Program-made: the position numbers and the translations under genes | NCBI GenBank assembly: GCA_002842205.1 | Contig: PHCI01000029.1 | Span: forward strand, 1-64,000 | Direction of reading: 5' to 3' | DNA: 64,000 nt | Source: Betaproteobacteria bacterium HGW-Betaproteobacteria-3 | Lineage (GTDB): Bacteria > Pseudomonadota > Gammaproteobacteria > Burkholderiales > Burkholderiaceae_C | Part shown: in pieces, positions 1 to 64,000 of the stretch | Layout of the letters: the number at the start of each line of letters is the position of its first letter | Position numbering within the stretch: the first letter of the stretch is position 1 | Notes under the pieces: generated by a model | Told to the model about the DNA's origin: nothing | What the model saw: only the letters and a program-made list of their open reading frames with translations | Databases searched by the model: none

Positions 1-2857
1 CGCGCGACAGCACGCGGTCCCAGGCGTCGATGTCCACCACGTCAAGATTCACGTTGGCCACCACCCCGGCGTCGGGCAGGGGTGCCGACTCGTCCGTGGC
101 CAGCCCCACCGCGATGCTGCCGCGGACCACCCGGGCCTGCGGGCCGGAGACGTCGCGCACGTAGGTGATGGCGGCGACCCGCCCCAGGGCCAATTGCAGC
201 TGGTCGTGCGGCACCGGGGGGCCGTCGGGCGTGACCGGTGCCGGCGCCAGTTGCGTCGCCGCGAGGCGCAGCGGCAGTGCCAGCTCGGCGCTTTTGGCCA
301 GGGGCGCGGGCAGGCTCAGCGCCATGCCTTCCAGGCTGCTGGCCAGCGTGAAGTCGGTGGCGCCCCTGCGCTGCGTGAGCACGGCCGTGTAGGTGGTCGC
401 GCCCGAGGCGCTTTGGGCCAGCCGCGACGGGAATTCCAGCTCGCGCGCCGCCCGCAGGCCCTCGGCCGTGAGGCCGCCTTGCGCGCGCAGCACGGTCTGG
501 GCCTCCACGCCATTGGCGGCGGGCCGCGTGCCACCCTCGATGCGCACCTCGCCCCCATAAAGCCGCGCCGTGACGCCGGCCAGTTGGGGGGATTGCGGCG
601 AAAATTGCACGTCGTTGCCAGCCAGCGTGACGCTGCCCTGCACGCGGCTCTGGTTCAGGTCGTGCAGCGGCAGCGCCAGGCGCAATTGCAGGTCGGCGTT
701 GCCGGTGGCGATGGTCTGGCCGAGTGCGGGCGCCACCGTGTCGCGCAGCGGCGAGGTGGTCACCATCGTGAGCATCTCGGTCAATGGCCCCAGCGCGTTG
801 GCCGTGACCACCACCGTGGGCGAATGCTGCATGTTGGCAATGACGGTTTCGACTTTCGACAGCTGGACGCCGGGGGAGTTCTCCAGCCGGGCGCTGCCGC
901 CGCGCACAAACATGGCCGCACGGTCGAACACCAGCTCGCCCGCCAGCTGGCGCAGTGGCGGCCAGGCCGGCACGCCGGGCGCCTGGTGGTGGGCCGGCAC
1001 ATAGGCCAGGGTGGCGTTGCTCACGTTCAGCGAGATCCGGAATTCGCCCTGGCGGGGATCGACGAACGGCACCTGCGCGAGATCGCCGCGCACCGTGAAC
1101 TTGACGCCGCTGGCATCGGCCTGGGTCACGGCGTCGCGCACGTATTGCCGCGTTTCAGCCGGAATGCCCAACGGCAGGTAACGAAACACCCGCGCGCCGT
1201 TGGCGCGGCTGGCCGTGCCCTGCAGGTCGAGCACGCCGGGAAAGCGCGAATGGCCGGGCGAGCGCGCCGGGTCGCTGGTTTTCCAGCTCGCCCGGGCTTC
1301 GCCGTCCACATCGGCGTTGGCAAACCTGACGTTGGCCAGCTGCACGGCGATGTGGTCACCGTCGAGTTGCCATTGCACGTCGGCGGCCAGCCGGTCCAGC
1401 GGGACCAGCGGGTCTTCGAGCACACCCGGCAATTCAATGGCGCCATCGGCCACCGCCAGGTGGGCGGTGCCGCCAGCCTGGGTGAGGTTGAAATCGACCG
1501 TGGCGCCGCGCACGCCAGGGATGCCGGCCGGGGGGTGCGTGGCCGTGCTGGCAGGCACCGAAGGCGACGGCACGCCTGCGATCGCCAGCCCCGACACCCG
1601 CCCGCGGGCTTCGTACCGGGACAGCGCATCGAGGCGACCCTGCCATTTGGCCTGCACCGCGTCGACCACGCCCTTGACCGGATGTGCGCTCAGCGCGGCG
1701 TGGGTGGGCGTGCCCAGCGGCAGGCGGTCGGCCACCTGCGTCAGCGCGGCCAGATCGAGCCGGTCGGCGCGCAATTCACCCTGCGCGGGCATGCGCCCCT
1801 CGCCGGCGGTGTAGGTCAGGAACACATTGCCGCCGGGCCAGCGCAGGCCCTCGGCCGTGCGGAACTGCAGGCCCTGGGTGAAAAACTCGAAGCCCCCCGC
1901 CAGTTGCCGCCAGCCCAGCCGCCCCGACGCATCGTCCAGCGCCAGCGGTGCCAGACCGGGGCCCAGGGTGGCCGACACCTCATTGAGAGAGAGGTCGGCC
2001 AAGGCGCCTGTGAACTGGCCGGCGCCCACGTCAACCCAGGCGCGCAGCGCGCCGCGTCCGGTGCGGATCTCGACCCCCAGGTCGGCGTAGCGGCGCAGCT
2101 GCGACACGTCAGCGCGCGGCAAGTCTGCGTAGAGCTGGCCGGTCCAGTCCTGCCAGCGGCCGGGGTGACGCGACAGCAGCGGCCGCCGGAACTGGCCTGC
2201 CAACTGGAAGCGCCCGCCCCAGTCGTCGGGCGGGGTGGCGTCGAGCCGGATCTGGTGGCGCCGTGCCGAATTGCGCACCACCAGGTCGACGCCGGTCAGC
2301 GCCAGCGTGACGCCGTCGCGCTGCTCGTCGGTCCAGTTCAGCGTGCCGCTGCGGACCACCACCTCGGTCTGCGCGAAAAACCAGTCGCGCGCGGGGCTGT
2401 CAGGCCCCCCCGCGCTGCCAGACAGATCGAGGCCGGCCACCAGAATGCGGCCGTCAGCCGTGCGGCGCACGTCCAGCGCCGGGCGTTCGATCACCAGTTG
2501 CTCAAAGCCCAGGCTCCAGAGCGAGCGCGGCGACACGGCGGCCAGGACCCGCGCCAGGTGCAGGGCCTCGCGCCCCTGCGGGTCCAGCAGGGCCACATCG
2601 CCCAGCTCAAACGACGGGATCCAGCCGGCCGAGCGGGCCGTCACGGTGCCCATGCGCACCGGCACGCCGAGCGCGCGGCTCGCGGCCGATTCCAGCTGCG
2701 GACGGAAATCGCCGATACGCGGCACAATCCAGACATGGAGGGCGCCCCATGCCAACGCGAAGACCACCCCAAGGCCCAACACCAGCCGTGTCAACCATCG
2801 CGCAAACACGCCCGAGATTTTCAGCAGTCGTGAGGAAGAGGGCGTTGGATCGGTCAT
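1..2857 (-). CDS. yhdP: YhdP-family (AsmA-like) large periplasmic protein, C-terminus outside the window
   Basis: The first 952 codons are read with no stop, and the gene runs off the left edge; the family is usually about 1,300-1,400 residues, so roughly the last third is missing. The N-terminus begins MTDPTPSSSR, then a single hydrophobic segment at about residues 20-45 (LVLGLGVVFALAWGALHVWI), followed by the family pattern in which a protein is built from basal layers (GVPVRMGTVTARSAGWIPSFELGDVALLD). AsmA-like proteins of this type are thought to bridge the inner and outer membranes and move phospholipids; that is family knowledge, not seen here. The start is 64 bp from the start of glnE on the other strand, so the two share a divergent promoter region. 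High confidence in the family, moderate in the exact start. Confidence 0.85.
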   Translation of the reverse strand, partial: MTDPTPSSSRLLKISGVFARWLTRLVLGLGVVFALAWGALHVWIVPRIGDFRPQLESAASRALGVPVRMGTVTARSAGWIPSFELGDVALLDPQGREALHLARVLAAVSPRSLWSLGFEQLVIERPALDVRRTADGRILVAGLDLSGSAGGPDSPARDWFFAQTEVVVRSGTLNWTDEQRDGVTLALTGVDLVVRNSARRHQIRLDATPPDDWGGRFQLAGQFRRPLLSRHPGRWQDWTGQLYADLPRADVSQLRRYADLGVEIRTGRGALRAWVDVGAGQFTGALADLSLNEVSATLGPGLAPLALDDASGRLGWRQLAGGFEFFTQGLQFRTAEGLRWPGGNVFLTYTAGEGRMPAQGELRADRLDLAALTQVADRLPLGTPTHAALSAHPVKGVVDAVQAKWQGRLDALSRYEARGRVSGLAIAGVPSPSVPASTATHPPAGIPGVRGATVDFNLTQAGGTAHLAVADGAIELPGVLEDPLVPLDRLAADVQWQLDGDHIAVQLANVRFANADVDGEARASWKTSDPARSPGHSRFPGVLDLQGTASRANGARVFRYLPLGIPAETRQYVRDAVTQADASGVKFTVRGDLAQVPFVDPRQGEFRISLNVSNATLAYVPAHHQAPGVPAWPPLRQLAGELVFDRAAMFVRGGSARLENSPGVQLSKVETVIANMQHSPTVVVTANALGPLTEMLTMVTTSPLRDTVAPALGQTIATGNADLQLRLALPLHDLNQSRVQGSVTLAGNDVQFSPQSPQLAGVTARLYGGEVRIEGGTRPAANGVEAQTVLRAQGGLTAEGLRAARELEFPSRLAQSASGATTYTAVLTQRRGATDFTLASSLEGMALSLPAPLAKSAELALPLRLAATQLAPAPVTPDGPPVPHDQLQLALGRVAAITYVRDVSGPQARVVRGSIAVGLATDESAPLPDAGVVANVNLDVVDIDAWDRVLSR

Positions 2858-2921
2858 TGCATCAGGGGCTATGGCAGGAATTATGACCCGCAGCGTTCGC
2901 ACAGGTTCAGACACAAACCGC

Positions 2922-5681
2922 ATGCCCCTGCCGGATTCACCGGCCGTTGCGCCAGGCCACGGGCCGCTGTCTGCGCACTCGCGCATGGTGCAGCGGCTGC
3001 GACGGCGCTACGGGGCCGAACTGGCCTTGCTGCCCCCCGGCCCGCCCGTGCGCGAAACCCTGCAGCAGACTTTCGACGCCCTGCGCGCGCAGGGCAACGA
3101 CATCGGCAGCGCGCTGCGCATCCTGCGCCAACTGGTCATGGAGCGGCTGGTCACGCTGGATTGCGATGGCGCCGCGCCACTGGAGACGGTCACGCGGGCG
3201 GTCACCGAGCTGGCCGAAATCACCCTGGACATCGCCTGTCGCCAGGCCTTTGTCGAGCTCGACGCCCGGCACGGCGCGCCCATCACCCCCGGCGGCCAGC
3301 GCGCCGTGCTGTGGGTCGTCGGCATGGGCAAGCTGGGCGCACGCGAGCTCAACGTCTCCAGCGACATCGACCTGATTTACGTGTACGACGAAGACGGCGA
3401 CACCGAAGGCGTGGACGGCGGGCGCGGGCGTATTTCCAACCACGACTACTTTGGCCGGGCGGTCAAGTGCATCTACAGCCTGATTGGCGACGCCACCGAG
3501 CATGGCTTTGTGTTCCGGGTCGATCTGGCGTTGCGCCCCAACGGCAACTCCGGGCCATCGGCCGTGTCGCTGGGCGCACTCGAAGAATATTTCCTGGTCC
3601 AGGGCCGCGAGTGGGAGCGCTTTGCCTGGCTCAAGAGCCGCGTGGTGGCGCCGCAGCACGCCGTGCAGGGCGGATCGGCACAGGCCCTGCGCGGCGTGGT
3701 GCTGCCGTTTGTGTTCCGCCGCTATCTGGACTACAGCGTGTTCGACGGGCTGCGCGTGCTGCACCGGCAGATTCGCGACCATGCGGCCAAACGCAGCGCC
3801 GGGCGCCCGGAACGCGCCAACGATGTCAAGCTGTCGCGCGGCGGCATCCGCGAGATCGAATTCACCGTGCAACTGCTGCAGGTGGTGCGCGGCGGCCAGT
3901 TCCCTGAATTGCGCACCCGCCCCACCCTGAACGCGCTGCAGCGGCTGGCCCACGCCGGCCTGATGTCCACGGCCACCGCCGAAGCGCTGGCCCGCGCCTA
4001 TGTGTTCCTGCGCCGCGTCGAGCATCGCATCCAGTACCTGGACGACCAGCAAACCCATGTGCTGCCCACGCAAGATGACGACCTGGCCTGGCTCGCCCAT
4101 ACGCTGGGCTACGCCGACTGCTGCGCGTTTCTGGGCGAGCTCGACACCCACCGCGAGCTGGTGGCACAGGAATTCGACACCCTGCTCGGCGGCGGGGCCG
4201 AAAAATCCTGCGACGGCACCTGCAACGGCCGTGGCGGCAAGGCCGCCGCCGCGCCCGAGCTGGATTCGGTGCTGGAGAAATTGCCCGAGGCGTTTCGACA
4301 GCGCGTGGCGCTGTGGCGCAACCACCCGCGCGTGCTCGCGCTGCGCGACGACGCCCGCACCCGCCTGCTGCGGCTGGTGCAGCGCACCGGGCAGTGGCTG
4401 GCCGAGGGCCGCGTCAATGAAGCGGCGGCGGTGCGCGTGGCCGACTGGATGGAGCCGCTGCTGCGCCGCGAGAGTTACCTCGCGCTGCTGCTGGAGCGCC
4501 CGGCCGTGCACGAGCGGCTGCTGCGCCTGCTGGGCGCGGCCAAATGGCCCGCACGCTACCTGCTGCAACACCCCGGCGTGATCGACGAGCTGGCCAGCAA
4601 CGCCATGCTGTCCGAGCGCTTTGTCGCGGCCGAGTTCGAGCAGGAACTGATGCAGCGGCGCAACGCACTGCAATCGACCGGCGAGGACGACGAGGAAACC
4701 CTGCTCAACCTGCTGCGCCGGGCCCACCATGCCGAACTGTTTCGCACCCTGGCGCGCGACGTGGAAGGCAAGCTTACCGTCGAGCAGGTGGCCGATGATC
4801 TTTCGGCGCTGGCCGACAGTGTGCTGCGCGTGACCGCGCGCTGGTGCTGGGAGCGCCTGAAGAACCGCCACCGCGAGACCCCGCAGTTTGCCGTCATCGG
4901 CTACGGCAAGCTCGGCGGCAAGGAGCTGGGTTACGGCAGCGACCTGGACATCGTGTTCGTCTACGAAGACGCCGACGAGCGCGCGCCCGAAACCTACGCT
5001 GCGTTCGTGCGCAAGCTGATCAACTGGCTGACCGTCAAGACCGGCGAGGGCGACCTGTTCGAGATCGACACCGCACTGCGCCCCAACGGCAACTCGGGCC
5101 TGCTGGTCACCACCTTTGACGCCTACGCCGACTACCAGCAGCGGCGCGGCAGCAACACCGCCTGGACCTGGGAACACCAGGCCATGACGCGGGCGCGCTT
5201 CGTGTTTGGCGACGGCGCGACCCCCGGCAGCGGGCAGGGCTCGTTGCGGCAACGCTTTGACGCGGTGCGGCTGGCCGTGATCACGGCGCCGCGCGACGCC
5301 GCGGCGCTGCGCGCCGAAATCGTGGCCATGCGCAACAAGGTGCGCGGGGCCCACCCGGTCAAGGCCGGCACCTTCGACGTCAAGCACAGCCCGGGCGGCA
5401 TGGTGGACGCCGAGTTTGCGGTGCAATACCTCGTGCTGTCGCAATCGGCGCAGCACCCGGAACTGGCCGACAACGTGGGCAACATCGCCTTGCTGCAGCG
5501 TGCGCAAGCGGCCGGCCTGCTGCCCGCGGGCGTGGGCGAGGCCGCCGCCCGCGCCTACCGCGAACTGCGCCACGTGCAGCACGAGGCGCGCCTGAACGAA
5601 GCCCCCACGCAGGTGGCCCCGGCGCAGCTTGAGGTCGAGCGCGACGCCCTCCTGGCCGTGTGGCGCGCCGTTTTTGAATAA
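2922..5681 (+). CDS. glnE: Bifunctional glutamine synthetase adenylyltransferase / adenylyl-removing enzyme
   Basis: This 919-residue enzyme adenylylates and de-adenylylates glutamine synthetase GlnA in response to PII. Both nucleotidyltransferase cores are visible: GMGKLGARELN followed by SSDIDLIY in the N-terminal half, and GYGKLGGKELGYGSDLDIVF in the C-terminal half. Between them lie the helical PII-binding and linker regions. The length fits the family. I chose the ATG at 2922 (MPLPDSPAV); in-frame ATGs at 2871 and 2883 would add up to 17 residues. GlnE acts on type-I GlnA; the GS-like protein at 53667-55076 lacks the adenylylation-loop signature and is not an expected substrate. Confidence 0.93.
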   Translation: MPLPDSPAVAPGHGPLSAHSRMVQRLRRRYGAELALLPPGPPVRETLQQTFDALRAQGNDIGSALRILRQLVMERLVTLDCDGAAPLETVTRAVTELAEITLDIACRQAFVELDARHGAPITPGGQRAVLWVVGMGKLGARELNVSSDIDLIYVYDEDGDTEGVDGGRGRISNHDYFGRAVKCIYSLIGDATEHGFVFRVDLALRPNGNSGPSAVSLGALEEYFLVQGREWERFAWLKSRVVAPQHAVQGGSAQALRGVVLPFVFRRYLDYSVFDGLRVLHRQIRDHAAKRSAGRPERANDVKLSRGGIREIEFTVQLLQVVRGGQFPELRTRPTLNALQRLAHAGLMSTATAEALARAYVFLRRVEHRIQYLDDQQTHVLPTQDDDLAWLAHTLGYADCCAFLGELDTHRELVAQEFDTLLGGGAEKSCDGTCNGRGGKAAAAPELDSVLEKLPEAFRQRVALWRNHPRVLALRDDARTRLLRLVQRTGQWLAEGRVNEAAAVRVADWMEPLLRRESYLALLLERPAVHERLLRLLGAAKWPARYLLQHPGVIDELASNAMLSERFVAAEFEQELMQRRNALQSTGEDDEETLLNLLRRAHHAELFRTLARDVEGKLTVEQVADDLSALADSVLRVTARWCWERLKNRHRETPQFAVIGYGKLGGKELGYGSDLDIVFVYEDADERAPETYAAFVRKLINWLTVKTGEGDLFEIDTALRPNGNSGLLVTTFDAYADYQQRRGSNTAWTWEHQAMTRARFVFGDGATPGSGQGSLRQRFDAVRLAVITAPRDAAALRAEIVAMRNKVRGAHPVKAGTFDVKHSPGGMVDAEFAVQYLVLSQSAQHPELADNVGNIALLQRAQAAGLLPAGVGEAAARAYRELRHVQHEARLNEAPTQVAPAQLEVERDALLAVWRAVFE

Positions 5682-5693
5682 AAAAAGCACTCC

Positions 5694-5734
5694 GGCCCCC
5701 GTCAAATGGTCATAGTTTGCTATTTATTCAATAC
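5694..5734 (+). repeat. Dispersed AT-rich repeat, copy R1
   Basis: The core reads CCCCCGTCAA then TAGTTTGCTAT. It lies just after the glnE stop, and the TTG at 5737 follows directly. The same core recurs at seven other places in this window. It may act as a terminator or an RNA-level element; no function is shown. Confidence 0.7.
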
Positions 5735-5814
5735 TGTTGACCAATCTGCAGGTGGCCCGGCCACGGCCATTGCGGCGCCCCACCGGTGCGCCGCAATGGC
5801 CCGACACTGAACCC

Positions 5815-6387
5815 ATGCGCAGCTGGCTCGCCCTGTGCGCAGCCCTGGGCGCGGGCAGCGCGCTGACCGGCGCGATGGGCAACCCCACCGCCCTGCGCTG
5901 GGTTGCGGGGTCATGGACCGATGCGCCGTGGACGCTCTGGACCGCCAGCCTGGTGCATTTGTCGGGCTCCCACCTGGGCGCCAACCTGCTGGCACTGGCC
6001 GGCCTGGCGCTGCTGGGCCATGCGCTGCGGCTCGAGCACGCGGCCACGCTGGCACTGGCCGTCGCCTGGCCGCTGGGCACGGTGGGGCTGCTGGGGTGGC
6101 CGCAAGTGACCGGTTACAGCGGACTCTCAGGCTTGAATCATGCGGCAGCCCTTGTCGCCGGGTTGTTTTGCGCGATGAATCCAGGACCTGCCCGATGGGC
6201 CCGGCCGATCGGACTGGCGCTGCTGGCGGGCACCGGGCTCAAGCTGTGGCTGGAGCAGGCGGTGGCCCACCCGGTGCGGTTCGACCCCGGCTGGGGGTTC
6301 CCGGTGGTGCAGGCCGCGCACCTGAGCGGCGCGCTGGCCGGGGCCGCGTGCGGCGGGGCGGCGGCGCTGTGGGCGCGGCGCCATTGA
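5815..6387 (+). CDS. Rhombosortase-like rhomboid intramembrane serine protease
   Basis: This is a 190-residue multi-pass membrane protein with about six hydrophobic segments. The rhomboid core is present: an HLSGSHLGANLL motif (His and Asn of the first conserved helix), a GLSGLNHA motif with the likely catalytic serine, and AAHLSGALAG with the likely catalytic histidine. The GLSG-x-x-H form and small size match rhombosortases, which process proteins with a GlyGly-CTERM tail. I took the ATG at 5815 (MRSWLALC); an upstream TTG at 5737 would add 26 polar residues starting inside a dispersed repeat. No GlyGly-CTERM substrate is encoded in the window. Confidence 0.75.
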   Translation: MRSWLALCAALGAGSALTGAMGNPTALRWVAGSWTDAPWTLWTASLVHLSGSHLGANLLALAGLALLGHALRLEHAATLALAVAWPLGTVGLLGWPQVTGYSGLSGLNHAAALVAGLFCAMNPGPARWARPIGLALLAGTGLKLWLEQAVAHPVRFDPGWGFPVVQAAHLSGALAGAACGGAAALWARRH

Positions 6388-6447
6388 TACGGTTTTGCGT
6401 TCCAGAATAGAACCCGTTCGCCCTGAGGGCGGTCGGGCCCGCCGGCG

Positions 6448-7323
6448 TCAGAGCGGCTGGGGCGCCGCGCTGGCGCTCGGCGCCAAGCCGGCTGCCAGAT
6501 CGCGGGTGACTTCCTTGCGGTAGCGGTTGAGCTCCTGCACGGTCTTGAAGCTGCGGTCGAGCAACAGGCTCAGGTTGTGCAGGATGCGGTCGACCACCTT
6601 CGTTTCCCACGCGGCGTCAAAGTTGATCTGCTGGTCCAGCCAGTGTTCCAGCCACTCGGGGTCGGGCAGGCGGCTCTGGATGGTGTCGTTGGGGAACATC
6701 GCCTTGTTCACGTGCAGGTTGGTCGGGTGCAGGGCCTGCGCAGTGCGGCGGGCGCTGGCCATGAGCACGCCCACCTTGGTGAAGGCGGCCTTGGCCTCGT
6801 CGCCAAAATTCTGGATGGCCCGCTTCATGTAGCGCAGGTAGGCGCCGCCATGGCGGGCTTCGTCCTGGCTGAGCGTGTTGTAGATGTGCTTGATGACCGG
6901 CTCGTCGTGCCATTCGCTGGCGCGGCGGTACCAGTGGTTGAGGCGGATTTCGCCGCAAAAGTGCAGCATCAGCGTCTCGAGCGCGGGCGCGGGGTCGAAC
7001 TCGAAGCGGATGTCGTGCAGTTCCTGCTCGGTCGGTGCGAACTCGGGCCGAAAGCGCTTGAGGTATTCCATCAGCACCAGCGAGTGCTTTTGCTCTTCAA
7101 AAAACCAGATCGACATGAAGGCGGAAAAATCAGAGTCGTCGCGGTTGTCGCGCAGGAACATCTCGGTGGCCGGCAGGGCCGCCCACTCGGTGATGGCGTT
7201 CATCTTGATCGTCTGGGCCTGCTCGTCCGTGAGTTTGGACGCATCAAACGAAGCCCAGGGGATGTCCTTGTCCATGTCCCAACGGACAGATTCAAGCTGC
7301 TTGAAGAGTTCGGGATAAAGCAT
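6448..7323 (-). CDS. Ferritin-like di-iron protein of the acyl-ACP desaturase family
   Basis: The 291-residue product carries the paired di-iron motifs FFEEQKH (near residue 75) and SQDEARHG (near residue 153), in the spacing of soluble acyl-ACP desaturases and related ferritin-like oxidoreductases. It has no membrane segments, so it should be cytosolic. It points left, away from the fatty-acid modification operon that starts at 7817. That position suggests, but does not prove, a role in supplying an unsaturated acyl substrate. The annotation could equally be a generic ferritin-like protein; no acyl specificity can be read from the sequence. Confidence 0.75.
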   Translation of the reverse strand: MLYPELFKQLESVRWDMDKDIPWASFDASKLTDEQAQTIKMNAITEWAALPATEMFLRDNRDDSDFSAFMSIWFFEEQKHSLVLMEYLKRFRPEFAPTEQELHDIRFEFDPAPALETLMLHFCGEIRLNHWYRRASEWHDEPVIKHIYNTLSQDEARHGGAYLRYMKRAIQNFGDEAKAAFTKVGVLMASARRTAQALHPTNLHVNKAMFPNDTIQSRLPDPEWLEHWLDQQINFDAAWETKVVDRILHNLSLLLDRSFKTVQELNRYRKEVTRDLAAGLAPSASAAPQPL

Positions 7324-7816
7324 GGTGTACTTTCGTTGACCCGTTCATTCTATGCACCCCGCATGACCGCGCCGCGACACGGTCTTTGGCGCCGTTGCCG
7401 CCCCCGTTCGGCCTGGACCCCACGGCAGCCGCCGCTGCGGGGCGCTCGGCGCCTGACGCGCGGGCGCCACAAGACCGCGACCGGGACAGGGAAATTGGCG
7501 ATTCTTCACCAGCTTCAAACCAATCAGTCATAATGTGACCGTTTAGTTTTTTAAAATCCTCACTCGTTTCAATGCTCTTCACCTGGAAGGCCTTTCATTT
7601 CATGCGACATCCCGGGAACTTTTCAATGGGCGCTGCGCTCCATCACAGCGGGAGGGGCGACGTGTCAAGTCATCCCCTTTTGCTGCGAAGCCGTCCGGCC
7701 CTCCGGGGTCAGGATGCAATTCCGAGGCACTTCTTCTCCTCCTCCCTCCCTCCCTCGTTGGCTTCGGGGCGCTTCGCGGCACTTTTGTTCTACGCCCTCC
7801 GGCGATGGCAGCTTTC
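7324..7816. other. 493-bp intergenic region between divergent genes
   Basis: I see no convincing gene here. Short open frames lack family features. The stretch must hold the promoters for the desaturase-like gene (leftward) and the oxidoreductase operon (rightward). A polypyrimidine run lies near 7735-7760 and a lower-GC patch near 7535-7610 is the likeliest promoter area. A GGAACTT hexamer-like motif at 7615-7621 resembles an ECF-sigma -35 but has no good -10 partner. Confidence 0.5.
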
Positions 7817-9127
7817 ATGAAAGTTGCCATCGTCGGTTCTGGCATTTCCGGCCTGGCGGTCGCGCACACGCTGCGCGGCCACGCCGAACTCACCCTGTTC
7901 GAAGCCGGTGACTACTTTGGTGGCCACACCCACACCGTGGACGTTGCCCTGCCCGGCGCCGCGCCGTTTGGCGTGGACACGGGCTTTCTGGTCTTCAACG
8001 AGCGCACCTACCCCAACCTGATCAACCTGCTGGCCGAACTGGGCGTGGCCACCGCCCCCTCGGACATGTCGTTTTCGGTGCAGGTGCCGGGCGCGCACCC
8101 GGCAGGCGCGCTGGAATGGAGCGGCACCTCGCTGGCCACGGTGTTCGCGCAGCGTGGCAATCTGGTCAACCCGCGTTTCTGGCGCATGCTGGCCGACCTG
8201 TTGCGCTTCAATGCGCTGGCCGCGCGCATCGCCCGCGACGGCGACGGGGCAGCGCTGATGCTGCCGCTGGGCGAATTTCTGCGCCAGCACCGGTTCAGCG
8301 ACGAGTTTCGCGACTGGTACTTCCTGCCAATGCTGGGCTGCATCTGGAGCTGTCCGACCGACCAGATGCTGCAGTTTCCCGTGGCCACCATGGTCCGCTT
8401 CTGCCACAACCATGGCCTGCTGCAGGTCCGCAACCGGCCGCAGTGGTGGACGGTGCGAGGCGGGGCGCGCCACTATGTGGACAAGATCGTGGCCCATGTG
8501 GCCGACAGGCGCCTGCGCACGCCCGTGCTGCGCATCGAGCGCGACGCTGCCGGTGTGCGCGTCATCACCGAGGGCCGCGCCGAACGCTTTGACAAAGTGG
8601 TGCTCGCCACCCATTCCGACCAGGCCCTGGCCCTGCTGGGCCAGCCGACGCCGCAGGAGCAGGCCACCCTCGGCGCCATCCGCTACCAGCCCAACCGTGC
8701 GGTGCTGCACACCGACACCTCGGTGCTGCCCACCCGCCGGGCGGCCTGGGCGGCCTGGAACTACGAACGCGCGCAGCGCACCGACACCGAATCGGCCCGC
8801 GTGTGCCTGCACTACCTGATCAACCGTCTGCAACCCCTGCCGGTGACGCAACCCGTGGTGGTGTCGCTCAACCCGCTGCGCGACATTGCACCGGCGCAGG
8901 TGCTGGGCGAGTTTGAATACGCCCACCCGGTGTTTGATCTGGCCGCGATCCGCGCGCAATCCGGCGTGCCGGCCCTGCAAGGCGTGCAGCACACCTTCTT
9001 TGCCGGCGCGTGGATGGGCTACGGCTTTCACGAAGACGGCCTCAAGGCCGGTCTGGGCGTGGCCCGCCAGCTGCTGATCGAGGCCCAGCGGTTCAGCCGC
9101 GTCCCCTTGATGGAGGCGGTGCAATGA
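7817..9127 (+). CDS. FAD-dependent amine-oxidase-like oxidoreductase, first gene of lipid-modification operon
   Basis: The 436-residue protein starts MKVAIVGSGISGLAVAH, a Rossmann FAD-binding motif, followed by EAGDYFGGHTHTV, typical of the flavin-containing amine oxidase/desaturase superfamily. The C-terminus carries the closing FAD motif FFAGAWMGYGFHEDGLKAG. Proteins of this type are found next to DUF1365 and cyclopropane-synthase-like genes in many proteobacteria. By recall, a related gene set takes part in furan fatty-acid formation in Rhodobacter sphaeroides, where an oxidoreductase acts as a lipid desaturase. The start at 7817 is preferred to an ATG at 7805, because MKVAIVGSG begins the fold. 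The stop overlaps the next start (ATGA). Confidence 0.85.
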   Translation: MKVAIVGSGISGLAVAHTLRGHAELTLFEAGDYFGGHTHTVDVALPGAAPFGVDTGFLVFNERTYPNLINLLAELGVATAPSDMSFSVQVPGAHPAGALEWSGTSLATVFAQRGNLVNPRFWRMLADLLRFNALAARIARDGDGAALMLPLGEFLRQHRFSDEFRDWYFLPMLGCIWSCPTDQMLQFPVATMVRFCHNHGLLQVRNRPQWWTVRGGARHYVDKIVAHVADRRLRTPVLRIERDAAGVRVITEGRAERFDKVVLATHSDQALALLGQPTPQEQATLGAIRYQPNRAVLHTDTSVLPTRRAAWAAWNYERAQRTDTESARVCLHYLINRLQPLPVTQPVVVSLNPLRDIAPAQVLGEFEYAHPVFDLAAIRAQSGVPALQGVQHTFFAGAWMGYGFHEDGLKAGLGVARQLLIEAQRFSRVPLMEAVQ

Positions 9128-9906
9128 ACGCCCCCGCTGCGGCCACGCCGCAACTCGGCTTCGGGCAGGTGCGGCACACGCGGCTGCGCCCGGCACGCAA
9201 TGCCTTTGCCTACCCCACCTACTTTCTGATGCTGCCCATGCGCAGCCTCCAGCGCCATGGCGCCGGGGCGCTCGCGTACAACCGCCGCGCCGCACTGAGC
9301 TTTCACGACGCCGATCACGGCGACGGGCGAGGCCCCGAAGCCGGTGGCGCGCTGGGCTGGCTGGACGGACTGCTGCACGGCGAAGGCATCACCGACGCCA
9401 CGGGCGAAGTCTGGCTGCATTGCTACCCCCGCGTGCTGGGCTACACCTTCAAGCCGGTGAGCTTCTGGTATTGCCACGCGCCGGACGGCGCACTGCGCGC
9501 CATCGTGGTCGAGGTCAACAACACCTTTGGCGAACGCCATTGCTACTTGCTGGACCGCCCAAAGTTCGGCGCCGAGTTGAGCGCGGCCAAGGTGTTCCAT
9601 GTGTCACCGTTCTGCAAGGTCGAGGGCCAGTACCGCTTTCGCTTCCTGCGCGCGGTGCACGACGGCCTGGAGCGCACGGTGTGCCGCATCGACTACGACG
9701 ACGCCACCGGCCCGCTGCTCCAGACCAGCGTGAGCGGCACGCTGGAGCCGGTATCCGTCGTCTCGGTGCGCAAGGCGCTGTGGTGCCACCCGGCCATGAC
9801 GCTGGGCGTGATCGCGCGCATTCACCTGCAGGCCGCGCGGCTGTGGCTCAAGCGCCTGCGATTTCACCGCAAGCCCGCCCCGCCCGACGCTTTTGTCACC
9901 CGCTGA
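9124..9906 (+). CDS. DUF1365 family protein
   Basis: This 260-residue protein shows the DUF1365 pattern: an N-terminal VRHTRLRPARNAFAYPTYF, a central YTFKPVSFWYCH, and VEVNNTFGERHCYLL. The biochemical role of the family is not established. Its constant partners are the FAD oxidoreductase and the cyclopropane-synthase-like enzyme, so it probably acts in the same lipid modification. Its ATG overlaps the stop of the upstream gene by 4 bp, which indicates translational coupling. Confidence 0.85.
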   Translation: MNAPAAATPQLGFGQVRHTRLRPARNAFAYPTYFLMLPMRSLQRHGAGALAYNRRAALSFHDADHGDGRGPEAGGALGWLDGLLHGEGITDATGEVWLHCYPRVLGYTFKPVSFWYCHAPDGALRAIVVEVNNTFGERHCYLLDRPKFGAELSAAKVFHVSPFCKVEGQYRFRFLRAVHDGLERTVCRIDYDDATGPLLQTSVSGTLEPVSVVSVRKALWCHPAMTLGVIARIHLQAARLWLKRLRFHRKPAPPDAFVTR

Positions 9907-9951
9907 CCGCCCCTTTTCCCTCGTTGCAACTGTCCACCGCCTCAATCCACG

Positions 9952-11364
9952 ATGAACACGACCACCGCCCGTTCCTTTGCCATCCCGCGCGAAGCGCCCA
10001 CCGCAGCGCGTGCCCTCTTCAAACTGCTCGGACGGCTGCAGCACGGCTCGCTCAGCGTGCAGCTGCCCGACGGCTCGATGCGCCATTTCGGGCCGCAGGC
10101 CCCGTCGCAGGCCCCTGCCGCCCGGATGACACTGCGCAACTGGAACGTGTGCAGCGCGACCCTCCGGTCGGGCGACATCGGCTTTGCCGAAACCTACATC
10201 GCCGGCGACTGGACCACCCCGCACCTGAGCGACCTGCTGCGGCTGTTCATCCGCAACCGCCAGCACATCGAGGACGCCATTTACGGCACCTGGACGGGCC
10301 GCCTGCTCTACCGCATCCGCCACCTGCTCCATCGCAACACCCGGAGCAACAGCCAGAAAAACATCCACGCCCATTACGACCTGGGCAACGCGTTCTATGG
10401 GCTCTGGCTGGACGACACGATGAACTACTCCTCGGCGTGGTTTGACGGCGACCTGGACCGCCCAATGCGCGACGCGCAGCATGCCAAGGTGCGGCGCGCC
10501 CTGCGCATGAGCGGCGTGCAGCCCGGCGACCGCGTGCTGGAGATCGGGTGCGGCTGGGGCGCGCTGGCCGAAATGGCCACCACCGAATTCGGCGCCATGC
10601 TCACCGGCGTCACACTGTCCACCGAGCAACTGGCCTACGCCCGGCAGCGCATGGCCAGGCTCGAGGTTGGCAGCTTGCACGGAACGCCTGGCGTAGGGGC
10701 CGCAGAGCGCCGCGCCGGGCCGTCCCAAGCAAGCTCAGCCCCCGAGGGGCTGAGGGCTGCGGCTCCGGGCCTGCCTGCGCAGGGCCGGACAGCCCGAAGA
10801 GACGCTGTTTGCGGCAGCGTCGCGTACAGCGCAGTACACGAAGTGACAAGCGTGGGGGCCGCAGACTTACGTTTGCAGGACTACCGCGACATTGACGACG
10901 GCCCCTACGACGCCATCTGCTCCATCGAGATGGTCGAGGCCGTGGGGCGCGAATACTGGCCCACCTATTTCAACAGCCTCCAGCGCCTGCTCAAACCCGG
11001 CGGCAAGGCCTGCATCCAGAGCATCGTGATCGACGATGCGCTGTTTGCGCGCTACATCCAGTCCACCGATTTCATCCAGCAGTACATCTTTCCCGGCGGC
11101 TGCCTGCCGTGCCCAAGCGAGTTCCGCCGCGCCGCCCGCGACGCCGGGCTGGAGGTGGTGGACGAGTTCGCCTTTGGCGCCGACTACGCCGAGACGCTGC
11201 GCCGCTGGCGCGAGAAGTTTCTGGCCGAACGTGAGCGGGTGCTGCAACTGGGCTTTGACGCCCGCTTCATCCGCATCTGGGAGTTCTACCTGGGCTATTG
11301 CGAGGCCGCGTTCGACACGGCCAACATCGATCTGGTGCAGTTCACGCTGCGCCGGCCGGGGTGA
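9952..11364 (+). CDS. Cyclopropane-fatty-acid-synthase-like SAM methyltransferase with an in-frame repeat insertion
   Basis: The 470-residue protein has the CFA-synthase layout: an N-terminal lipid-binding region with GFAETYIAGDW, then HYDLGNAFYGLWLDDTMNYSSA, the SAM motif VLEIGCGWG at residues 195-203, LTGVTLSTEQ, and the later SIEMVEAVG and FPGGCLP motifs. Between YARQRMAR (ending at residue 236) and ADLRLQDYRD (starting at about 304) sit about 67 low-complexity residues that the family does not have. The DNA there (10660-10862) is a variant of the GC-rich intergenic repeat found elsewhere in the window, in frame and without a stop. The extra loop falls inside the Rossmann fold, after the second strand, so activity is uncertain. 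Likely reaction: methyl transfer to an unsaturated phospholipid acyl chain. Confidence 0.85.
   Translation: MNTTTARSFAIPREAPTAARALFKLLGRLQHGSLSVQLPDGSMRHFGPQAPSQAPAARMTLRNWNVCSATLRSGDIGFAETYIAGDWTTPHLSDLLRLFIRNRQHIEDAIYGTWTGRLLYRIRHLLHRNTRSNSQKNIHAHYDLGNAFYGLWLDDTMNYSSAWFDGDLDRPMRDAQHAKVRRALRMSGVQPGDRVLEIGCGWGALAEMATTEFGAMLTGVTLSTEQLAYARQRMARLEVGSLHGTPGVGAAERRAGPSQASSAPEGLRAAAPGLPAQGRTARRDAVCGSVAYSAVHEVTSVGAADLRLQDYRDIDDGPYDAICSIEMVEAVGREYWPTYFNSLQRLLKPGGKACIQSIVIDDALFARYIQSTDFIQQYIFPGGCLPCPSEFRRAARDAGLEVVDEFAFGADYAETLRRWREKFLAERERVLQLGFDARFIRIWEFYLGYCEAAFDTANIDLVQFTLRRPG
10690..10862 (-). repeat. GC-rich intergenic repeat, variant copy inside the CFA-like gene
   Basis: Read on the minus strand, this carries the landmarks of the ~85-bp GC-rich repeat: CCCCCACGCTTGTCACTT, GTACTGCGCTGTACGCGA, CCCCTCGGGGG-like stem, and GGCCCGGCGCGGCGCTCTG. 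It is longer than the standard unit, because about 70 bp of unrelated sequence splits it. A near-direct repeat (GTAGGGGCCGCAG and GTGGGGGCCGCAG) brackets it at 10693 and 10853. The copy is in frame with the host gene. Confidence 0.8.
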
Positions 11365-11367
11365 TTG

Positions 11368-11943
11368 ATGCGCATGCGCGCCCCATTTCACACGCCGGCC
11401 ACCGCCCGGGCACTGACCCTGGCCATCGCCATGGCGCTGGCCGTGTCCGCGCCCGCTGCGGCTTCACCGGGCCACCCGGAAATCCGCAGCGCCCTGCCCG
11501 ACGCCACGCTGAGCGGCCAGGCCCGGCTGCGGGTCTGGGGCTTTGAGGTGTACGACGCAGCCCTGTGGGTCGCCCCCGGGTTTCAGGCGGGCGACTACAC
11601 CCGGCACGGTTTTGCACTGACGCTGCACTACCTGCGCGACCTCGACAGCCCCGCCATCGCCCGCCGCTCCATTGAGGAGATGCGCCGCGTCGGCAGCTTT
11701 GACGAGGCGCAGGCCACCCGCTGGCTGGCGCAACTGCAGACGCTGATCCCCGACGTGAAGAAGGGCGACCGCATCACCGGCGTGAGTCTGCCGGGCGGCC
11801 AGGTGTCTTTTCTGCTCAACGGGCAGGCCACCGGCACGCTGCGTGACCCGGCGTTTGCGCGCCTGTTCTTCGGCATCTGGCTGTCGCCGCAAACCTCTGA
11901 GCCACGCCTGCGTGCGTCGCTGCTCACGCAGGCCACGCCATGA
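11368..11943 (+). CDS. Chalcone-isomerase-like secreted protein
   Basis: The 191-residue product has a signal peptide (hydrophobic stretch LALAIAMALAVSAPAAA ending near residue 30), then a chalcone-isomerase-like body (LRVWGFEVYDAALWVAPGF, LHYLRDLDSPAIARRSIEEM, DRITGVSLPGGQVSFLLNG). Bacterial members of this fold accompany CFA/DUF1365 clusters and have no settled reaction; they may bind lipids in the periplasm. The start is ambiguous between ATGs at 11368 and 11374. Its end overlaps the next gene's ATG. Confidence 0.8.
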   Translation: MRMRAPFHTPATARALTLAIAMALAVSAPAAASPGHPEIRSALPDATLSGQARLRVWGFEVYDAALWVAPGFQAGDYTRHGFALTLHYLRDLDSPAIARRSIEEMRRVGSFDEAQATRWLAQLQTLIPDVKKGDRITGVSLPGGQVSFLLNGQATGTLRDPAFARLFFGIWLSPQTSEPRLRASLLTQATP

Positions 11944-13331
11944 ATCCGCTGGCGGTGGCCCCCACCGCGCCGGGCCGCGGACTTGCCGCCCCAACCGGTG
12001 CGGGGGCCGACCCCTTGCCCGCCTGGGACGGCTTCAAATACGGCCTGCTGGGCCTGCCGCTGGCCTTTGTGGCTTTGCCGCTGTACGTGCTGCTGCCCAA
12101 CCACTACGCCCGCGAGTTCGGCGTGCCGCTGGCCACGCTGGGCGCGTTGCTGGTGGGCGTGCGGCTGCTGGATGCCGCGACCGACCCGCTGCTGGGGCGC
12201 TGGAGCGACCGGCTGTTCGCCCGCTCGCCGCAAACGGTGGTGCGGGTGGGCGGGCTGGCCGCACTGGTGCTGCTGGCGGGTTTTGCGTTGCTGTTTTTCC
12301 CCCCGGCGCGCAGCGGCAACGCACTGCTGGCCTGGGCGGCGGCGCTGCTGACATTGACCTATCTGGCCTTCAGCCTGTTGAGCATTGCGCATCAGTCGTG
12401 GGGCGCCATGCTGGGCGGCGGCGAAGCGCGACGCAGCCGCGTGGTGGCCTGGCGAGAAGGCCTGGGCCTGGTGGGCGTGGTGCTGGCGTCGGTCACGCCG
12501 GTGGCGCTGGGGTTGCCCGCCACAGTCGTCCTGCTGGCGCTGGCGCTGGCCGCGGGATGGCTGGCGTGGGGTCGCGCGCTGGTGCCGTCACCGGCCGCTG
12601 CAGCCGGGCACGGGGACGGCGCGGGCCCGGGTGGCGCCCCGCTGGCCGCCCGCCCCGCGGGGCGCCTCGGGCTGCCGTGGCAGAACGCGGCCTTTCGCCG
12701 CTTGCTGGCCGTGTTCATGCTCAATGGCATTGCCAGCGCGGTGCCGGCCACGCTGGTGCTGTTTTTTGTGCAAGACCGCCTGCAGGCGCCGCGCAGCCTC
12801 GAGCCGGTCTTTCTGGGCACCTATTTCGTGTGCGCCGCGCTGTCCATCCCACTGTGGCTGAAAGTGGTGGCGCGCCTGGGGCTGGCCCGCACCTGGGGTG
12901 TGGGCATGGCGCTGGCCATTGCCGTGTTTGGCTGGGCGGCGCTGCTGGGCCCGGGCGACGGTGCGGCCTTTGTGGCGGTGTGCGCGCTGTCAGGCGTGGC
13001 GCTCGGGACCGACCTGGCCCTGCCCGGCGCCCTGCTGGCGGGCGTGATCGCCGACGCCGGCCAGCGCGGTCGTGCCGAGGGCGCGTATTTTGGCTGGTGG
13101 AACTTCGCCACCAAGCTCAATCTTGCCCTGGCCGCGGGCCTGGCGTTGCCCCTGCTCGGCCTGTTTGGCTACACCCCCGGCACCCGCGACCCCGCCGCGC
13201 TGCAGGCGCTCACCGTGGCCTATTGCCTGCTGCCCTGCGCCTTGAAGCTGCTGGCCGCGGCCGCGCTGTACGGCTGGATTCTCCGCCCCACTCCCGCCCC
13301 ATTGGCGGCCTCCTCAAGGGATCTTCCATGA
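11940..13331 (+). CDS. MFS transporter of the GPH (glycoside-pentoside-hexuronide:cation) type
   Basis: This 463-residue, 12-helix transporter has the GPH loop DAATDPLLGRWSDR near residue 80. Its neighbours suggest it does not move sugars; the same subfamily sits in CFA/DUF1365 operons of other proteobacteria, and a lysolipid or fatty-acid-derived substrate is possible. The start (ATGA overlap with the chalcone-isomerase-like gene) and the stop (ATGA overlap with the DUF3833 gene) mark it as a tightly coupled operon member. Confidence 0.8.
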   Translation: MNPLAVAPTAPGRGLAAPTGAGADPLPAWDGFKYGLLGLPLAFVALPLYVLLPNHYAREFGVPLATLGALLVGVRLLDAATDPLLGRWSDRLFARSPQTVVRVGGLAALVLLAGFALLFFPPARSGNALLAWAAALLTLTYLAFSLLSIAHQSWGAMLGGGEARRSRVVAWREGLGLVGVVLASVTPVALGLPATVVLLALALAAGWLAWGRALVPSPAAAAGHGDGAGPGGAPLAARPAGRLGLPWQNAAFRRLLAVFMLNGIASAVPATLVLFFVQDRLQAPRSLEPVFLGTYFVCAALSIPLWLKVVARLGLARTWGVGMALAIAVFGWAALLGPGDGAAFVAVCALSGVALGTDLALPGALLAGVIADAGQRGRAEGAYFGWWNFATKLNLALAAGLALPLLGLFGYTPGTRDPAALQALTVAYCLLPCALKLLAAAALYGWILRPTPAPLAASSRDLP

Positions 13332-13861
13332 AACGACGCTGGTTTCTGACCGCCTCGGCCGCGGCCGTGTTGACCACCGGCTGCGCGGCGCCGCAGATTG
13401 CCGATTACGCGGGTGAAAAGCCGGTGCTCGACCTGCGCACCTATTTCAACGGCACGCTGGACGCCTACGGGGTCTTCACCGACCGCTCGGGCAAAGTCGT
13501 CAAGCGCTTCACCGTGGTCATGCGCTGCAGCTGGCAGGGCGACGAAGGCGTGCTGGACGAAGACTTCAGCTACTCGGACGGCACCCGGCAAAAGCGGGTC
13601 TGGCGCCTCACCCGCGGCGCCGACGGCCACTACACCGGCCGCGCCGACGACGTGGTGGGCAGCGCCAGCGGGCAGGTGCGCGGCAATGCCTTTTACTGGG
13701 CTTACACGCTGGCGTTGCCGGTGGACGGCCGCACCATCGACGTCCGGTTTGACGACTGGATGTACCTCATGGACGCCCGCGTGATGCTCAACAAGGCCAC
13801 GATGAGCAAGTTCGGCATCCGGTTGGGCGAAGTCACGCTCACTTTCATAAAAAGATCATGA
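13328..13861 (+). CDS. DUF3833 lipoprotein
   Basis: The 177-residue protein starts MKRRWFLTASAAAVLTTGCAAP, a lipoprotein signal peptide with the cysteine of a lipobox (TTGC) at about residue 19. The body matches the DUF3833 pattern (LDLRTYFNGTLDAYGVFTDRSGKVV, FDDWMYLMDARVMLNKATMSKFGI). Its biochemical role is unknown, but it is a constant member of this operon type. Its ATG overlaps the stop of the transporter gene. Confidence 0.82.
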   Translation: MKRRWFLTASAAAVLTTGCAAPQIADYAGEKPVLDLRTYFNGTLDAYGVFTDRSGKVVKRFTVVMRCSWQGDEGVLDEDFSYSDGTRQKRVWRLTRGADGHYTGRADDVVGSASGQVRGNAFYWAYTLALPVDGRTIDVRFDDWMYLMDARVMLNKATMSKFGIRLGEVTLTFIKRS

Positions 13862-13870
13862 AAATGGCGT

Positions 13871-13914
13871 TAATCCCTCGTCAAATATACATAGTTTGCT
13901 ATCTATCATATAGC
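13871..13914 (+). repeat. Dispersed AT-rich repeat, copy R2
   Basis: The core CCTCGTCAAATATACATAG then TTTGCTATC sits between the DUF3833 stop and the SDR start. It is inside the operon, so it is transcribed. Confidence 0.65.
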
Positions 13915-13928
13915 TACCAGGTGACGTC

Positions 13929-14747
13929 ATGGCACTGAACCCGCCGGTGCGCGACTGGCATGGCAAGTCGGTCTGGCTGGTGGGAGCGTCCAGCGGCATC
14001 GGGCGTGCCACGGCGTCGGCCCTGCATGCGCGAGGCGCCCGGGTTTGGGTGTCGGCGCGCAATGCGGCGGCGCTGGAGCGGTTTGTGGCCGACCACCCGG
14101 GTGCCGTGGCCGTGCCGCTGGACACCACCGACGGCGCCGCCGTGGCGGCCGCGGCGCAGCAGGTGTTCGCGCACGGCCCGCTGGACCACGTGGTGTACTG
14201 CGCCGGCCACTATGCCGCGATGCGGGCCACCGCGCTCGATCTGGACGACATGCTGCGCCATGTGCAGGTGAACTACACCGGGGCGCTGCGGGTGCTTGAC
14301 GCCGTGCTGCCGCACCTGCTGACGCAGGCCCACCCCTCCTCCGCAGCAAACCGCGTTGCAACGCACGCGCGTGCGCCCGCCGGCCACATCAGCCTGGTGG
14401 CCAGCGTGGCGGGCTTTCGCGGCCTGCCCAACAGCCTTGCTTACGGCCCCACCAAGGCGGCGCTGATCAACCTGGCCGAAACGCTGTACCTGGATCTGCG
14501 CGACAGCGGCATCGCCGTGAGCCTGATCAACCCCGGCTTTGTGGAAACCCCGCTGACGGCGCAAAACCAGTTCGAAATGCCGGCGTTGATCCGGCCCGAA
14601 CAGGCGGCCACCGAAATTTTGCGCGGCTGGGAGCGTGGCGCGTTCGAGATCCATTTCCCGCGCCGCTTCACCGGCCTGATGAAACTGTTGCAGTTGCTGC
14701 CCTGTTGGCTGTATTTTCCGGTGGTTCGCCGCTTTACCGGGGCCTGA
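13929..14747 (+). CDS. Short-chain dehydrogenase/reductase
   Basis: The 272-residue enzyme has the nucleotide-binding motif GASSGIGRA near residue 20, the catalytic serine in SLVASVAGF and the YGPTKAA (Tyr-x-x-x-Lys) catalytic pair. It follows the lipid-modification genes after a 67-bp gap that contains repeat R2. An oxidoreductase of this family is a regular companion of the CFA/DUF1365 set, so a keto- or hydroxy-lipid substrate is plausible. No substrate can be read directly. Confidence 0.85.
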   Translation: MALNPPVRDWHGKSVWLVGASSGIGRATASALHARGARVWVSARNAAALERFVADHPGAVAVPLDTTDGAAVAAAAQQVFAHGPLDHVVYCAGHYAAMRATALDLDDMLRHVQVNYTGALRVLDAVLPHLLTQAHPSSAANRVATHARAPAGHISLVASVAGFRGLPNSLAYGPTKAALINLAETLYLDLRDSGIAVSLINPGFVETPLTAQNQFEMPALIRPEQAATEILRGWERGAFEIHFPRRFTGLMKLLQLLPCWLYFPVVRRFTGA

Positions 14748-14760
14748 GCGCCCGCCACCC

Positions 14761-15228
14761 ATGACCCCACCCACCGAGCCCACCGAACCCCACCCGCCCA
14801 TGCGCCACGCCGTCGAGCAGGTGGTGGCGTTCTTTGAAACGCTCAGCCCCGCCGCGGTCGAACGCCTGGGCGCGTTCTACACGCCCGACGCCTATTTCAA
14901 GGACCCGTTCAATGAAGTGCGCGGTGTGGCCGAGGTGCAGCGCATCTTTCGCCACATGTACGACACGCTGGAGGCGCCGCATTTCGTGATCACCGGCCGC
15001 GTGGTCGATGGCGCCCAGTGCTTTCTGAGCTGGGAGTTCCGGTTTCGCTTCCGGCGTTTTGACACCACCACGCTGCAGACCGTGCGCGGCGGCTCCCACC
15101 TGGTGCTGGCACCCGACGGGCGCATCACCCACCACCGCGACTACTGGGACGCGGCCGAGGAACTGTATGAAAAGCTGCCCTGGATCGGCGGCCTGATGCG
15201 CTGGCTCAGGCGTCGCGCCAACGCCTGA
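14761..15228 (+). CDS. NTF2-like (SnoaL-type) protein
   Basis: The 155-residue product has the cone-shaped NTF2-like fold signatures: AVEQVVAFFETLSPAAVERLGAFYTPDAYFKDPFNEVRG, and the later LAPDGRITHHRDYWDAAEELYEKLPWIGG. It starts 13 bp after the SDR stop and is the last gene of the operon. Members of this family bind small hydrophobic ligands or act as isomerases or hydratases; its exact role is unknown. Confidence 0.8.
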   Translation: MTPPTEPTEPHPPMRHAVEQVVAFFETLSPAAVERLGAFYTPDAYFKDPFNEVRGVAEVQRIFRHMYDTLEAPHFVITGRVVDGAQCFLSWEFRFRFRRFDTTTLQTVRGGSHLVLAPDGRITHHRDYWDAAEELYEKLPWIGGLMRWLRRRANA

Positions 15229-15230
15229 AC

Positions 15231-17332
<2,102 letters not shown>

Positions 17333-17337
17333 ACTGG

Positions 17338-17423
17338 TGCCCCCACGTTCGCCCACTTTGTGTGGCTCTCTGCCCCCCGAGGGGGCTGGCCTGGCTTGGG
17401 AGCGGCCCAGCGTGGCGGCGGGC
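17338..17423 (+). repeat. GC-rich stem-loop repeat, single type-B copy after purB
   Basis: It begins CCCCCACGTTCGCCCACTT, contains the perfect stem GCCCCCCGAGGGGGC, and ends in a form of GGCCCGGCGCGGCGG. It lies immediately after the purB stop, a position where the hairpin could stop or stabilise the transcript. Confidence 0.85.
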
Positions 17424-17448
17424 TACAGAATATCAATGAAATCAGCCT

Positions 17449-17492
17449 TGATCCCCCGTCAAATCGTCATAGTTTGCTAATGTTTTTATAGT
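17449..17492 (+). repeat. Dispersed AT-rich repeat, copy R3
   Basis: The core CCCCCGTCAAATCGTCATAG then TTTGCTAATG lies directly upstream of the YaeQ start at 17498. No clear Shine-Dalgarno sequence is left between the repeat and that ATG. Confidence 0.7.
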
Positions 17493-17497
17493 ATTTC

Positions 17498-18058
17498 ATG
17501 GCCATCAAATCCACCATCTTCAAGGTCAACCTGGCCGTGGCCGACATCGACCACGGCTACTACGCCGACCATGCGCTCACGCTGGCCCGCCACCCCAGCG
17601 AGACCGACGACCGCATGATGGTGCGGCTGGCCGCGCTCGCGCTCAACGCCCATCAATTGCAGACCGTTTGCCAGGGCGACGGCACGCTGGCTTTTGGCGC
17701 GGGCCTGTCCGACCCGGACGACCCCGACGTGCTGCTGACCGACTTCACCGGCGCCAAGCGCCTGTGGATCGAGGTCGGCCAACCCGAAGACAAGCCACTG
17801 GCCAAGGCCTGCAGCAAGGCCGACGCCGTGGTGCTCTACGCCTTCTCGCACGCGGCCGAGGTGTGGTGGCGCGGCATCGAAACCAAGCTCACGCGGCTGA
17901 ACCGGCTGCAGGTGTGGCGTGTGCCGTTCGAATCCGCGCAAAGCCTGGGCGCCCTGGCCCAGCGCAGCATGCAGTTGCAAGCCACTGTGCACGACAGCGT
18001 GCTCACGCTCAGCGACGATCGCCAGAGCGTGACGGTGGAGCCGGTGCGCTGGAAATAA
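17498..18058 (+). CDS. yaeQ: YaeQ family protein
   Basis: The 186-residue protein begins MAIKSTIFKVNLAVADIDHGYY and has the family blocks ETDDRMMVRLAALALNA, KRLWIEVGQPEDKPLAKAC and VWWRGIETKLTRL. YaeQ has a PD-(D/E)XK nuclease-like fold; the WIEVGQP and ETDDRMM blocks hold the expected acidic and polar core residues. Its cellular role is not settled. It stands alone, bracketed by repeats on both sides. Confidence 0.9.
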   Translation: MAIKSTIFKVNLAVADIDHGYYADHALTLARHPSETDDRMMVRLAALALNAHQLQTVCQGDGTLAFGAGLSDPDDPDVLLTDFTGAKRLWIEVGQPEDKPLAKACSKADAVVLYAFSHAAEVWWRGIETKLTRLNRLQVWRVPFESAQSLGALAQRSMQLQATVHDSVLTLSDDRQSVTVEPVRWK

Positions 18059-18330
18059 GGCCCCCACGTTCGCCCACTTCGTGTGGCTCTCTGCCCCCCG
18101 AGGGGGCTGGCCTGGCTTGGGGACGGCCCGGCGCGGCGGCCTGATCAAGCCCCCACGCTTGTCACTGCGTGTACTGCGCTGCCCCCCGAGGGGGCTGGCC
18201 TGGCTTGGGGCGGCCCGGCGCGGCGGCCGGTCAAGCCCCCACGTTCGCCCACTTCGTGTGGCTCTCTGCCCCCCGAGGGGGCTGGCCTTGCTTGGGAGCG
18301 GCCCGGCGCGGCGGCCTGCTCAAGCTCCCA
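18058..18330 (+). repeat. Tandem array of three GC-rich stem-loop repeats (B-A-B)
   Basis: Three units of about 85-88 bp begin at about 18061, 18150 and 18236. Units 1 and 3 have the GTTCGCCCACTTCGTGTGG head (type B); unit 2 has CGCTTGTCACTGCGTGTACT (type A). All share GCCCCCCGAGGGGGCTGGCC and GGCCCGGCGCGGCGG. The array follows the YaeQ stop and faces the DUF2007-like gene. Confidence 0.9.
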
Positions 18331-18376
18331 CCCATGTTCTGCACTTCAACGGAAATGAACGCCTCGCAGGGACGGA

Positions 18377-18682
18377 TCAGCGCACCGGCATGAACTTGCC
18401 GCAGCTCCAGCACTGCTCGAACCCGCCTTCGATGAGTTCACCGCAGCTGCAGCGCCAGTGCTGCTGGGGCAGGTTTTGCAGCGCGTCGAGCAGTTCCTTG
18501 GCGCGGTCGAACTGTTGGTCGTCGCGCAGCCACAGCTCGGGCAGGCATTCCGATGGCGGCAGAAAGCCGGCCGCGCCGCCCAGAAACTGCCGCTCGACCG
18601 AGGCCTCGATGCCGGCCTCGCGCAGGGTGTCGGCCCACAGCGTGGCAATGGCAGCGTTGGGGGCTTGGGTCAGGCGTTTCAT
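18377..18682 (-). CDS. Small DUF2007-type protein with a C-terminal zinc-ribbon-like Cys motif
   Basis: The 101-residue product begins MKRLTQAPNAAIATLWADTLREAGIEA, resembling the DUF2007 signal-transducer-like domain (residues 1-70). It ends in a four-cysteine motif (CSCGELIEGGFEQCWSCG) that probably binds zinc. Its function is unknown. The start at 18682 fits the domain; an ATG at 18694 would add four residues. Confidence 0.75.
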   Translation of the reverse strand: MKRLTQAPNAAIATLWADTLREAGIEASVERQFLGGAAGFLPPSECLPELWLRDDQQFDRAKELLDALQNLPQQHWRCSCGELIEGGFEQCWSCGKFMPVR

Positions 18683-18749
18683 ACGGGTTTGCATTCAAGC
18701 GTAGGACAAGGCGAACCAACGCGGTGATACGTTTGAAGGCGAAACCGTT

Positions 18750-19151
18750 TCACAGGGCGCGCTCCGCGTATTTGTTGAAGCGCCAGGCCTCGTCCTGCAG
18801 CGTGATGCGCCGCCAGACCTGGCGTTTTTGGCCGGGCGTGAGTTCGGGCCAGTGCTGCACCTCGTCAAAGCTGCGGCCGCAGCCCTTGCAGACGGCGTCG
18901 CCCTGGCTGGTCGAGCAAATGGCGATGCAGGGCGTGTCGGGCGTGGTGTCGTACCAGGCTTTCCACGCGGCCCAGGCTTTGGGCGGAAAGCCGGCCTCGC
19001 GGGCTTCGTCCTCGCGGTAGAACACCATCAGCGCGTACACCTCGGCCAGCGCGCGCAGTTCGGGCGCGAGCGTGATGCCGTCGGGCGACGGGCTTTTTTC
19101 GCGCCACCAGTTGATGGCGGCTTCGATGTCGGTGATGTGAATGCCGGTCAT
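18750..19151 (-). CDS. DUF3717-DUF1289 two-domain protein
   Basis: The 133-residue protein joins an N-terminal DUF3717-like helix region (ITDIEAAINWWREKSPS) to a C-terminal DUF1289 domain with the cysteine pattern PCIAICSTSQGDAVCKGCGRSFDEV. The three- to four-cysteine cluster suggests bound metal. No reaction is known. It lies upstream of the DUF2007-like gene on the same strand, with 67 bp between. Confidence 0.82.
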   Translation of the reverse strand: MTGIHITDIEAAINWWREKSPSPDGITLAPELRALAEVYALMVFYREDEAREAGFPPKAWAAWKAWYDTTPDTPCIAICSTSQGDAVCKGCGRSFDEVQHWPELTPGQKRQVWRRITLQDEAWRFNKYAERAL

Positions 19152-19214
19152 GGTGCGCGAAGCAGGGCAGGCGATGATAGCTTCGCCCGCCGCGGTCGGC
19201 GGGGCGTGGGGCCT

Positions 19215-20192
19215 TCAGCGTTTGCCCGACGGTGCCGCGGGCGCCGTGCGCAGGCTCAGCGCCATGGTCACGGCCAATATCCCCACCACCACGCCCAACG
19301 AGACGAGCACCGGGATCTTGACCACGTCGATGAGCATCATCTTGCTGCCGATGAACACCAGGATCACCGCCAGCCCGTAGCTCAGCAGGTGAAACCGGGC
19401 CGCCACGGCCGCGAGCAGGAAATACATGGCGCGCAGGCCCAGGATGGCAAAGACGTTGCTGGTCAGCACGATAAAGGGGTCGTTGGTGATGGCGTAGATC
19501 GCGGGGATCGAGTCCACCGCAAAGATCACGTCCGTCAGCCCCACCAGACAGATCACCATGAACAGCGGGGTGGCGATCCGGCGGCCGCGCTCGACCGTCC
19601 AGAACTTCTCGCCGTCATAGGACTGGCTCACCGGCAGCACGCGGCGCAGCAGTTTCAGGGCGGGGTTGCCCTCCAGGCTCTGCGCCTGGCCGGCGGCCCA
19701 CCACATCTTGAGGCCGGTGAGGACCAGGAACGCGCCAAACAGGTACAGCACCCAGTGGAACTGCTGCAGCAGCCATCCGCCGAGCAGGATCATCACGGTG
19801 CGCAGCACAATGGCGCCGATGATGCCGATCATCAACACGCGCTTCTGGAACGCGGGCGGCACCGCAAAGTAGGTGAAGACCATCAAAAAGACAAAGATGT
19901 TGTCCACCGCCAGCGATTTCTCGATGAGATAGCCGGTGAGGAACTCCAGTGATTTTTCGTTGGCCATTGCGGCCGAACCCGTCGTGTCCTTCACCGCCCA
20001 CCAGAACAGGGCGTTGAAGGCCAGGCTGACCACCACCCACACGACCGACCAGCGCAGCGCCTCGGGCACCGTCACTGCATGCGCGCCCTGGGTTCGCAGC
20101 ACCGCAAAGTCGACAAAAAGCGCCACAACGACGATGGCCACAAACGTGACCCAAAGCCAGGTGGGCGCCACCGTGGTGAACAGGGAATCCAT
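19215..20192 (-). CDS. alx: TerC/Alx family membrane protein, Mn2+-riboswitch controlled
   Basis: The 325-residue protein has about nine hydrophobic segments and the long-type TerC features: FVDFAVL in the first helices, SLAVDNIFVFLMVF and FAVDSIPAIYAIT, whose acidic residues in membrane helices are expected to handle metal. Alx in E. coli is linked to manganese export. The ATG at 20192 is preceded on the minus strand by a GAAAGG Shine-Dalgarno (20205-20200). That site is paired in a hairpin, and a yybP-ykoY aptamer lies further upstream. Despite the family name, no tellurium function is implied. Confidence 0.9.
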   Translation of the reverse strand: MDSLFTTVAPTWLWVTFVAIVVVALFVDFAVLRTQGAHAVTVPEALRWSVVWVVVSLAFNALFWWAVKDTTGSAAMANEKSLEFLTGYLIEKSLAVDNIFVFLMVFTYFAVPPAFQKRVLMIGIIGAIVLRTVMILLGGWLLQQFHWVLYLFGAFLVLTGLKMWWAAGQAQSLEGNPALKLLRRVLPVSQSYDGEKFWTVERGRRIATPLFMVICLVGLTDVIFAVDSIPAIYAITNDPFIVLTSNVFAILGLRAMYFLLAAVAARFHLLSYGLAVILVFIGSKMMLIDVVKIPVLVSLGVVVGILAVTMALSLRTAPAAPSGKR

Positions 20193-20194
20193 GA

Positions 20195-20241
20195 CAAGAC
20201 CTTTCAGAAAAGACAGTTGCGTCACTGTCCGAAAGGTCTTG
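20195..20241 (-). promoter_or_regulatory. Hairpin sequestering the alx ribosome binding site
   Basis: An 11-bp perfect stem pairs CAAGACCTTTC (plus 20195-20205) with GAAAGGTCTTG (20231-20241), and an inner stem GACAGT/ACTGTC extends it. On the transcribed strand the stem covers the GAAAGG Shine-Dalgarno, and the hairpin ends 2 nt before the start codon. This is the expected translational expression platform of the riboswitch upstream. Confidence 0.8.
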
Positions 20242-20261
20242 CGGGAGAAATTCTGAGGCTT

Positions 20262-20376
20262 CTGCGGGTTCCGGCTGCTACCTGTTTTGATAGCAACGTA
20301 TTGACGAAACACCGGGGCTTTTGGCTCAAAATGCTTTGAATCAAAAGCTCGCTACTCCCCTTTCGGTCCGCCGATG
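20262..20376 (-). promoter_or_regulatory. yybP-ykoY manganese riboswitch aptamer for alx
   Basis: The transcribed strand reads AAAGGGGAGTAGC at 20363-20351, a stem GCTTTTG/CAAAAGC, then the second conserved loop CGTCAATACG at 20306-20297, followed by the stem TTGCTA...TAGCAG. The GGGGAGTAG and GTCAAtACG elements are the hallmarks of this Mn2+-sensing class. Manganese binding is expected to free the ribosome binding site in the hairpin at 20195-20241. Confidence 0.85.
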
Positions 20377-20435
20377 TTATGGATTTTCCCAAGTCCACAG
20401 GCCTTGCAGGGATTGCGCCAATGGGTTCCAATACC

Positions 20436-20560
20436 CCTACGAAGGGGAGTAGCTCCCGTCGTGTGCCGCACAGGGAGGTGTCCGTCCAAGGCCATCGCAG
20501 CACACGGTATCAGCAAGCCGTCAATACGAAGCATATCTTCCGGTTTGTTGGGCACATATC
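20436..20560 (+). promoter_or_regulatory. yybP-ykoY manganese riboswitch aptamer for the divergent terC gene
   Basis: The plus strand carries GAAGGGGAGTAGCTCC at 20441-20456 and GCCGTCAATACGAAGC at 20517-20532, with a GTCGTGTGC/GCACACGG stem between. These are the same two conserved loops as in the leftward aptamer 80 bp away. About 150 nt of leader separate it from the start at 20707; a CGACC/GGTCG-type stem near 20587-20615 may belong to the expression platform. Confidence 0.82.
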
Positions 20561-20706
20561 GCATGACACCATGCCGAGCAAGACCTTCGACCTGGAACCT
20601 GAAACCGGTTCGGTCGAGGCACGCTGGCTGATTGTCTGCAATCCCACCGCGCGTTGGCCATGCCTGTTTCCGGTTGTTCGTCGAAACAACTTGGGAAGCA
20701 CTCGGT

Positions 20707-21411
20707 ATGGAATTCATGTCCACCGCATGGTGGTCGGCACTGCTGGCCATCATCCTCATTGACCTCGTCCTGGCGGGCGACAACGCCATCGTGATCGCGC
20801 TGGCCGCACGCAGCCTGCCCGCTCACCTGCAGCGCAAGGCCATCCTGTGGGGCACCGTCGGCGCCATCACGGTGCGTTCGGTCATGACGATCGGGGTGGT
20901 CTGGCTGCTGCAGATTCCCGGGTTGATGCTCGTCGGAGGTCTGGGGCTGCTCTGGATCGCCTACAAGCTGCTGGCCGACAAGAGCGGCGACGAACACAGC
21001 GGGCCCGTGGCCAGCACCTTCTGGGGCGCGATGAAAACCATCGTGATCGCCGACGCGCTCATGGGCATCGACAACGTGCTGGGCGTGGCCGGCGCGGCCC
21101 ACGGCGCGTTTGACCTGGTGGTGATCGGCCTGCTGATCAGCGTGCCGATCGTGGTGTTCGGCAGCACCATGGTGCTCAAGCTGGTTGAACGCTTTCCCAT
21201 CATCATCCATCTGGGCGCTGCGGTGCTGGCCTTCACGGCCGCCAAGATGGTTGTGGGCGAGCCGCTGCTGGACGCCGTGTTCGATCCGCCCGAGCTCATA
21301 CACACCGCCGCCCGCTGGGCCACCTATGCCATCGCCGTGGCTGGCGTGCTGGGCGCCGGCTGGTGGGCCACCCGGCAGAACAAATTGCAGGACACGGGCC
21401 ACGCGGCCTGA
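20707..21411 (+). CDS. TerC family (YjbE-type) membrane protein, Mn2+-riboswitch controlled
   Basis: The 234-residue protein has about seven hydrophobic segments. Signature blocks are IDLVLAGDNAIVIALAAR in the first helix pair and ADALMGIDNVLGVAGAA in the second; the DN pairs are the likely metal ligands. It is a short-type paralogue of the protein at 35055-35750. The start at 20707 (MEFMSTAWW) has a weak GGGAAG 10 nt upstream; ATG 20716 is the alternative. The riboswitch in its leader points to manganese homeostasis. Confidence 0.9.
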   Translation: MEFMSTAWWSALLAIILIDLVLAGDNAIVIALAARSLPAHLQRKAILWGTVGAITVRSVMTIGVVWLLQIPGLMLVGGLGLLWIAYKLLADKSGDEHSGPVASTFWGAMKTIVIADALMGIDNVLGVAGAAHGAFDLVVIGLLISVPIVVFGSTMVLKLVERFPIIIHLGAAVLAFTAAKMVVGEPLLDAVFDPPELIHTAARWATYAIAVAGVLGAGWWATRQNKLQDTGHAA

Positions 21412-21470
21412 GTCCGGATTGAGTTTTTCCCCCGTTCCCGCTGTCTTCAACCCCAGAAAAGGATTCCAAC

Positions 21471-21917
21471 ATGGACAAGATCGTTGTGTACGTGGACGAT
21501 GCCGCCTACGCGCTGCAGCAGCTGGCCCCGATGCTGGGGGCCAACGCCCCCACCGGGTGGATCGTGGTGGCGTGTGCGCCGCGCATCACCCGCCGCATCA
21601 GCAAGTGGGTGAGCCACAGCGCGCGCGAGAACTGGCGTGCCAAATGGTCCGAGAAGCTGTTCGGGCAGATCACGCCCACGCTGACCGCGCGCGGCGACAC
21701 CGTCACGCCCGTGCTGGCCCAGGGCCCGCTGATCGAGCTGAGCGCCAGGTTGCTGCGCGAGCACGGCGCGATGCGGGTGCTGGACGCGCGGCGGCCCAAA
21801 CTGGGGCAGGATTTGCGGCCCGTCACCGCCAACCAGCCCGAGGGCAAGGACGGCCTCTGGACCCTGCCAGGCGCCGTGGCCGGGCTGGGCGTGGTGCTGG
21901 TGCTGGCCGGCGAGTAA
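21471..21917 (+). CDS. Uncharacterised protein downstream of terC
   Basis: I do not recognise the family. The 148-residue product begins MDKIVVYVDDAAYALQQLAP, which resembles the first strand and loop of a universal-stress/Rossmann-like fold, has a basic middle (RRISKWVSHSARENWRAKWSEKLF), and ends in a hydrophobic stretch GAVAGLGVVLVLAGE that could be a short membrane anchor. It starts 59 bp after the terC gene with a good AAAGGA Shine-Dalgarno, so the two are probably co-transcribed and share manganese control. Confidence 0.6.
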   Translation: MDKIVVYVDDAAYALQQLAPMLGANAPTGWIVVACAPRITRRISKWVSHSARENWRAKWSEKLFGQITPTLTARGDTVTPVLAQGPLIELSARLLREHGAMRVLDARRPKLGQDLRPVTANQPEGKDGLWTLPGAVAGLGVVLVLAGE

Positions 21918-21963
21918 GCCCGTGCGGCACCGGCCGCCCCGGCCAGTGCTATCCTGCACAGCC

Positions 21964-22317
21964 ATGAAGCTTCTATTCAAATGGCTGTTGAGTGCGGTGG
22001 CACTGGTGCTGGTGGCGCAGCTTTACGACGGCGTGCAGGTGCAGGGCTTTGCCGCCGCGCTGATCGCCGCCTTCGTCATCGGGCTGCTCAACATCGTGGT
22101 GCGCCCGCTGCTGGTGGTGCTGACGCTGCCGGTCACGGTGGTCACGCTCGGGCTGTTCCTGTTTGTGATCAACGCGCTGATGTTCTGGGGCGCCGCGAGC
22201 GTGCTCGACGGCTTTCAGGTGCGCGGCTTTGGCGCGGCGCTGCTGGGCTCGCTGATTTACTCGGCCCTGGGCCTGGTGATCGACTCAGCGCTCGAGCGCC
22301 TGTTCCCTAAACTTTGA
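21964..22317 (+). CDS. Four-helix membrane protein of the YvlD / 'phage holin family'
   Basis: The 117-residue protein is made almost wholly of four hydrophobic segments, with the family block AFVIGLLNIVVRPLLVVLTLPVTVVTLGLFLFVINALMFW. Despite the database name 'phage holin superfamily IV', this is a chromosomal family with no phage context here. The last 33 bp overlap the end of the convergent BepA-like gene. The ATG at 21964 is preferred over an in-frame upstream start at 21922. Confidence 0.85.
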   Translation: MKLLFKWLLSAVALVLVAQLYDGVQVQGFAAALIAAFVIGLLNIVVRPLLVVLTLPVTVVTLGLFLFVINALMFWGAASVLDGFQVRGFGAALLGSLIYSALGLVIDSALERLFPKL

Positions 22318-23853
22318 CTCCACCTGGCGCAGCCGGGTGTCGATGATCGACGCCTCGATGTGGTCGCCCGGCTGCGCGTTGGCCCCGGTGCGCCGCACCA
22401 GGTCTTGCGCCGCCTTGAAGCGGTCCACCGCGGCACCGTAGTCGAGCATGGCCACCTGCGCCTCGGCCTCGGCCCGGATCGCGCGCACCGCCTGGCCCCG
22501 CGCGCCGTACACGCTGCCCAGTTGCTGCCAGGCGCCCGCGTCCTGTGGTCGCACCGCCACCCAGTTTTGCAGGCGTTCGGCCTGGTCGGCCAGCGCCGCC
22601 GGTTGGCCCATGACGAGGCGGGCCTGGCCCAGCATCAGCAGTTCGGGTCGGCCGGGTGCGTCGGGGTCGAGCAGCGCGGCGGCGCGCACGGGCTCGCCCG
22701 CGGCGAGTTCGATCTCGGCGCCCAACAGTTGTGTGAGGCGTGCCGCCGCGGCGTCGGTGCGGGTCAGCGGCACCAGCCGCTTTTGCAGCGCGCGGGCCGC
22801 GCCGGAGTCGCGCATTTGCACCGCCGCCAACGACGCCGCGTACAGCACGGCGGCCTGCCGCACCGGGGGCAGGCTGGCAAAGTTGGGGGCGTCGGGCTCG
22901 GCCACCCAGTTGCGCAGCGTGTCGATGCCCGGGCGCGACAGCACGCGCGCCCGCGCCGAAAGCATCACATGGTCCAGCATGGGCCGCAGCGGGGGGCCAG
23001 GCGGCAGCAGTTGCTGGCGCGCCTGCATGTCGGCAATGCGGGCGGTGGTGAGCGGGTGGCTGCGCAGGTAGGGAAAGCCGCCGCTGTCGTTCAGCTGCGA
23101 GGCCTTTTGCAGCTTCTCGAACATGGTGACAAAGCCCTGCGGCTCAAACCCGGCCTGCGTCATGACGCCGTAGCCGACGCGGTCGGCCTCGCGCTCCATG
23201 TCGCGTGAAAAGCTAAGCTGCCCGGCAATCGAAGCGGCCTGGCTGGTGGTGATGATGGCGCTGGCCGCCTCGGGGTTGCGGCTGGCCGCCAGCACGCCCA
23301 GGATCATCGCCCCCAGCAGCCAGGGCGACTGCTGGCCCTCGCGGGAAATCATGCGCGCGATGTGGCGCTGCGTGACGTGCGTCATCTCGTGGCCCAGCAC
23401 CGACGCCAGTTCGGCGCGGTTGGCCACCACCGCCAGCAGCCCCAGGTGCAGGCCGAAATAGCCGCCAGGCAGGGCAAAGGCGTTGACCGAGCGGTCGCGC
23501 CCCATCATGATGGTCCAGGCGAAGCGCTCGGCCATCTCGGGGCTGAGTTCGCCGCGTGCGCGCGCCGCCGCCAGCAAGGGTTGCCAGATGCCCTGCACGT
23601 ATTCGCCCAGCAGCGGGTCGTCGATGTAGTCGGCGTCGCGGTAGATTTCGCGGGCAATGCTGTCGCCCAGCCGCCGCTCGGCGCTGATCGTCATCTCGCT
23701 GCCCTCGCCCAGCGAGGGCAGGCGCGTCGGGGACGGTGGAGGTGGCGTTTGCGACTGCACAGGCACGGTTGCGCTCACGACTGCTACGCAACCGATAGCA
23801 AACAATGCCCTTTTGACGAGGACAATCAATGGTTTTTGCTTGAAAATTTGCAT
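22285..23853 (-). CDS. bepA: M48 metalloprotease with TPR region (BepA/YfgC family)
   Basis: The 522-residue protein has an M48 zinc protease domain with HEMTHVTQRH (HExxH) near residue 160 and the third ligand region SRDMEREADRVGY, followed by TPR-like helices in the C-terminal half (LQNWVAVRPQDAGAWQQLGSVYG). BepA is a periplasmic chaperone-protease for outer-membrane assembly. A signal peptide is expected, and the N-terminal KQKPLIVLVKRALFAIGCVAVVS serves as one. That segment is encoded by a copy of the dispersed AT-rich repeat (23792-23850), so the native start may have been replaced. ATG 23853 is the only upstream ATG in a plausible place. Confidence 0.88.
   Translation of the reverse strand: MQIFKQKPLIVLVKRALFAIGCVAVVSATVPVQSQTPPPPSPTRLPSLGEGSEMTISAERRLGDSIAREIYRDADYIDDPLLGEYVQGIWQPLLAAARARGELSPEMAERFAWTIMMGRDRSVNAFALPGGYFGLHLGLLAVVANRAELASVLGHEMTHVTQRHIARMISREGQQSPWLLGAMILGVLAASRNPEAASAIITTSQAASIAGQLSFSRDMEREADRVGYGVMTQAGFEPQGFVTMFEKLQKASQLNDSGGFPYLRSHPLTTARIADMQARQQLLPPGPPLRPMLDHVMLSARARVLSRPGIDTLRNWVAEPDAPNFASLPPVRQAAVLYAASLAAVQMRDSGAARALQKRLVPLTRTDAAAARLTQLLGAEIELAAGEPVRAAALLDPDAPGRPELLMLGQARLVMGQPAALADQAERLQNWVAVRPQDAGAWQQLGSVYGARGQAVRAIRAEAEAQVAMLDYGAAVDRFKAAQDLVRRTGANAQPGDHIEASIIDTRLRQVESKFREQALER
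23792..23850 (-). repeat. Dispersed AT-rich repeat, copy R4, encoding the BepA-like signal peptide
   Basis: Read on the minus strand the core is CTCGTCAAAAGGGCATTG then TTTGCTATC. It covers codons 2-21 of the metalloprotease gene and encodes the VKRALFAI segment. Confidence 0.7.
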
Positions 23854-23954
23854 GAAGCGCCATCTCGCGGCCAAACCGGGGCGGCCGACCGTGCCCGTAT
23901 GATCCTCCCATCCCGTGAACGTTCTGTAAACCATCGCAACCCGCACCTTACGCC

Positions 23955-24485
23955 ATGAGCACCCGCCCCACACCGCCCAGCGCCAGCCCGCTCACCCATT
24001 TTGACGCCCAGGGCCAGGCCCACATGGTGGACGTGGCCGGCAAGGCCGCCACCCACCGCGTCGCCACGGCCGGCGGCCGCATCGAAATGCAGACCGCCAC
24101 GCTGGCCCTGATTGCCGGTGGCACCGCCAAAAAGGGCGACGTGCTGGGCATCGCGCGCATTGCCGGCATTCAGGCGGCCAAGAAAACCAGCGACCTCATC
24201 CCCCTGTGCCACCCGCTCGCGATCACCCGCGTGGCGGTGGACTTTACGCTGCACGACGCCCCTGACGCTGCCAGCCTGCCCGCCGTGTCGTGCACCGCCA
24301 CGGTCGAAACCGTGGGCCCCACCGGCGTCGAAATGGAAGCCCTGACCGCCGTGCAGGTGGCGCTGCTCACCATCTACGACATGTGCAAAGCCGCCGACCG
24401 CGGCATGACCATCACCGGCGTGCGCCTGCTCGAAAAGCAGGGCGGCAAGTCGGGGCATTTTGTGGCGGGGCCGGCGCCGGCTTGA
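23955..24485 (+). CDS. moaC: Cyclic pyranopterin monophosphate synthase
   Basis: MoaC converts the MoaA product to cyclic pyranopterin monophosphate in molybdenum-cofactor synthesis. The 176-residue protein shows [65 protein letters not shown] and [10 protein letters not shown], covering the active-site histidine and lysines. It stands apart from other moa genes, divergent from the metalloprotease with a 101-bp spacer. Confidence 0.96.
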
Positions 24486-24518
24486 TCGTCGAATGCGCTT
24501 TGCATACAGTCGCACCGT

Positions 24519-24920
24519 ATGAGCCTCAATTTCACGCCCTTGGGTGACGCGCTGGCCAGCCTGGGGCGCGGGTTGGCGCGACGACAGCATGACCCGGCCG
24601 ATGAAGAAGTCAGAGACGCATGTATCCAGCGGTTTGAATATTGTTTTGAACTGAGTTGGAAGATGCTCAAACGCCAGATAGAAGCCGAACTGGACGACTC
24701 CACCGAGGTGGACAGTTACAGCAAACGCACGCTTTTCCGGGGGGCCGCCGAACGGGGCCTGATCGAGTCGCCTGAGCCGTGGTTTGTGTACCTGGTTCAA
24801 AGAAAAAGAACCTCGCACACGTATGACGCCAAGGTGGCCGCTGAAGTGGCCGCTGTGCTGGACGACTTTGCCCGTGATGCCCGTGCGCTGTTGGTCGCAC
24901 TCACCACCCGCCATGCTTGA
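24519..24920 (+). CDS. HepT-like (HI0074-type) nucleotidyltransferase-associated HEPN protein
   Basis: The 133-residue all-helical protein has the HI0074-family pattern: RDACIQRFEYCFELSWKMLKRQIEAE, KRTLFRGAAERGLI and RKRTSHTYDAKVA. The last carries an R-x4-H arrangement, the HEPN RNase motif, but with Lys where the usual Asn follows the Arg. It overlaps the MNT partner by 8 bp. Such pairs form HepT/MntA toxin-antitoxin modules in which MNT modifies or neutralises the HEPN protein; whether this HEPN protein is an active RNase is not shown. Confidence 0.85.
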   Translation: MSLNFTPLGDALASLGRGLARRQHDPADEEVRDACIQRFEYCFELSWKMLKRQIEAELDDSTEVDSYSKRTLFRGAAERGLIESPEPWFVYLVQRKRTSHTYDAKVAAEVAAVLDDFARDARALLVALTTRHA

Positions 24921-25203
24921 CCTGACCCCGCGCCAGAAAGCCGAAGTTTGCGCCATCGTGGACGCGCACCTCGGGCGCTCGCGTGTGCGCGTGTTCGGCT
25001 CGCGCGCGCAACGCAGGGCCAAGCCCTTTTCCGACCTCGACCTGCTGGTGCTGGGCGCCCCGCTGGGTGCCGCCTTGCGTGGCACTTTGGAAGAAGCGTT
25101 CGACGAGTCCGACCTGCCGTTTCGCGTGGACATTGCCGAAGCCGCCTTGCTCAGCCCCGCGTTCCGCGCCGCGATCGAGCCGCAGGCCCTGCCGCTGGGT
25201 TGA
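24913..25203 (+). CDS. MNT-type minimal nucleotidyltransferase
   Basis: The 96-residue protein has the nucleotidyltransferase core VRVFGSRAQRRAKPFSDLDLLV: the GS pair and the SD-x-D metal-binding aspartates are intact, and a further acidic residue lies in FRVDIAEAA. The length is typical of HI0073/MntA proteins. It is translated from within the end of the HEPN gene, in the order HEPN-MNT. Confidence 0.87.
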   Translation: MLDLTPRQKAEVCAIVDAHLGRSRVRVFGSRAQRRAKPFSDLDLLVLGAPLGAALRGTLEEAFDESDLPFRVDIAEAALLSPAFRAAIEPQALPLG

Positions 25204-25216
25204 ACGGCTGAGACTC

Positions 25217-26917
25217 TCACGGCCTGGCCAGCGCCGCCGCCCAGGCCGCGTGCTCGGCCGGGAAAGCCGCCCGAAAGCGCGCCAGGTGCCACAGGGCGGC
25301 GTCATCGCGGTGGAGCATCACCGCGCTTTCGATCACGCGCTCGATGATGCGCGGCTCGGGCGAATAGTGCAGCAGTGCGCTGGCCTGCGCGAACTGCTGC
25401 GCGGCGTTGCCGGGCGTCAGCGGCGTGGTGGTGAGCGCGGCAAACGCCACCGGGCTGTCAAACAGCCAACTGCCCGACACCTTGGCCAGCGTGTCGGTGC
25501 GGTAGGCGGCGGCGCGCTCTTCGGGCAGGCGGTAGAGCTGGCTGATGCGGTGATAGTCCCATGCGGCGCCAGCCGTTATTACTATTAATAAAATAGCAAA
25601 CAATTGCCATTTGACGGGGACTGAAGGCCGATTTTGTTCATAATTTGCGGTGGCAGCGGTGGCAGCGGTGGCAGCGGTGGCAGCGGTGGCAGTGGTCATC
25701 GTGGTGGCAACGTGCGGCTGGCGCGGCACCCGCCACAGCACCCCCAGGGCCAACCACAGCGCCAGTTGAAACGGCCCGTACCACAGCGGGTATTCCAGCA
25801 AACTGTGCAGCGCCAGCACGGCCAGCACGCTCCAGGCCAGCTGGCGCGCGGGGTGCGCCTCGCGCCAGGGCTGGCCGCGCCACAGCCCCCACGCCACCAG
25901 CGCGCAGGCGGCCAGCGCCAGCGGCAGGCCCAGCTCCACCGCCAGGTGCAGCGGCAGGTTGTGGGCATTGTCCAGAATGTCGCAAAAGCGCTCGCCGCCA
26001 TACAGGTGGGCGTAGTGCGCGTAATCCAGCTCGCCCCAACCCCAGCCGCCCCACGGCTTCTGGGCGATCAGCTCCAGCACATTGCGCCACAGCGTGAGGC
26101 GGCTCGAACAGGCGGGCGCATTGTCCGTCATGCGCTGCCACACGGCCGGATGCCCCAACGCGGCCAACGCCACGCTGAACACGGCGTACAAAGGCAACAG
26201 CGCCATCGCCAAGCGGCGCAAGCCACGTGGCCGGTGCGCCGCCCAAACCCAGGCCAACGCACACAGCAGCACCAGCTCGGCCAGCCCCGTGCGCGATTTG
26301 GACAGCACATTGCCCGCCACCAGCAAAGCGGCCAACGCCCAAGGGGCCAGCGACGCGGCGCTGGCAAACGCCTTGGGAATGCGGGCGCCGGTTTGGGGTT
26401 GGCTTTGCGTCGGCGTTGGGCCACCGGCACTGGCTAGCGGGACTTGCGCCCCCGCACGGGTGCCCGCACCCGCCCACCGCGCCGCCACGAACCACAGCGC
26501 GGCCAGGCCGATGTTCATCAGCGTGGCAAACTGGTTGCGCTGGCGCAGGTTGCCATACACCTCGCCCGCGGGCGGCGTGTTGACCCACGAGGCACCCCAG
26601 CGCGCCAGCGCCGCCAACGGCCCCCCGGCGCCATCGGCCCCCGCCGCCGCCCAAACCGCCGGCCAGCCCGCGAACTGCGCCACACCGATCCCCGCGCTCA
26701 AGCCCGCCGCCAGCAGCCAGCTCGTTGCGGCCAGCCGCACCAGACGGCTCTCGTCGCCCGCCGCCCGCACATTCGCCCCCGGCGCCAGCAGCAACGCCAG
26801 CGCGACGCAGGCCAGCGTGGCCAGCCAGGGCACCACCGCCACCGACGGCCCGCCCGTCCAGGGCCAGAGCCAGGGGAGGGTGAGGAGTACGGCGGCGACA
26901 GCGGGATGGAGTGGCAT
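25217..26917 (-). CDS. PglL/Wzy-type O-oligosaccharyltransferase-like membrane protein
   Basis: The 566-residue protein has about 12 hydrophobic segments and the Wzy_C/PglL pattern: GNLRQRNQFATLMNIGLAALWF, SKSRTGLAELVLL, and a large periplasmic loop with WGGWGWGELDYAHY and DNAHNLPLHLAVELGLPLAL (the catalytic-type His). PglL enzymes transfer lipid-linked glycans to pilin in the periplasm. The N-terminal start MPLHPAVAAVLL (26917) is preferred. Codons about 425-448 come from a dispersed repeat (R5) that encodes a hydrophobic segment KWQLFAILLIVITAG, next to a 9-bp tandem repeat that encodes Ala-Thr-Ala. A second PglL-like gene lies to the right. Confidence 0.85.
   Translation of the reverse strand: MPLHPAVAAVLLTLPWLWPWTGGPSVAVVPWLATLACVALALLLAPGANVRAAGDESRLVRLAATSWLLAAGLSAGIGVAQFAGWPAVWAAAGADGAGGPLAALARWGASWVNTPPAGEVYGNLRQRNQFATLMNIGLAALWFVAARWAGAGTRAGAQVPLASAGGPTPTQSQPQTGARIPKAFASAASLAPWALAALLVAGNVLSKSRTGLAELVLLCALAWVWAAHRPRGLRRLAMALLPLYAVFSVALAALGHPAVWQRMTDNAPACSSRLTLWRNVLELIAQKPWGGWGWGELDYAHYAHLYGGERFCDILDNAHNLPLHLAVELGLPLALAACALVAWGLWRGQPWREAHPARQLAWSVLAVLALHSLLEYPLWYGPFQLALWLALGVLWRVPRQPHVATTMTTATAATAATAATAATANYEQNRPSVPVKWQLFAILLIVITAGAAWDYHRISQLYRLPEERAAAYRTDTLAKVSGSWLFDSPVAFAALTTTPLTPGNAAQQFAQASALLHYSPEPRIIERVIESAVMLHRDDAALWHLARFRAAFPAEHAAWAAALARP
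25575..25645 (-). repeat. Dispersed AT-rich repeat, copy R5, encoding a membrane helix
   Basis: Minus-strand core CCCCGTCAAATGGCAATTG then TTTGCTATT, with the longer flank GAACAAAATCGGCCTTCAG. The copy lies wholly inside the PglL-like gene, without a stop, in the same reading frame as copy R4. Confidence 0.75.
25647..25691 (-). repeat. Five perfect 9-bp tandem repeats inside the PglL-like gene
   Basis: The unit on the plus strand is GCGGTGGCA, repeated five times and followed by a decayed sixth. In the gene it encodes a run of Ala-Thr-Ala. Because the unit is a multiple of three, changes in copy number would lengthen or shorten the loop without shifting the frame. Confidence 0.9.
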
Positions 26918-27104
26918 GGGCAGAAGGCTGAAGGCAGAAGGCTGAAGAGGGTGGCGCGCAAGTGAAAAGACCGCCGCAAGACCGTGCGTGGGTGCGATTC
27001 TCGGGCAATCCGGTACCTCCGGCCGGGGCGGGCCCACGGACAACACTGAACCTCGGTGCCAAAATAGAGTCCATTCCCAAAGCCTGTTCCAAGGAGATCT
27101 GCCC

Positions 27105-27566
27105 ATGAAAACCGCTTACGCCATTGTTCTCGCCGCCGCCATTGCCGCGGCCTTGAGTGGCTGCGCTTCCAGCCTCTCGGGGGATTCTTACTCACGCAGC
27201 GATGCACGCCGCCCGCAGCAGGTGACCTACGCCACGGTGCAACAGGTCCGGCTGGTCAAGATCGAAGGCACCAAGACGCCGATCGGCACCGGCGCCGGTG
27301 CCGTGGTGGGCGGCGTGGCGGGCAGCACCATCGGCCGTGGGCGCGGCAGCGCGGTGGGTGCCGTGGTGGGGGCTGTGGCCGGTGGACTGGTGGGCTCGGC
27401 CGCCGAAGAAGGACTGACCCGCGAACAAGGCATCGAGCTGACCGTCCGCTACGACAACGGCCAGAGCGTTGCCATCGTCCAGGCGTTTTCCCCGGAGGAA
27501 GAGTTTCGCGTCGGCGACCGCGTGCGCGTGCTCACCTTGAACGGCAATACGCGGGTGAGCCGGTGA
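27105..27566 (+). CDS. Glycine-zipper outer-membrane lipoprotein (SlyB/Pcp-like)
   Basis: The 153-residue product has a lipoprotein signal MKTAYAIVLAAAIAAALSGCAS (lipobox Cys near 20), then a glycine zipper (GTGAGAVVGGVAGSTIGRGRGSAVGAVVGAVAGGLVGSA) and a C-terminal domain (ITVRYDNGQ-like, FRVGDRVRVLTLNGNTRVSR). It fits the 17-kDa-antigen/SlyB family that tethers to the outer membrane. An AAGGAGA Shine-Dalgarno lies 8 nt upstream. It is divergent from the first PglL-like gene. Confidence 0.88.
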   Translation: MKTAYAIVLAAAIAAALSGCASSLSGDSYSRSDARRPQQVTYATVQQVRLVKIEGTKTPIGTGAGAVVGGVAGSTIGRGRGSAVGAVVGAVAGGLVGSAAEEGLTREQGIELTVRYDNGQSVAIVQAFSPEEEFRVGDRVRVLTLNGNTRVSR

Positions 27567-27649
27567 GCCGCTGAGGGGTGAACCTCTGGCAAGAGGCGCA
27601 CCGCCTCGATCCAGCGAACCCTTTCGAACCCGGCGTACTTGGCGGCTTG

Positions 27650-27840
27650 CAGGGCGTGCCCGTATGGCACCAGGCCCGCGCGCGAACTGCACCACCCCAT
27701 TCACGCGCGCAAGCCCGCGACAAACTCCACGCCGCAAGTTGCACAAGGCGCGAAACACCCCGGCGCCAGCACCAACGCCAGCCCCACGCAGGCCAGCGTG
27801 GTCAGTCAGGACACTACCGCCACCGACGGCCCGCCCGAAT
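27650..27840 (-). pseudogene. Decayed fragment of a PglL-like ligase N-terminus
   Basis: On the minus strand this encodes, with stops and shifts, pieces that match residues about 25-90 of the PglL-like gene at 25217-26917: GPSVAVV, LTTLACVGLALVLAPG and AQ-like downstream pieces. At DNA level 27755-27838 lines up with 26775-26858 with few changes (shared CCGCCACCGACGGCCCGCCCG), while the part nearer 27655 has several indels. It fills the 302 bp between the lipoprotein gene and the second ligase, which otherwise hold no gene. Confidence 0.7.
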
Positions 27841-27868
27841 GAGTCTTCATCGAAAAAGCATGAATCAG

Positions 27869-29566
27869 TTAATCGCGCCAATTCACCACGGCAAAACGCG
27901 GCTCCTTCTCTGCCCGATAGCGCCAGGACGCCGCCAATGCCTTTCTGTGTTCGGACGAGGAAAGCCAGCGTGCACGATCTGCCCATTGCTGGGCGCTAGC
28001 GACGTCGCCCGCTTCCACATAGGAGACCACAATCGCTTGCATCGCAGCAGGCGAAGGGTCCAGTAGCACTGCTTTAGAAAATTCTTCCCGTTCTTTTGCG
28101 TTCAACATGGGGGCGGGTGTGCGAACTCCGAGAATCAAGGCTCGGTACTGGTGAAGCAGCAGCGTGTCAGGAATGTCCATCGGGTGGTCCTTTCCCACTC
28201 GCGCCAATTTGAACCGCCACGTGCTGAAACTCTTCTCCACTTTCAAATAATCTGTTCCGACAGTCCCCAGCAGCAATGCCAACACCCCTACTGCCACTAC
28301 CGCGCCCCATGGTCGGACCGAAATCGACGGCAAATTGACCTTCGCGACCAAGATGCCCATCAACATCACCGCAGGCAAAAGGAAGTAAGCGTACGCGAGC
28401 GGAAGTTCAACCATGGCATGCATTGCCAAAACAAACAATCCGCCCAGGCAAATATAGGCTTCGGGGTCCAGCCTACGGCGAAATACCGTCAATCCGACTT
28501 TTACAAGAACGCCCGCCGCAATAAGCGCCACAGGCAGTCCAAACCAAATGGCAATGTCCAGCAGCGCGTTATGGGTCCAGGTAAACAGGCCAGGAAGTTC
28601 GTACCCCACTGCTGCTGCCGCGAGTTGGGCCTCAATACCTTGCGCAAAACCGTAACCAGCCCAAGGCTCAAGCAACGATGCCGTTGCAAATGTGCGATAG
28701 ACCAGCAGTCTGACTTCACCCTGGGTCCTCTCAAGGAGCGTGAACTCCTGCGACAGTCCCAGCCAGCCCGTCAAATGGGGGAGCACCACGACGGCGATCG
28801 CAAACCAAAGGAGCAGGATCAAAACCGGTGCTCGCCACGACTTGAAGGCTTCGTTTGATCTCGAACCCCACAAGGCAATCATCCCAAGCGCCAAGAATGA
28901 CAGGTACCCGATTCGGGACTGCGTCAAGACCAGCGCGAACGTCAGCGTCAGCGTACCCAGCAACAACCCAGTGCGGCCGATTGCAACCCGCCGATAGGCC
29001 CAAAAGTAACCAACAACACCCAACAGCAACAGTGTGGCCGCGTTGTTCGGCTGCAGTAGGTTGCCATAGGGGCGACTGCCTGTCGCCAGCAATTGTGTCC
29101 ACACCTCCAAGCCATCAATGCCAAGCCATTGCTTGAGCACCAGCCCTGCAGAGCCCGTGGCCCCAATGACCACGGCGGCAAATAGAAAGTCGCCGGCCGC
29201 ATCCTGTTGCAGGGTCTCCCAAGCCCGCGAAATGCTGACCATGCAGCCTGCTGCAAAAAAATACCCAAAGCCGATTGCGGCGTGGCCAAAGAAAAATACC
29301 TTGCCAGTGAGCCACTGCCCAAGCGATAGCGCCGACAACCCCAGCAGCAATCCCGCGATGGCGTCCACCGCGAATGTTTGTCGGCGTACAACCATCTTCG
29401 CCACCACCGTGGCCGCGACGATGAGGAGCACTACCGCAACCCAAAAGTCTTTATGGAAAGCGATCCACGGCGGCGATGAGTTCGGAAGCAGCCATGCGAA
29501 CGCCATCGCCACGGCGGCCACCGGTGCCCAAATTGGCACGTTCTCAAACCGGTCGATATATTTCAA
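27869..29566 (-). CDS. PglL/Wzy-type O-oligosaccharyltransferase linked to pilin
   Basis: The 565-residue protein has about 12 membrane segments and the PglL/Wzy_C blocks SRPYGNLLQPNNAATLLLLG, LTQSRIGYLSFLAL, EPWAGYGFAQG and TWTHNALLDIAIWFGLPVAL, ending in a soluble TPR-like tail. I start it at a TTG (29566, LKYIDRFENVPIW) because GGGAGGT lies 6 nt upstream. Frames starting further up would run through the pilA terminator hairpin. It follows pilA on the same strand, so the pilin is its likely acceptor. It has visibly lower GC than its surroundings and is only distantly similar to the ligase at 25217-26917. Confidence 0.88.
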   Translation of the reverse strand: MKYIDRFENVPIWAPVAAVAMAFAWLLPNSSPPWIAFHKDFWVAVVLLIVAATVVAKMVVRRQTFAVDAIAGLLLGLSALSLGQWLTGKVFFFGHAAIGFGYFFAAGCMVSISRAWETLQQDAAGDFLFAAVVIGATGSAGLVLKQWLGIDGLEVWTQLLATGSRPYGNLLQPNNAATLLLLGVVGYFWAYRRVAIGRTGLLLGTLTLTFALVLTQSRIGYLSFLALGMIALWGSRSNEAFKSWRAPVLILLLWFAIAVVVLPHLTGWLGLSQEFTLLERTQGEVRLLVYRTFATASLLEPWAGYGFAQGIEAQLAAAAVGYELPGLFTWTHNALLDIAIWFGLPVALIAAGVLVKVGLTVFRRRLDPEAYICLGGLFVLAMHAMVELPLAYAYFLLPAVMLMGILVAKVNLPSISVRPWGAVVAVGVLALLLGTVGTDYLKVEKSFSTWRFKLARVGKDHPMDIPDTLLLHQYRALILGVRTPAPMLNAKEREEFSKAVLLDPSPAAMQAIVVSYVEAGDVASAQQWADRARWLSSSEHRKALAASWRYRAEKEPRFAVVNWRD

Positions 29567-29581
29567 AACCTGACCTCCCAA

Positions 29582-29608
29582 AGAAAAAGCCCCTCGAAGG
29601 GGCTTTCT
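29582..29608 (-). terminator. Terminator-like hairpin after pilA
   Basis: The inverted repeat AAAGCCCCT/AGGGGCTTT lies 19 bp after the pilA stop and is followed on the minus strand by TCTTTGG rather than a full T-run. It would attenuate read-through from pilA into the ligase gene. Confidence 0.7.
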
Positions 29609-29626
29609 CAACGCACAAACCGGAAA

Positions 29627-30064
29627 TTACTTGCAGCTTGTCGGCAGGTATTTGCCATCCATCGCATTGGCGCCCGCAGCAGGCTTGCATTCCCAGATGA
29701 CTTGACCGTTTGCGGCAAGCGTACCCGTCAATTCAATTTCCTTGTTCAGAATCCGCGGATCGCCCTGGGCAGTGGCCTTGATCACACCGACAGAAGCATT
29801 GGTCTGCGTATACGAAACCGATGCCACGTACTTGGACGACTGGCTGTCAATCTGCACACTGGCAACAGCAGGCATAGCGCCAAGCGTTTGAGCGGCCTCG
29901 CTCACCGTGGTGCGCGCCGACGAAGCGGCCAGAATCACTTCCGAGACCTTGGCGCGGGTGGTGTAGTCCTGATACGCCGGCAGCGCAACGGCGGCCAGGA
30001 TACCGATGATCGCGACGACGATCATCAATTCGATAAGGGTAAAACCTTGCTGAACACGTTTCAT
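29627..30064 (-). CDS. pilA: Type IV major pilin
   Basis: The 145-residue prepilin has a short basic leader MKRVQQG, cleavage before [27 protein letters not shown] (Glu5 of the mature form present), and two C-terminal cysteines (WECKP and LPTSCK) that form the D-region loop. It is assembled at the inner membrane into type IV pili for twitching, adhesion and DNA uptake. Its own sigma54 promoter, a downstream hairpin and the adjacent glycosyl ligase are visible. GGAGAG is the Shine-Dalgarno. Confidence 0.96.
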
Positions 30065-30103
30065 GAATTCTCTCCAAAGGGTTGATGAATGGCGATTTAA
30101 CTA

Positions 30104-30119
30104 CGCAGTTCGCGTGCCA
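30104..30119 (-). promoter_or_regulatory. Sigma54 (RpoN) promoter of pilA
   Basis: On the minus strand the sequence reads TGGCACGCGAACTGCG: the -24 GG and -12 GC are 10 nt apart, with one mismatch to TGGCAC-N5-TTGC. Transcription would start about 30 nt before the pilA ATG. PilR/RpoN control of pilA is the known pattern in many proteobacteria. Confidence 0.8.
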
Positions 30120-30263
30120 GGTATGAAAACTGGGGCAACTGCTTGTTTTTTGAGGATTTTTTCACGTTCTTACAAAGCCTGGCTGGCGTTTTTGTCAGAG
30201 GGGCGGGGCGGGCGGAAGACATTTTTGTCACTTGCGGGCCTGCAGGCGCTGGCGGGTGGCGTT

Positions 30264-31055
30264 TTACAGCGCGAACTCCTGGCCCGCATAGAGCCAGCGG
30301 ATGTCGTGCGTCACGTCCTGGGCGCCGGTGGTTTGGTCGAACTGGCGGATTTCGTCCATGATCATCGCGGTTTCGGCCGGCTTGGTGTGGGTGATGAAGA
30401 TGGGGAAGGTCTTGCCGCGGGCGATGCAGTCCAACTCGTCGGCCAGCACGTGGGGCGACAGGTGCAGGCTGCGCCGGGCCAGGTCCTTCTCGCGGTTGCT
30501 GAAGGCGGTTTCGATCACCAGCAGGGCCACGTCGAGCTGGTTGACGCGCTGCCAGAAGGCGGGGTTGCGTTCGGTGTCGCCGCTGAAGACGAACGCGCCG
30601 CCGGTGCTGCCGGTGACGGCGTAGCCCACAGCGGGCACGGTGTGCACGGCGGGCAGGGCTTCGATGGTTTTGCCGCCCAGGCTCAGGCTTTGGCCGGTGG
30701 CAATGTCATGGAAGCAGATGAAGGGGGCCGCCGGGGTGGGGATGGCGCTGAAGTCGGGCCAGATGACGTCATTGAAAATGTGAGCGCGCAACGCTGCAAT
30801 GGTGCCGGGCAGGGCATGAATTTGCAGGGGTGTGCGGCGCCGCCCGCCCACCGAGTCGACCATCAGGGGCAGGGCGGCGATGTGGTCGAGGTGCGAATGG
30901 GTGAGAAAGACGTGCTCGATGGCCGCCATTTCGTCCAGGGTGAGGTCGCCCACGCCGGTGCCGGCGTCGATGAGCACGTCGCCGTCGATCAAAAACGAGG
31001 TGGTGCGGCAGTCCCGGGCGATGGCGCCCGAGCAGCCCAGTACCCGCACTTTCAT
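30264..31055 (-). CDS. Metallo-beta-lactamase-fold 3',5'-cyclic-nucleotide phosphodiesterase
   Basis: The 263-residue protein has MKVRVLGCSGAIARDCRTTSFLID, the metal motif THSHLDHIAALPLMVD, SGDTERNPAFW and a late histidine (ITHTKP). The HSHLDHIAALP block resembles the class-II cyclic-nucleotide phosphodiesterase signature, and the neighbour is a nucleotide cyclase, so cAMP (or cGMP) hydrolysis is the likely job. A generic MBL hydrolase is the alternative. It follows the cyclase gene on the same strand after 163 bp. Confidence 0.8.
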   Translation of the reverse strand: MKVRVLGCSGAIARDCRTTSFLIDGDVLIDAGTGVGDLTLDEMAAIEHVFLTHSHLDHIAALPLMVDSVGGRRRTPLQIHALPGTIAALRAHIFNDVIWPDFSAIPTPAAPFICFHDIATGQSLSLGGKTIEALPAVHTVPAVGYAVTGSTGGAFVFSGDTERNPAFWQRVNQLDVALLVIETAFSNREKDLARRSLHLSPHVLADELDCIARGKTFPIFITHTKPAETAMIMDEIRQFDQTTGAQDVTHDIRWLYAGQEFAL

Positions 31056-31218
31056 GGCGTGTGCCTCATACCCTGTTCCTGATCCGCATGTTCATGGCTT
31101 CTCCTTGCAGCGCCGTTGGGTTTGCTGCGCGTCCTCTTGGTCTGTTGTTCACCCTCGCCCGTGGCCCTGCGCCGCCGCCTGGTCCGGCTTTTGCGGCTTT
31201 TTCAGCCTGTGCGGCCTG

Positions 31219-33453
31219 TTATTTGTTCTCGAATTCCGTGGTGCCGTCCCATGCAGGGTCGACGGCCAGCAACCTGTGGGAGGCTACCCGCTCGGCATAC
31301 AGGCCGTAAAGGTAATTATTGGCATTCTGGCGGAGTAAATCTTTCAAAAAGGTGTCGCAGGCGGCCCAGTCCTGCGCGCGGTAGGCCTGGAGCGCCTGGG
31401 CCCAGAGTTGCAGTTCAGCCACAGATGCGGCCTCGGGCGCCGGTTGAAAGATGGCCACGGCCTGTTCTTTGCCCTTGACGCGCACGCGGTCGAGCTCCTG
31501 CCAGGCAAAGCCGGGGGCCTGGTGGCGGGTGCTTTCGCTGACAACCATGTCCACACCATAGATTTTGCTCAAGCCTTCGAGCCGCGACGCCAGATTGACC
31601 GCGTCGCCAATGACGGTATAGCTGCGCCGGGTGTCCGAGCCCATGTCGCCCACGCACATCGTCCCGGTGTTCAGGCCAATGCCAACGCCAATTTCAGGCA
31701 GGCCGCGGGCGCGGTTGGCTTCGTTCATGCGGCGGATGGCCTGGGCCATTTCCAGCGCGGTCTTGACGGCCAGGCGCGCGTGGTCGGGCGTTTCGACGGG
31801 CGCGCCCCAGAAGGCCATGACGCAGTCACCCATGTATTTGTCGATGGTGCCGCGGTTGGCGCGGATCAGGTCGGTCAGCTGGCTGAACACGGTGTTGAGC
31901 AGTTGCTGGAGCTGCACGGGTTCCATGTTCTCGGACAGACGGGTGAAGCCGCGCATGTCACAGAACATGACGGTCAGCTCGCGCGAGGCGGCGGTCATGC
32001 TGTAGCTGTCGGGGTCTTTGACCATTTCGTCCACCAGTTCGGGCGGCACGTAGGTGCCGAACAGGTGGGCCAGTTCGCGTTTGGAGCGGCTTTCCACAAA
32101 ATAGCCGTAGCTCATGTTCAGGCCAAAGGCGGTGACGGCCATGACCAGCGCGGTGGCCAGCGGCAGCACCAGCCCGCTGCCCACGTACAGCCAGACATTC
32201 AGGCCCACCAGCGCCGCGCCCACGGCCAGGCTGAGCAGCACCGCGCGGATGGCGGTGATGAGCGGCAGCGCCAGGGCCAGCAGCAGGCCGGCCACCAGCA
32301 GCACCACCACCTCGAAGCCCGCGGCGTAGTCGGGTTTGACAAAAACCTTGCCGTCGAGCAGGCCCGAGATCACGTTGGCATGGGTTTCGACGCCGGGGTA
32401 GGTTTCGCCCACGGGCGTGACGCGCAAGTCCAGCAGGCCGGGCGCGGTGGTGCCCACCAGCACGATGCGGCCCTGCAGGCTGCCTGCGGGCAGCTGGCCC
32501 GACAGCACGTCGGCCGCCGACACGTAGCGGAACGCGCCGCCGCCCGGCCCGCCGCGCCCGCGGAACGGCACCAGCGTGGCGACGCGGTCGTCCACGGGGA
32601 TGGCCAGCGTCTGGCCGCCCTGGCGCAGCAGGACGCTCTCGAGCCCCTGGTAGCCATGGCCCAGGTATTGTTCTTTGGGAAAGCCCGGCGCCACCGACGG
32701 CAGGCCGGTGAGCCTGCGGAACATGGCCAGCGAGAGCGATTCGTAATATTGGCCGCGGTGTTCGGCCAGCAGGGGGATGGAGCGCACCACGCCGTCGCCG
32801 TCGGTGATGGCGTTGAAGAAGCCCGCCAGCGGCGCCGCGCGGGCCAGGGGCGCGATGTTGGCGCCAAAGCCGTCCCAGTGGGTGAAGCGGATGGCGCGGC
32901 CCTGCAGCGCGGCTGGCGCCATGACGGGCGCCGGCAACTGGCCCGAGGTGCGGCCACCGCGGTCGCTGGTGAAGTAATAGCCCAGCACCACGGGCCGCCC
33001 GGCCAGCGCGCGGGCAAAGGCGGCGTCGTAGTCGAGCTCGGCGGTGAGCGGGCCGAGTTGCTGCTGGAAGGCGGGGGTTTCGCGCAGCGGGCCCGCGGCC
33101 AGTTTTTGCAGCTGGCGCAGGCCCGAGCTGTCGTCGGCCTCGGCAAACACGACGTCAAAGCCGAGCAAGGCGGCCTGCTGGCGGCCCAGCAGCTCGTCGG
33201 TGAGCGCGGCCAGGCGGTTGCGGCTCCAGGGCCAGCGGCCGACTTCGGCCAGGCTTTGCTCGTCAATGTCGACGATGACGATGCGTTCGTCCACCGTCTG
33301 CGGCATGGTGGCGCGCAGGCGGGCGTCGTAAATGATGTCGTCGAGCCGCTGCAGCACCTCGAGCCGCAGGACGCCGCTGGCGTGCAGCAGCGCCAACAGC
33401 AGGGGAATCAGCGTGACGGCGATGCGGCGCCAGTGGCGGACAAATGGGCCCAT
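31219..33453 (-). CDS. CHASE2-domain class III adenylate cyclase
   Basis: The 744-residue protein has an N-terminal membrane helix, an extracytoplasmic CHASE2 sensor (DERIVIVDIDEQSLAEVGRWPWSR to about residue 390), three membrane helices (VVVLLVAGLLLALALPL and following), and a C-terminal cyclase. Metal aspartates are in FCDMRGFTRLSE and GTIDKYMGDCVMAFWG; the substrate Lys is in DKYMGD, and the paired position is Thr in YTVIGDAVNLASRLE, as in bacterial class IIIb adenylate cyclases. It should make cAMP in response to an unknown periplasmic cue. The start MGPFVRHW (33453) is chosen over an ATG at 33492. Confidence 0.9.
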   Translation of the reverse strand: MGPFVRHWRRIAVTLIPLLLALLHASGVLRLEVLQRLDDIIYDARLRATMPQTVDERIVIVDIDEQSLAEVGRWPWSRNRLAALTDELLGRQQAALLGFDVVFAEADDSSGLRQLQKLAAGPLRETPAFQQQLGPLTAELDYDAAFARALAGRPVVLGYYFTSDRGGRTSGQLPAPVMAPAALQGRAIRFTHWDGFGANIAPLARAAPLAGFFNAITDGDGVVRSIPLLAEHRGQYYESLSLAMFRRLTGLPSVAPGFPKEQYLGHGYQGLESVLLRQGGQTLAIPVDDRVATLVPFRGRGGPGGGAFRYVSAADVLSGQLPAGSLQGRIVLVGTTAPGLLDLRVTPVGETYPGVETHANVISGLLDGKVFVKPDYAAGFEVVVLLVAGLLLALALPLITAIRAVLLSLAVGAALVGLNVWLYVGSGLVLPLATALVMAVTAFGLNMSYGYFVESRSKRELAHLFGTYVPPELVDEMVKDPDSYSMTAASRELTVMFCDMRGFTRLSENMEPVQLQQLLNTVFSQLTDLIRANRGTIDKYMGDCVMAFWGAPVETPDHARLAVKTALEMAQAIRRMNEANRARGLPEIGVGIGLNTGTMCVGDMGSDTRRSYTVIGDAVNLASRLEGLSKIYGVDMVVSESTRHQAPGFAWQELDRVRVKGKEQAVAIFQPAPEAASVAELQLWAQALQAYRAQDWAACDTFLKDLLRQNANNYLYGLYAERVASHRLLAVDPAWDGTTEFENK

Positions 33454-33532
33454 GTGCGCGGCTGGCCGGGTGAGCGCCGTACGGCGTGGCAATCAGCCCG
33501 GGCGCAGTGCCTTGGGGTGACCGGGGCCGGTG

Positions 33533-34165
33533 TCAGGCCTGGACGAACTGCATCTGCGTGCCGGCCAGGTCGATGACGTCGCCATTGCGCAGCATGACGG
33601 GTTCGGTGGTGATGGGTTCGCCGTTGAGCGTGGGCTTGTCAGCCCCCTCGACATGCGCCACCACAAAGCCCTGGGGCCGACGGGTGATGGCGGCCACGGC
33701 CACGCCGGGCTTGCCGATGGTGGTGACCACCTTGACCAGCGCCACTTCACGGCCTGCCGCCGCGCCGGACAACACCTTGATGGAAGCGCCGTTGGTGGTG
33801 CCCGCAGCAGGCGCCGCGCCGGCCCCGGCTTCGGTGGCCCCCAGCGTGCTGGCCGGCCCCCGGTCGGCGCTGCCGACGCTGTCGGCCGCAAACTTGATTT
33901 TGTATTTGCCGATTTCGACCGTGTCGTTGTTTTGGAGCAACTGTTTTTTGACGGCCTTGCCATTGATGTACGAGCCGTTGGTGCTGTTGAGGTCTTCCAG
34001 GTAGACGTCTTTGCCCGACATTTGCAGCACCGCGTGCTCGCCGCTGACGGCGAGGTTGTCGATCACGATGTCGTTGTATGGCCGCCGCCCCACGGTGGTG
34101 CGGTCCTTGGACAACTGCACTTCCTTGATGACGACACCATCGATCGACACGATCATTTTCGGCAT
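33533..34165 (-). CDS. FHA-domain protein (two FHA-like domains)
   Basis: The 210-residue protein starts MPKMIVSIDGVVIKEVQL. The first FHA domain (residues 1-95) has the phosphothreonine-binding pattern TVGRRPYNDIVIDNLAVSGEHAVL and LNSTNGSYINGK. A Gly/Ala-rich linker follows, then a second, degenerate FHA-like domain (TTIGKPGVAVAAITRRPQGFVV, PTLNGEPI, LRNGDVIDLAGTQMQFV). It lies between a PP2C phosphatase and the cyclase, so it probably reads Ser/Thr phosphorylation and passes it to a partner. Confidence 0.9.
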   Translation of the reverse strand: MPKMIVSIDGVVIKEVQLSKDRTTVGRRPYNDIVIDNLAVSGEHAVLQMSGKDVYLEDLNSTNGSYINGKAVKKQLLQNNDTVEIGKYKIKFAADSVGSADRGPASTLGATEAGAGAAPAAGTTNGASIKVLSGAAAGREVALVKVVTTIGKPGVAVAAITRRPQGFVVAHVEGADKPTLNGEPITTEPVMLRNGDVIDLAGTQMQFVQA

Positions 34166-34214
34166 GGCCGGCTCCTGTTTCTCACGTATTTTTCGGGACA
34201 AAAATCAACCACGG

Positions 34215-35000
34215 CTACTTTCCCAACCAGCGGGAAATCAGTCCGCGCCGCGGCGGACTTTCACCCGCCTGCGCCAACAAAACTGAAATATTATCGCGCC
34301 CGCCGCCCGCATTGGCGTTTTCGATCAACTGAATTGCCTTCTGCGGCAGGCTGGCGTCGCTGTCCAGCACCAGGGCAATGGCCGCATCGTCGATCATGTC
34401 GGACAGGCCGTCGGAGCACATCAGGTACAGGTCGCCCGGCTCCACCAGGTGCTCGTTGACCTCGAGCATGACGCTGTCTTCGACCCCGAGCGCCCGCGTG
34501 ACCAGGTTCTTGTGCAGCGCGGTGGCGGCCTGCTCGGGGCTGATGAGCCCGGCGTCGATCTGCTCTTGCAGCAAGGAGTGGTCTTTGGTGATCTGCTCGA
34601 GCTGGCGGCCGCGCAGGCGGTAGACCCGCGAGTCGCCAATGTGGCCCAGCAGCACCCGGTCGTCCAGAAACACGCCCACCACCAGGGTGGTGCCCATGCC
34701 GCTGTATTGCGGGTTGGAGTTGGCGGCGTTGAAGATCGAGCGGTTGGCGTTGTCCACGCAAATCTCGAGTGCGCGGCGCATCTCGCGGTGGCTTGCCACA
34801 TGACCCGCCTCGCTCAGCCAGCGCCCCAGTTCAGACTTGATGTAGGTGGTGGCCATGCCGCTGGCCACCTCGCCAGCGTTGTAGCCGCCCATGCCGTCGG
34901 CCAGAATGCCAAGCCGGGCCGCGGCGTCAAACGTGACCGAGTCTTCGTTGTTCTCCCGGGTTCGGCCAGGGTCCGTGTGTGTACAGAAGTCGTAAATCAT
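34215..35000 (-). CDS. PP2C-family Ser/Thr protein phosphatase
   Basis: The 261-residue enzyme has the PP2C metal motifs RENNEDS, GILADGMGGYNAGEVAS, GHIGDSRVYRLR, LYLMCSDGLSDMI and GGRDNISVLL, with all metal-binding aspartates in place. It is cytosolic and would remove phosphoryl groups from the FHA protein's targets. The gene is just upstream of the FHA gene (49 bp). No partner Ser/Thr kinase is encoded in the window. Confidence 0.93.
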   Translation of the reverse strand: MIYDFCTHTDPGRTRENNEDSVTFDAAARLGILADGMGGYNAGEVASGMATTYIKSELGRWLSEAGHVASHREMRRALEICVDNANRSIFNAANSNPQYSGMGTTLVVGVFLDDRVLLGHIGDSRVYRLRGRQLEQITKDHSLLQEQIDAGLISPEQAATALHKNLVTRALGVEDSVMLEVNEHLVEPGDLYLMCSDGLSDMIDDAAIALVLDSDASLPQKAIQLIENANAGGGRDNISVLLAQAGESPPRRGLISRWLGK

Positions 35001-35054
35001 CGTGCCCGCGAATCCAGCCCTGTTTTCGCCATTTTGGCACGAGCAGGGCCGGCT

Positions 35055-35750
35055 TTATCCGGCTGCAGGCGTTTTGTGGCCGCGTTGTTGCAACCATTTG
35101 CCCAGCGCCACGACCAGTGCCGCACCTGCCGCCGCTGCGGCGTAATGCGCCCAGGGGTTGGCGGCCATGAAATCCCGGAAGATGACGTCGCCCAGAATCG
35201 TCTCGCCGCCCACCCAGCCGATGAGTGCCGCGCCCAGCGTGATGATGATGGGAAAGCGCTCCATGAGCCTGATCATCAGCGTGCTGCCAAAAATCACCAG
35301 CGGAATGCTGATGGCCAGGCCCGCGATCAGCAGCGTGGTCGAACCCTTGGCGGCGGCGGCCACGGCGATCACGTTGTCCAGGCTCATCACGAGGTCGGCA
35401 ATCAGGATGGTGCGGATGGCGGTCATGAGGTTGCCATTGCCATTGGCCTTGCTGTCGCCCTCACCGTCGTCCTCATCGCCCAGCAGTTGCGTGCCGATCC
35501 ACAGCAGCAACAGGCCGCCCACGATCTGCAGGTAGGGCAGCGCCAGCAGCCGGACCGCCACCACGGTCAGCGCGATCCGCATCACCACCGCGGCGGCCGA
35601 ACCCCAGAAGATGGCTTTTTTCTGCTGGTGGCCGGGCAGCGAGCGTGCCGCCAGCGCAATCACCACCGCGTTGTCGCCCGACAGGATGATGTTGATCCAG
35701 ATGATCTTGACCAGACCGATCCAGAAGTCGGTGTTTTGCAGCATGTCCAT
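35055..35750 (-). CDS. TerC family (YjbE-type) membrane protein
   Basis: The 231-residue protein has about seven membrane segments with the same key blocks as the protein at 20707-21411: INIILSGDNAVVIALAAR and ADLVMSLDNVIAVAAAAKG. An acidic insert (DEDDGEGDSKANGNGN) lies in the loop between the two halves. I see no yybP-ykoY aptamer in its 230-bp leader, so it may be regulated differently from the other two TerC genes. The start MDMLQN (35750) is chosen; a TTGACA-like -35 lies near 35865. Confidence 0.88.
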   Translation of the reverse strand: MDMLQNTDFWIGLVKIIWINIILSGDNAVVIALAARSLPGHQQKKAIFWGSAAAVVMRIALTVVAVRLLALPYLQIVGGLLLLWIGTQLLGDEDDGEGDSKANGNGNLMTAIRTILIADLVMSLDNVIAVAAAAKGSTTLLIAGLAISIPLVIFGSTLMIRLMERFPIIITLGAALIGWVGGETILGDVIFRDFMAANPWAHYAAAAAGAALVVALGKWLQQRGHKTPAAG

Positions 35751-35896
35751 CCGCAATCTCCAGTTTTGTAGTGTGTTGTATTTGGCGGAACCGCCCGGAA
35801 GGAGAGAGGCGGTCGCGCCGCGCATCGTCCGATGTTTTGCAAAAAACGCTCTTGACGGTTGTCAAGATTGTCAAAACCGCAAAACGCAATGGCAAC

Positions 35897-35929
35897 GCAA
35901 AAGGCGCTCCGAAGGCTCGGAGCGCCTTG
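35897..35929 (-). terminator. Rho-independent terminator of sucCD
   Basis: A 9-bp perfect stem (GGCGCTCCG/CGGAGCGCC with a 6-nt loop) lies 55 bp beyond the sucD stop and is followed on the minus strand by TTTT (plus 35899-35902). Confidence 0.8.
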
Positions 35930-35981
35930 CAAGGCGACGCCAGTTTAGCGGCCGGCGCACGCGGCGCGTGCGTCGTTGTGC

Positions 35982-36875
35982 CTACAGCCGGGCCTTGAGC
36001 AGCTTGGCCAGTTCGGAGAAGTTGCGCGTCACGGTGAAGCCGCAGGCCTCCATGATGGCGAGCTTGGCTTCGGCCGTGTCGGCCCCGCCCGAGATCAGCG
36101 CGCCGGCGTGGCCCATGCGCTTGCCGGGGGGCGCGGTGACGCCGGCAATGAAGCCGACCACGGGTTTTTTCATGTGGTCCTTGCACCAGCGGGCGGCGTC
36201 GGCTTCGTCGGGGCCGCCGATTTCGCCGATCATGATGACGGCGTCGGTGTCGGGGTCGTCGTTGAAGGCCTGCATCACGTCGATGTGCTTGAGGCCGTTG
36301 ATCGGGTCGCCGCCGATGCCCACGGCGCTGGACTGGCCCAGGCCGATTTCGGTGAGCTGCGCCACGGCTTCATAGGTGAGCGTGCCGCTGCGGCTGACCA
36401 CGCCGATGCGGCCCTTGCGGTGGATGTGGCCGGGCATGATGCCGATCTTGATTTCGTCGGGCGTGATCAGGCCGGGGCAGTTGGGGCCAAGCAGCAGCGT
36501 CTTCTTTCCGCCGGCGGCTTCCTTGGCCTTCATCTTGTTGCGCACTTCGAGCATGTCACGCACAGGGATGCCTTCGGTGATGCAGATCGCCAGGTCCAGG
36601 TCGGCCTCGACCGCTTCCCAGATGGCGGCGGCCGCGCCCGCGGGCGGCACGTAGATCACCGACACCGTGGCGCCGGTGGTCTTGGCGGCTTCCTTGACCG
36701 ACGCAAAGATCGGGATGTTGAAGATCGACTCGCCGGCTTTCTTGGGGTTCACGCCCGCCACGAACGCATTCTTGCCGTTGGCGTATTCCTGGCACTTCTC
36801 GGTATGGAACTGACCGGTCTTGCCGGTGATGCCCTGGGTGATGACTTTGGTGTCTTTGTTGATGTAAATGCTCAT
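35982..36875 (-). CDS. sucD: Succinyl-CoA synthetase alpha subunit
   Basis: With SucC this TCA-cycle enzyme interconverts succinyl-CoA and succinate plus NTP. The 297-residue protein starts [25 protein letters not shown] (CoA-binding domain), has [24 protein letters not shown] and the active-site histidine in [12 protein letters not shown]. It is 9 bp after sucC in the same operon. Confidence 0.96.
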
Positions 36876-36884
36876 GATGGATCC

Positions 36885-38048
<1,164 letters not shown>

Positions 38049-38223
38049 AGAGTTGCTTCCGAGAGACGTTGTGAAAGGCGTGCCCCGCGCGGTGACCGGC
38101 GGGCCTGCAATTTGCCGCGGAGAACTGTATCATGGTGCAACGCACAAATAAGGTGCGCCTGTCGGTTCGCCCGTGAGCCTGCAGTCCGCGCATTTTCCAC
38201 CCACTTGATTGCGATCAACTGAC

Positions 38224-39150
38224 ATGGCCAAGGTTTTTATCGACGGCGAGGCCGGCACCACCGGTCTGCAAATCCGCGAGCGGCTGCAGCAACTGCCCGA
38301 GGTGGAGCTGCTGAGCATTGCCCCCGCGCTGCGCAAGGACCGCGCCGCCAAGCGCGAACTGGCCGCCCAGGCCGACCTGGTGGTGCTGTGCCTGCACGAC
38401 GCCGACGCTATTGATTCAGTAGCCAACTATCAAGATTTGACAGGGGTTAAAGGCCAAAAAAACTTGAAAATTGTGGACGCCTCCAGCGCCCACCGCACGG
38501 CACCGGGCTGGGTCTACGGCTTTCCCGAACTGTCGCCCGAACAGGCACAAGCCGTGCGCGACGCCCGTTTCGTGTCCAACCCCGGCTGCTACCCCACGGG
38601 CGGCATCGCCCTGCTGCGCCCGCTGGTCAACGCGGGGCTGCTGCCGCGCGACTACCCGGTGGTCATGCAAGGGTTTTCGGGTTATTCGGGCGGCGGGCGC
38701 CAGCTGATTGAAGCCTATGAGGTGGCCCACACCGCGCCGCCGCTGGAAATCTATGGCCTGGGCCTGACGCACAAGCACGTGCCCGAGCTGCACCTGTATT
38801 CAGGCCTGAGCCGGCGGCCGATCTTTGTGCCGTCGGTGGGCAACTTTCACACCGGCATGCTCGACCAGATCAGCCTGCATTTTGACCTGCTCAACGGCGT
38901 CAAGACCGCCGCGCAGCTTGAAGATGCCCTGCGCGCGCACTACGCGGGCAGCGAATGGGTGCAGGTGGTGGCCGCCGACCCGGGCGGCCGGGTGGAGCCG
39001 ACGGCGCTCAACGGCACCAACCGGCTGGAACTCAGCGTGTTCGGCAACGACCCGCTAGGGCAAGCGGTGCTGATTGCCAAATACGACAACCTGGGCAAGG
39101 GCGCCAGCGGCGCCGCGGTGCAGAACCTGCGACTGATGCTGGGCATTTGA
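38224..39150 (+). CDS. argC: N-acetyl-gamma-glutamyl-phosphate reductase (short type)
   Basis: ArgC reduces N-acetyl-glutamyl phosphate to the semialdehyde in arginine synthesis. The 308-residue short-type enzyme has [18 protein letters not shown] (NADP-binding), the active-site cysteine in [18 protein letters not shown] and [13 protein letters not shown]. Codons about 62-83 ([19 protein letters not shown] region) are encoded by a copy of the dispersed AT-rich repeat. They replace the usual variable loop before IVDASSAHR and leave it a few residues longer. The frame is open and the core is intact, so it should be functional. Confidence 0.92.
38409..38470 (-). repeat. Dispersed AT-rich repeat, copy R6, inside argC
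   Basis: In plus orientation it reads TAGCCAACTATCAAGATTTG then ACAGGGGTTAAAGGCC. It keeps the same landmarks as intergenic copy R7 (ACGGGGGCTAAAGGCCGA), here read as coding sequence in the orientation opposite to R4 and R5. Confidence 0.7.
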
Positions 39151-39253
39151 GGCGCCGCGCCGGGGCCACATGAGGGCCAGGCGTGATGAGGAACAACCCA
39201 CCCGAGGCGAGTGAGCGCCCACATGCTGCAAAACAAACCCCGGTCACCCGCCC

Positions 39254-39730
39254 TCAGTCGTCGTCCACTCCCCGCACCACGCGCCGCACCACTTCGGCGC
39301 CAAAGCCGCGGGTCAGCAGGAACCGCGCCTGTTTGGCCCGGGCGGCCGCGTCAGGCGCTGCAGCGCCTTCGCTTTCGTCCATGTCGCGGCCAAATTTGCG
39401 GCGCCAGACCTCGCGCGCCCGCGCCAGCTCGGTTTCCTTGAGCGAGGCCACGGCGTCGGCCACAGCCTCGGGCGCCAACCCCTTGGCCTGCAGCTCCTGG
39501 CGGATGCGCGCCGCACCCAGCTTGGCGGCACGGCGGTGGATCACGGATTCAACCACCCGCGCCTCGCTGATGAAGCCCTTGGCCTGCAGGTCATCGAGCG
39601 TGCGGGCCAGCTGGCCCGGCGCTTCTTCATGGCCTTTGAGCTTGCGCTCCAGTTCAGCCCGGGAATGCTCGCGCCCGCTGAGCAGCCGCAGGGCGCGGCC
39701 CTTGAGGGACAAAGGGGTGGGGCCGATCAT
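39254..39730 (-). CDS. recX: Regulatory protein RecX
   Basis: The 158-residue helical protein has the RecX repeats (LKGRALRLLSGREHSRAELERKL, VVESVIHRRAAKLGAARIRQELQAKG, ARFLLTRGFGAEVVRRVV). RecX binds RecA filaments and limits their activity. It lies downstream of recA on the same strand, separated by 156 bp that contain repeat R7. The ATG at 39730 is chosen. Confidence 0.92.
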   Translation of the reverse strand: MIGPTPLSLKGRALRLLSGREHSRAELERKLKGHEEAPGQLARTLDDLQAKGFISEARVVESVIHRRAAKLGAARIRQELQAKGLAPEAVADAVASLKETELARAREVWRRKFGRDMDESEGAAAPDAAARAKQARFLLTRGFGAEVVRRVVRGVDDD

Positions 39731-39740
39731 TCTGGCTCTC

Positions 39741-39813
39741 AAGAATTACAACTAAATTAATAGCTGACGATGACCTGTTGACGGGGGCTAAAGGCCGATT
39801 TGGTTCATAAATT
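39741..39813 (-). repeat. Dispersed AT-rich repeat, copy R7, between recA and recX
   Basis: Plus strand: AATAGCTGACGATGACCTG then TTGACGGGGGCTAAAGGCC and TTGGTTCATAAATT. It could attenuate transcription from recA into recX. Confidence 0.75.
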
Positions 39814-39886
39814 GGCTGCTGGCGGCCTGTCACACGCCCCGGCCGCCTTGCGCCCCCAGTGCGATCTGCGCGCCGGGCCGAGTGCC

Positions 39887-41011
<1,125 letters not shown>

Positions 41012-41069
41012 GAAAACTCCTTGAAAAACAATGGGTTGATCCGTTTCATCCGCTGCCATTTTCAACAGG

Positions 41070-41085
41070 CTGGATGCTTGAACAG
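41070..41085 (-). promoter_or_regulatory. LexA-box-like operator upstream of recA
   Basis: The minus strand reads CTGTTCAAGCATCCAG, one mismatch from CTGT-N8-ACAG. Its position about 60 bp before the recA start fits SOS control. The site sits in the 140-bp spacer shared with the divergent MarR-type gene. Confidence 0.65.
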
Positions 41086-41151
41086 TAGTTTAACGGGGCA
41101 AGTCAAAACAAGTAAACAGAAATTTTGGTCAGTTTGATTTACTATTTGAAC

Positions 41152-41637
41152 ATGCCCGATTCACCCCTCCCGCCGCCGCCCGAAGACGGCTGGCGCCAGA
41201 CCCATCTGGGCCGCCTCATGGGCCTGGCCCTGCGCCGCTTTGACGCCCGCGTGCTGGCCCTGATGGCCGCCAATGTGGACGTGCCACTGGCACTGTCCAA
41301 CCTGGCCGCCCGCGAACAGGTGAGCGCCGCGCACATCCACATCACGCGCCACCTCGCGCTCGAGGGCTCGCGCCTGATCGACCTGGCGGCCAGCGCCGGC
41401 ATGAGCAAGCAGGCCATGGGCGACCTGGTGACGCAGTGCGAAGCCTGGGGCCTGGTCACGCGCGCGCCCGACCCGCTGGACGCGCGCGCGCGCCGGGTGC
41501 GCTTCACGCCCACCGGGCTGGCCTGGTTGCAGGCGTTCCGCGTCGCGGTGACGCAGGCCGAGGCCGAGTTCCGCGCCGCCGTGGGCGCCGAGGTGGCCAC
41601 GGTGGTCGCCATCGGGCTGGAGGCCTATGCAATGTGA
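41152..41637 (+). CDS. MarR-family transcriptional regulator
   Basis: The 161-residue protein has a winged-helix layout: ALEGSRLIDLAASAGMSKQAMGDLVTQCEAWGLVTRAPDPLDARARRVRFTPTG, with the recognition helix in SKQAMGDLVT and the wing in DPLDARARRVRF. The ligand and targets are unknown. It is divergent from recA. The start at 41152 (MPDSP) is preferred over an upstream in-frame GTG. Confidence 0.87.
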   Translation: MPDSPLPPPPEDGWRQTHLGRLMGLALRRFDARVLALMAANVDVPLALSNLAAREQVSAAHIHITRHLALEGSRLIDLAASAGMSKQAMGDLVTQCEAWGLVTRAPDPLDARARRVRFTPTGLAWLQAFRVAVTQAEAEFRAAVGAEVATVVAIGLEAYAM

Positions 41638-41640
41638 ATA

Positions 41641-41925
41641 GGGCCCCCACGCTTGTCGCTTCGCGTACTGCGCTGCCCCCCGGGGGGGCTGAGCTGGCTT
41701 GGGGCGGCCCGGCGCGGCGCTCTGTGGCCCCCACGCTTGTCGCTCTGTGGCCCCCACGCTTGTCGCTTCGCGTACTGCGCTGCCCCCCGAGGGGGCTGAG
41801 CTGGCTTGGGGCGGCCCGGCGCGGCGCTCTGTGGCCCCCGCGCTTGTCGCTTCGCGTACTGCGCTGCCCCCCGAGGGGGCTGAGCTGGCTTGGGGCGGCC
41901 CGGCGCGGCGCTCTGTGGCGCAAAA
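41641..41925 (+). repeat. Tandem array of GC-rich stem-loop repeats, three full and one truncated (type A)
   Basis: Full units lie at about 41643-41724, 41750-41833 and 41834-41918, each with CGCTTGTCGCTTCGCGTACT, GCCCCCCGAGGGGGCTGAGC (one copy with a changed loop) and GGCCCGGCGCGGCGCTCTGTGG. A 25-bp unit head sits between units 1 and 2. This looks like tandem growth by recombination. The array fills most of the 377-bp gap between the MarR and response-regulator genes. Confidence 0.92.
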
Positions 41926-42014
41926 CGTCGGCTTCGCCAACTTGCGCGCCACGCGCCTAGAATTTGGCTCACGCCGGGCAACCCCACGACCACGGCGGCC
42001 ACAAGGAGACAACG

Positions 42015-42689
42015 ATGCGGATTCTGATTGCCGAAGACGACCAGGTGCTGGCCGACGGCCTGCTGCGCACGCTGCGCAACGCCGGTGCCGCAGTGGACCA
42101 TGTGGCCAGTGGCACCGAAGCCGATGCCGCGCTGATGACCAACACCGAGTTTGACCTGCTGATCCTGGACCTCGGGCTGCCGCGGATGCACGGCCTGGAG
42201 GTGCTCAAGCGCCTGCGCAGCCGGGGCTCGACGCTGCCGGTGCTGATCCTCACCGCCGCCGACAGCGTGGAGGAACGCGTCAAGGGGCTGGACCTGGGCG
42301 CCGACGACTACATGGCCAAGCCCTTTGCCCTGACCGAGCTGGAAGCCCGGGTGCGTGCGCTCACGCGCCGCGGCATGGGCGGCGCCACGTCCACCATCAA
42401 GCACGGCCCGCTGGTGTACGACCAGTCGGGCCGGGTCGCCACCATCGACGGCAAGATGGTGGAGCTGTCGGCCCGCGAACTCGGGCTGCTGGAGGTGCTG
42501 CTGCAGCGCGCCGGGCGTCTGGTCAGCAAGGACCAGCTGGTCGAGCGGCTGTGCGAGTGGGGTGAGGAGGTGAGCAACAACGCCATCGAGGTCTACATCC
42601 ACCGGCTGCGCAAGAAGATCGAAAAAGGCCCGATCCGCATCGCCACGGTGCGGGGGCTGGGCTACTGCCTTGAGAAGATTCCGGGGTGA
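42015..42689 (+). CDS. OmpR/PhoB-family response regulator
   Basis: The 224-residue protein has a receiver domain (MRILIAEDDQVLADGLL, phospho-acceptor Asp51 in LILDLGLPRMHG, Thr in LTAAD, Lys in MAKPFAL) and a winged-helix C-terminal DNA-binding domain (VELSARELGLLEVLLQRAGRLVSKDQLVE, NNAIEVYIHRLRKKI). AAGGAGA precedes the ATG. It pairs with the kinase at 42901, although a repeat array separates them. The signal is not identifiable; the TctD/QseB type is closest. Confidence 0.94.
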   Translation: MRILIAEDDQVLADGLLRTLRNAGAAVDHVASGTEADAALMTNTEFDLLILDLGLPRMHGLEVLKRLRSRGSTLPVLILTAADSVEERVKGLDLGADDYMAKPFALTELEARVRALTRRGMGGATSTIKHGPLVYDQSGRVATIDGKMVELSARELGLLEVLLQRAGRLVSKDQLVERLCEWGEEVSNNAIEVYIHRLRKKIEKGPIRIATVRGLGYCLEKIPG

Positions 42690-42691
42690 GT

Positions 42692-42897
42692 GTGGCCCCC
42701 ACGTTCGCCCACTTCGTGTGGCTCTCTGCCCCCCGAGGGGGCTGGCCTTGCTTGGGGCGGCCCGGCGCGGCGGCCGTGGCCCCCACGTTCGCCCACTTCG
42801 TGTGGCTCTCTGCCCCCCGAGGGGGCTGGCCTTGCTTGGGGCGGCCCGGCGCGGCGGCCGTGGCCCCCACGCTGGTCGCTGCGCTGACTGCGGCTTC
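42692..42897 (+). repeat. GC-rich stem-loop repeats between response regulator and kinase (two type B plus a type A head)
   Basis: Two near-identical units begin at about 42694 and 42779; a partial type-A head runs from 42862 to 42897 and abuts the kinase ATG. The hairpins lie inside the presumed two-component transcript and leave the kinase without a recognisable Shine-Dalgarno. Confidence 0.92.
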
Positions 42898-42900
42898 GCC

Positions 42901-44379
42901 ATGAAGAAGGGGGGCTGGTCGCTGGGGCTGTTTCAGCATGAGCAGCGTTCGCTGTTTGGCGAGATTCTGGACTGGATGCTCACGCCGCTGCTGTTGCTGT
43001 GGCCGGTGAGTCTGGCGCTGACCTGGCTGGTGGCGCAGGGGATTGCCAACAAGCCGTTTGACCGGTCGCTCGAATACAACGTGCAGGCACTGGCCCAGCT
43101 GGTGACGGTGCGCCACGAGAAGGTGTTGTTCAATCTGCCGCAACCGGCCCGCGAGCTGCTGCGTGCCGACGATTCGGACCTGGTGTATTACCAGGTGCTG
43201 GGCGCCCGCGGCGAATACCTGAGCGGCGAGTTGGCCGTTCCGCTGCCGGTCGATGAAGAGCCTGCGGCCAATGGCGTGGTGCGGCTGCGCGACGACGAAA
43301 TGCGCGGGGTGGCGGTGCGGGTGGCCTACACCTGGGTGCACGTTCCGATGCCCAGGGCCCAACCGGTGCTGGTGCAGGTGGCCGAGACGCGGGAAAAGCG
43401 CTCGCTGCTGGCCACCGAGATCGTCAAGGGCGTGATGCTGCCGCAGTTTGTCACGCTGCCACTGGCGGTGCTGCTGGTGTGGTTCGCGCTGGTGCGTGGC
43501 CTCAAGCCGCTGAGCGAGCTGGAAGCCCGCATCCGCGCACGCCGGCCCGATGACATGAGCCCGCTGGACGAAACCGCGGTACCACTGGAGGTGGCGCCAC
43601 TGGTCTCTTCGGTCAACGGCCTGCTGACCCGGCTCAAGGAGTCGCTGGCCACCCAGAAGCGCTTTCTCGCCGACGCCGCGCACCAGCTCAAGACCCCGCT
43701 GGCCGGGCTGCGCATGCAGGCCGACATGGCGCAGCGCGAAGATGCCGACACCGGCGAGCTCAAGCTGTCGCTCCAGCAGATCGGCCGCGCCAGCATTCGC
43801 GCCACCCACACCGTGAACCAGCTGTTGGCGATGGCGCGCGCCGAAAGCAGTGGCGTCAGCATCACACGCCAGCCCTGCGATCTGGCGCAACTGGTCATGG
43901 AGGTGGTGCAGGATTCGCTGCCGCGCGCCATGGAGCGCCATATCGACCTGGGCTACGAAGGTGCGCAGCCTGGCGCTCCCGGGCTGAACATCGAGGGGAA
44001 TCCCACACTGCTCAAGGAACTGGTGCGCAATCTGGTGGACAACGCCATCAATTACACGCCGTCCACGCCCGATGCGCCGGGCGTCGTGACCGCCAGCGTG
44101 CTGGCCGATCCGTTTGGCCAGGTGGCGATCCTGCAGGTCGAGGACAACGGCCCGGGCATTCCCGAGGCGGAACGTCAGCTGGTGTTTCAGCCGTTTTACC
44201 GTGCGCTCGGTACCGAAGCAGACGGCTCCGGCCTGGGCCTGCCCATCGTGTGCGAGATCGCGGGGCACCACGCGGCCACGGTCAGTCTGGAAGACGCCCA
44301 TCCCGGCCGGGTGCCCCCGGGAACGCGCTTCAAGGTCCGCTTTGACACCCGGGGGGCTGGGCCTCCGGCCAACGCGTAG
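42901..44379 (+). CDS. Sensor histidine kinase (TctE/QseC type)
   Basis: The 492-residue kinase has a membrane helix near the N-terminus (WMLTPLLLLWPVSLALTWLV), a periplasmic domain to about residue 175, a second helix (MLPQFVTLPLAVLLVWFALV), and the kinase core: H-box FLADAAHQLKTPLAG with His261, N-box NLVDNAINYTP, DNGPGIPEAE and GSGLGLPIVCEIAG. It would phosphorylate Asp51 of the regulator at 42015. The ATG at 42901 follows directly on the repeat array. Confidence 0.93.
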   Translation: MKKGGWSLGLFQHEQRSLFGEILDWMLTPLLLLWPVSLALTWLVAQGIANKPFDRSLEYNVQALAQLVTVRHEKVLFNLPQPARELLRADDSDLVYYQVLGARGEYLSGELAVPLPVDEEPAANGVVRLRDDEMRGVAVRVAYTWVHVPMPRAQPVLVQVAETREKRSLLATEIVKGVMLPQFVTLPLAVLLVWFALVRGLKPLSELEARIRARRPDDMSPLDETAVPLEVAPLVSSVNGLLTRLKESLATQKRFLADAAHQLKTPLAGLRMQADMAQREDADTGELKLSLQQIGRASIRATHTVNQLLAMARAESSGVSITRQPCDLAQLVMEVVQDSLPRAMERHIDLGYEGAQPGAPGLNIEGNPTLLKELVRNLVDNAINYTPSTPDAPGVVTASVLADPFGQVAILQVEDNGPGIPEAERQLVFQPFYRALGTEADGSGLGLPIVCEIAGHHAATVSLEDAHPGRVPPGTRFKVRFDTRGAGPPANA

Positions 44380-44423
44380 CGGCGCCGGGCCTCAACCGCT
44401 CAGCCGCTCAACCGCTCAGGCTC

Positions 44424-45089
44424 TCAGCATGGCCGGAAGGGCTGGCCCGCCAGCAGCGGCGCCAGCGTGTCCAGTTGGGGCCGCAGGGCGGGGTCGAGCG
44501 TCGGCAAGCGCAGCAGCTGCCGCTGGCCGGCCGCATACTCCCGCACCACACGGGCCGTGCGCACGCCCTTGCTGACGAGCCGCTCCAGCGCGCTGACGGC
44601 CGCGGCCTCGGTATTGAAGGCCCCCAGGACCAGGCCCGGCGCCAGTGCCGCACTGCGCACTGCCTCCACCGGCAGCTTGAGTGCCGCGAGCTCGGCGCGT
44701 TTTTTGCGCAGCGTCTCCGGGTCGGTGTAGCGCCCCATGTAGACAATCCAGCGTGCAGGTTCGTCCAGGCGCTCCAGCGTCCAGACGGTGGTGGGCAGCG
44801 ATGTTCGAAGGGCTTCTTCCAGCGGCGCCAGCGACGGGGCGTCTTCAAACGGACCGGCCACCACGCATTGGGTGACGGCCACCGGCGCCGGGGCGGGCGT
44901 CGGCACGGTCCCGCGGGGTGCCGACGCGGCGGCCACGAGCCGCAACGATTCGGGCTGGATCTGCTGGGCCACGCGCTGCGGCTCGGACTGGGGCGCAGGT
45001 GCCAGGCCCCACGCGCGCAGCAAGCCCTGCGACCAGGCAAAGTAAGCGGTATTGGCCAGCACCAGCACCAGAATCAACGCGCGCAGCAT
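44424..45089 (-). CDS. SPOR-domain-like membrane-anchored protein
   Basis: The 221-residue protein has one N-terminal helix (LRALILVLVLANTAYFAWSQG), a proline/alanine-rich linker, and a C-terminal region (QCVVAGPFEDAPSLAPLEEALR, WIVYMGRYTDPETLRKKRAEL, LVLGAFNTEAAAVSALERLVSKGVRTARVV) with the repeated pattern of SPOR peptidoglycan-binding domains. It lies 4 bp after the birA stop in the same operon. The start at 45089 fits the helix. Confidence 0.75.
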   Translation of the reverse strand: MLRALILVLVLANTAYFAWSQGLLRAWGLAPAPQSEPQRVAQQIQPESLRLVAAASAPRGTVPTPAPAPVAVTQCVVAGPFEDAPSLAPLEEALRTSLPTTVWTLERLDEPARWIVYMGRYTDPETLRKKRAELAALKLPVEAVRSAALAPGLVLGAFNTEAAAVSALERLVSKGVRTARVVREYAAGQRQLLRLPTLDPALRPQLDTLAPLLAGQPFRPC

Positions 45090-45093
45090 GGGC

Positions 45094-45924
45094 TCAGGGC
45101 GTCCCTTGGGCAAGGGGCCGGACACTGATTTCGGCGCTGGTGATTCTTTGCATTCCGCGCGCAGTATGCACCAGCAGGGCGCCGGTTTCATCGGCCCCGT
45201 GGGCCGTGCCGGCCGTGCCGTCGCTGAGGGTCACGGCACGGTCGCGCAGGACGTCGCGGGCATTGAAACGGGCCTGGAACGGCTCAAAACCCAGGGATTC
45301 AAACGCCTTCACGGCACGCACCAGCGGCAACGCCACCTGGCCCAGGGCGTCCTCCGCACGGGCCTGTGGCACCAGTTGGCCCAGCCAGGCTGGCGCGGTC
45401 GACAACCCGTCGGCTGGCCGCGCGCCGACGTTGATGCCCACGCCGATCACCGCGTAGCGCTGCTCGCCGAACGAAGCGGTCTCGATCAGGATACCGGCCA
45501 GCTTGCGGTCCTGCCACCACAGGTCGTTGGGCCATTTGAGGCCGATGTCCGGGTGCAGCGCCTCGGCCACGGCCGCCCCCACCGCCAGCGACAGGCCGGA
45601 CCAGTCGGTCGGCGCCAGCGGCAGGCCGAGCGAGAAGGTCAGTGCGGGCAGGACGGCCGACGCGCCGTGGGTCGCCTGTGCCACTGAGCTGGCGGGCGCG
45701 GGCGGGCTCTCACTTTCCCATGACCGGCCCAGTCGGCCCCGCCCGGCCGTCTGCCGCTCGGCCACCAACAGCACCGGCTCCAGCCGCCCGGCGCGCGCCC
45801 GGCGCATGAGTTCGGTGTTGGTCGAGTCGACTTGCGGCAGGATTTCGACCGAAAATTCGGGCAACAGCGGATACACCGCCTGCCAGATCGCCTCGGCGGG
45901 CCAGCGAATGGGCGCGTCAGCCAT
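45094..45924 (-). CDS. birA: Biotin--[acetyl-CoA-carboxylase] ligase
   Basis: The 276-residue enzyme attaches biotin to the carrier protein of acetyl-CoA carboxylase. Key blocks are VDSTNTELMRRA, the biotinyl-AMP loop AERQTAGRGRLGRSW, LKWPNDLWWQDRKLAGILIE and VIGVGINVG. It has no N-terminal helix-turn-helix, so it is a monofunctional ligase, not the repressor type. Confidence 0.94.
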   Translation of the reverse strand: MADAPIRWPAEAIWQAVYPLLPEFSVEILPQVDSTNTELMRRARAGRLEPVLLVAERQTAGRGRLGRSWESESPPAPASSVAQATHGASAVLPALTFSLGLPLAPTDWSGLSLAVGAAVAEALHPDIGLKWPNDLWWQDRKLAGILIETASFGEQRYAVIGVGINVGARPADGLSTAPAWLGQLVPQARAEDALGQVALPLVRAVKAFESLGFEPFQARFNARDVLRDRAVTLSDGTAGTAHGADETGALLVHTARGMQRITSAEISVRPLAQGTP

Positions 45925-45937
45925 CGGCACCCCGTTT

Positions 45938-46426
45938 TCAGCGGCGTCCGCGTTTGGGCGCCAGCAGCGTGCCACGGCACGTTTTGGCGCCACACCAGCA
46001 CGGGTATTCGGCCTTGAGCTTGGGGGTGTAGCGCTCGTCGATGATCAGGCCGTAGTCGTAGTTGAGCTCTTCGCCCGCGGGGATGTTGCGCAGCGCCTTG
46101 ATGAAGACGCGGCCGTCTTCCTCGTCGGCTTCGCAGTTGGGATCGCACGAGTGGTTGATCCAACGGGACGAGTTGCCGCCGTATTTGGCGTCGATCACGT
46201 GTTTTTCGTCCACGTGGAAATAGAAGGTGTGGTTCGGATCCTTCGGGTCGTGCGGATGGCGGTCCTGGGCGGCTTTCCAGCTGATGACTTCGCCCACGTA
46301 TTCGATGATGGTCTCGCCCTCGGCGATGTCCTGCACCGCGAACACGCCCTTGCCATGCACGCCGGAGCGGCGGGTCTGGATGCGGCGCTCGACCGATCGG
46401 GGTTTCTGTGGGGCTTTTTTGGGCAT
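45938..46426 (-). CDS. SET-domain protein lysine methyltransferase-like
   Basis: The 162-residue protein is a compact SET domain: RRSGVHGKGVFAVQDIAEGETIIEYVGEVISW, RWINHSCDPNCEA (the NHSCxPN SAM-binding knot), GEELNYDYG, and a post-SET cysteine cluster CWCGAKTCRGT. Its bacterial target is unknown; histone-like or ribosomal proteins are candidates. A Lys/Pro-rich start (MPKKAPQKPRSVERR) precedes it. The gene lies 13 bp upstream of birA. Confidence 0.93.
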   Translation of the reverse strand: MPKKAPQKPRSVERRIQTRRSGVHGKGVFAVQDIAEGETIIEYVGEVISWKAAQDRHPHDPKDPNHTFYFHVDEKHVIDAKYGGNSSRWINHSCDPNCEADEEDGRVFIKALRNIPAGEELNYDYGLIIDERYTPKLKAEYPCWCGAKTCRGTLLAPKRGRR

Positions 46427-46571
46427 GGACGAAATTCTGGTAAGTTGACTGTGTACGCGCACGTGCACACGCGCACGCGCGAGGGAGTGCCCATTGTAGG
46501 AGCGTCAAGGCGGGGCCGGGTCCGGCGCGGACTGCCCTGCCCTTGACGCAAAAATTGAAGTCAAAGCATTT

Positions 46572-49493
46572 ATGAGCAAAACACTGGTCATCGCCGAGAA
46601 ACCATCGGTCGCGCAGGACATCGTCCGCGCACTCACGCCCGCGGCGGGCAAGTTCGAGAAGCACGACGATCATTTCGAAAACGAAAAGTACATCGTCACC
46701 AGCGCGGTGGGCCATCTGGTCGAGATCCAGGCGCCGGAAGAATTTGACGTCAAGCGCGGCAAATGGAGTTTTGCCAACCTTCCGGTGATTCCGCCGCACT
46801 TTGACCTGAAGCCCATCGACAAGACCAAGTCGCGGCTGGCCGCGGTGGTGCGGCTGGCCAAGCGCAAGGACGTGGACGACCTGATCAACGCCTGTGACGC
46901 GGGCCGCGAGGGCGAACTCATCTTCCGGCTGATCCAGCAGTATTCCAAGGTCAAGCACCCGGTCCGGCGCCTGTGGCTGCAGTCGATGACGCCGCAGGCC
47001 ATCCGCGACGGCTTCGAGCACTTGCGCACCGACCAGCAGATGCTGCCGCTGGCCGACGCGGCGCGCTGCCGCTCCGAGGCCGACTGGCTGGTCGGCATCA
47101 ACGGCACCCGCGCCATGACGGCCTTCAACTCGCGCGATGGCGGGTTTTTCCTGACCACCGTGGGCCGGGTGCAAACGCCCACGCTGTCGGTGGTGGTGGA
47201 GCGTGAGGAGCAGATCCGCAAGTTCATCTCGCGCAACTACTGGGAAATTCACGCCACCTTCCAGGCCGAAGCCGGCCCCTACACCGGCAAGTGGTTCGAC
47301 CCGAAATGGAAGAAGTCCGACGACTCTGAACTCAAGGCCGACCGCGTCTGGACCGAGCGCGAAGCGCAGGCCGTGGCCGAAGCGGTGCGCCACCAGACCG
47401 CCAGCGTCACCGACGAATCCAGGCCCACCACGCAGGCCTCGCCGTTGCTGTTCGACCTGACCTCGCTGCAGCGCGAGGCCAACGGCCGCTTCGGCTTTTC
47501 GGCCAAAACCACGCTGTCGATCGCCCAAAGCCTGTACGAGCGCCACAAGGCGCTGACCTACCCGCGGACCGACTCGCGCGCCCTGCCAGAGGACTATCTG
47601 CCGGTGGTGAAAGACACCTTTGGCATGCTGGCCGACAGCGGCCTCCAGCACCTGGCGCCGCATGCGAAGCTGGCGCTCAAGGACGGCTACATCAAGCCGA
47701 GCAAACGCATTTTTGACAACGCCAAGGTCAGCGACCACTTTGCCATCATCCCGACGCTGCAGGCGCCCAGCGGCCTGTCCGAGGCCGAGCAAAAGGTCTA
47801 CGACCTGGTGGTGCGCCGCTTCATGGCGGTGTTTTTCCCGTCGGCCGAATACCTGGTCACCACCCGCATCACCACGGCCGTGAACCACAGCTTCAAGACC
47901 GAGGGCAAGGTGCTGGTCAAGCCCGGCTGGCTGGCGATCTACGGCAAGGAAGTGCTCGACGAGGACGACGAAAACAGCAAGACCCTGGTGGCCGTGAAAC
48001 CGGGCGAGAAAGTGCGCGCCGACGCCGTCGAGCCCAAGGCGCTCAAGACCCGCCCCCCGGCGCGCTACTCGGAAGCCACGCTGCTGGGCGCCATGGAAGG
48101 CGCGGGCAAGACGGTCGAAGACGACGAGCACCGCGAAGCCATGCAGGAAAAAGGCCTGGGCACGCCGGCCACGCGCTCGTCCATCATCGAAGGCCTGATC
48201 GCCGAGAAATACATGCTGCGCGAAGGCCGCGAGCTGATCCCCACCGCCAAGTCGTTCCAGCTCATGACGCTGTTGCGCGGGCTCGGGGTCGAAGAACTCT
48301 CCAAGGCCGAACTCACCGGCGAGTGGGAGTACAAGCTCGCGCAGATGGAGCACGGCAAGCTCAGCCGCGAATCCTTCATGGGCGAGATTGCGGCCATGAC
48401 CGAGCGCATGGTCAAAAAGGCCAAGGAATACGACCGCGACACCATCCCCGGCGACTACGCCACCCTCAAGGCGCCCTGCCCCAACTGCGGCGGCGTGGTT
48501 CGGGAAAACTACCGGCGCTACGGCTGCGTGGGCAAGGACGGCGCGGGCGAAGGCTGCGGCTTTTCGTTTGGCAAGTCACCCGCCGGGCGCACCTTCGAGC
48601 CGGCCGAAGTCGAGCAGTTTCTGGCCGACCGCAAGATCGGCCCGCTGGAGGGTTTCCGCTCCAAGGCGGGCTGGCCGTTCACCGCCGAGCTGGCGCTCAA
48701 GTTCAACGAGGAAGACAAGAACTGGAAGCTGGAATTCGACTTTGGCGACGACCGCAAGGCCGAAGAGTCGGGCGAGATCATCGACTTCTCCGCCAGCGCC
48801 GCGCTGGGCGCCTGCCCCAAATGCGGCGCCCCGGTGCGCGAACACGGCAGCAACTACGTCTGCGAAAAATCCGTGCCCACGCACGCCCAGCCCACGCCCA
48901 GCTGCGACTTCAAAAGCGGCAAGATCATCCTGCAGCAGCCGGTGTCGCACGAGCAGATCACCAAGCTGCTGGAAACCGGCAAGACCGACCTGCTCGACAA
49001 GTTTGTGAGCATGCGCACGCGCCGCCCGTTCAAGGCCTTCCTGGCCTGGAACAAGGACGAGGGCAAGGTGAGCTTCGAGTTCGAGCCGCGCACCTCCAAG
49101 TTCCCGCCGCGCAAGACGGCCGCCGGCAAGACACCCGCCGCGCCGTTCGGCGCCGCAGCCAAGAAGACCGCCGCAAAAACGGCGGCCGCGAAGAAAGCTC
49201 CGGCCAAAAAAGCCGCCCCCGTCAAGAAGGCTGCCGCGCCCAAGGCCCCGCGCAAGACCACCCCCGGCACGGGCCTGAAGCCGAGCGACGCGCTGGCGGC
49301 GGTGATCGGTGCCGAGCCGGTCGCGCGCACGGCGGTCATCAAGAAGCTGTGGGACTACATCAAGGCCAACGGCCTGCAGGACGCCGCCAACAAGCGCGCG
49401 ATCAATGCCGATGCCAAATTGCTGCCCGTCTTTGGCAAGCCGCAGGTCACGATGTTTGAGCTGGCGGGCATTGTGGGCAAGCATCTGGGTTGA
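46572..49493 (+). CDS. topB: DNA topoisomerase III with C-terminal SWIB domain
   Basis: The 973-residue type IA topoisomerase starts MSKTLVIAEKPSVAQDIVRAL (Toprim), continues NACDAGREGELIFRLI, and has the catalytic tyrosine in LTYPRTDSRALPEDY near residue 330. Two cysteine clusters (CPNCGGVV to YGCVGKDGAGEGC, and CPKCGAPV) follow near residues 635-780. The tail has a Lys/Ala-rich linker (AAAKKTAAKTAAAKKAPAKKA) and a C-terminal SWIB/MDM2-like domain (LKPSDALAAVIGAEPVARTAVIKKLWDYIKANGLQD) from about residue 905. The enzyme resolves single-strand catenanes in replication. Confidence 0.95.
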   Translation: MSKTLVIAEKPSVAQDIVRALTPAAGKFEKHDDHFENEKYIVTSAVGHLVEIQAPEEFDVKRGKWSFANLPVIPPHFDLKPIDKTKSRLAAVVRLAKRKDVDDLINACDAGREGELIFRLIQQYSKVKHPVRRLWLQSMTPQAIRDGFEHLRTDQQMLPLADAARCRSEADWLVGINGTRAMTAFNSRDGGFFLTTVGRVQTPTLSVVVEREEQIRKFISRNYWEIHATFQAEAGPYTGKWFDPKWKKSDDSELKADRVWTEREAQAVAEAVRHQTASVTDESRPTTQASPLLFDLTSLQREANGRFGFSAKTTLSIAQSLYERHKALTYPRTDSRALPEDYLPVVKDTFGMLADSGLQHLAPHAKLALKDGYIKPSKRIFDNAKVSDHFAIIPTLQAPSGLSEAEQKVYDLVVRRFMAVFFPSAEYLVTTRITTAVNHSFKTEGKVLVKPGWLAIYGKEVLDEDDENSKTLVAVKPGEKVRADAVEPKALKTRPPARYSEATLLGAMEGAGKTVEDDEHREAMQEKGLGTPATRSSIIEGLIAEKYMLREGRELIPTAKSFQLMTLLRGLGVEELSKAELTGEWEYKLAQMEHGKLSRESFMGEIAAMTERMVKKAKEYDRDTIPGDYATLKAPCPNCGGVVRENYRRYGCVGKDGAGEGCGFSFGKSPAGRTFEPAEVEQFLADRKIGPLEGFRSKAGWPFTAELALKFNEEDKNWKLEFDFGDDRKAEESGEIIDFSASAALGACPKCGAPVREHGSNYVCEKSVPTHAQPTPSCDFKSGKIILQQPVSHEQITKLLETGKTDLLDKFVSMRTRRPFKAFLAWNKDEGKVSFEFEPRTSKFPPRKTAAGKTPAAPFGAAAKKTAAKTAAAKKAPAKKAAPVKKAAAPKAPRKTTPGTGLKPSDALAAVIGAEPVARTAVIKKLWDYIKANGLQDAANKRAINADAKLLPVFGKPQVTMFELAGIVGKHLG

Positions 49494-49508
49494 TCTGCAA
49501 GCCCTTTA

Positions 49509-49577
49509 GAACTACCGTAAAGATAGCAAACTATTGCCAGTTGACGGGGGATAGATGCTTTTTTTACTATAAATTTA
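49509..49577 (-). repeat. Dispersed AT-rich repeat, copy R8
   Basis: Plus strand: AGATAGCAAACTATTGCCAG then TTGACGGGGGATAGATGC, followed by an A/T run. It occupies the tail-to-tail gap between topB and the HAD gene, where a two-way terminator would be expected. Confidence 0.75.
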
Positions 49578-50274
49578 TGCTTTCCCACCCACGTTGCGCC
49601 GCCACCTCTCGCAGCCGCGGGTCGGGGTTCACCGCCACCGCGCAATCGACCGCCTGCAGCAAGGGCAGGTCGTTGGCAGAGTCGCTGTAGGCGGTGCTCG
49701 TGAACTGCGGCAGTTGGGCACCGCGCTCGGCCAACCACTCGTGCAGCCGCGCCACCTTGCCTTCGCGCATGTTGAGCGTGCCCCGGGTCCGCCCGGTGAA
49801 AACGCCGTCAGCCGCCTCCACTTCGGTGGCGATCAGGTGCGCGATGCCCAGGTGTTGCGCGGTCAGCTCGGTGATGAACCGGTTGGTGGCCGTGGTCAGC
49901 ACGACCAGATCGCCGGCCTCAAGGTGCTGGCGCACCAGCGCCCGTGCCGCCGGGCCGATGCGCGGCACGATATGGGTCGCCAGGAAAGCCTGGCGCAACG
50001 GCTCCCATTGCAACGCCGTGCGGCCCGCCAGGGTGCCGACGTAAAAATCTGCAAACGCCTGCACGCCCACGGTTGCGGCCTGGTAGCGTGCCGCCATGTC
50101 GGCGTTGCGCGGCGCAAAGGTGGCGCGGTCCAGCACGCCCTGGTCCATGAGGAAGTCGCACCAGAGCACGTCGCTGTCGCCCGCCAGCAGGGTGTGGTCG
50201 AGGTCGAACAGGGTCAGGGCCGGGGCCCGAAGCTCCCCGAGGGGGCGCTCGTTCACGCTTGTCTCAGGTGCCAC
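49567..50274 (-). CDS. HAD-superfamily IB hydrolase (phosphoserine-phosphatase-like), last gene of the phn operon
   Basis: The 235-residue protein has the HAD motifs LTLFDLDHTLLAGDS (nucleophile and acid Asp), LVVLTTATNRF (Thr of motif II), a lysine in MREGKVARLHEW and AYSDSANDLPLLQAVD (motif IV). Subfamily IB includes SerB-like phosphatases; small phosphomonoesters such as phosphoserine or phosphoethanolamine are possible substrates. The chosen ATG overlaps the end of the aldehyde dehydrogenase gene by 22 bp, consistent with operon membership. An internal start could give a shorter overlap. Confidence 0.8.
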   Translation of the reverse strand: MAPETSVNERPLGELRAPALTLFDLDHTLLAGDSDVLWCDFLMDQGVLDRATFAPRNADMAARYQAATVGVQAFADFYVGTLAGRTALQWEPLRQAFLATHIVPRIGPAARALVRQHLEAGDLVVLTTATNRFITELTAQHLGIAHLIATEVEAADGVFTGRTRGTLNMREGKVARLHEWLAERGAQLPQFTSTAYSDSANDLPLLQAVDCAVAVNPDPRLREVAAQRGWESINL

Positions 50275-51626
50275 GCCTTCGGGCGCGTGAAGGTTTCAAT
50301 GCCATCGGTGGACAGCGTCAGGCCCACCCCGGAATCGCCATAGCCGCTCCAGGGCAGGCGGGGGCTGACACGGTCGCAGCAGTTCCAGTACACGCTGCCA
50401 GCGTCGACCTGCGCCAGCAGGCGCCGCGCCCGCGCTTCGTCGCGCGTGAACACGCCCGCCGTCAGGCCGTAGCGCGTGTCGTTCATGAGGCGCACCGCTT
50501 CGTCGTCGCCGCCCACTTTCTGGATGCCGATGATGGGGCCGAAGCTTTCTTCACGCATCAGCTCCATGCCGTGGTTGACGTGGCTGAACACCGTCGGCTC
50601 GAACCAGTTGCCCGGGCCCGGGCCGCGCCGCCCGCCGACGTGGAGCGTCGCCCCCTTGGCCAGCGCGTCGGCCACCTGGGCCTCCAGCACGTCGAGCTGC
50701 GGTGCGCGGGTGATGGCGCCGATGTAGGTGTCGTCGCGCGCGGGGTCGCCCGTCTGGAAGGTTTTGACCGTGTCCACAAACGCGGCGACGAAGGCGTCGT
50801 GGATCTTCTCGTGCACATAGATGCGCTCGACCGAGCAGCAGCTCTGGCCCGTGTTGTACATGGCGCCGTCGGCCAGCGACGCAGCGGCCGCCTTCGGGTC
50901 GGCGTCGTCGCACACGTAGGTCGGGTCCTTGCCACCGAGCTCGAGCTGCAGCTTGATGAAGCGGTCGCCCACGGCCTGGGCGATGCGCTTGCCGGTGGCG
51001 TAGGAGCCGGTGAAAAACACGCCATCCACCTTTTGCGCCAGCAGGGCCGCCCCCACCTCGCCCGCGCCCACCAGGCACACCATGACGTCGGGTGGCACCC
51101 CTGCGGCGTGCAGCAGGCGCGCGATTTCCAGGCCGGTCATCGTGGCGTATTCCGACGGCTTGTAGAGCACGGCATTGCCCGTCAGCAGCGCGGGCAGGAT
51201 CACGTTGCAGCCGACAAACCAGGGGTAGTTCCAGGCCGAGATGTTGACCACCACGCCCAGCGGAACGTGCTGGATCTGCTCGGTCATGCCGCCGTCATTG
51301 AACACGGTGCGGCTGGTCAGTGCGGCTTCGGTTTCCTCGAGGAAAAAATCGATGCGCCCGAGCAGGCCGTTGAGTTCGTTGCGCGACATCGCGATGGGTT
51401 TGCCGGTCTCGCGCGTCATGGTCAGGGCCAGCGGTTCGAGTTCGGCCACCACGGCAGCCCGAAACCGCGCCACGCAGGCCTGGCGCTCGGTCAGGGGCTG
51501 CGCGGCCCAGGCCGGTTGGGCCGCGCGCGCACGGCTGGCCTTGGCCGCAACCGAGGCTGCGTCGTCGGCCGGCAGGGTGGTGATCAACTGCCCGTCGGCA
51601 GGGTTATGGATGGCAAGCGTGTTCAT
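50253..51626 (-). CDS. Aldehyde dehydrogenase of the phn-linked amino-alcohol module
   Basis: The 457-residue NAD(P)-dependent enzyme has SAWNYPWFVGCNVILPALLTGNAVLYKPSE, the catalytic glutamate in LQLELGGKDPTYV and the nucleophilic cysteine in NTGQSCCSVERIYV. It overlaps the glutamine amidotransferase by 4 bp. In the proposed route it would oxidise gamma-glutamyl-aminoacetaldehyde (or a similar protected amino aldehyde) to the acid. It is clearly distinct from PhnY at 62339. A general succinate-semialdehyde-type activity is the alternative. Confidence 0.85.
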   Translation of the reverse strand: MNTLAIHNPADGQLITTLPADDAASVAAKASRARAAQPAWAAQPLTERQACVARFRAAVVAELEPLALTMTRETGKPIAMSRNELNGLLGRIDFFLEETEAALTSRTVFNDGGMTEQIQHVPLGVVVNISAWNYPWFVGCNVILPALLTGNAVLYKPSEYATMTGLEIARLLHAAGVPPDVMVCLVGAGEVGAALLAQKVDGVFFTGSYATGKRIAQAVGDRFIKLQLELGGKDPTYVCDDADPKAAAASLADGAMYNTGQSCCSVERIYVHEKIHDAFVAAFVDTVKTFQTGDPARDDTYIGAITRAPQLDVLEAQVADALAKGATLHVGGRRGPGPGNWFEPTVFSHVNHGMELMREESFGPIIGIQKVGGDDEAVRLMNDTRYGLTAGVFTRDEARARRLLAQVDAGSVYWNCCDRVSPRLPWSGYGDSGVGLTLSTDGIETFTRPKAWHLRQA

Positions 51627-52420
51627 GTTCGGTTTTTCAGGGTTTTGGCAGCTTCGGCCGCCGTCAAAAAATCGTCCAGCAAGGCCGCGTCGTCGATGGT
51701 GTCGGAGCCGGGTTGGTGAAACTCAGGGTGCCATTGCACTGCCGCCATGTAGCTCTTGCCCGGATCCTTGCGCCGGATGGCCTCGATCAGCCCGTCGTCG
51801 GCGCTCCAAGCTTCGGGGGCAAACTCGGACGCCAGGTCCTTGATCGCCTGGTGGTGGATGCTGTTGACACGCACGCGCTCCACGCCAGGGTACAGGGCCG
51901 ACAGCCGCGTGCCCTGCTGGATGTCCACGCTGTGGTAGTTCAGGTCGTAGGTCGATGCGTCGCGGTGCTGTGTGGCCTTGGGCAGTTGCGTCGGAATGTC
52001 CTGGTACAGGGTGCCGCCAAAGGCCACATTGAGCAGTTGCAGGCCACGGCAGACGCCGAACACGGGTTTGCCCTGCGCTTCGAAGGCGGCCACCAGGGCC
52101 ATGTCGTATTCGTCGCGGATGCGGTCGCCGGCCCATTTCTCGTCCAGCGGGGTTTCACCGTAGCTGCCAGGCCAGAGATCGGCGCCGCCGTGCAGCACCA
52201 GGCCGTCCAGCCACTGGGCGTAGTGTTCGTAAGTCACATCTCCGCGCTGGGTGCTGCCGGTGGGGCAGGGCACCATGACCACCATGGCGCCCGAGGACAT
52301 GACCCAGTGGGCGATGGACTGCTCCACGTATTGAAGCGTCTTGCCCGTGAACAGCGAGCGGGCGGGGTCGGCGTGGTTGAAACAGGCCGACAGAGCGATT
52401 TTCAGGCGACGGGCCGACAT
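51623..52420 (-). CDS. Class I glutamine amidotransferase-like gamma-glutamyl hydrolase (PuuD/IpuF-like)
   Basis: The 265-residue protein has the nucleophile elbow PVFGVCRGLQLLNVAFGG and the catalytic His-Glu in AAVQWHPEFHQPG, with the peptidase-C26 pattern DGLVLHGGADLWPGSYGE. Relatives cleave gamma-glutamyl-GABA (PuuD) or gamma-glutamyl-alanine (IpuF). The neighbouring gamma-glutamyl ligase makes it the release step that returns glutamate. It lies 7 bp after the iron alcohol dehydrogenase. Confidence 0.85.
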   Translation of the reverse strand: MSARRLKIALSACFNHADPARSLFTGKTLQYVEQSIAHWVMSSGAMVVMVPCPTGSTQRGDVTYEHYAQWLDGLVLHGGADLWPGSYGETPLDEKWAGDRIRDEYDMALVAAFEAQGKPVFGVCRGLQLLNVAFGGTLYQDIPTQLPKATQHRDASTYDLNYHSVDIQQGTRLSALYPGVERVRVNSIHHQAIKDLASEFAPEAWSADDGLIEAIRRKDPGKSYMAAVQWHPEFHQPGSDTIDDAALLDDFLTAAEAAKTLKNRT

Positions 52421-52427
52421 GGCAGGC

Positions 52428-53561
52428 TCACATTGCGGCCTCGAACAACCGACGGAAATCGTCGGCGGTGCAAGGGCGCGGGTTGGTCTGGTGGCAGATG
52501 TCGGCCGTGGCGATCTCCACCAGACGCGGCAGGTGTTCGGGTTTGACGCCGTGCGCCGAGAGCGGGCCGGTGATGCCCACTGTGGCCTTGAGCGACCGCA
52601 GCCACGGCACGAAAGCCGCTCCGCCACCCGGCACCTTGCAGACGTGCGCCAGCTCGTCAAACTTGGCCGGCACGGCCTCAAAGTTCCAGGCCAGGACGGT
52701 GTCGATCATCAATGCGTTGGCCAGGCCGTGGTGCAGGTCGCACACGGCCCCGAGCGCATGGGCGCACGAGTGCACCGCGCCCAGGTCTTTCTGGAACGCG
52801 ATGGCGCCCATCATGGACGCCATCATCATGTCGCTGCGCGCCTGCAGGTTGCCCGGCTCCTGCACCGCCGTGCGCAAGGCCGCAGCGGCAATGCGCGTGC
52901 CTTCCAGCGCAATGCCATCGCACAAGGGGTGGTAGGCAGGCGAGAGATAACTTTCGATGTTGTGGGTCAGGGCGTCCATGCCCGTGGCGGCGGTCACGGC
53001 GACGGGCAAACCCAAAGTGAGCTCGGGGTCGGCGAACACGGTTTTGGCCAGAATGGCCGGGCTGAAGACCACGCGCTTGAGGTGCGTGTCGTTCTCGCTC
53101 ACCACCGACGAGCGCCCCACCTCCGAGCCGGTGCCCGAGGTGGTGGGCAGGGCCACAAACCAGGGCAGGGGGTTGACGATGGGACGCACCTGGGGGTGGT
53201 CCCACACGTATTCGAGGATGTCGCCCGGGTGGGTGGCCGCGACACCGACCACCTTGGCCACGTCCAGCGCCGCGCCGCCGCCAAAGCCGATCACGCAGTC
53301 CGCCGCATGGGCCTGGTAGGCAGCCGCGCCGTCCATGACCTGGCTGCAGGTGGGGTTGCCAAACACGCCCGAGAACACGGCCACGTCCAGGCCGGCCAGA
53401 TGGGTCCGGAATTCGGCCAGCACCGCCAGCGCGCCCAGCGCCCGGTCGGTGACGATGAGCGGGCGCTTCAGTCCTTGGTCCCGCAGGTGCTGCGCAACGA
53501 GCTTGCGTGCGCCAGCGCCGAACCGGATGGCGGTGGGAAAGGAAAAACTGGTGATGGTCAT
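52428..53561 (-). CDS. Iron-containing alcohol dehydrogenase
   Basis: The 377-residue enzyme has the NAD-binding GFGGGAALDVAKVVG, ALPTTSGTGSEVG and the metal-ligand helices GMDALTHNIESYLSPAYHPLCDGIALEG and VHSCAHALGAVCDLHHGLANALM. In context it would oxidise a gamma-glutamylated amino alcohol such as gamma-glutamylethanolamide. An alternative is the phosphonate alcohol 2-hydroxyethylphosphonate, since Fe-alcohol dehydrogenases interconvert it with phosphonoacetaldehyde in some pathways. The ATG at 53561 is chosen; 105 bp separate it from the ligase gene. Confidence 0.88.
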   Translation of the reverse strand: MTITSFSFPTAIRFGAGARKLVAQHLRDQGLKRPLIVTDRALGALAVLAEFRTHLAGLDVAVFSGVFGNPTCSQVMDGAAAYQAHAADCVIGFGGGAALDVAKVVGVAATHPGDILEYVWDHPQVRPIVNPLPWFVALPTTSGTGSEVGRSSVVSENDTHLKRVVFSPAILAKTVFADPELTLGLPVAVTAATGMDALTHNIESYLSPAYHPLCDGIALEGTRIAAAALRTAVQEPGNLQARSDMMMASMMGAIAFQKDLGAVHSCAHALGAVCDLHHGLANALMIDTVLAWNFEAVPAKFDELAHVCKVPGGGAAFVPWLRSLKATVGITGPLSAHGVKPEHLPRLVEIATADICHQTNPRPCTADDFRRLFEAAM

Positions 53562-53666
53562 GATGAAGATGGTCGGGGAAATGATCGGGGAAATAGGGTC
53601 AGAAAAATGGCCGGTGGATCGCGGCGACACGCCGAGCGCCCGCCACCGGGGTGGCGCTCATTTCTT

Positions 53667-55076
53667 TCAAATGATTTCGAAGTAACGCTTGAGCTCCCAG
53701 TCGGTCACGCCGTCCAGCCACTGGCGCCACTCCCATTCGCGGGTGGCGGCAAAGTGGTCCACAAACGTGTCGCCGAGCCAGTCCCGGGCGATGTCGGACT
53801 TGCTGAAATTTCGGGTGGTTTCGATCAGTGTGCGCGGGGCCCGCGGAATATGCTCAGCGCCCCCGTTGGTGCCGGTGATCGGCGGTGCGGTGAGCTTGAG
53901 CCCCTTTTCAACCCCGTCCAGCCCGGCCGCAATGACCGCCGCCATCGCCAGATATGGGTTCACGTCGGCGCCGGGGCAGCGCGTCTCGAGCCGCGTGGCT
54001 TTGGGACTGCCCGCGATCACGCGAAAACTCGCGGTGCGGTTGTCCATGCCCCAGGTGGGTTTGACGGGGGCCCAGAAACCGTCCACCAGACGCTTGTAGC
54101 TGTTGATGGTGGGCCAGAACATCGGCGCAAACTCCATCAGGCAGGCCACCTGCCCGGCCAGATAGCTCTCGAAGAGTTTGCTCATCTTGCGCGGGCTTTT
54201 GTTGTCGAAGAACAGGTTGGTCTTGCCATCCGACAGGCTTTGGTGGATGTGCCCCGAACACCCCGGCAGTTGCTGGTGCCACTTGGCCATGAAGCTGGGC
54301 ATGATGCCGAAGCGTTTGCCAATCTCGCGCGCACCGGTCTTGAACAGGATGGCGCGGTCGGCCTGTGCCAGTGCCTCGCTGAAGCCGATGGCCACCTCAT
54401 AAACCCCGGGGCCGGTTTCAGTGTGCAGGCCTTCGATGGGCACGTCGAAAGCCAGCATGTCGTCCATCAGGGCGTTGAAGAATCCGCCGTGGTCCGCCAT
54501 GCGCAGGAGTGAGTAGCCAAACATGCCCGGCGTGATGGGCTCGGGGTCCACGCCTTTCTTGGCGGCCCAGGTTTGGGGCGTCTCGCGAAAGTTGAACCAC
54601 TCGAATTCCATCCCCGTCATGGGCATGACGCCGAGCTTTTCCGCGCGCCTGAGCACGCGCTTGAGCGTCTGGCGCGGGCACACCGCGTGCGGTGTGCCGT
54701 CGGCGTTCACGAACTCGCCCAGGAAAAACGGCACGTTGTGGTCCCAGGGCACGCGGCGCGCCGTGTCCAGATCGAGCCGGGCCAGGGCATCGGGAAACCC
54801 ATGCTGCCAGCCCGTGACCGTGGTGTTGTCATAGCAGGTGTCGCTGGAATCCCAGCCCAGCACCACATCGCAAAAGCCGAAGCCACCCCCGGGATAGGGC
54901 TCGGCTGCTCCCATGAACTTGCCCAGATGCAGGTATTTGCCGCGCAAAATGCCGTCGATGTCGCTGACGGCCACCTTGACTTTGGTGGCACCCGATTTGC
55001 GGACCGCCGCCAGGGCGGGGTGTTCGGCAAGCGCGCGGGCGGCGGCAGGCATTGGGGTGACAGGTTTTCGAGCCAT
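53667..55076 (-). CDS. Glutamine-synthetase-like gamma-glutamyl-amine ligase
   Basis: The 469-residue protein keeps the ATP/metal core of glutamine synthetase: ExE at Glu157/Glu159, Glu220 and Glu227 (LHTETGPGVYEVAI), the SGHIHQS loop with His276, NRTASFR (Arg347, Arg352) and RLETRCPGADVNPYLA (Glu364). It lacks the adenylylation loop of type-I GlnA. Its length and motifs fit the PuuA/IpuC/GlnA4 group, which couples glutamate to putrescine, isopropylamine or ethanolamine. With an alcohol dehydrogenase and no PuuB-type amine oxidase beside it, an amino alcohol is the likely acceptor. It starts 11 bp after phnW. Confidence 0.9.
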   Translation of the reverse strand: MARKPVTPMPAAARALAEHPALAAVRKSGATKVKVAVSDIDGILRGKYLHLGKFMGAAEPYPGGGFGFCDVVLGWDSSDTCYDNTTVTGWQHGFPDALARLDLDTARRVPWDHNVPFFLGEFVNADGTPHAVCPRQTLKRVLRRAEKLGVMPMTGMEFEWFNFRETPQTWAAKKGVDPEPITPGMFGYSLLRMADHGGFFNALMDDMLAFDVPIEGLHTETGPGVYEVAIGFSEALAQADRAILFKTGAREIGKRFGIMPSFMAKWHQQLPGCSGHIHQSLSDGKTNLFFDNKSPRKMSKLFESYLAGQVACLMEFAPMFWPTINSYKRLVDGFWAPVKPTWGMDNRTASFRVIAGSPKATRLETRCPGADVNPYLAMAAVIAAGLDGVEKGLKLTAPPITGTNGGAEHIPRAPRTLIETTRNFSKSDIARDWLGDTFVDHFAATREWEWRQWLDGVTDWELKRYFEII

Positions 55077-55087
55077 GGTGATGTCCT

Positions 55088-56206
55088 TCAAACGGCCGGT
55101 GCGCCGGATTCAATGCCCAGGTCCTGCAAGGCGAGCGCCACCGCGTGAACCGCCTGCTCCATCTCGTCGGGCCCGATCGCACCGATGCAACCGACCCGGA
55201 AGGTTTCGATCTGCGTCAGCTTGCCCGGGTACAGCACAAAACCGCGCGCCCGTACTGCCTCGTAGAACGCCCTGAATTCATAGCGCGGGTCGCCGGGTGC
55301 GTGAAAGGTCACGATGATGGGCGCCTGAACCGCTGGTTCCAGAAAAGGCATGAAGCCCAGTTGCGCCATGCCATGGATCAGGGTCTGGTAGTTGCGTGTG
55401 TAGCGGGCCAGCCGGGCCGGCTGACCGCCCTCTTCCTGGAACTGCAGCAAGGCTTCGGCCAGCGCCACCACCACATGCGTGGGCGGCGTAAAGCGCCACT
55501 GGCCGGTTTTTTCCATGTAGCTGTGCTGGTCGTACAGGTCCATCGCGAGCGACTGGCTGCGGCCAGCGCAGGCGTCGAGGATCGCCTTGCGGATGAACAC
55601 AAAACCCATGCCGGGCACGCCTTCGAGGCATTTCCCGCTGGCCGCGACAAGAGCGTCAAAACGGATCTTGCGAGCGTCAATTTCAAGCGCCGCGAACGAG
55701 CTCATCGCGTCAACGATCAGCCCCTTGCCATGCGCCGCGCAAACGTCCGCCACCTGCTGCAGGGGATTCAGCACGCCGGCGCCCGTCTCGCAGTGGACCA
55801 GCACCACGTGGGTGATCGTCGGATCGGCCTGAAGGGCGTCGTGCAATGCGGCAGCCGAAACCTGGGCGGCTTCGTCAAAGCCCAGGACGGTGCAGCGCCG
55901 GCCCATCAGCGTGGTCAGGCGCGCCGCGCGCTTGCAGTAGGCCCCGTTGTCGAGCACCAGCACATGGCCATCGCGCGGCACGAGGGTGGCCACCGCCGCC
56001 TCCACACTGAAAGTGCCGCTGCCCTGCAACGGCACCACCACATGCGAGGCCTGCCCCTGGATCACGTCCAGCAGTCCGTGTCGCACACGGGCCGTCACGG
56101 CGATGAAATCACTGTCCCACGAACCCCAGTCTTTCAGCATCGCCAGCTTGGTGCGCTGAGTGGTGGTGAGGGGGCCGGGGGTCAGCAGGATTTTGTCTCT
56201 GTCCAT
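55088..56206 (-). CDS. phnW: 2-Aminoethylphosphonate--pyruvate transaminase
   Basis: PhnW moves the amino group of 2-aminoethylphosphonate to pyruvate, giving phosphonoacetaldehyde and alanine. The 372-residue class-V aminotransferase starts [23 protein letters not shown], has [27 protein letters not shown], and the PLP lysine in [18 protein letters not shown]. It sits between the permease and the GS-like ligase in one operon (24 bp and 11 bp gaps). Confidence 0.94.
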
Positions 56207-56230
56207 GGAAAGCTCGGTGGGGGGGTCAAT

Positions 56231-57949
56231 TTACCGCGAAGTGGTGCGCCATGCCTGGGTGTGCTGGTTGGCCCACCAGGCCAGCGCCATGAAAAGCAGG
56301 GTGGCCGCCGTGGAGACGACGCCAATCAGCACCGCCATGGCCGCAGCCGCGCCGATTTCGCCGGCCTCGTCCAGGTTCAGGATGGCGATGGACGCCACCT
56401 TGGTCTCGGGCGAATACAGGAACACGACCGCAGAGATGGTGGTCATGGCGTTGATGAAAAAATAGCGCGCGATGTCCACCAGCGCCGGGGTGCAGATGGG
56501 CAGTGTGACCCGCCAGAAGGTCTTGAAAAATGGCACCTTCAAGGACGCGCTGACGGCTTCAAATTCACCGTCCAGAGCCTTGAGCGACGTCACCGCCGTC
56601 AGGTGCCCGGTGGTATAGAAATGGACGATGGTGCACAGCGTCAGCAGCGTCATGGTGTGGTAGAGGCCATTCAACGGATTGTCGGGCGCGTTGAAGAAAA
56701 AGATGTAGCCCAGCCCGAGCACCAGGCCTGGCACCGCCATGGGCAGGATGGTGAGCATCCGCACCAGGCTGCGCAGCCCGTTCATGCCCCGCGTTTTTTC
56801 AAGCAGGTATGCCACCGTGAACACCAGCGCCGTGCCAAACAGGGCCGTGCCGCCCGCCATCTTGAGGCTGTTGACGAAGCCTTCGCCCACCTCGGCGTCC
56901 ACCAGCCCCATGGTGTAGTGGCGCAGGCTCGGGCTCAGGTTGTAGGGCCAGAAACTCGCGAACGAGGCAAACACCGCCATGCCCAGCATGGCCAACACCG
57001 CGAAAGCAATGAGGCTGCAATAGGCCGTCATGGCCAGGTCATGACCCCGCGCCGGTCGGGGGCGGTATGGCACCGCGCGTGCCGTCAGCATGGCCGTCTG
57101 GCGCGCACTCACGTATTTGTCCACCGCAAACGTCAGCACCGCCGGCGCCAGCAACACGATGGCCACCACCGCCCCGCGCGCAAAGTCCTGCTGGCCGATC
57201 ACGAGCTTGAACACGTCCGTGGCCAGCACATTGAAGTTGCCGCCAATCACCTTGGGAATGCCGAAATCGGTGATCACCAGGGTGAAGGTCACCAGCGACG
57301 CCGAAATCAGCCCGTATTTCGCGCCGGGCAAGGTGATGGTGAAGAATTTCCGCACGGCGGTGGTTCCCATGGCGTCGGCCGCTTCGTACAGACGCGCGTC
57401 CGACAGGCTGAGCGCCGTGACGAGAATCATGAGCGCGTGGGGAAACACCGCAAAACACTCGGCGATCACGATGCCGGGGGCCCCGTAAATCTCTGCATAG
57501 CCCATTGCAGTCAACCAGCTCTTGAGCGCCCCCTGGTTGCCAAACCAGTAAATCAGTGAAATGGCCGACAGCAGCGAGGGGGCCAGCAGCGGGATCAGCG
57601 TGATGCCACGAAACAGGGCCTTCAGGGGCATGCACGAACGGGCCAGCGCGTAGGCAAACACAAACGCCAGCGGCACCGCAATGAACATCACCAGCGTGGA
57701 CACCCACAGACTGTTCCACAGGCTCTCCAGCAGCGCCGGTGTTTTGGCATAGCCGACGAAGTTGGCAAACCCGACAAATTCACCCGCCTTGCCTTGCAGT
57801 GCCTGCTGCAGGATCGCCAGCAAGGGCAGGGCCAGAAACGCCACCAACAGCACGGCGCCCAGCGCCAGCCCCAGTTGGGCCACGCGGTCGGTCCAGTGCG
57901 CGCGCTGGCGCACAGCGGGGGCAGCGGGCACAGGCAGAACGGCCGACAT
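56231..57949 (-). CDS. phnU: 2-Aminoethylphosphonate ABC transporter permease (double-length)
   Basis: The 572-residue permease has two homologous halves, each with about six membrane segments and an EAA loop (YEAADAMGTTAVRKFFTITLPGAK in the first, EAVSASLKVPFFKTFWRVTLPI in the second). This fused layout is typical of the phnU2-type importer related to Fe(III)-type permeases. It works with the ATPase at 57965 and the binding protein at 59155. Confidence 0.9.
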   Translation of the reverse strand: MSAVLPVPAAPAVRQRAHWTDRVAQLGLALGAVLLVAFLALPLLAILQQALQGKAGEFVGFANFVGYAKTPALLESLWNSLWVSTLVMFIAVPLAFVFAYALARSCMPLKALFRGITLIPLLAPSLLSAISLIYWFGNQGALKSWLTAMGYAEIYGAPGIVIAECFAVFPHALMILVTALSLSDARLYEAADAMGTTAVRKFFTITLPGAKYGLISASLVTFTLVITDFGIPKVIGGNFNVLATDVFKLVIGQQDFARGAVVAIVLLAPAVLTFAVDKYVSARQTAMLTARAVPYRPRPARGHDLAMTAYCSLIAFAVLAMLGMAVFASFASFWPYNLSPSLRHYTMGLVDAEVGEGFVNSLKMAGGTALFGTALVFTVAYLLEKTRGMNGLRSLVRMLTILPMAVPGLVLGLGYIFFFNAPDNPLNGLYHTMTLLTLCTIVHFYTTGHLTAVTSLKALDGEFEAVSASLKVPFFKTFWRVTLPICTPALVDIARYFFINAMTTISAVVFLYSPETKVASIAILNLDEAGEIGAAAAMAVLIGVVSTAATLLFMALAWWANQHTQAWRTTSR

Positions 57950-57964
57950 GACGGGTGCGGCGCC

Positions 57965-59089
57965 TCAGGCCAGCGCCGGCGTTGCGTGCGCGGATGCCGG
58001 TTGCACGCCCGGCGGCAGGTCGAACACCTTGATGCGTTCGGGCAGCAGCTTCAACCGCACCGTGGAGCCCACCGCGAGCGACTGCTCGGCCAGGAAGTTC
58101 AGCGAGAGGTACACCGTGAGCCGGTGGGACGCGAACGTGGGCGAGGTCACGTGCACATGGCAATACGAACCGAGAAATTCGATTTTCTCGATGCAGGCTT
58201 CAAACACATGGGCGTCGCCCGGCGCAATCGGCCGGGCCAGTACGTCTTCGGGCCGCAGGTACACCCGGACGTCCCGATCGCCACGGTCGTCCCGGTCGCC
58301 ACCGCTGAACGGCATGCTCAGCGCACCCATCTGCAGCACGCCGTCGGCAATACGGGCCGGCAATGCGTTGACCTTGCCCACAAAGTCGGCGACGAATGGC
58401 GACGCGGGCTCACGGTAGATTTCCATGGGTGTGCCGGTCTGTTCGATCACGCCGTGGTTCATCACGACAATGCGGTCGGCCACGCTGAGCGCCTCTTCCT
58501 GGTCGTGCGTCACCATGATGGTGGTGACGCCAAGCGTCTGCTGCAAGACGCGGATTTCCTGGCGCAGGCGCACCCGCTCCAGCGCATCCAGCGCCGACAG
58601 GGGCTCGTCCAGCAGCAGCAAACCGGGTGAGGTGGCCAGTGCACGCGCCAGCGCAATCCGTTGCTGTTGCCCGCCCGAAAGCTGGGCCGGGTATTTGTTC
58701 TCGCTGCCGGGCAGACCGACAAGCTTGACCAGTTCCTCCACCCGCCGCCGGATTTCAATTCTGGGCGTTTTCCGGTTGACCAGCCCATAGGCCACGTTGT
58801 CGGCCACGCTCAGGTTGGGAAACAGCGCATAGCTCTGGAACACGATGCCGTAGTCGCGCTGGGCGGGTGGCAGACGGGAGATGTCTCTCCCCGCCTGGAA
58901 CACCTCGCCAGCGGTCTGCACCTCCAGCCCGGCAATGATGCGCAGCAAGGTGGTCTTGCCGCAGCCCGACGGCCCGAGGAAGCAGACGAACTCACCCTTG
59001 CGGATGCCAAGGTTGATGTCGTGCAACGCGGTGAAGCCGCCAAACGCCTTGTGGACATGCCGCAAATCGAGAAAAAGATCGTGGGTCAT
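57965..59089 (-). CDS. phnT: 2-Aminoethylphosphonate ABC transporter ATPase
   Basis: The 374-residue ATPase has Walker A GPSGCGKTTLLRIIAGLE, Q-loop FQSYALFPNLSV, signature LSGGQQQRIALARALA, Walker B LLLLDEPLSALD and switch His in MVTHDQEEALS. A TOBE-like regulatory domain follows residue 240. The ATG at 59089 (MTHDLFLDLRHVHK) is chosen because the domain begins there. Confidence 0.93.
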   Translation of the reverse strand: MTHDLFLDLRHVHKAFGGFTALHDINLGIRKGEFVCFLGPSGCGKTTLLRIIAGLEVQTAGEVFQAGRDISRLPPAQRDYGIVFQSYALFPNLSVADNVAYGLVNRKTPRIEIRRRVEELVKLVGLPGSENKYPAQLSGGQQQRIALARALATSPGLLLLDEPLSALDALERVRLRQEIRVLQQTLGVTTIMVTHDQEEALSVADRIVVMNHGVIEQTGTPMEIYREPASPFVADFVGKVNALPARIADGVLQMGALSMPFSGGDRDDRGDRDVRVYLRPEDVLARPIAPGDAHVFEACIEKIEFLGSYCHVHVTSPTFASHRLTVYLSLNFLAEQSLAVGSTVRLKLLPERIKVFDLPPGVQPASAHATPALA

Positions 59090-59154
59090 GCCGTGCGGGA
59101 CATTTGAAAAAGGGGGCGACGCTGCCGCCGCACCAACGGGACGGTGGCGGTGGG

Positions 59155-60192
59155 TCAGCGCTTTTCGGACTTGCTGTTGTAGCGCCGGGTCCATTCGGCC
59201 AGAATGCGCTCGCGGTTCTCGGCAGCCCAGCCAAAGTCCATTTTGACGAGGCGTGCCTCGTAGTCCTTGGGCACGTTGGCCAGCGGTGCGGCCACCCCCG
59301 GCTGCGCCGTGATGGCGAAGTTCTTGCCGTACAGCAGCATGGCGTCCTTGCTGGAAGCCCAGTCGGCGAGTTTCTTCGCGGCGTCAAGCTTTTTCGTGCC
59401 CTTGTGGATGGCAAAGGCCTCCAGATCCCAGCCCAGCCCTTCTTTCGGGAACACCAGATCAATGGGCGCACCCTTGGCCTTGTTGGCGTTGCCGCGGTAT
59501 TCAAACGAAATGCCGACCACGAATTCGCCCGACGCCGCCATGTTGCAGGGCTTGGAGCCCGAATGCGTGTACTGGGCGATGTTCTCGTGCAGGCCGTCCA
59601 TGAACTTCCAGCCACCGCCTTTGCCCTTGTCGTCGCCAAACAGCGTGAGCCAGGCCGTCACGTCGAAATAACCGGTGCCGCTGGACGCCGGGTTGGGCAT
59701 CACCACCTGGCCCTTGTAGACCGGCTTGGTCAGGTCTTTCCAGGTTTCCGGTTTCGGGATATTGCGTTTTTGGGCCTCTACCGTGTTGAAGCAGACCGTG
59801 GCCCCCCACACGTCCATGCCAAACCAGGCCGGGACTTTTTTCTTGTCCCGGTACTGGCTCATGATGGCGTCCAGATTGAGGGGCGCATAAGGCTCAAGCA
59901 TGCCCTGCAGGTCCAGCAGCGCCAGGCTCGAGGCGGCGACGCCCATGACCGCGTCGGCCTGCGGGTTGGCCTTTTCGGCCAGCAGCTTGGCCGTGATCAC
60001 GCCGGTGGAGTCGCGAACCCATTTGATTTCAATGTCCGGGTTGGATTTGGCGAAGCCATCGGCGTAGGCTTTGAGCTGGTCGGTCTCCAGCGCGGTGTAC
60101 ACCAGCAGTTGGGTTTTCTGGGCCGTAGCCGCCGCCGCAAAGGAAAACAACCCACCCAACACGAGGGTTTTGGCGATCAGGGACAAACGCAT
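59155..60192 (-). CDS. phnS: 2-Aminoethylphosphonate-binding periplasmic protein
   Basis: The 345-residue protein has a signal peptide (MRLSLIAKTLVLGGLFSFAAAATAQ) and a type-2 periplasmic-binding fold of the Fe(III)/spermidine class (LLVYTALETDQLKAYADGFAKSNPDI, MPNPASSGTGYFDVTAWL, FEYRGNANKAKGAPIDLVFP). It is the first gene of the leftward operon. A TTGACA/TTAAAT promoter lies about 110-135 bp upstream. Confidence 0.92.
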   Translation of the reverse strand: MRLSLIAKTLVLGGLFSFAAAATAQKTQLLVYTALETDQLKAYADGFAKSNPDIEIKWVRDSTGVITAKLLAEKANPQADAVMGVAASSLALLDLQGMLEPYAPLNLDAIMSQYRDKKKVPAWFGMDVWGATVCFNTVEAQKRNIPKPETWKDLTKPVYKGQVVMPNPASSGTGYFDVTAWLTLFGDDKGKGGGWKFMDGLHENIAQYTHSGSKPCNMAASGEFVVGISFEYRGNANKAKGAPIDLVFPKEGLGWDLEAFAIHKGTKKLDAAKKLADWASSKDAMLLYGKNFAITAQPGVAAPLANVPKDYEARLVKMDFGWAAENRERILAEWTRRYNSKSEKR

Positions 60193-60298
60193 CTCTAGCT
60201 CCTTCAGGACAAAAGTGGAAATACTGCGACCCAACGGTGACGGTGCAATGACATGCCGACCAGCTTCATCCCCCCTCGACCCCGCACACCTCGCGGTG

Positions 60299-60327
60299 AT
60301 TTAACTTCGCGCCCCATTTGTTGTCAA
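60299..60327 (-). promoter_or_regulatory. Sigma70-type promoter of the leftward phn operon
   Basis: On the minus strand TTGACA (60327-60322) is followed after exactly 17 nt by TTAAAT (60304-60299). The -35 lies inside one arm of the presumed regulator operator, so a bound regulator would block it. Confidence 0.65.
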
Positions 60328-60351
60328 TTGTTATTTGTAGATTGTTGACAA
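60321..60351. promoter_or_regulatory. Inverted-repeat operator in the phn divergent region
   Basis: TTGTCAA (60321-60327) and TTGACAA (60345-60351) form a 7-bp inverted repeat with a 17-nt AT-rich spacer. It lies between the phnS and GntR-regulator genes, in a clear AT-rich dip. The most likely binder is the GntR/FadR-type regulator encoded at 60380. The right arm also contains a TTGACA that could be the -35 of the rightward genes. Confidence 0.65.
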
Positions 60352-60379
60352 TTATTTTGTTTGTGCTTCAATCGAGGCG

Positions 60380-61081
60380 ATGAGCGCCGCGCTTCACCCC
60401 ACCATTGCACTGCTTCAAAGCAGTTCACTCACCACCGTGGTGCAGCAGGAGATCGAGCGCGCCATTCTGGTGGGCGAATACCCTCCGGGCAGCAAATTGA
60501 TCGAGGCCGCCCTGGCTGAAAAGATGGGCGTCTCACGCGGCCCGGTCCGGGAAGCCTTTCGCATGCTCGACGAAGCGGGCCTGGTCCGCACCGAAAAAAA
60601 CCGGGGCGTGTTCGTGCGCGACATCCCGATCGACGAGGCCGTGGAGATCTTCGACCTGCGCGCCGCCATGGACGAGCTGGTCGGTCGCCAGCTGGCACAG
60701 CACATCACGCCACCGCAGCTCAAGGAGATCAAGGGCCTGGTGGATTCGATGGAAAAAGCCGTCAAGGCCGAAGACGCACACCACTACCACTTGCTCAACC
60801 TGCAGTTTCACGACCGCCTGGTCGAGATGGCGGGCAACCGCAAACTCACGGCCATTTACCGCAAGCTCATCAAGGAGCTGTCGCTGTTTCGCCGGCTCAA
60901 TCTGGCCGACGGCTGGCTGATGCCGATTTCAGCCAACGAGCACCGCCAGATCGTCAAGGCGATTGCCTCGGGCGACGCCGATACCGCGGGCCGCGCCATG
61001 TTCGACCATGTGATGGAAAGCAAGGAGCGAACCATCGCCAACGACCTGCGCCGCCAGTCCCGGGCACAGGGCAAAACCTGA
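60380..61081 (+). CDS. phnR: GntR/FadR-type phosphonate-utilisation regulator
   Basis: The 233-residue protein has an N-terminal winged helix (TTVVQQEIERAILVGEYPPGSKLIEAALAEKMGVSRGPVREAFRMLDEAGLV) and a C-terminal FCD domain (EIFDLRAAMDELVGRQLA, FHDRLVEMAGNRKL, NEHRQIVKAIASGDADTA) with His residues that usually bind a metal and effector. This subtype is found with phnA/phnY/phnW in Burkholderiales. It probably represses both operons until a phosphonate intermediate binds. Confidence 0.9.
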   Translation: MSAALHPTIALLQSSSLTTVVQQEIERAILVGEYPPGSKLIEAALAEKMGVSRGPVREAFRMLDEAGLVRTEKNRGVFVRDIPIDEAVEIFDLRAAMDELVGRQLAQHITPPQLKEIKGLVDSMEKAVKAEDAHHYHLLNLQFHDRLVEMAGNRKLTAIYRKLIKELSLFRRLNLADGWLMPISANEHRQIVKAIASGDADTAGRAMFDHVMESKERTIANDLRRQSRAQGKT

Positions 61082-62323
<1,242 letters not shown>

Positions 62324-62338
62324 CGCAAGGGGCTCGAC

Positions 62339-63796
62339 ATGATCGAACAATTCATCCGGGACCATCAGCTCGACCAGATGCGCATCGCCGGGCGCAAGGT
62401 CGGTGCCGATCGCGGTGGCGACCGTGTCATCCACGTGACCAACCCCTACTCGGGACGGGTGATCGGCACGGTGCCCAAGGCCACCCTGGAAGAGGTGCGC
62501 GAGGCCTATGCCAGCGCGCATGCTTTTACGCCAACCCTCAGCCGCTATGAGCGCGCCGCCATCCTGCAGCGCGCGGCCGAACTCATCCGCCAACGGCTGG
62601 ACGAAGTGGCCGCGCTCATCACGGCCGAGGCCGGGCTGTGCTGGAAAGACGCCGTGTACGAGGCCGGGCGTGTGAGCGACGTGCTGCTGTTCGGCGCCAA
62701 CGAAGTGCTCAAGGACGACGGCCAGATTTTCAGCTGCGACCTCACCCACCATGGCAAGAAAAGACGCGTCTACACCCAGCGCGCGCCGCTGCTGGGCGTG
62801 ATCACCGCCATCACGCCGTTCAACCATCCGGTGAACCAGGTGGCGCACAAGGTGGTGCCCGCCATTGCCACCAACAACCGCATGGTGCTCAAGCCGTCCG
62901 AAAAGGTGCCGTTCTCGGCCCTCCTGTTCGCCGACATCCTGTACCAGGCCGGCCTGCCGCCCGAGATGCTCAGCGTGATCACCGGCGACCCGAAGGAAAT
63001 CGCCGATGAACTGATCACCCACCCGCAGGTCGATCTGGTGACGTTCACCGGTGGCGTGGCCATCGGCAAGTACATCGCGCGCACCGCCGGGTACCGCCGC
63101 CTGGTGCTGGAACTGGGCGGCAACGACCCGATCATCGTCATGGAAGACGCCGACCTGGACGAAGCCTCCACGCTCGCGGTGCAGGGCAGCTACAAGAACT
63201 CGGGCCAGCGCTGCACCGCCGTCAAGCGCATGCTGGTGCATGAGGCCGTGGCCGACCGGTTTGTCGAACAGCTGGTCGAGAAAACCCGCGCCTGGAAGTT
63301 CGGCGACCCGATGGACCCGTCCAACGACATGGGCACGGTGATCGACGAGCCCGCGGCCCGGTCATTCGAGGCGCGCGTCCACGAAGCGGTGGCGCAGGGC
63401 GCGAAGCTGCTCGCGGGCAACCAGCGCAGCGGCGCCTTGTACGCCCCCACGGTGCTGGACCATGTGGACCCGCGCATGACCGTGGTGCGCGAAGAAACCT
63501 TCGGCCCGGTGTCGCCGGTCATCCGGTTTCGCGACATCGACGAGGCCATCCGCATTGCCAACGGCACGGCGTACGGCCTGTCCAGTTCGGTGTGCACCAA
63601 CCGGCTCGACCACATCACGCGCTTCATCAGCGAACTGCAGGTGGGTTCGGTCAATGTGCGGGAGGTGCCCGGCTACCGGCTGGAGCTGACGCCGTTTGGC
63701 GGCATCAAGGACTCGGGGCTGGGCTACAAGGAGGGGGTGCAGGAGGCCATGAAAAGCTTCACCAACCTCAAGACCTATTCCCTGCCCTGGGGGTGA
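62339..63796 (+). CDS. phnY: Phosphonoacetaldehyde dehydrogenase
   Basis: PhnY oxidises phosphonoacetaldehyde from PhnW to phosphonoacetate for PhnA. The 485-residue ALDH has ITPFNHPVNQVAHKVVPAIATNNRMVLKPSEK, the general base in LVLELGGNDPIIVME and the nucleophile in NSGQRCTAVKRML. It is 15 bp after phnA in the same operon. Confidence 0.93.
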   Translation: MIEQFIRDHQLDQMRIAGRKVGADRGGDRVIHVTNPYSGRVIGTVPKATLEEVREAYASAHAFTPTLSRYERAAILQRAAELIRQRLDEVAALITAEAGLCWKDAVYEAGRVSDVLLFGANEVLKDDGQIFSCDLTHHGKKRRVYTQRAPLLGVITAITPFNHPVNQVAHKVVPAIATNNRMVLKPSEKVPFSALLFADILYQAGLPPEMLSVITGDPKEIADELITHPQVDLVTFTGGVAIGKYIARTAGYRRLVLELGGNDPIIVMEDADLDEASTLAVQGSYKNSGQRCTAVKRMLVHEAVADRFVEQLVEKTRAWKFGDPMDPSNDMGTVIDEPAARSFEARVHEAVAQGAKLLAGNQRSGALYAPTVLDHVDPRMTVVREETFGPVSPVIRFRDIDEAIRIANGTAYGLSSSVCTNRLDHITRFISELQVGSVNVREVPGYRLELTPFGGIKDSGLGYKEGVQEAMKSFTNLKTYSLPWG

Positions 63797-63803
63797 AGCG
63801 ACC

Positions 63804-64000
63804 ATGGCGCTGACCTTGCCCGACATCGAACAGCTTTTCGCCCAGCGCGGCGCCGAGCAATACACCGGCGAACCCGTCACGCAGTTGGCGCACGCGCTGC
63901 AGACCGCCGCACTGGGCGAGGCCGAAGGCGCCAGCGATGCCCTGGTGACCGCGGCCCTGTTGCACGACCTGGGCCACCTGCTGCACGAGCTCGGCGACAC
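63804..64000 (+). CDS. PhnZ-like HD-domain protein, cut by the window end
   Basis: Only the first 65 residues are present. They show Tyr20-x-x-Glu23, His30, His54-Asp55 and His58. This matches, in identity and spacing, the Tyr-x-x-Glu gate and the iron ligands of PhnZ, the di-iron oxygenase that splits 1-hydroxy-2-aminoethylphosphonate into glycine and phosphate. Related HD proteins are commonly found in phnA-phnY-phnW operons. The remaining ligands lie outside the window, so activity is not proven. It starts 7 bp after phnY. Confidence 0.85.
   Translation, partial: MALTLPDIEQLFAQRGAEQYTGEPVTQLAHALQTAALGEAEGASDALVTAALLHDLGHLLHELGD

Follow-up and report, generated by a model that had tools for sequence, protein, structure and literature searches.

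The window analysed here, a stretch of 64,000 nucleotides, carries an operon that in our reading (probability about 0.8) salvages AEP along with ethanolamine, both of them lipid-type head groups, since an AEP route and a gamma-glutamyl ethanolamine route appear to lie in one unit. Ethanolamine is a common membrane-lipid head group. Gene content and order, conservation, catalytic residues, a shared operator motif and ethanolamine-linked neighbours in relatives were established by sequence and comparison; that AEP and ethanolamine are processed jointly we infer from the order of the genes and from the common operator. If one operon takes both, counts of AEP genes among Burkholderiales of soil and freshwater would also report ethanolamine use. 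A widespread ligase clade, at present annotated just as glutamine synthetase, would gain a substrate from the same reading, which also points to a phosphatase that can be tested.

Layout of the operon and its AEP genes

The features discussed below are, by window coordinates:

49567-50256, minus strand: HAD-IB phosphatase, last operon gene, 4-bp overlap with the ALDH gene (TIGR01490, 142.7 bits, cut-off 98.3)
50253-51626, minus strand: aldehyde dehydrogenase (ALDH; Aldedh), proposed gamma-glutamyl-aminoacetaldehyde dehydrogenase
51623-52420, minus strand: PuuD-like class-I amidotransferase (GGAH; Peptidase_C26), proposed gamma-glutamylglycine hydrolase
52428-53561, minus strand: Fe-type alcohol dehydrogenase (Pfam Fe-ADH), proposed gamma-glutamylethanolamide dehydrogenase
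53667-55076, minus strand: GS-like ligase (Gln-synt_C; active-site residues invariant), proposed gamma-glutamylethanolamide synthetase
55088-56206, minus strand: phnW, AEP:pyruvate aminotransferase (TIGR02326, 494.5 bits, cut-off 400.8; NF010006, 569.2, cut-off 296)
56231-57949, minus strand: phnU2, permease (TIGR03262, 792.1 bits, cut-off 593.25)
57965-59089, minus strand: phnT2, ATPase (TIGR03265, 494.6 bits, cut-off 457.7)
59155-60192, minus strand: phnS2, substrate-binding protein of the AEP importer (TIGR03261, 502.8 bits, cut-off 392.75)
60341-60352, no strand: palindrome ATTGTTGACAAT between gntR and phnS, proposed GntR/FCD operator
60380-61081, plus strand: GntR/FCD regulator (Pfam GntR and FCD)
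61109-62323, plus strand: phnA, phosphonoacetate hydrolase (TIGR02335, 621.9 bits, cut-off 407.55)
62339-63796, plus strand: phnY, phosphonoacetaldehyde dehydrogenase (TIGR03250, 863.9 bits, cut-off 635.65)

All five ORFs that the preliminary description had placed at 50253-56206 are present there on the minus strand, and its spacings hold, with gaps of 11, 105 and 7 bp and then a 4-bp overlap along phnW, the GS-like, Fe-ADH and hydrolase genes and the ALDH gene. The operon extends past that set, with phnSTU upstream and the phosphatase gene overlapping the last of the five. The order phnS-phnT-phnU-phnW-GS-FeADH-GGAH-ALDH-HAD is probably a single nine-gene transcription unit, from which phnA and phnY diverge beyond the regulator gene. 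No tRNA was found in the window, terminator-like sites numbered 15 versus 10.3 expected (sd 3.9), and the 53562-53680 region folds no better than its shuffles (z 0.80).

The AEP pathway and the gamma-glutamyl ethanolamine pathway are each already known. As in the AEP operon phnSTUW with phnYA, a route named for Burkholderia multivorans in the part of the source consulted (PMC10590968), the importer, PhnW, PhnY and PhnA are all present as curated equivalogs scoring above their NCBIfam cut-offs. PhnSTU would import AEP, and PhnW, PhnY and PhnA would convert it to acetate and phosphate. The best solved relatives of phnS2 are 4r72, 8x1a and 6wce. Beyond that operon, the window adds the ligase, Fe-ADH, hydrolase, ALDH and HAD genes, none of which was found in the portions of the phosphonate-context literature examined. 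A literature search also found no description of a join between AEP and ethanolamine genes, in agreement with the preliminary statement that no described locus joining both pathways was known.

Recurrence of the phnW-ligase join and of the putative operator motif

Ligase orthologs were defined by >60% identity, yielding 111 distinct loci after removal of 7 duplicate contigs; for neighbour counts 71 of the 111 were kept, a locus being excluded when it showed <5.2 kb of sequence on the upstream side of the ligase or <5.3 kb on the downstream side. The neighbourhood search called for in the preliminary description bears out the join. phnW lies upstream of the ligase on the same strand in 72/111 distinct loci, at ≤150 bp in 54, ≤500 bp in 59 and ≤4500 bp in 71 of the 72, the widest gap being 8468 bp (L111). 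In the genome sample, phnW is present in 19/26 genomes with the ligase versus 10/124 without it (p=1.4e-11; the sampled genomes are kin, and Fisher p-values therefore overstate independence). The adjacency of phnW and the ligase exceeds chance. Ligases with and without phnW nearby, the latter found in 24/71 distinct loci seen whole, form one interleaved family in the tree. The clade was seen in Burkholderiales only, because the 8 matches at E≤1e-100 found apart from the window genome in a phylum sample of 398 genomes are 46-49% identical.

The palindrome at the regulator gene holds the only exact copy of ATTGTNNACAAT in the window. Exact copies occur in 57/61 distinct sequences bearing a gntR ortholog (>50% identity), and 69 were counted in 2.45 Mb of loci versus 0.25 expected from base composition. 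In three loci with no nearby phn genes (L039, L087, L100), the exact motif stands just upstream of the ligase. A promoter region under the GntR/FCD regulator, presumably acting at this motif, would drive the nine-gene unit. A separate promoter for the four-gene set in one of the gaps, which the preliminary description had named as evidence against the join, finds no support in a simple and weak sigma-70 scan of 49400-61200, which returned 2 sites, both on the plus strand, versus 1.3 expected.

These results bear on whether the neighbourhood is an evolutionary accident, i.e. two unrelated operons that lie side by side and are expressed separately. Insertions of 0.5-2.8 kb separate phnW from the ligase or the ligase from Fe-ADH in some loci, and the ligase set also occurs in some genomes that have no phn genes, as such an accident would allow; set against this are the same-strand spacing of ≤150 bp in 54/72 distinct loci, the lack of a minus-strand sigma-70-like site in the simple scan, and the motif of the phn regulator preceding the ligase in loci that have no phn genes nearby. 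We regard an accident as very improbable.

Ethanolamine as the probable substrate of the gamma-glutamyl set

The four genes most likely turn ethanolamine into glycine, a substrate assignment that rests on comparison with relatives. The GS-like enzyme would join glutamate to ethanolamine at the expense of ATP, Fe-ADH would oxidise the glutamylated alcohol to the aldehyde, ALDH would convert the aldehyde to gamma-glutamylglycine, and the PuuD-like hydrolase would release glycine and recycle glutamate. A GS-like ligase, an alcohol dehydrogenase, an ALDH and a gamma-glutamyl amidohydrolase are encoded together (Pfam Gln-synt_C, Fe-ADH, Aldedh and Peptidase_C26), and among the matches listed (25 of 45 families for ALDH) none of the four reaches an NCBIfam cut-off. 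All three partners lie close to the ligase in 62/71 distinct loci; GGAH is absent near the ligase in 9/71, which counts against the explanation. Catalytic residues are invariant in Fe-ADH (D196, H200, H268, H278; 110 sequences), in the hydrolase (C124, H231, E233; 85 sequences) and in ALDH (E229, C263; 97 sequences).

The ligase itself scores far below the curated GlnA families (203.6 of 429.15 for TIGR00653, 197.3 of 469.6 for TIGR03105). At the position of E327 of glutamine synthetase it carries Trp335, a Trp in 118/118 sequences, and a Trp is likewise reported there for PauA7 in the part of the literature consulted. Counting against the proposed function, an Asp still aligns at the position of glutamine synthetase Asp50 (D50), so that of the two acids at the ammonia site the E327 position alone differs. 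Putrescine had been considered unlikely for want of PuuB, and this stands: the ligase reaches only 166.9 of 650 for the gamma-glutamylputrescine synthetase of the Puu pathway (NF045547), and a Pfam scan of the operon proteins found no amine-oxidase family.

The preliminary proposal, in which an ethanolamine-like amino alcohol passes through a gamma-glutamyl route to glycine and this route is joined to the AEP operon, is supported by comparison on four grounds: permease-type neighbours, eutBC in the same slot, avoidance of EutB, and the enzyme types of a published operon. Firstly, there are 15 loci in which an ethanolamine-permease-type gene adjoins the orthologous ligase; by the label used for the tree, 9 of these loci lack phnW. 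The best match of these genes is TIGR00908 (363-373 bits in the two scanned). Counting against this evidence, the permeases score slightly below the TIGR00908 cut-off of 381.75, the permease gene of G061 has an in-frame TGA, a permease is nearby in only 10/71 loci seen whole, and none was found in the window genome (E≤1e-60). The window operon has no dedicated ethanolamine importer. The preliminary claim that the AEP importer is the only one present is correct for the operon; at the genome level its support is confined to profile searches for TIGR00908-type permeases and EutB, which gave neither EutB nor, at that threshold, any TIGR00908 match.

Secondly, L156 (genome G011) encodes EutB and EutC (PF05985, 306.8 bits) between phnW and HAD, in the exact slot that the four genes occupy in the window, and in L157 (G074) EutBC lies near gntR-phnSTUW. 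eutBC, ethanolamine ammonia-lyase, is a cobalamin enzyme unrelated to the ligase set, and its product is acetaldehyde, not glycine. Its presence in the same slot indicates that the four-gene set likely has the same substrate. Thirdly, EutB occurs in 1/26 genomes with the ligase versus 42/124 without (p=0.0014 for avoidance). Against these last two points, G039 has both ligase and EutB, a divergent EutB lies near the ligase in G265 and G304, and EutB beside phnW is rare (2/7 of the family-sample genomes that have EutB and phnW, 0/8 in the order sample).

Fourthly, the ethanolamine operon of Phaeobacter sp. MED193, RpiR-GGAH-EtoVWX-ETAGA-GAADDH-GETADH, has, in the part of its description consulted, the same four enzyme functions and the same proposed end products (PMC10132767). 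It differs in gene order and in its RpiR rather than GntR/FCD regulator, whereas the window set lacks a dedicated ethanolamine importer and is joined to AEP import and transamination. The same types (TRAP, GS, ALDH, Fe-ADH) also sit side by side on a Paracoccus plasmid, whose ligase shares only ~35% identity with the one in the window. The GlnA4 cluster of Streptomyces coelicolor, as far as its description was consulted, similarly comprises a ligase, alcohol and aldehyde dehydrogenases and an amidohydrolase for a proposed conversion of ethanolamine to glycine (PMC6529630), with a short-chain rather than Fe-type alcohol dehydrogenase and without phosphonate genes in the cluster as described. 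It is also described as lacking the conserved permease, and the missing importer of the window operon therefore does not exclude the pathway.

Two other substrates were weighed. The substrate of the set could be a different amino alcohol, or an amine (1-amino-2-propanol, 3-aminopropanol, isopropylamine derivatives), the ethanolamine neighbours then reflecting a broad substrate range. Plasmid proteins annotated ipuC share 38-40% identity with the ligase, a little more than the 34.9% of the TRAP-linked Paracoccus ligase; yet EutBC in the same slot and ethanolamine-family permeases indicate ethanolamine itself, and we consider such a substrate unlikely. Alternatively, the ligase could glutamylate AEP or 2-amino-1-hydroxyethylphosphonate, with the dehydrogenases processing gamma-glutamyl-phosphonates. 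The closeness of phnW in the same 54/72 loci would fit, and hydroxylated AEP is a possible alcohol for Fe-ADH, but the 24/71 ligases without phnW nearby interleave in the tree with the linked ones, and AEP breakdown in the window is already complete via PhnW, PhnY and PhnA, leaving glutamylation of AEP barely credible.

The HAD-IB phosphatase

The phosphatase gene is tied by locus counts to phnW and the importer genes, standing beside the ligase set in 38/47 loci with phnW versus 1/24 without. A further table of HAD occurrence (16/20 versus 1/7) leaves out G089 and G064, whose contigs end too soon, and scores G077 as lacking HAD with only ~2 kb past phnW visible.

Two functions were considered and rejected. 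A housekeeping histidinol-phosphatase was dismissed because 34/36 genomes have a better-scoring copy elsewhere: the operon HAD reaches 234.5 of the 280 bits required for NF052360, the separate copies reach 268-315 bits, and the tree places the operon paralogue on a separate side from the other genomic copy (98/93). A C-P hydrolase does not serve as a general explanation, since PhnA and PhnY are encoded in the window and G125 has phnW-HAD-phnX; this function is conceivable in G356 and G385, where neither phnA nor phnX scores over the cut-offs.

Phosphoethanolamine is the phosphate-ester isostere of AEP. Gene context suggests that the predicted phosphatase may release ethanolamine from imported phosphoethanolamine, although G125 argues against this idea. 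Head-group salvage would then be unified: PhnSTU would import AEP and phosphoethanolamine alike, the phosphatase would cleave the latter to phosphate and ethanolamine, the gamma-glutamyl set (EutBC in G011) would consume ethanolamine and PhnW-PhnY-PhnA would consume AEP, with both branches under one GntR regulator. Taken jointly, these steps form a tentative proposal that we hold to be possible but rather doubtful; a phosphatase bridging the two pathways would explain why they have been joined repeatedly.

Content and conservation of the operon

The preliminary description had four genes following phnW: a GS-like ligase, an Fe-alcohol dehydrogenase (Fe-ADH), a PuuD-like hydrolase and an aldehyde dehydrogenase (ALDH). 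All four are present at the positions described, with gaps of 11, 105 and 7 bp from phnW onwards and a 4-bp overlap between the last two, and Pfam and NCBIfam agree with the family names; among the NCBIfam families listed, none of the four scores above a cut-off. The importer, PhnW, PhnA and PhnY are above curated NCBIfam cut-offs. The operon is longer than first described, with phnS, phnT and phnU upstream of phnW; features in and around it include:

46572-49493, topA, beyond the phosphatase gene and convergent with it
49567-50256 (-), HAD-IB phosphatase (HAD), last gene, 4-bp overlap with the ALDH gene
53667-55076 (-), GS-like ligase
60341-60352, window copy of the ATTGTNNACAAT motif
60380-61081 (+), GntR/FCD regulator, gntR

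The phnS-phnT gap contains a minus-strand hairpin with a T-run after it (59115-59131); such sites are barely commoner than in shuffled sequence. A second phnA is found in the same genome, apart from the operon and outside the window (G000:C18:69227-70435; 629.5 bits, cut-off 407.55).

We then asked how widely phnW and the ligase occur together. In a family sample of 150 genomes, nearly all one per genus, 26 have the ligase (at least 80% identity), 29 have PhnW above its cut-off, and 19 have the two together (Fisher p=1.4e-11; p-values are guides, as the genomes are related and hence non-independent). The next-closest ligase relatives in this sample are 34-48% identical. Loci for comparison were the best 80 of 376 named loci together with stretches from sampled genomes, and 111 distinct loci carry a ligase ortholog. 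In 72 of the 111, phnW is on the same strand; 54 of these have a gap no larger than 150 bp, and 71 one no larger than 4500 bp. Partners near the ligase in the 71 loci viewed whole are Fe-ADH (69/71), ALDH (68/71) and hydrolase (62/71). In the order sample, 14 of 300 genomes have the ligase (at least 64% identity); phnW is within 60 bp in three, window genome included, and at 1.6 kb in G356; in the remainder it is 10-28 kb distant or absent. Apart from the window genome, no ligase match above 49% identity was obtained in a phylum sample of 398 genomes.

The AEP half and the ethanolamine half are each already known. Searches combining both topics in a largely open-access body of literature gave no account of the join, and a GS-like gene goes unmentioned in passages from papers on phosphonate gene context. 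As far as we have seen, no earlier description exists of the join's conservation, of the operator link or of the phosphatase.

Two minor observations were made on these loci. Firstly, a small gene, acetyltransferase-like by appearance, sits between the ligase and Fe-ADH genes in 13 loci, or 12 without the duplicate L084 (L037, L039, L040, L052, L081, L090, L097, L102, L106, L109, L110 and L124). Secondly, L142, a contig filed under an uncultured delta proteobacterium that may be misbinned, carries an 84% identical ligase and Fe-ADH.

The proposed operator motif

The 2.45 Mb of loci contain 69 exact copies of ATTGTNNACAAT, where base composition alone predicts 0.25; some contigs are duplicates. 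With duplicates removed, 61 sequences have a gntR ortholog, and 57 of these contain the motif. Almost every copy is located in the interval between gntR and either phnS or phnW, and we infer that GntR binds the motif. In L039, L087 and L100, phn genes are absent nearby, gntR is 79-82% identical, and an exact copy separates a permease gene from the ligase; in genome G039, no true phnW was found genome-wide. The AEP-only loci L162 and L165 have the motif too. Since it is found in ligase loci devoid of phn genes, the motif thus accompanies whichever module is present.

The substrate of the ligase

In 15 loci, the gene directly adjoining the ligase encodes a permease that, among NCBIfam families, best matches the ethanolamine permease TIGR00908. 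The two that were scanned are near misses (363.4 and 372.8 bits, cut-off 381.75). Each of the 16 family-sample permeases over this cut-off is encoded on the same contig as EutB, and 15 are its immediate neighbours. Six loci have the ligase-adjoining permease between phnW and the ligase; others have no phnW. One such intervening gene (G061:C4:564991-566379, L059) contains an in-frame TGA.

Ethanolamine ammonia-lyase occupies the exact slot of the four-gene set in L156 (G011), ordered phnS-phnT-phnU-phnW-EutB-EutC-HAD (EutC PF05985, 306.8 bits), while in L157 (G074) EutBC is about 1.6 kb from gntR-phnSTUW. Such proximity is rare: it is seen in 2 of 7 family-sample genomes that have EutB and phnW, and in none of the 8 such genomes of the order sample. 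Among genomes with the ligase, 1 of 26 (G039) has EutB, versus 42 of 124 without ligase (p=0.0014). In the order sample, G265 and G304 carry a divergent EutB a few genes away from the ligase. Upstream of the ligase and in its orientation are EutA in L168 and a divergent EutB-like gene with about 42% identity to the EutB of G011 (L168:11906-14719, L169:12335-13615).

According to the available text of PMC10132767, a Phaeobacter operon induced on phosphorylethanolamine encodes ethanolamine gamma-glutamylase, gamma-glutamylethanolamide dehydrogenase, aldehyde dehydrogenase and gamma-glutamylglycine amidohydrolase, its genes being likened to those shown in Chromohalobacter and Agrobacterium. GlnA4 is described as a gamma-glutamylethanolamide synthetase, with the same later steps proposed (PMC6529630, in part). 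On a Paracoccus plasmid, TRAP genes stand in a row with GS, ALDH and Fe-ADH. Chromohalobacter was reportedly the subject of work in 2015.

Residues of the ligase for metal, glutamate and ATP are invariant across 118 sequences. At the E327 position it has Trp, as PauA7 does according to the portion of PMC6529630 available; the residue evidence is only partial because Asp aligns at the D50 position. A quick-method tree of 122 ligases interleaves phnW-linked and permease-linked copies with unlinked ones, starred branches forcing at least 11 changes of the phnW label. The ligase therefore probably keeps the same function whether or not AEP genes accompany it, which argues against AEP itself as its substrate.

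The HAD phosphatase as a candidate bridge

HAD sits at the end of the set far from phnW, yet tracks it. Of the 47 loci with phnW, 38 have HAD near the ligase, versus 1 of the 24 without phnW (p=2e-10). Among loci with both phnW and ligase, the figures are 37/41 with phnU and 1/6 without (p=0.0005; four of these six are close relatives), and family-sample phnW loci have HAD in 16/20 with an ethanolamine set versus 1/7 without (p=0.004). HAD directly follows phnW in L163, L170 and L186, and EutBC in L156. In a 26-row tree, the operon HADs group together on one side of a well-supported branch (98/93). Identity with the copy kept elsewhere in 34 of 36 genomes was considered and rejected, the operon HAD being a separate gene.

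We propose that PhnSTU may also bring in phosphoethanolamine, the phosphate-ester isostere of AEP, from which the operon HAD would free ethanolamine. In favour of this, the best solved relatives of PhnS2 include 4r72 and 6wce, whose ligands, in the sources as available, are sugar phosphates and pyridoxal phosphate. Against it, AepX, another AEP binding protein, is highly AEP-specific (PMC8316502, whose accessible part leaves phosphoethanolamine unmentioned). Also against it, genome G125, which lacks both a ligase ortholog and EutB, carries phnSTUW-HAD-phnX, HAD is missing from 4 of the 41 loci with phnU, and its nearest named family is histidinol-phosphatase.

L170 and L186 (G356 and G385) have phnW and HAD, and no phnA or phnX over curated cut-offs. 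Class-III aminotransferase genes lie near phnW or the ligase in L053 (10874-12313, Pfam Aminotran_3), L040, L060, L162 and L170, those of L162 and L170 being 34-52% identical; they could be PbfA-like or phospho-lyases.
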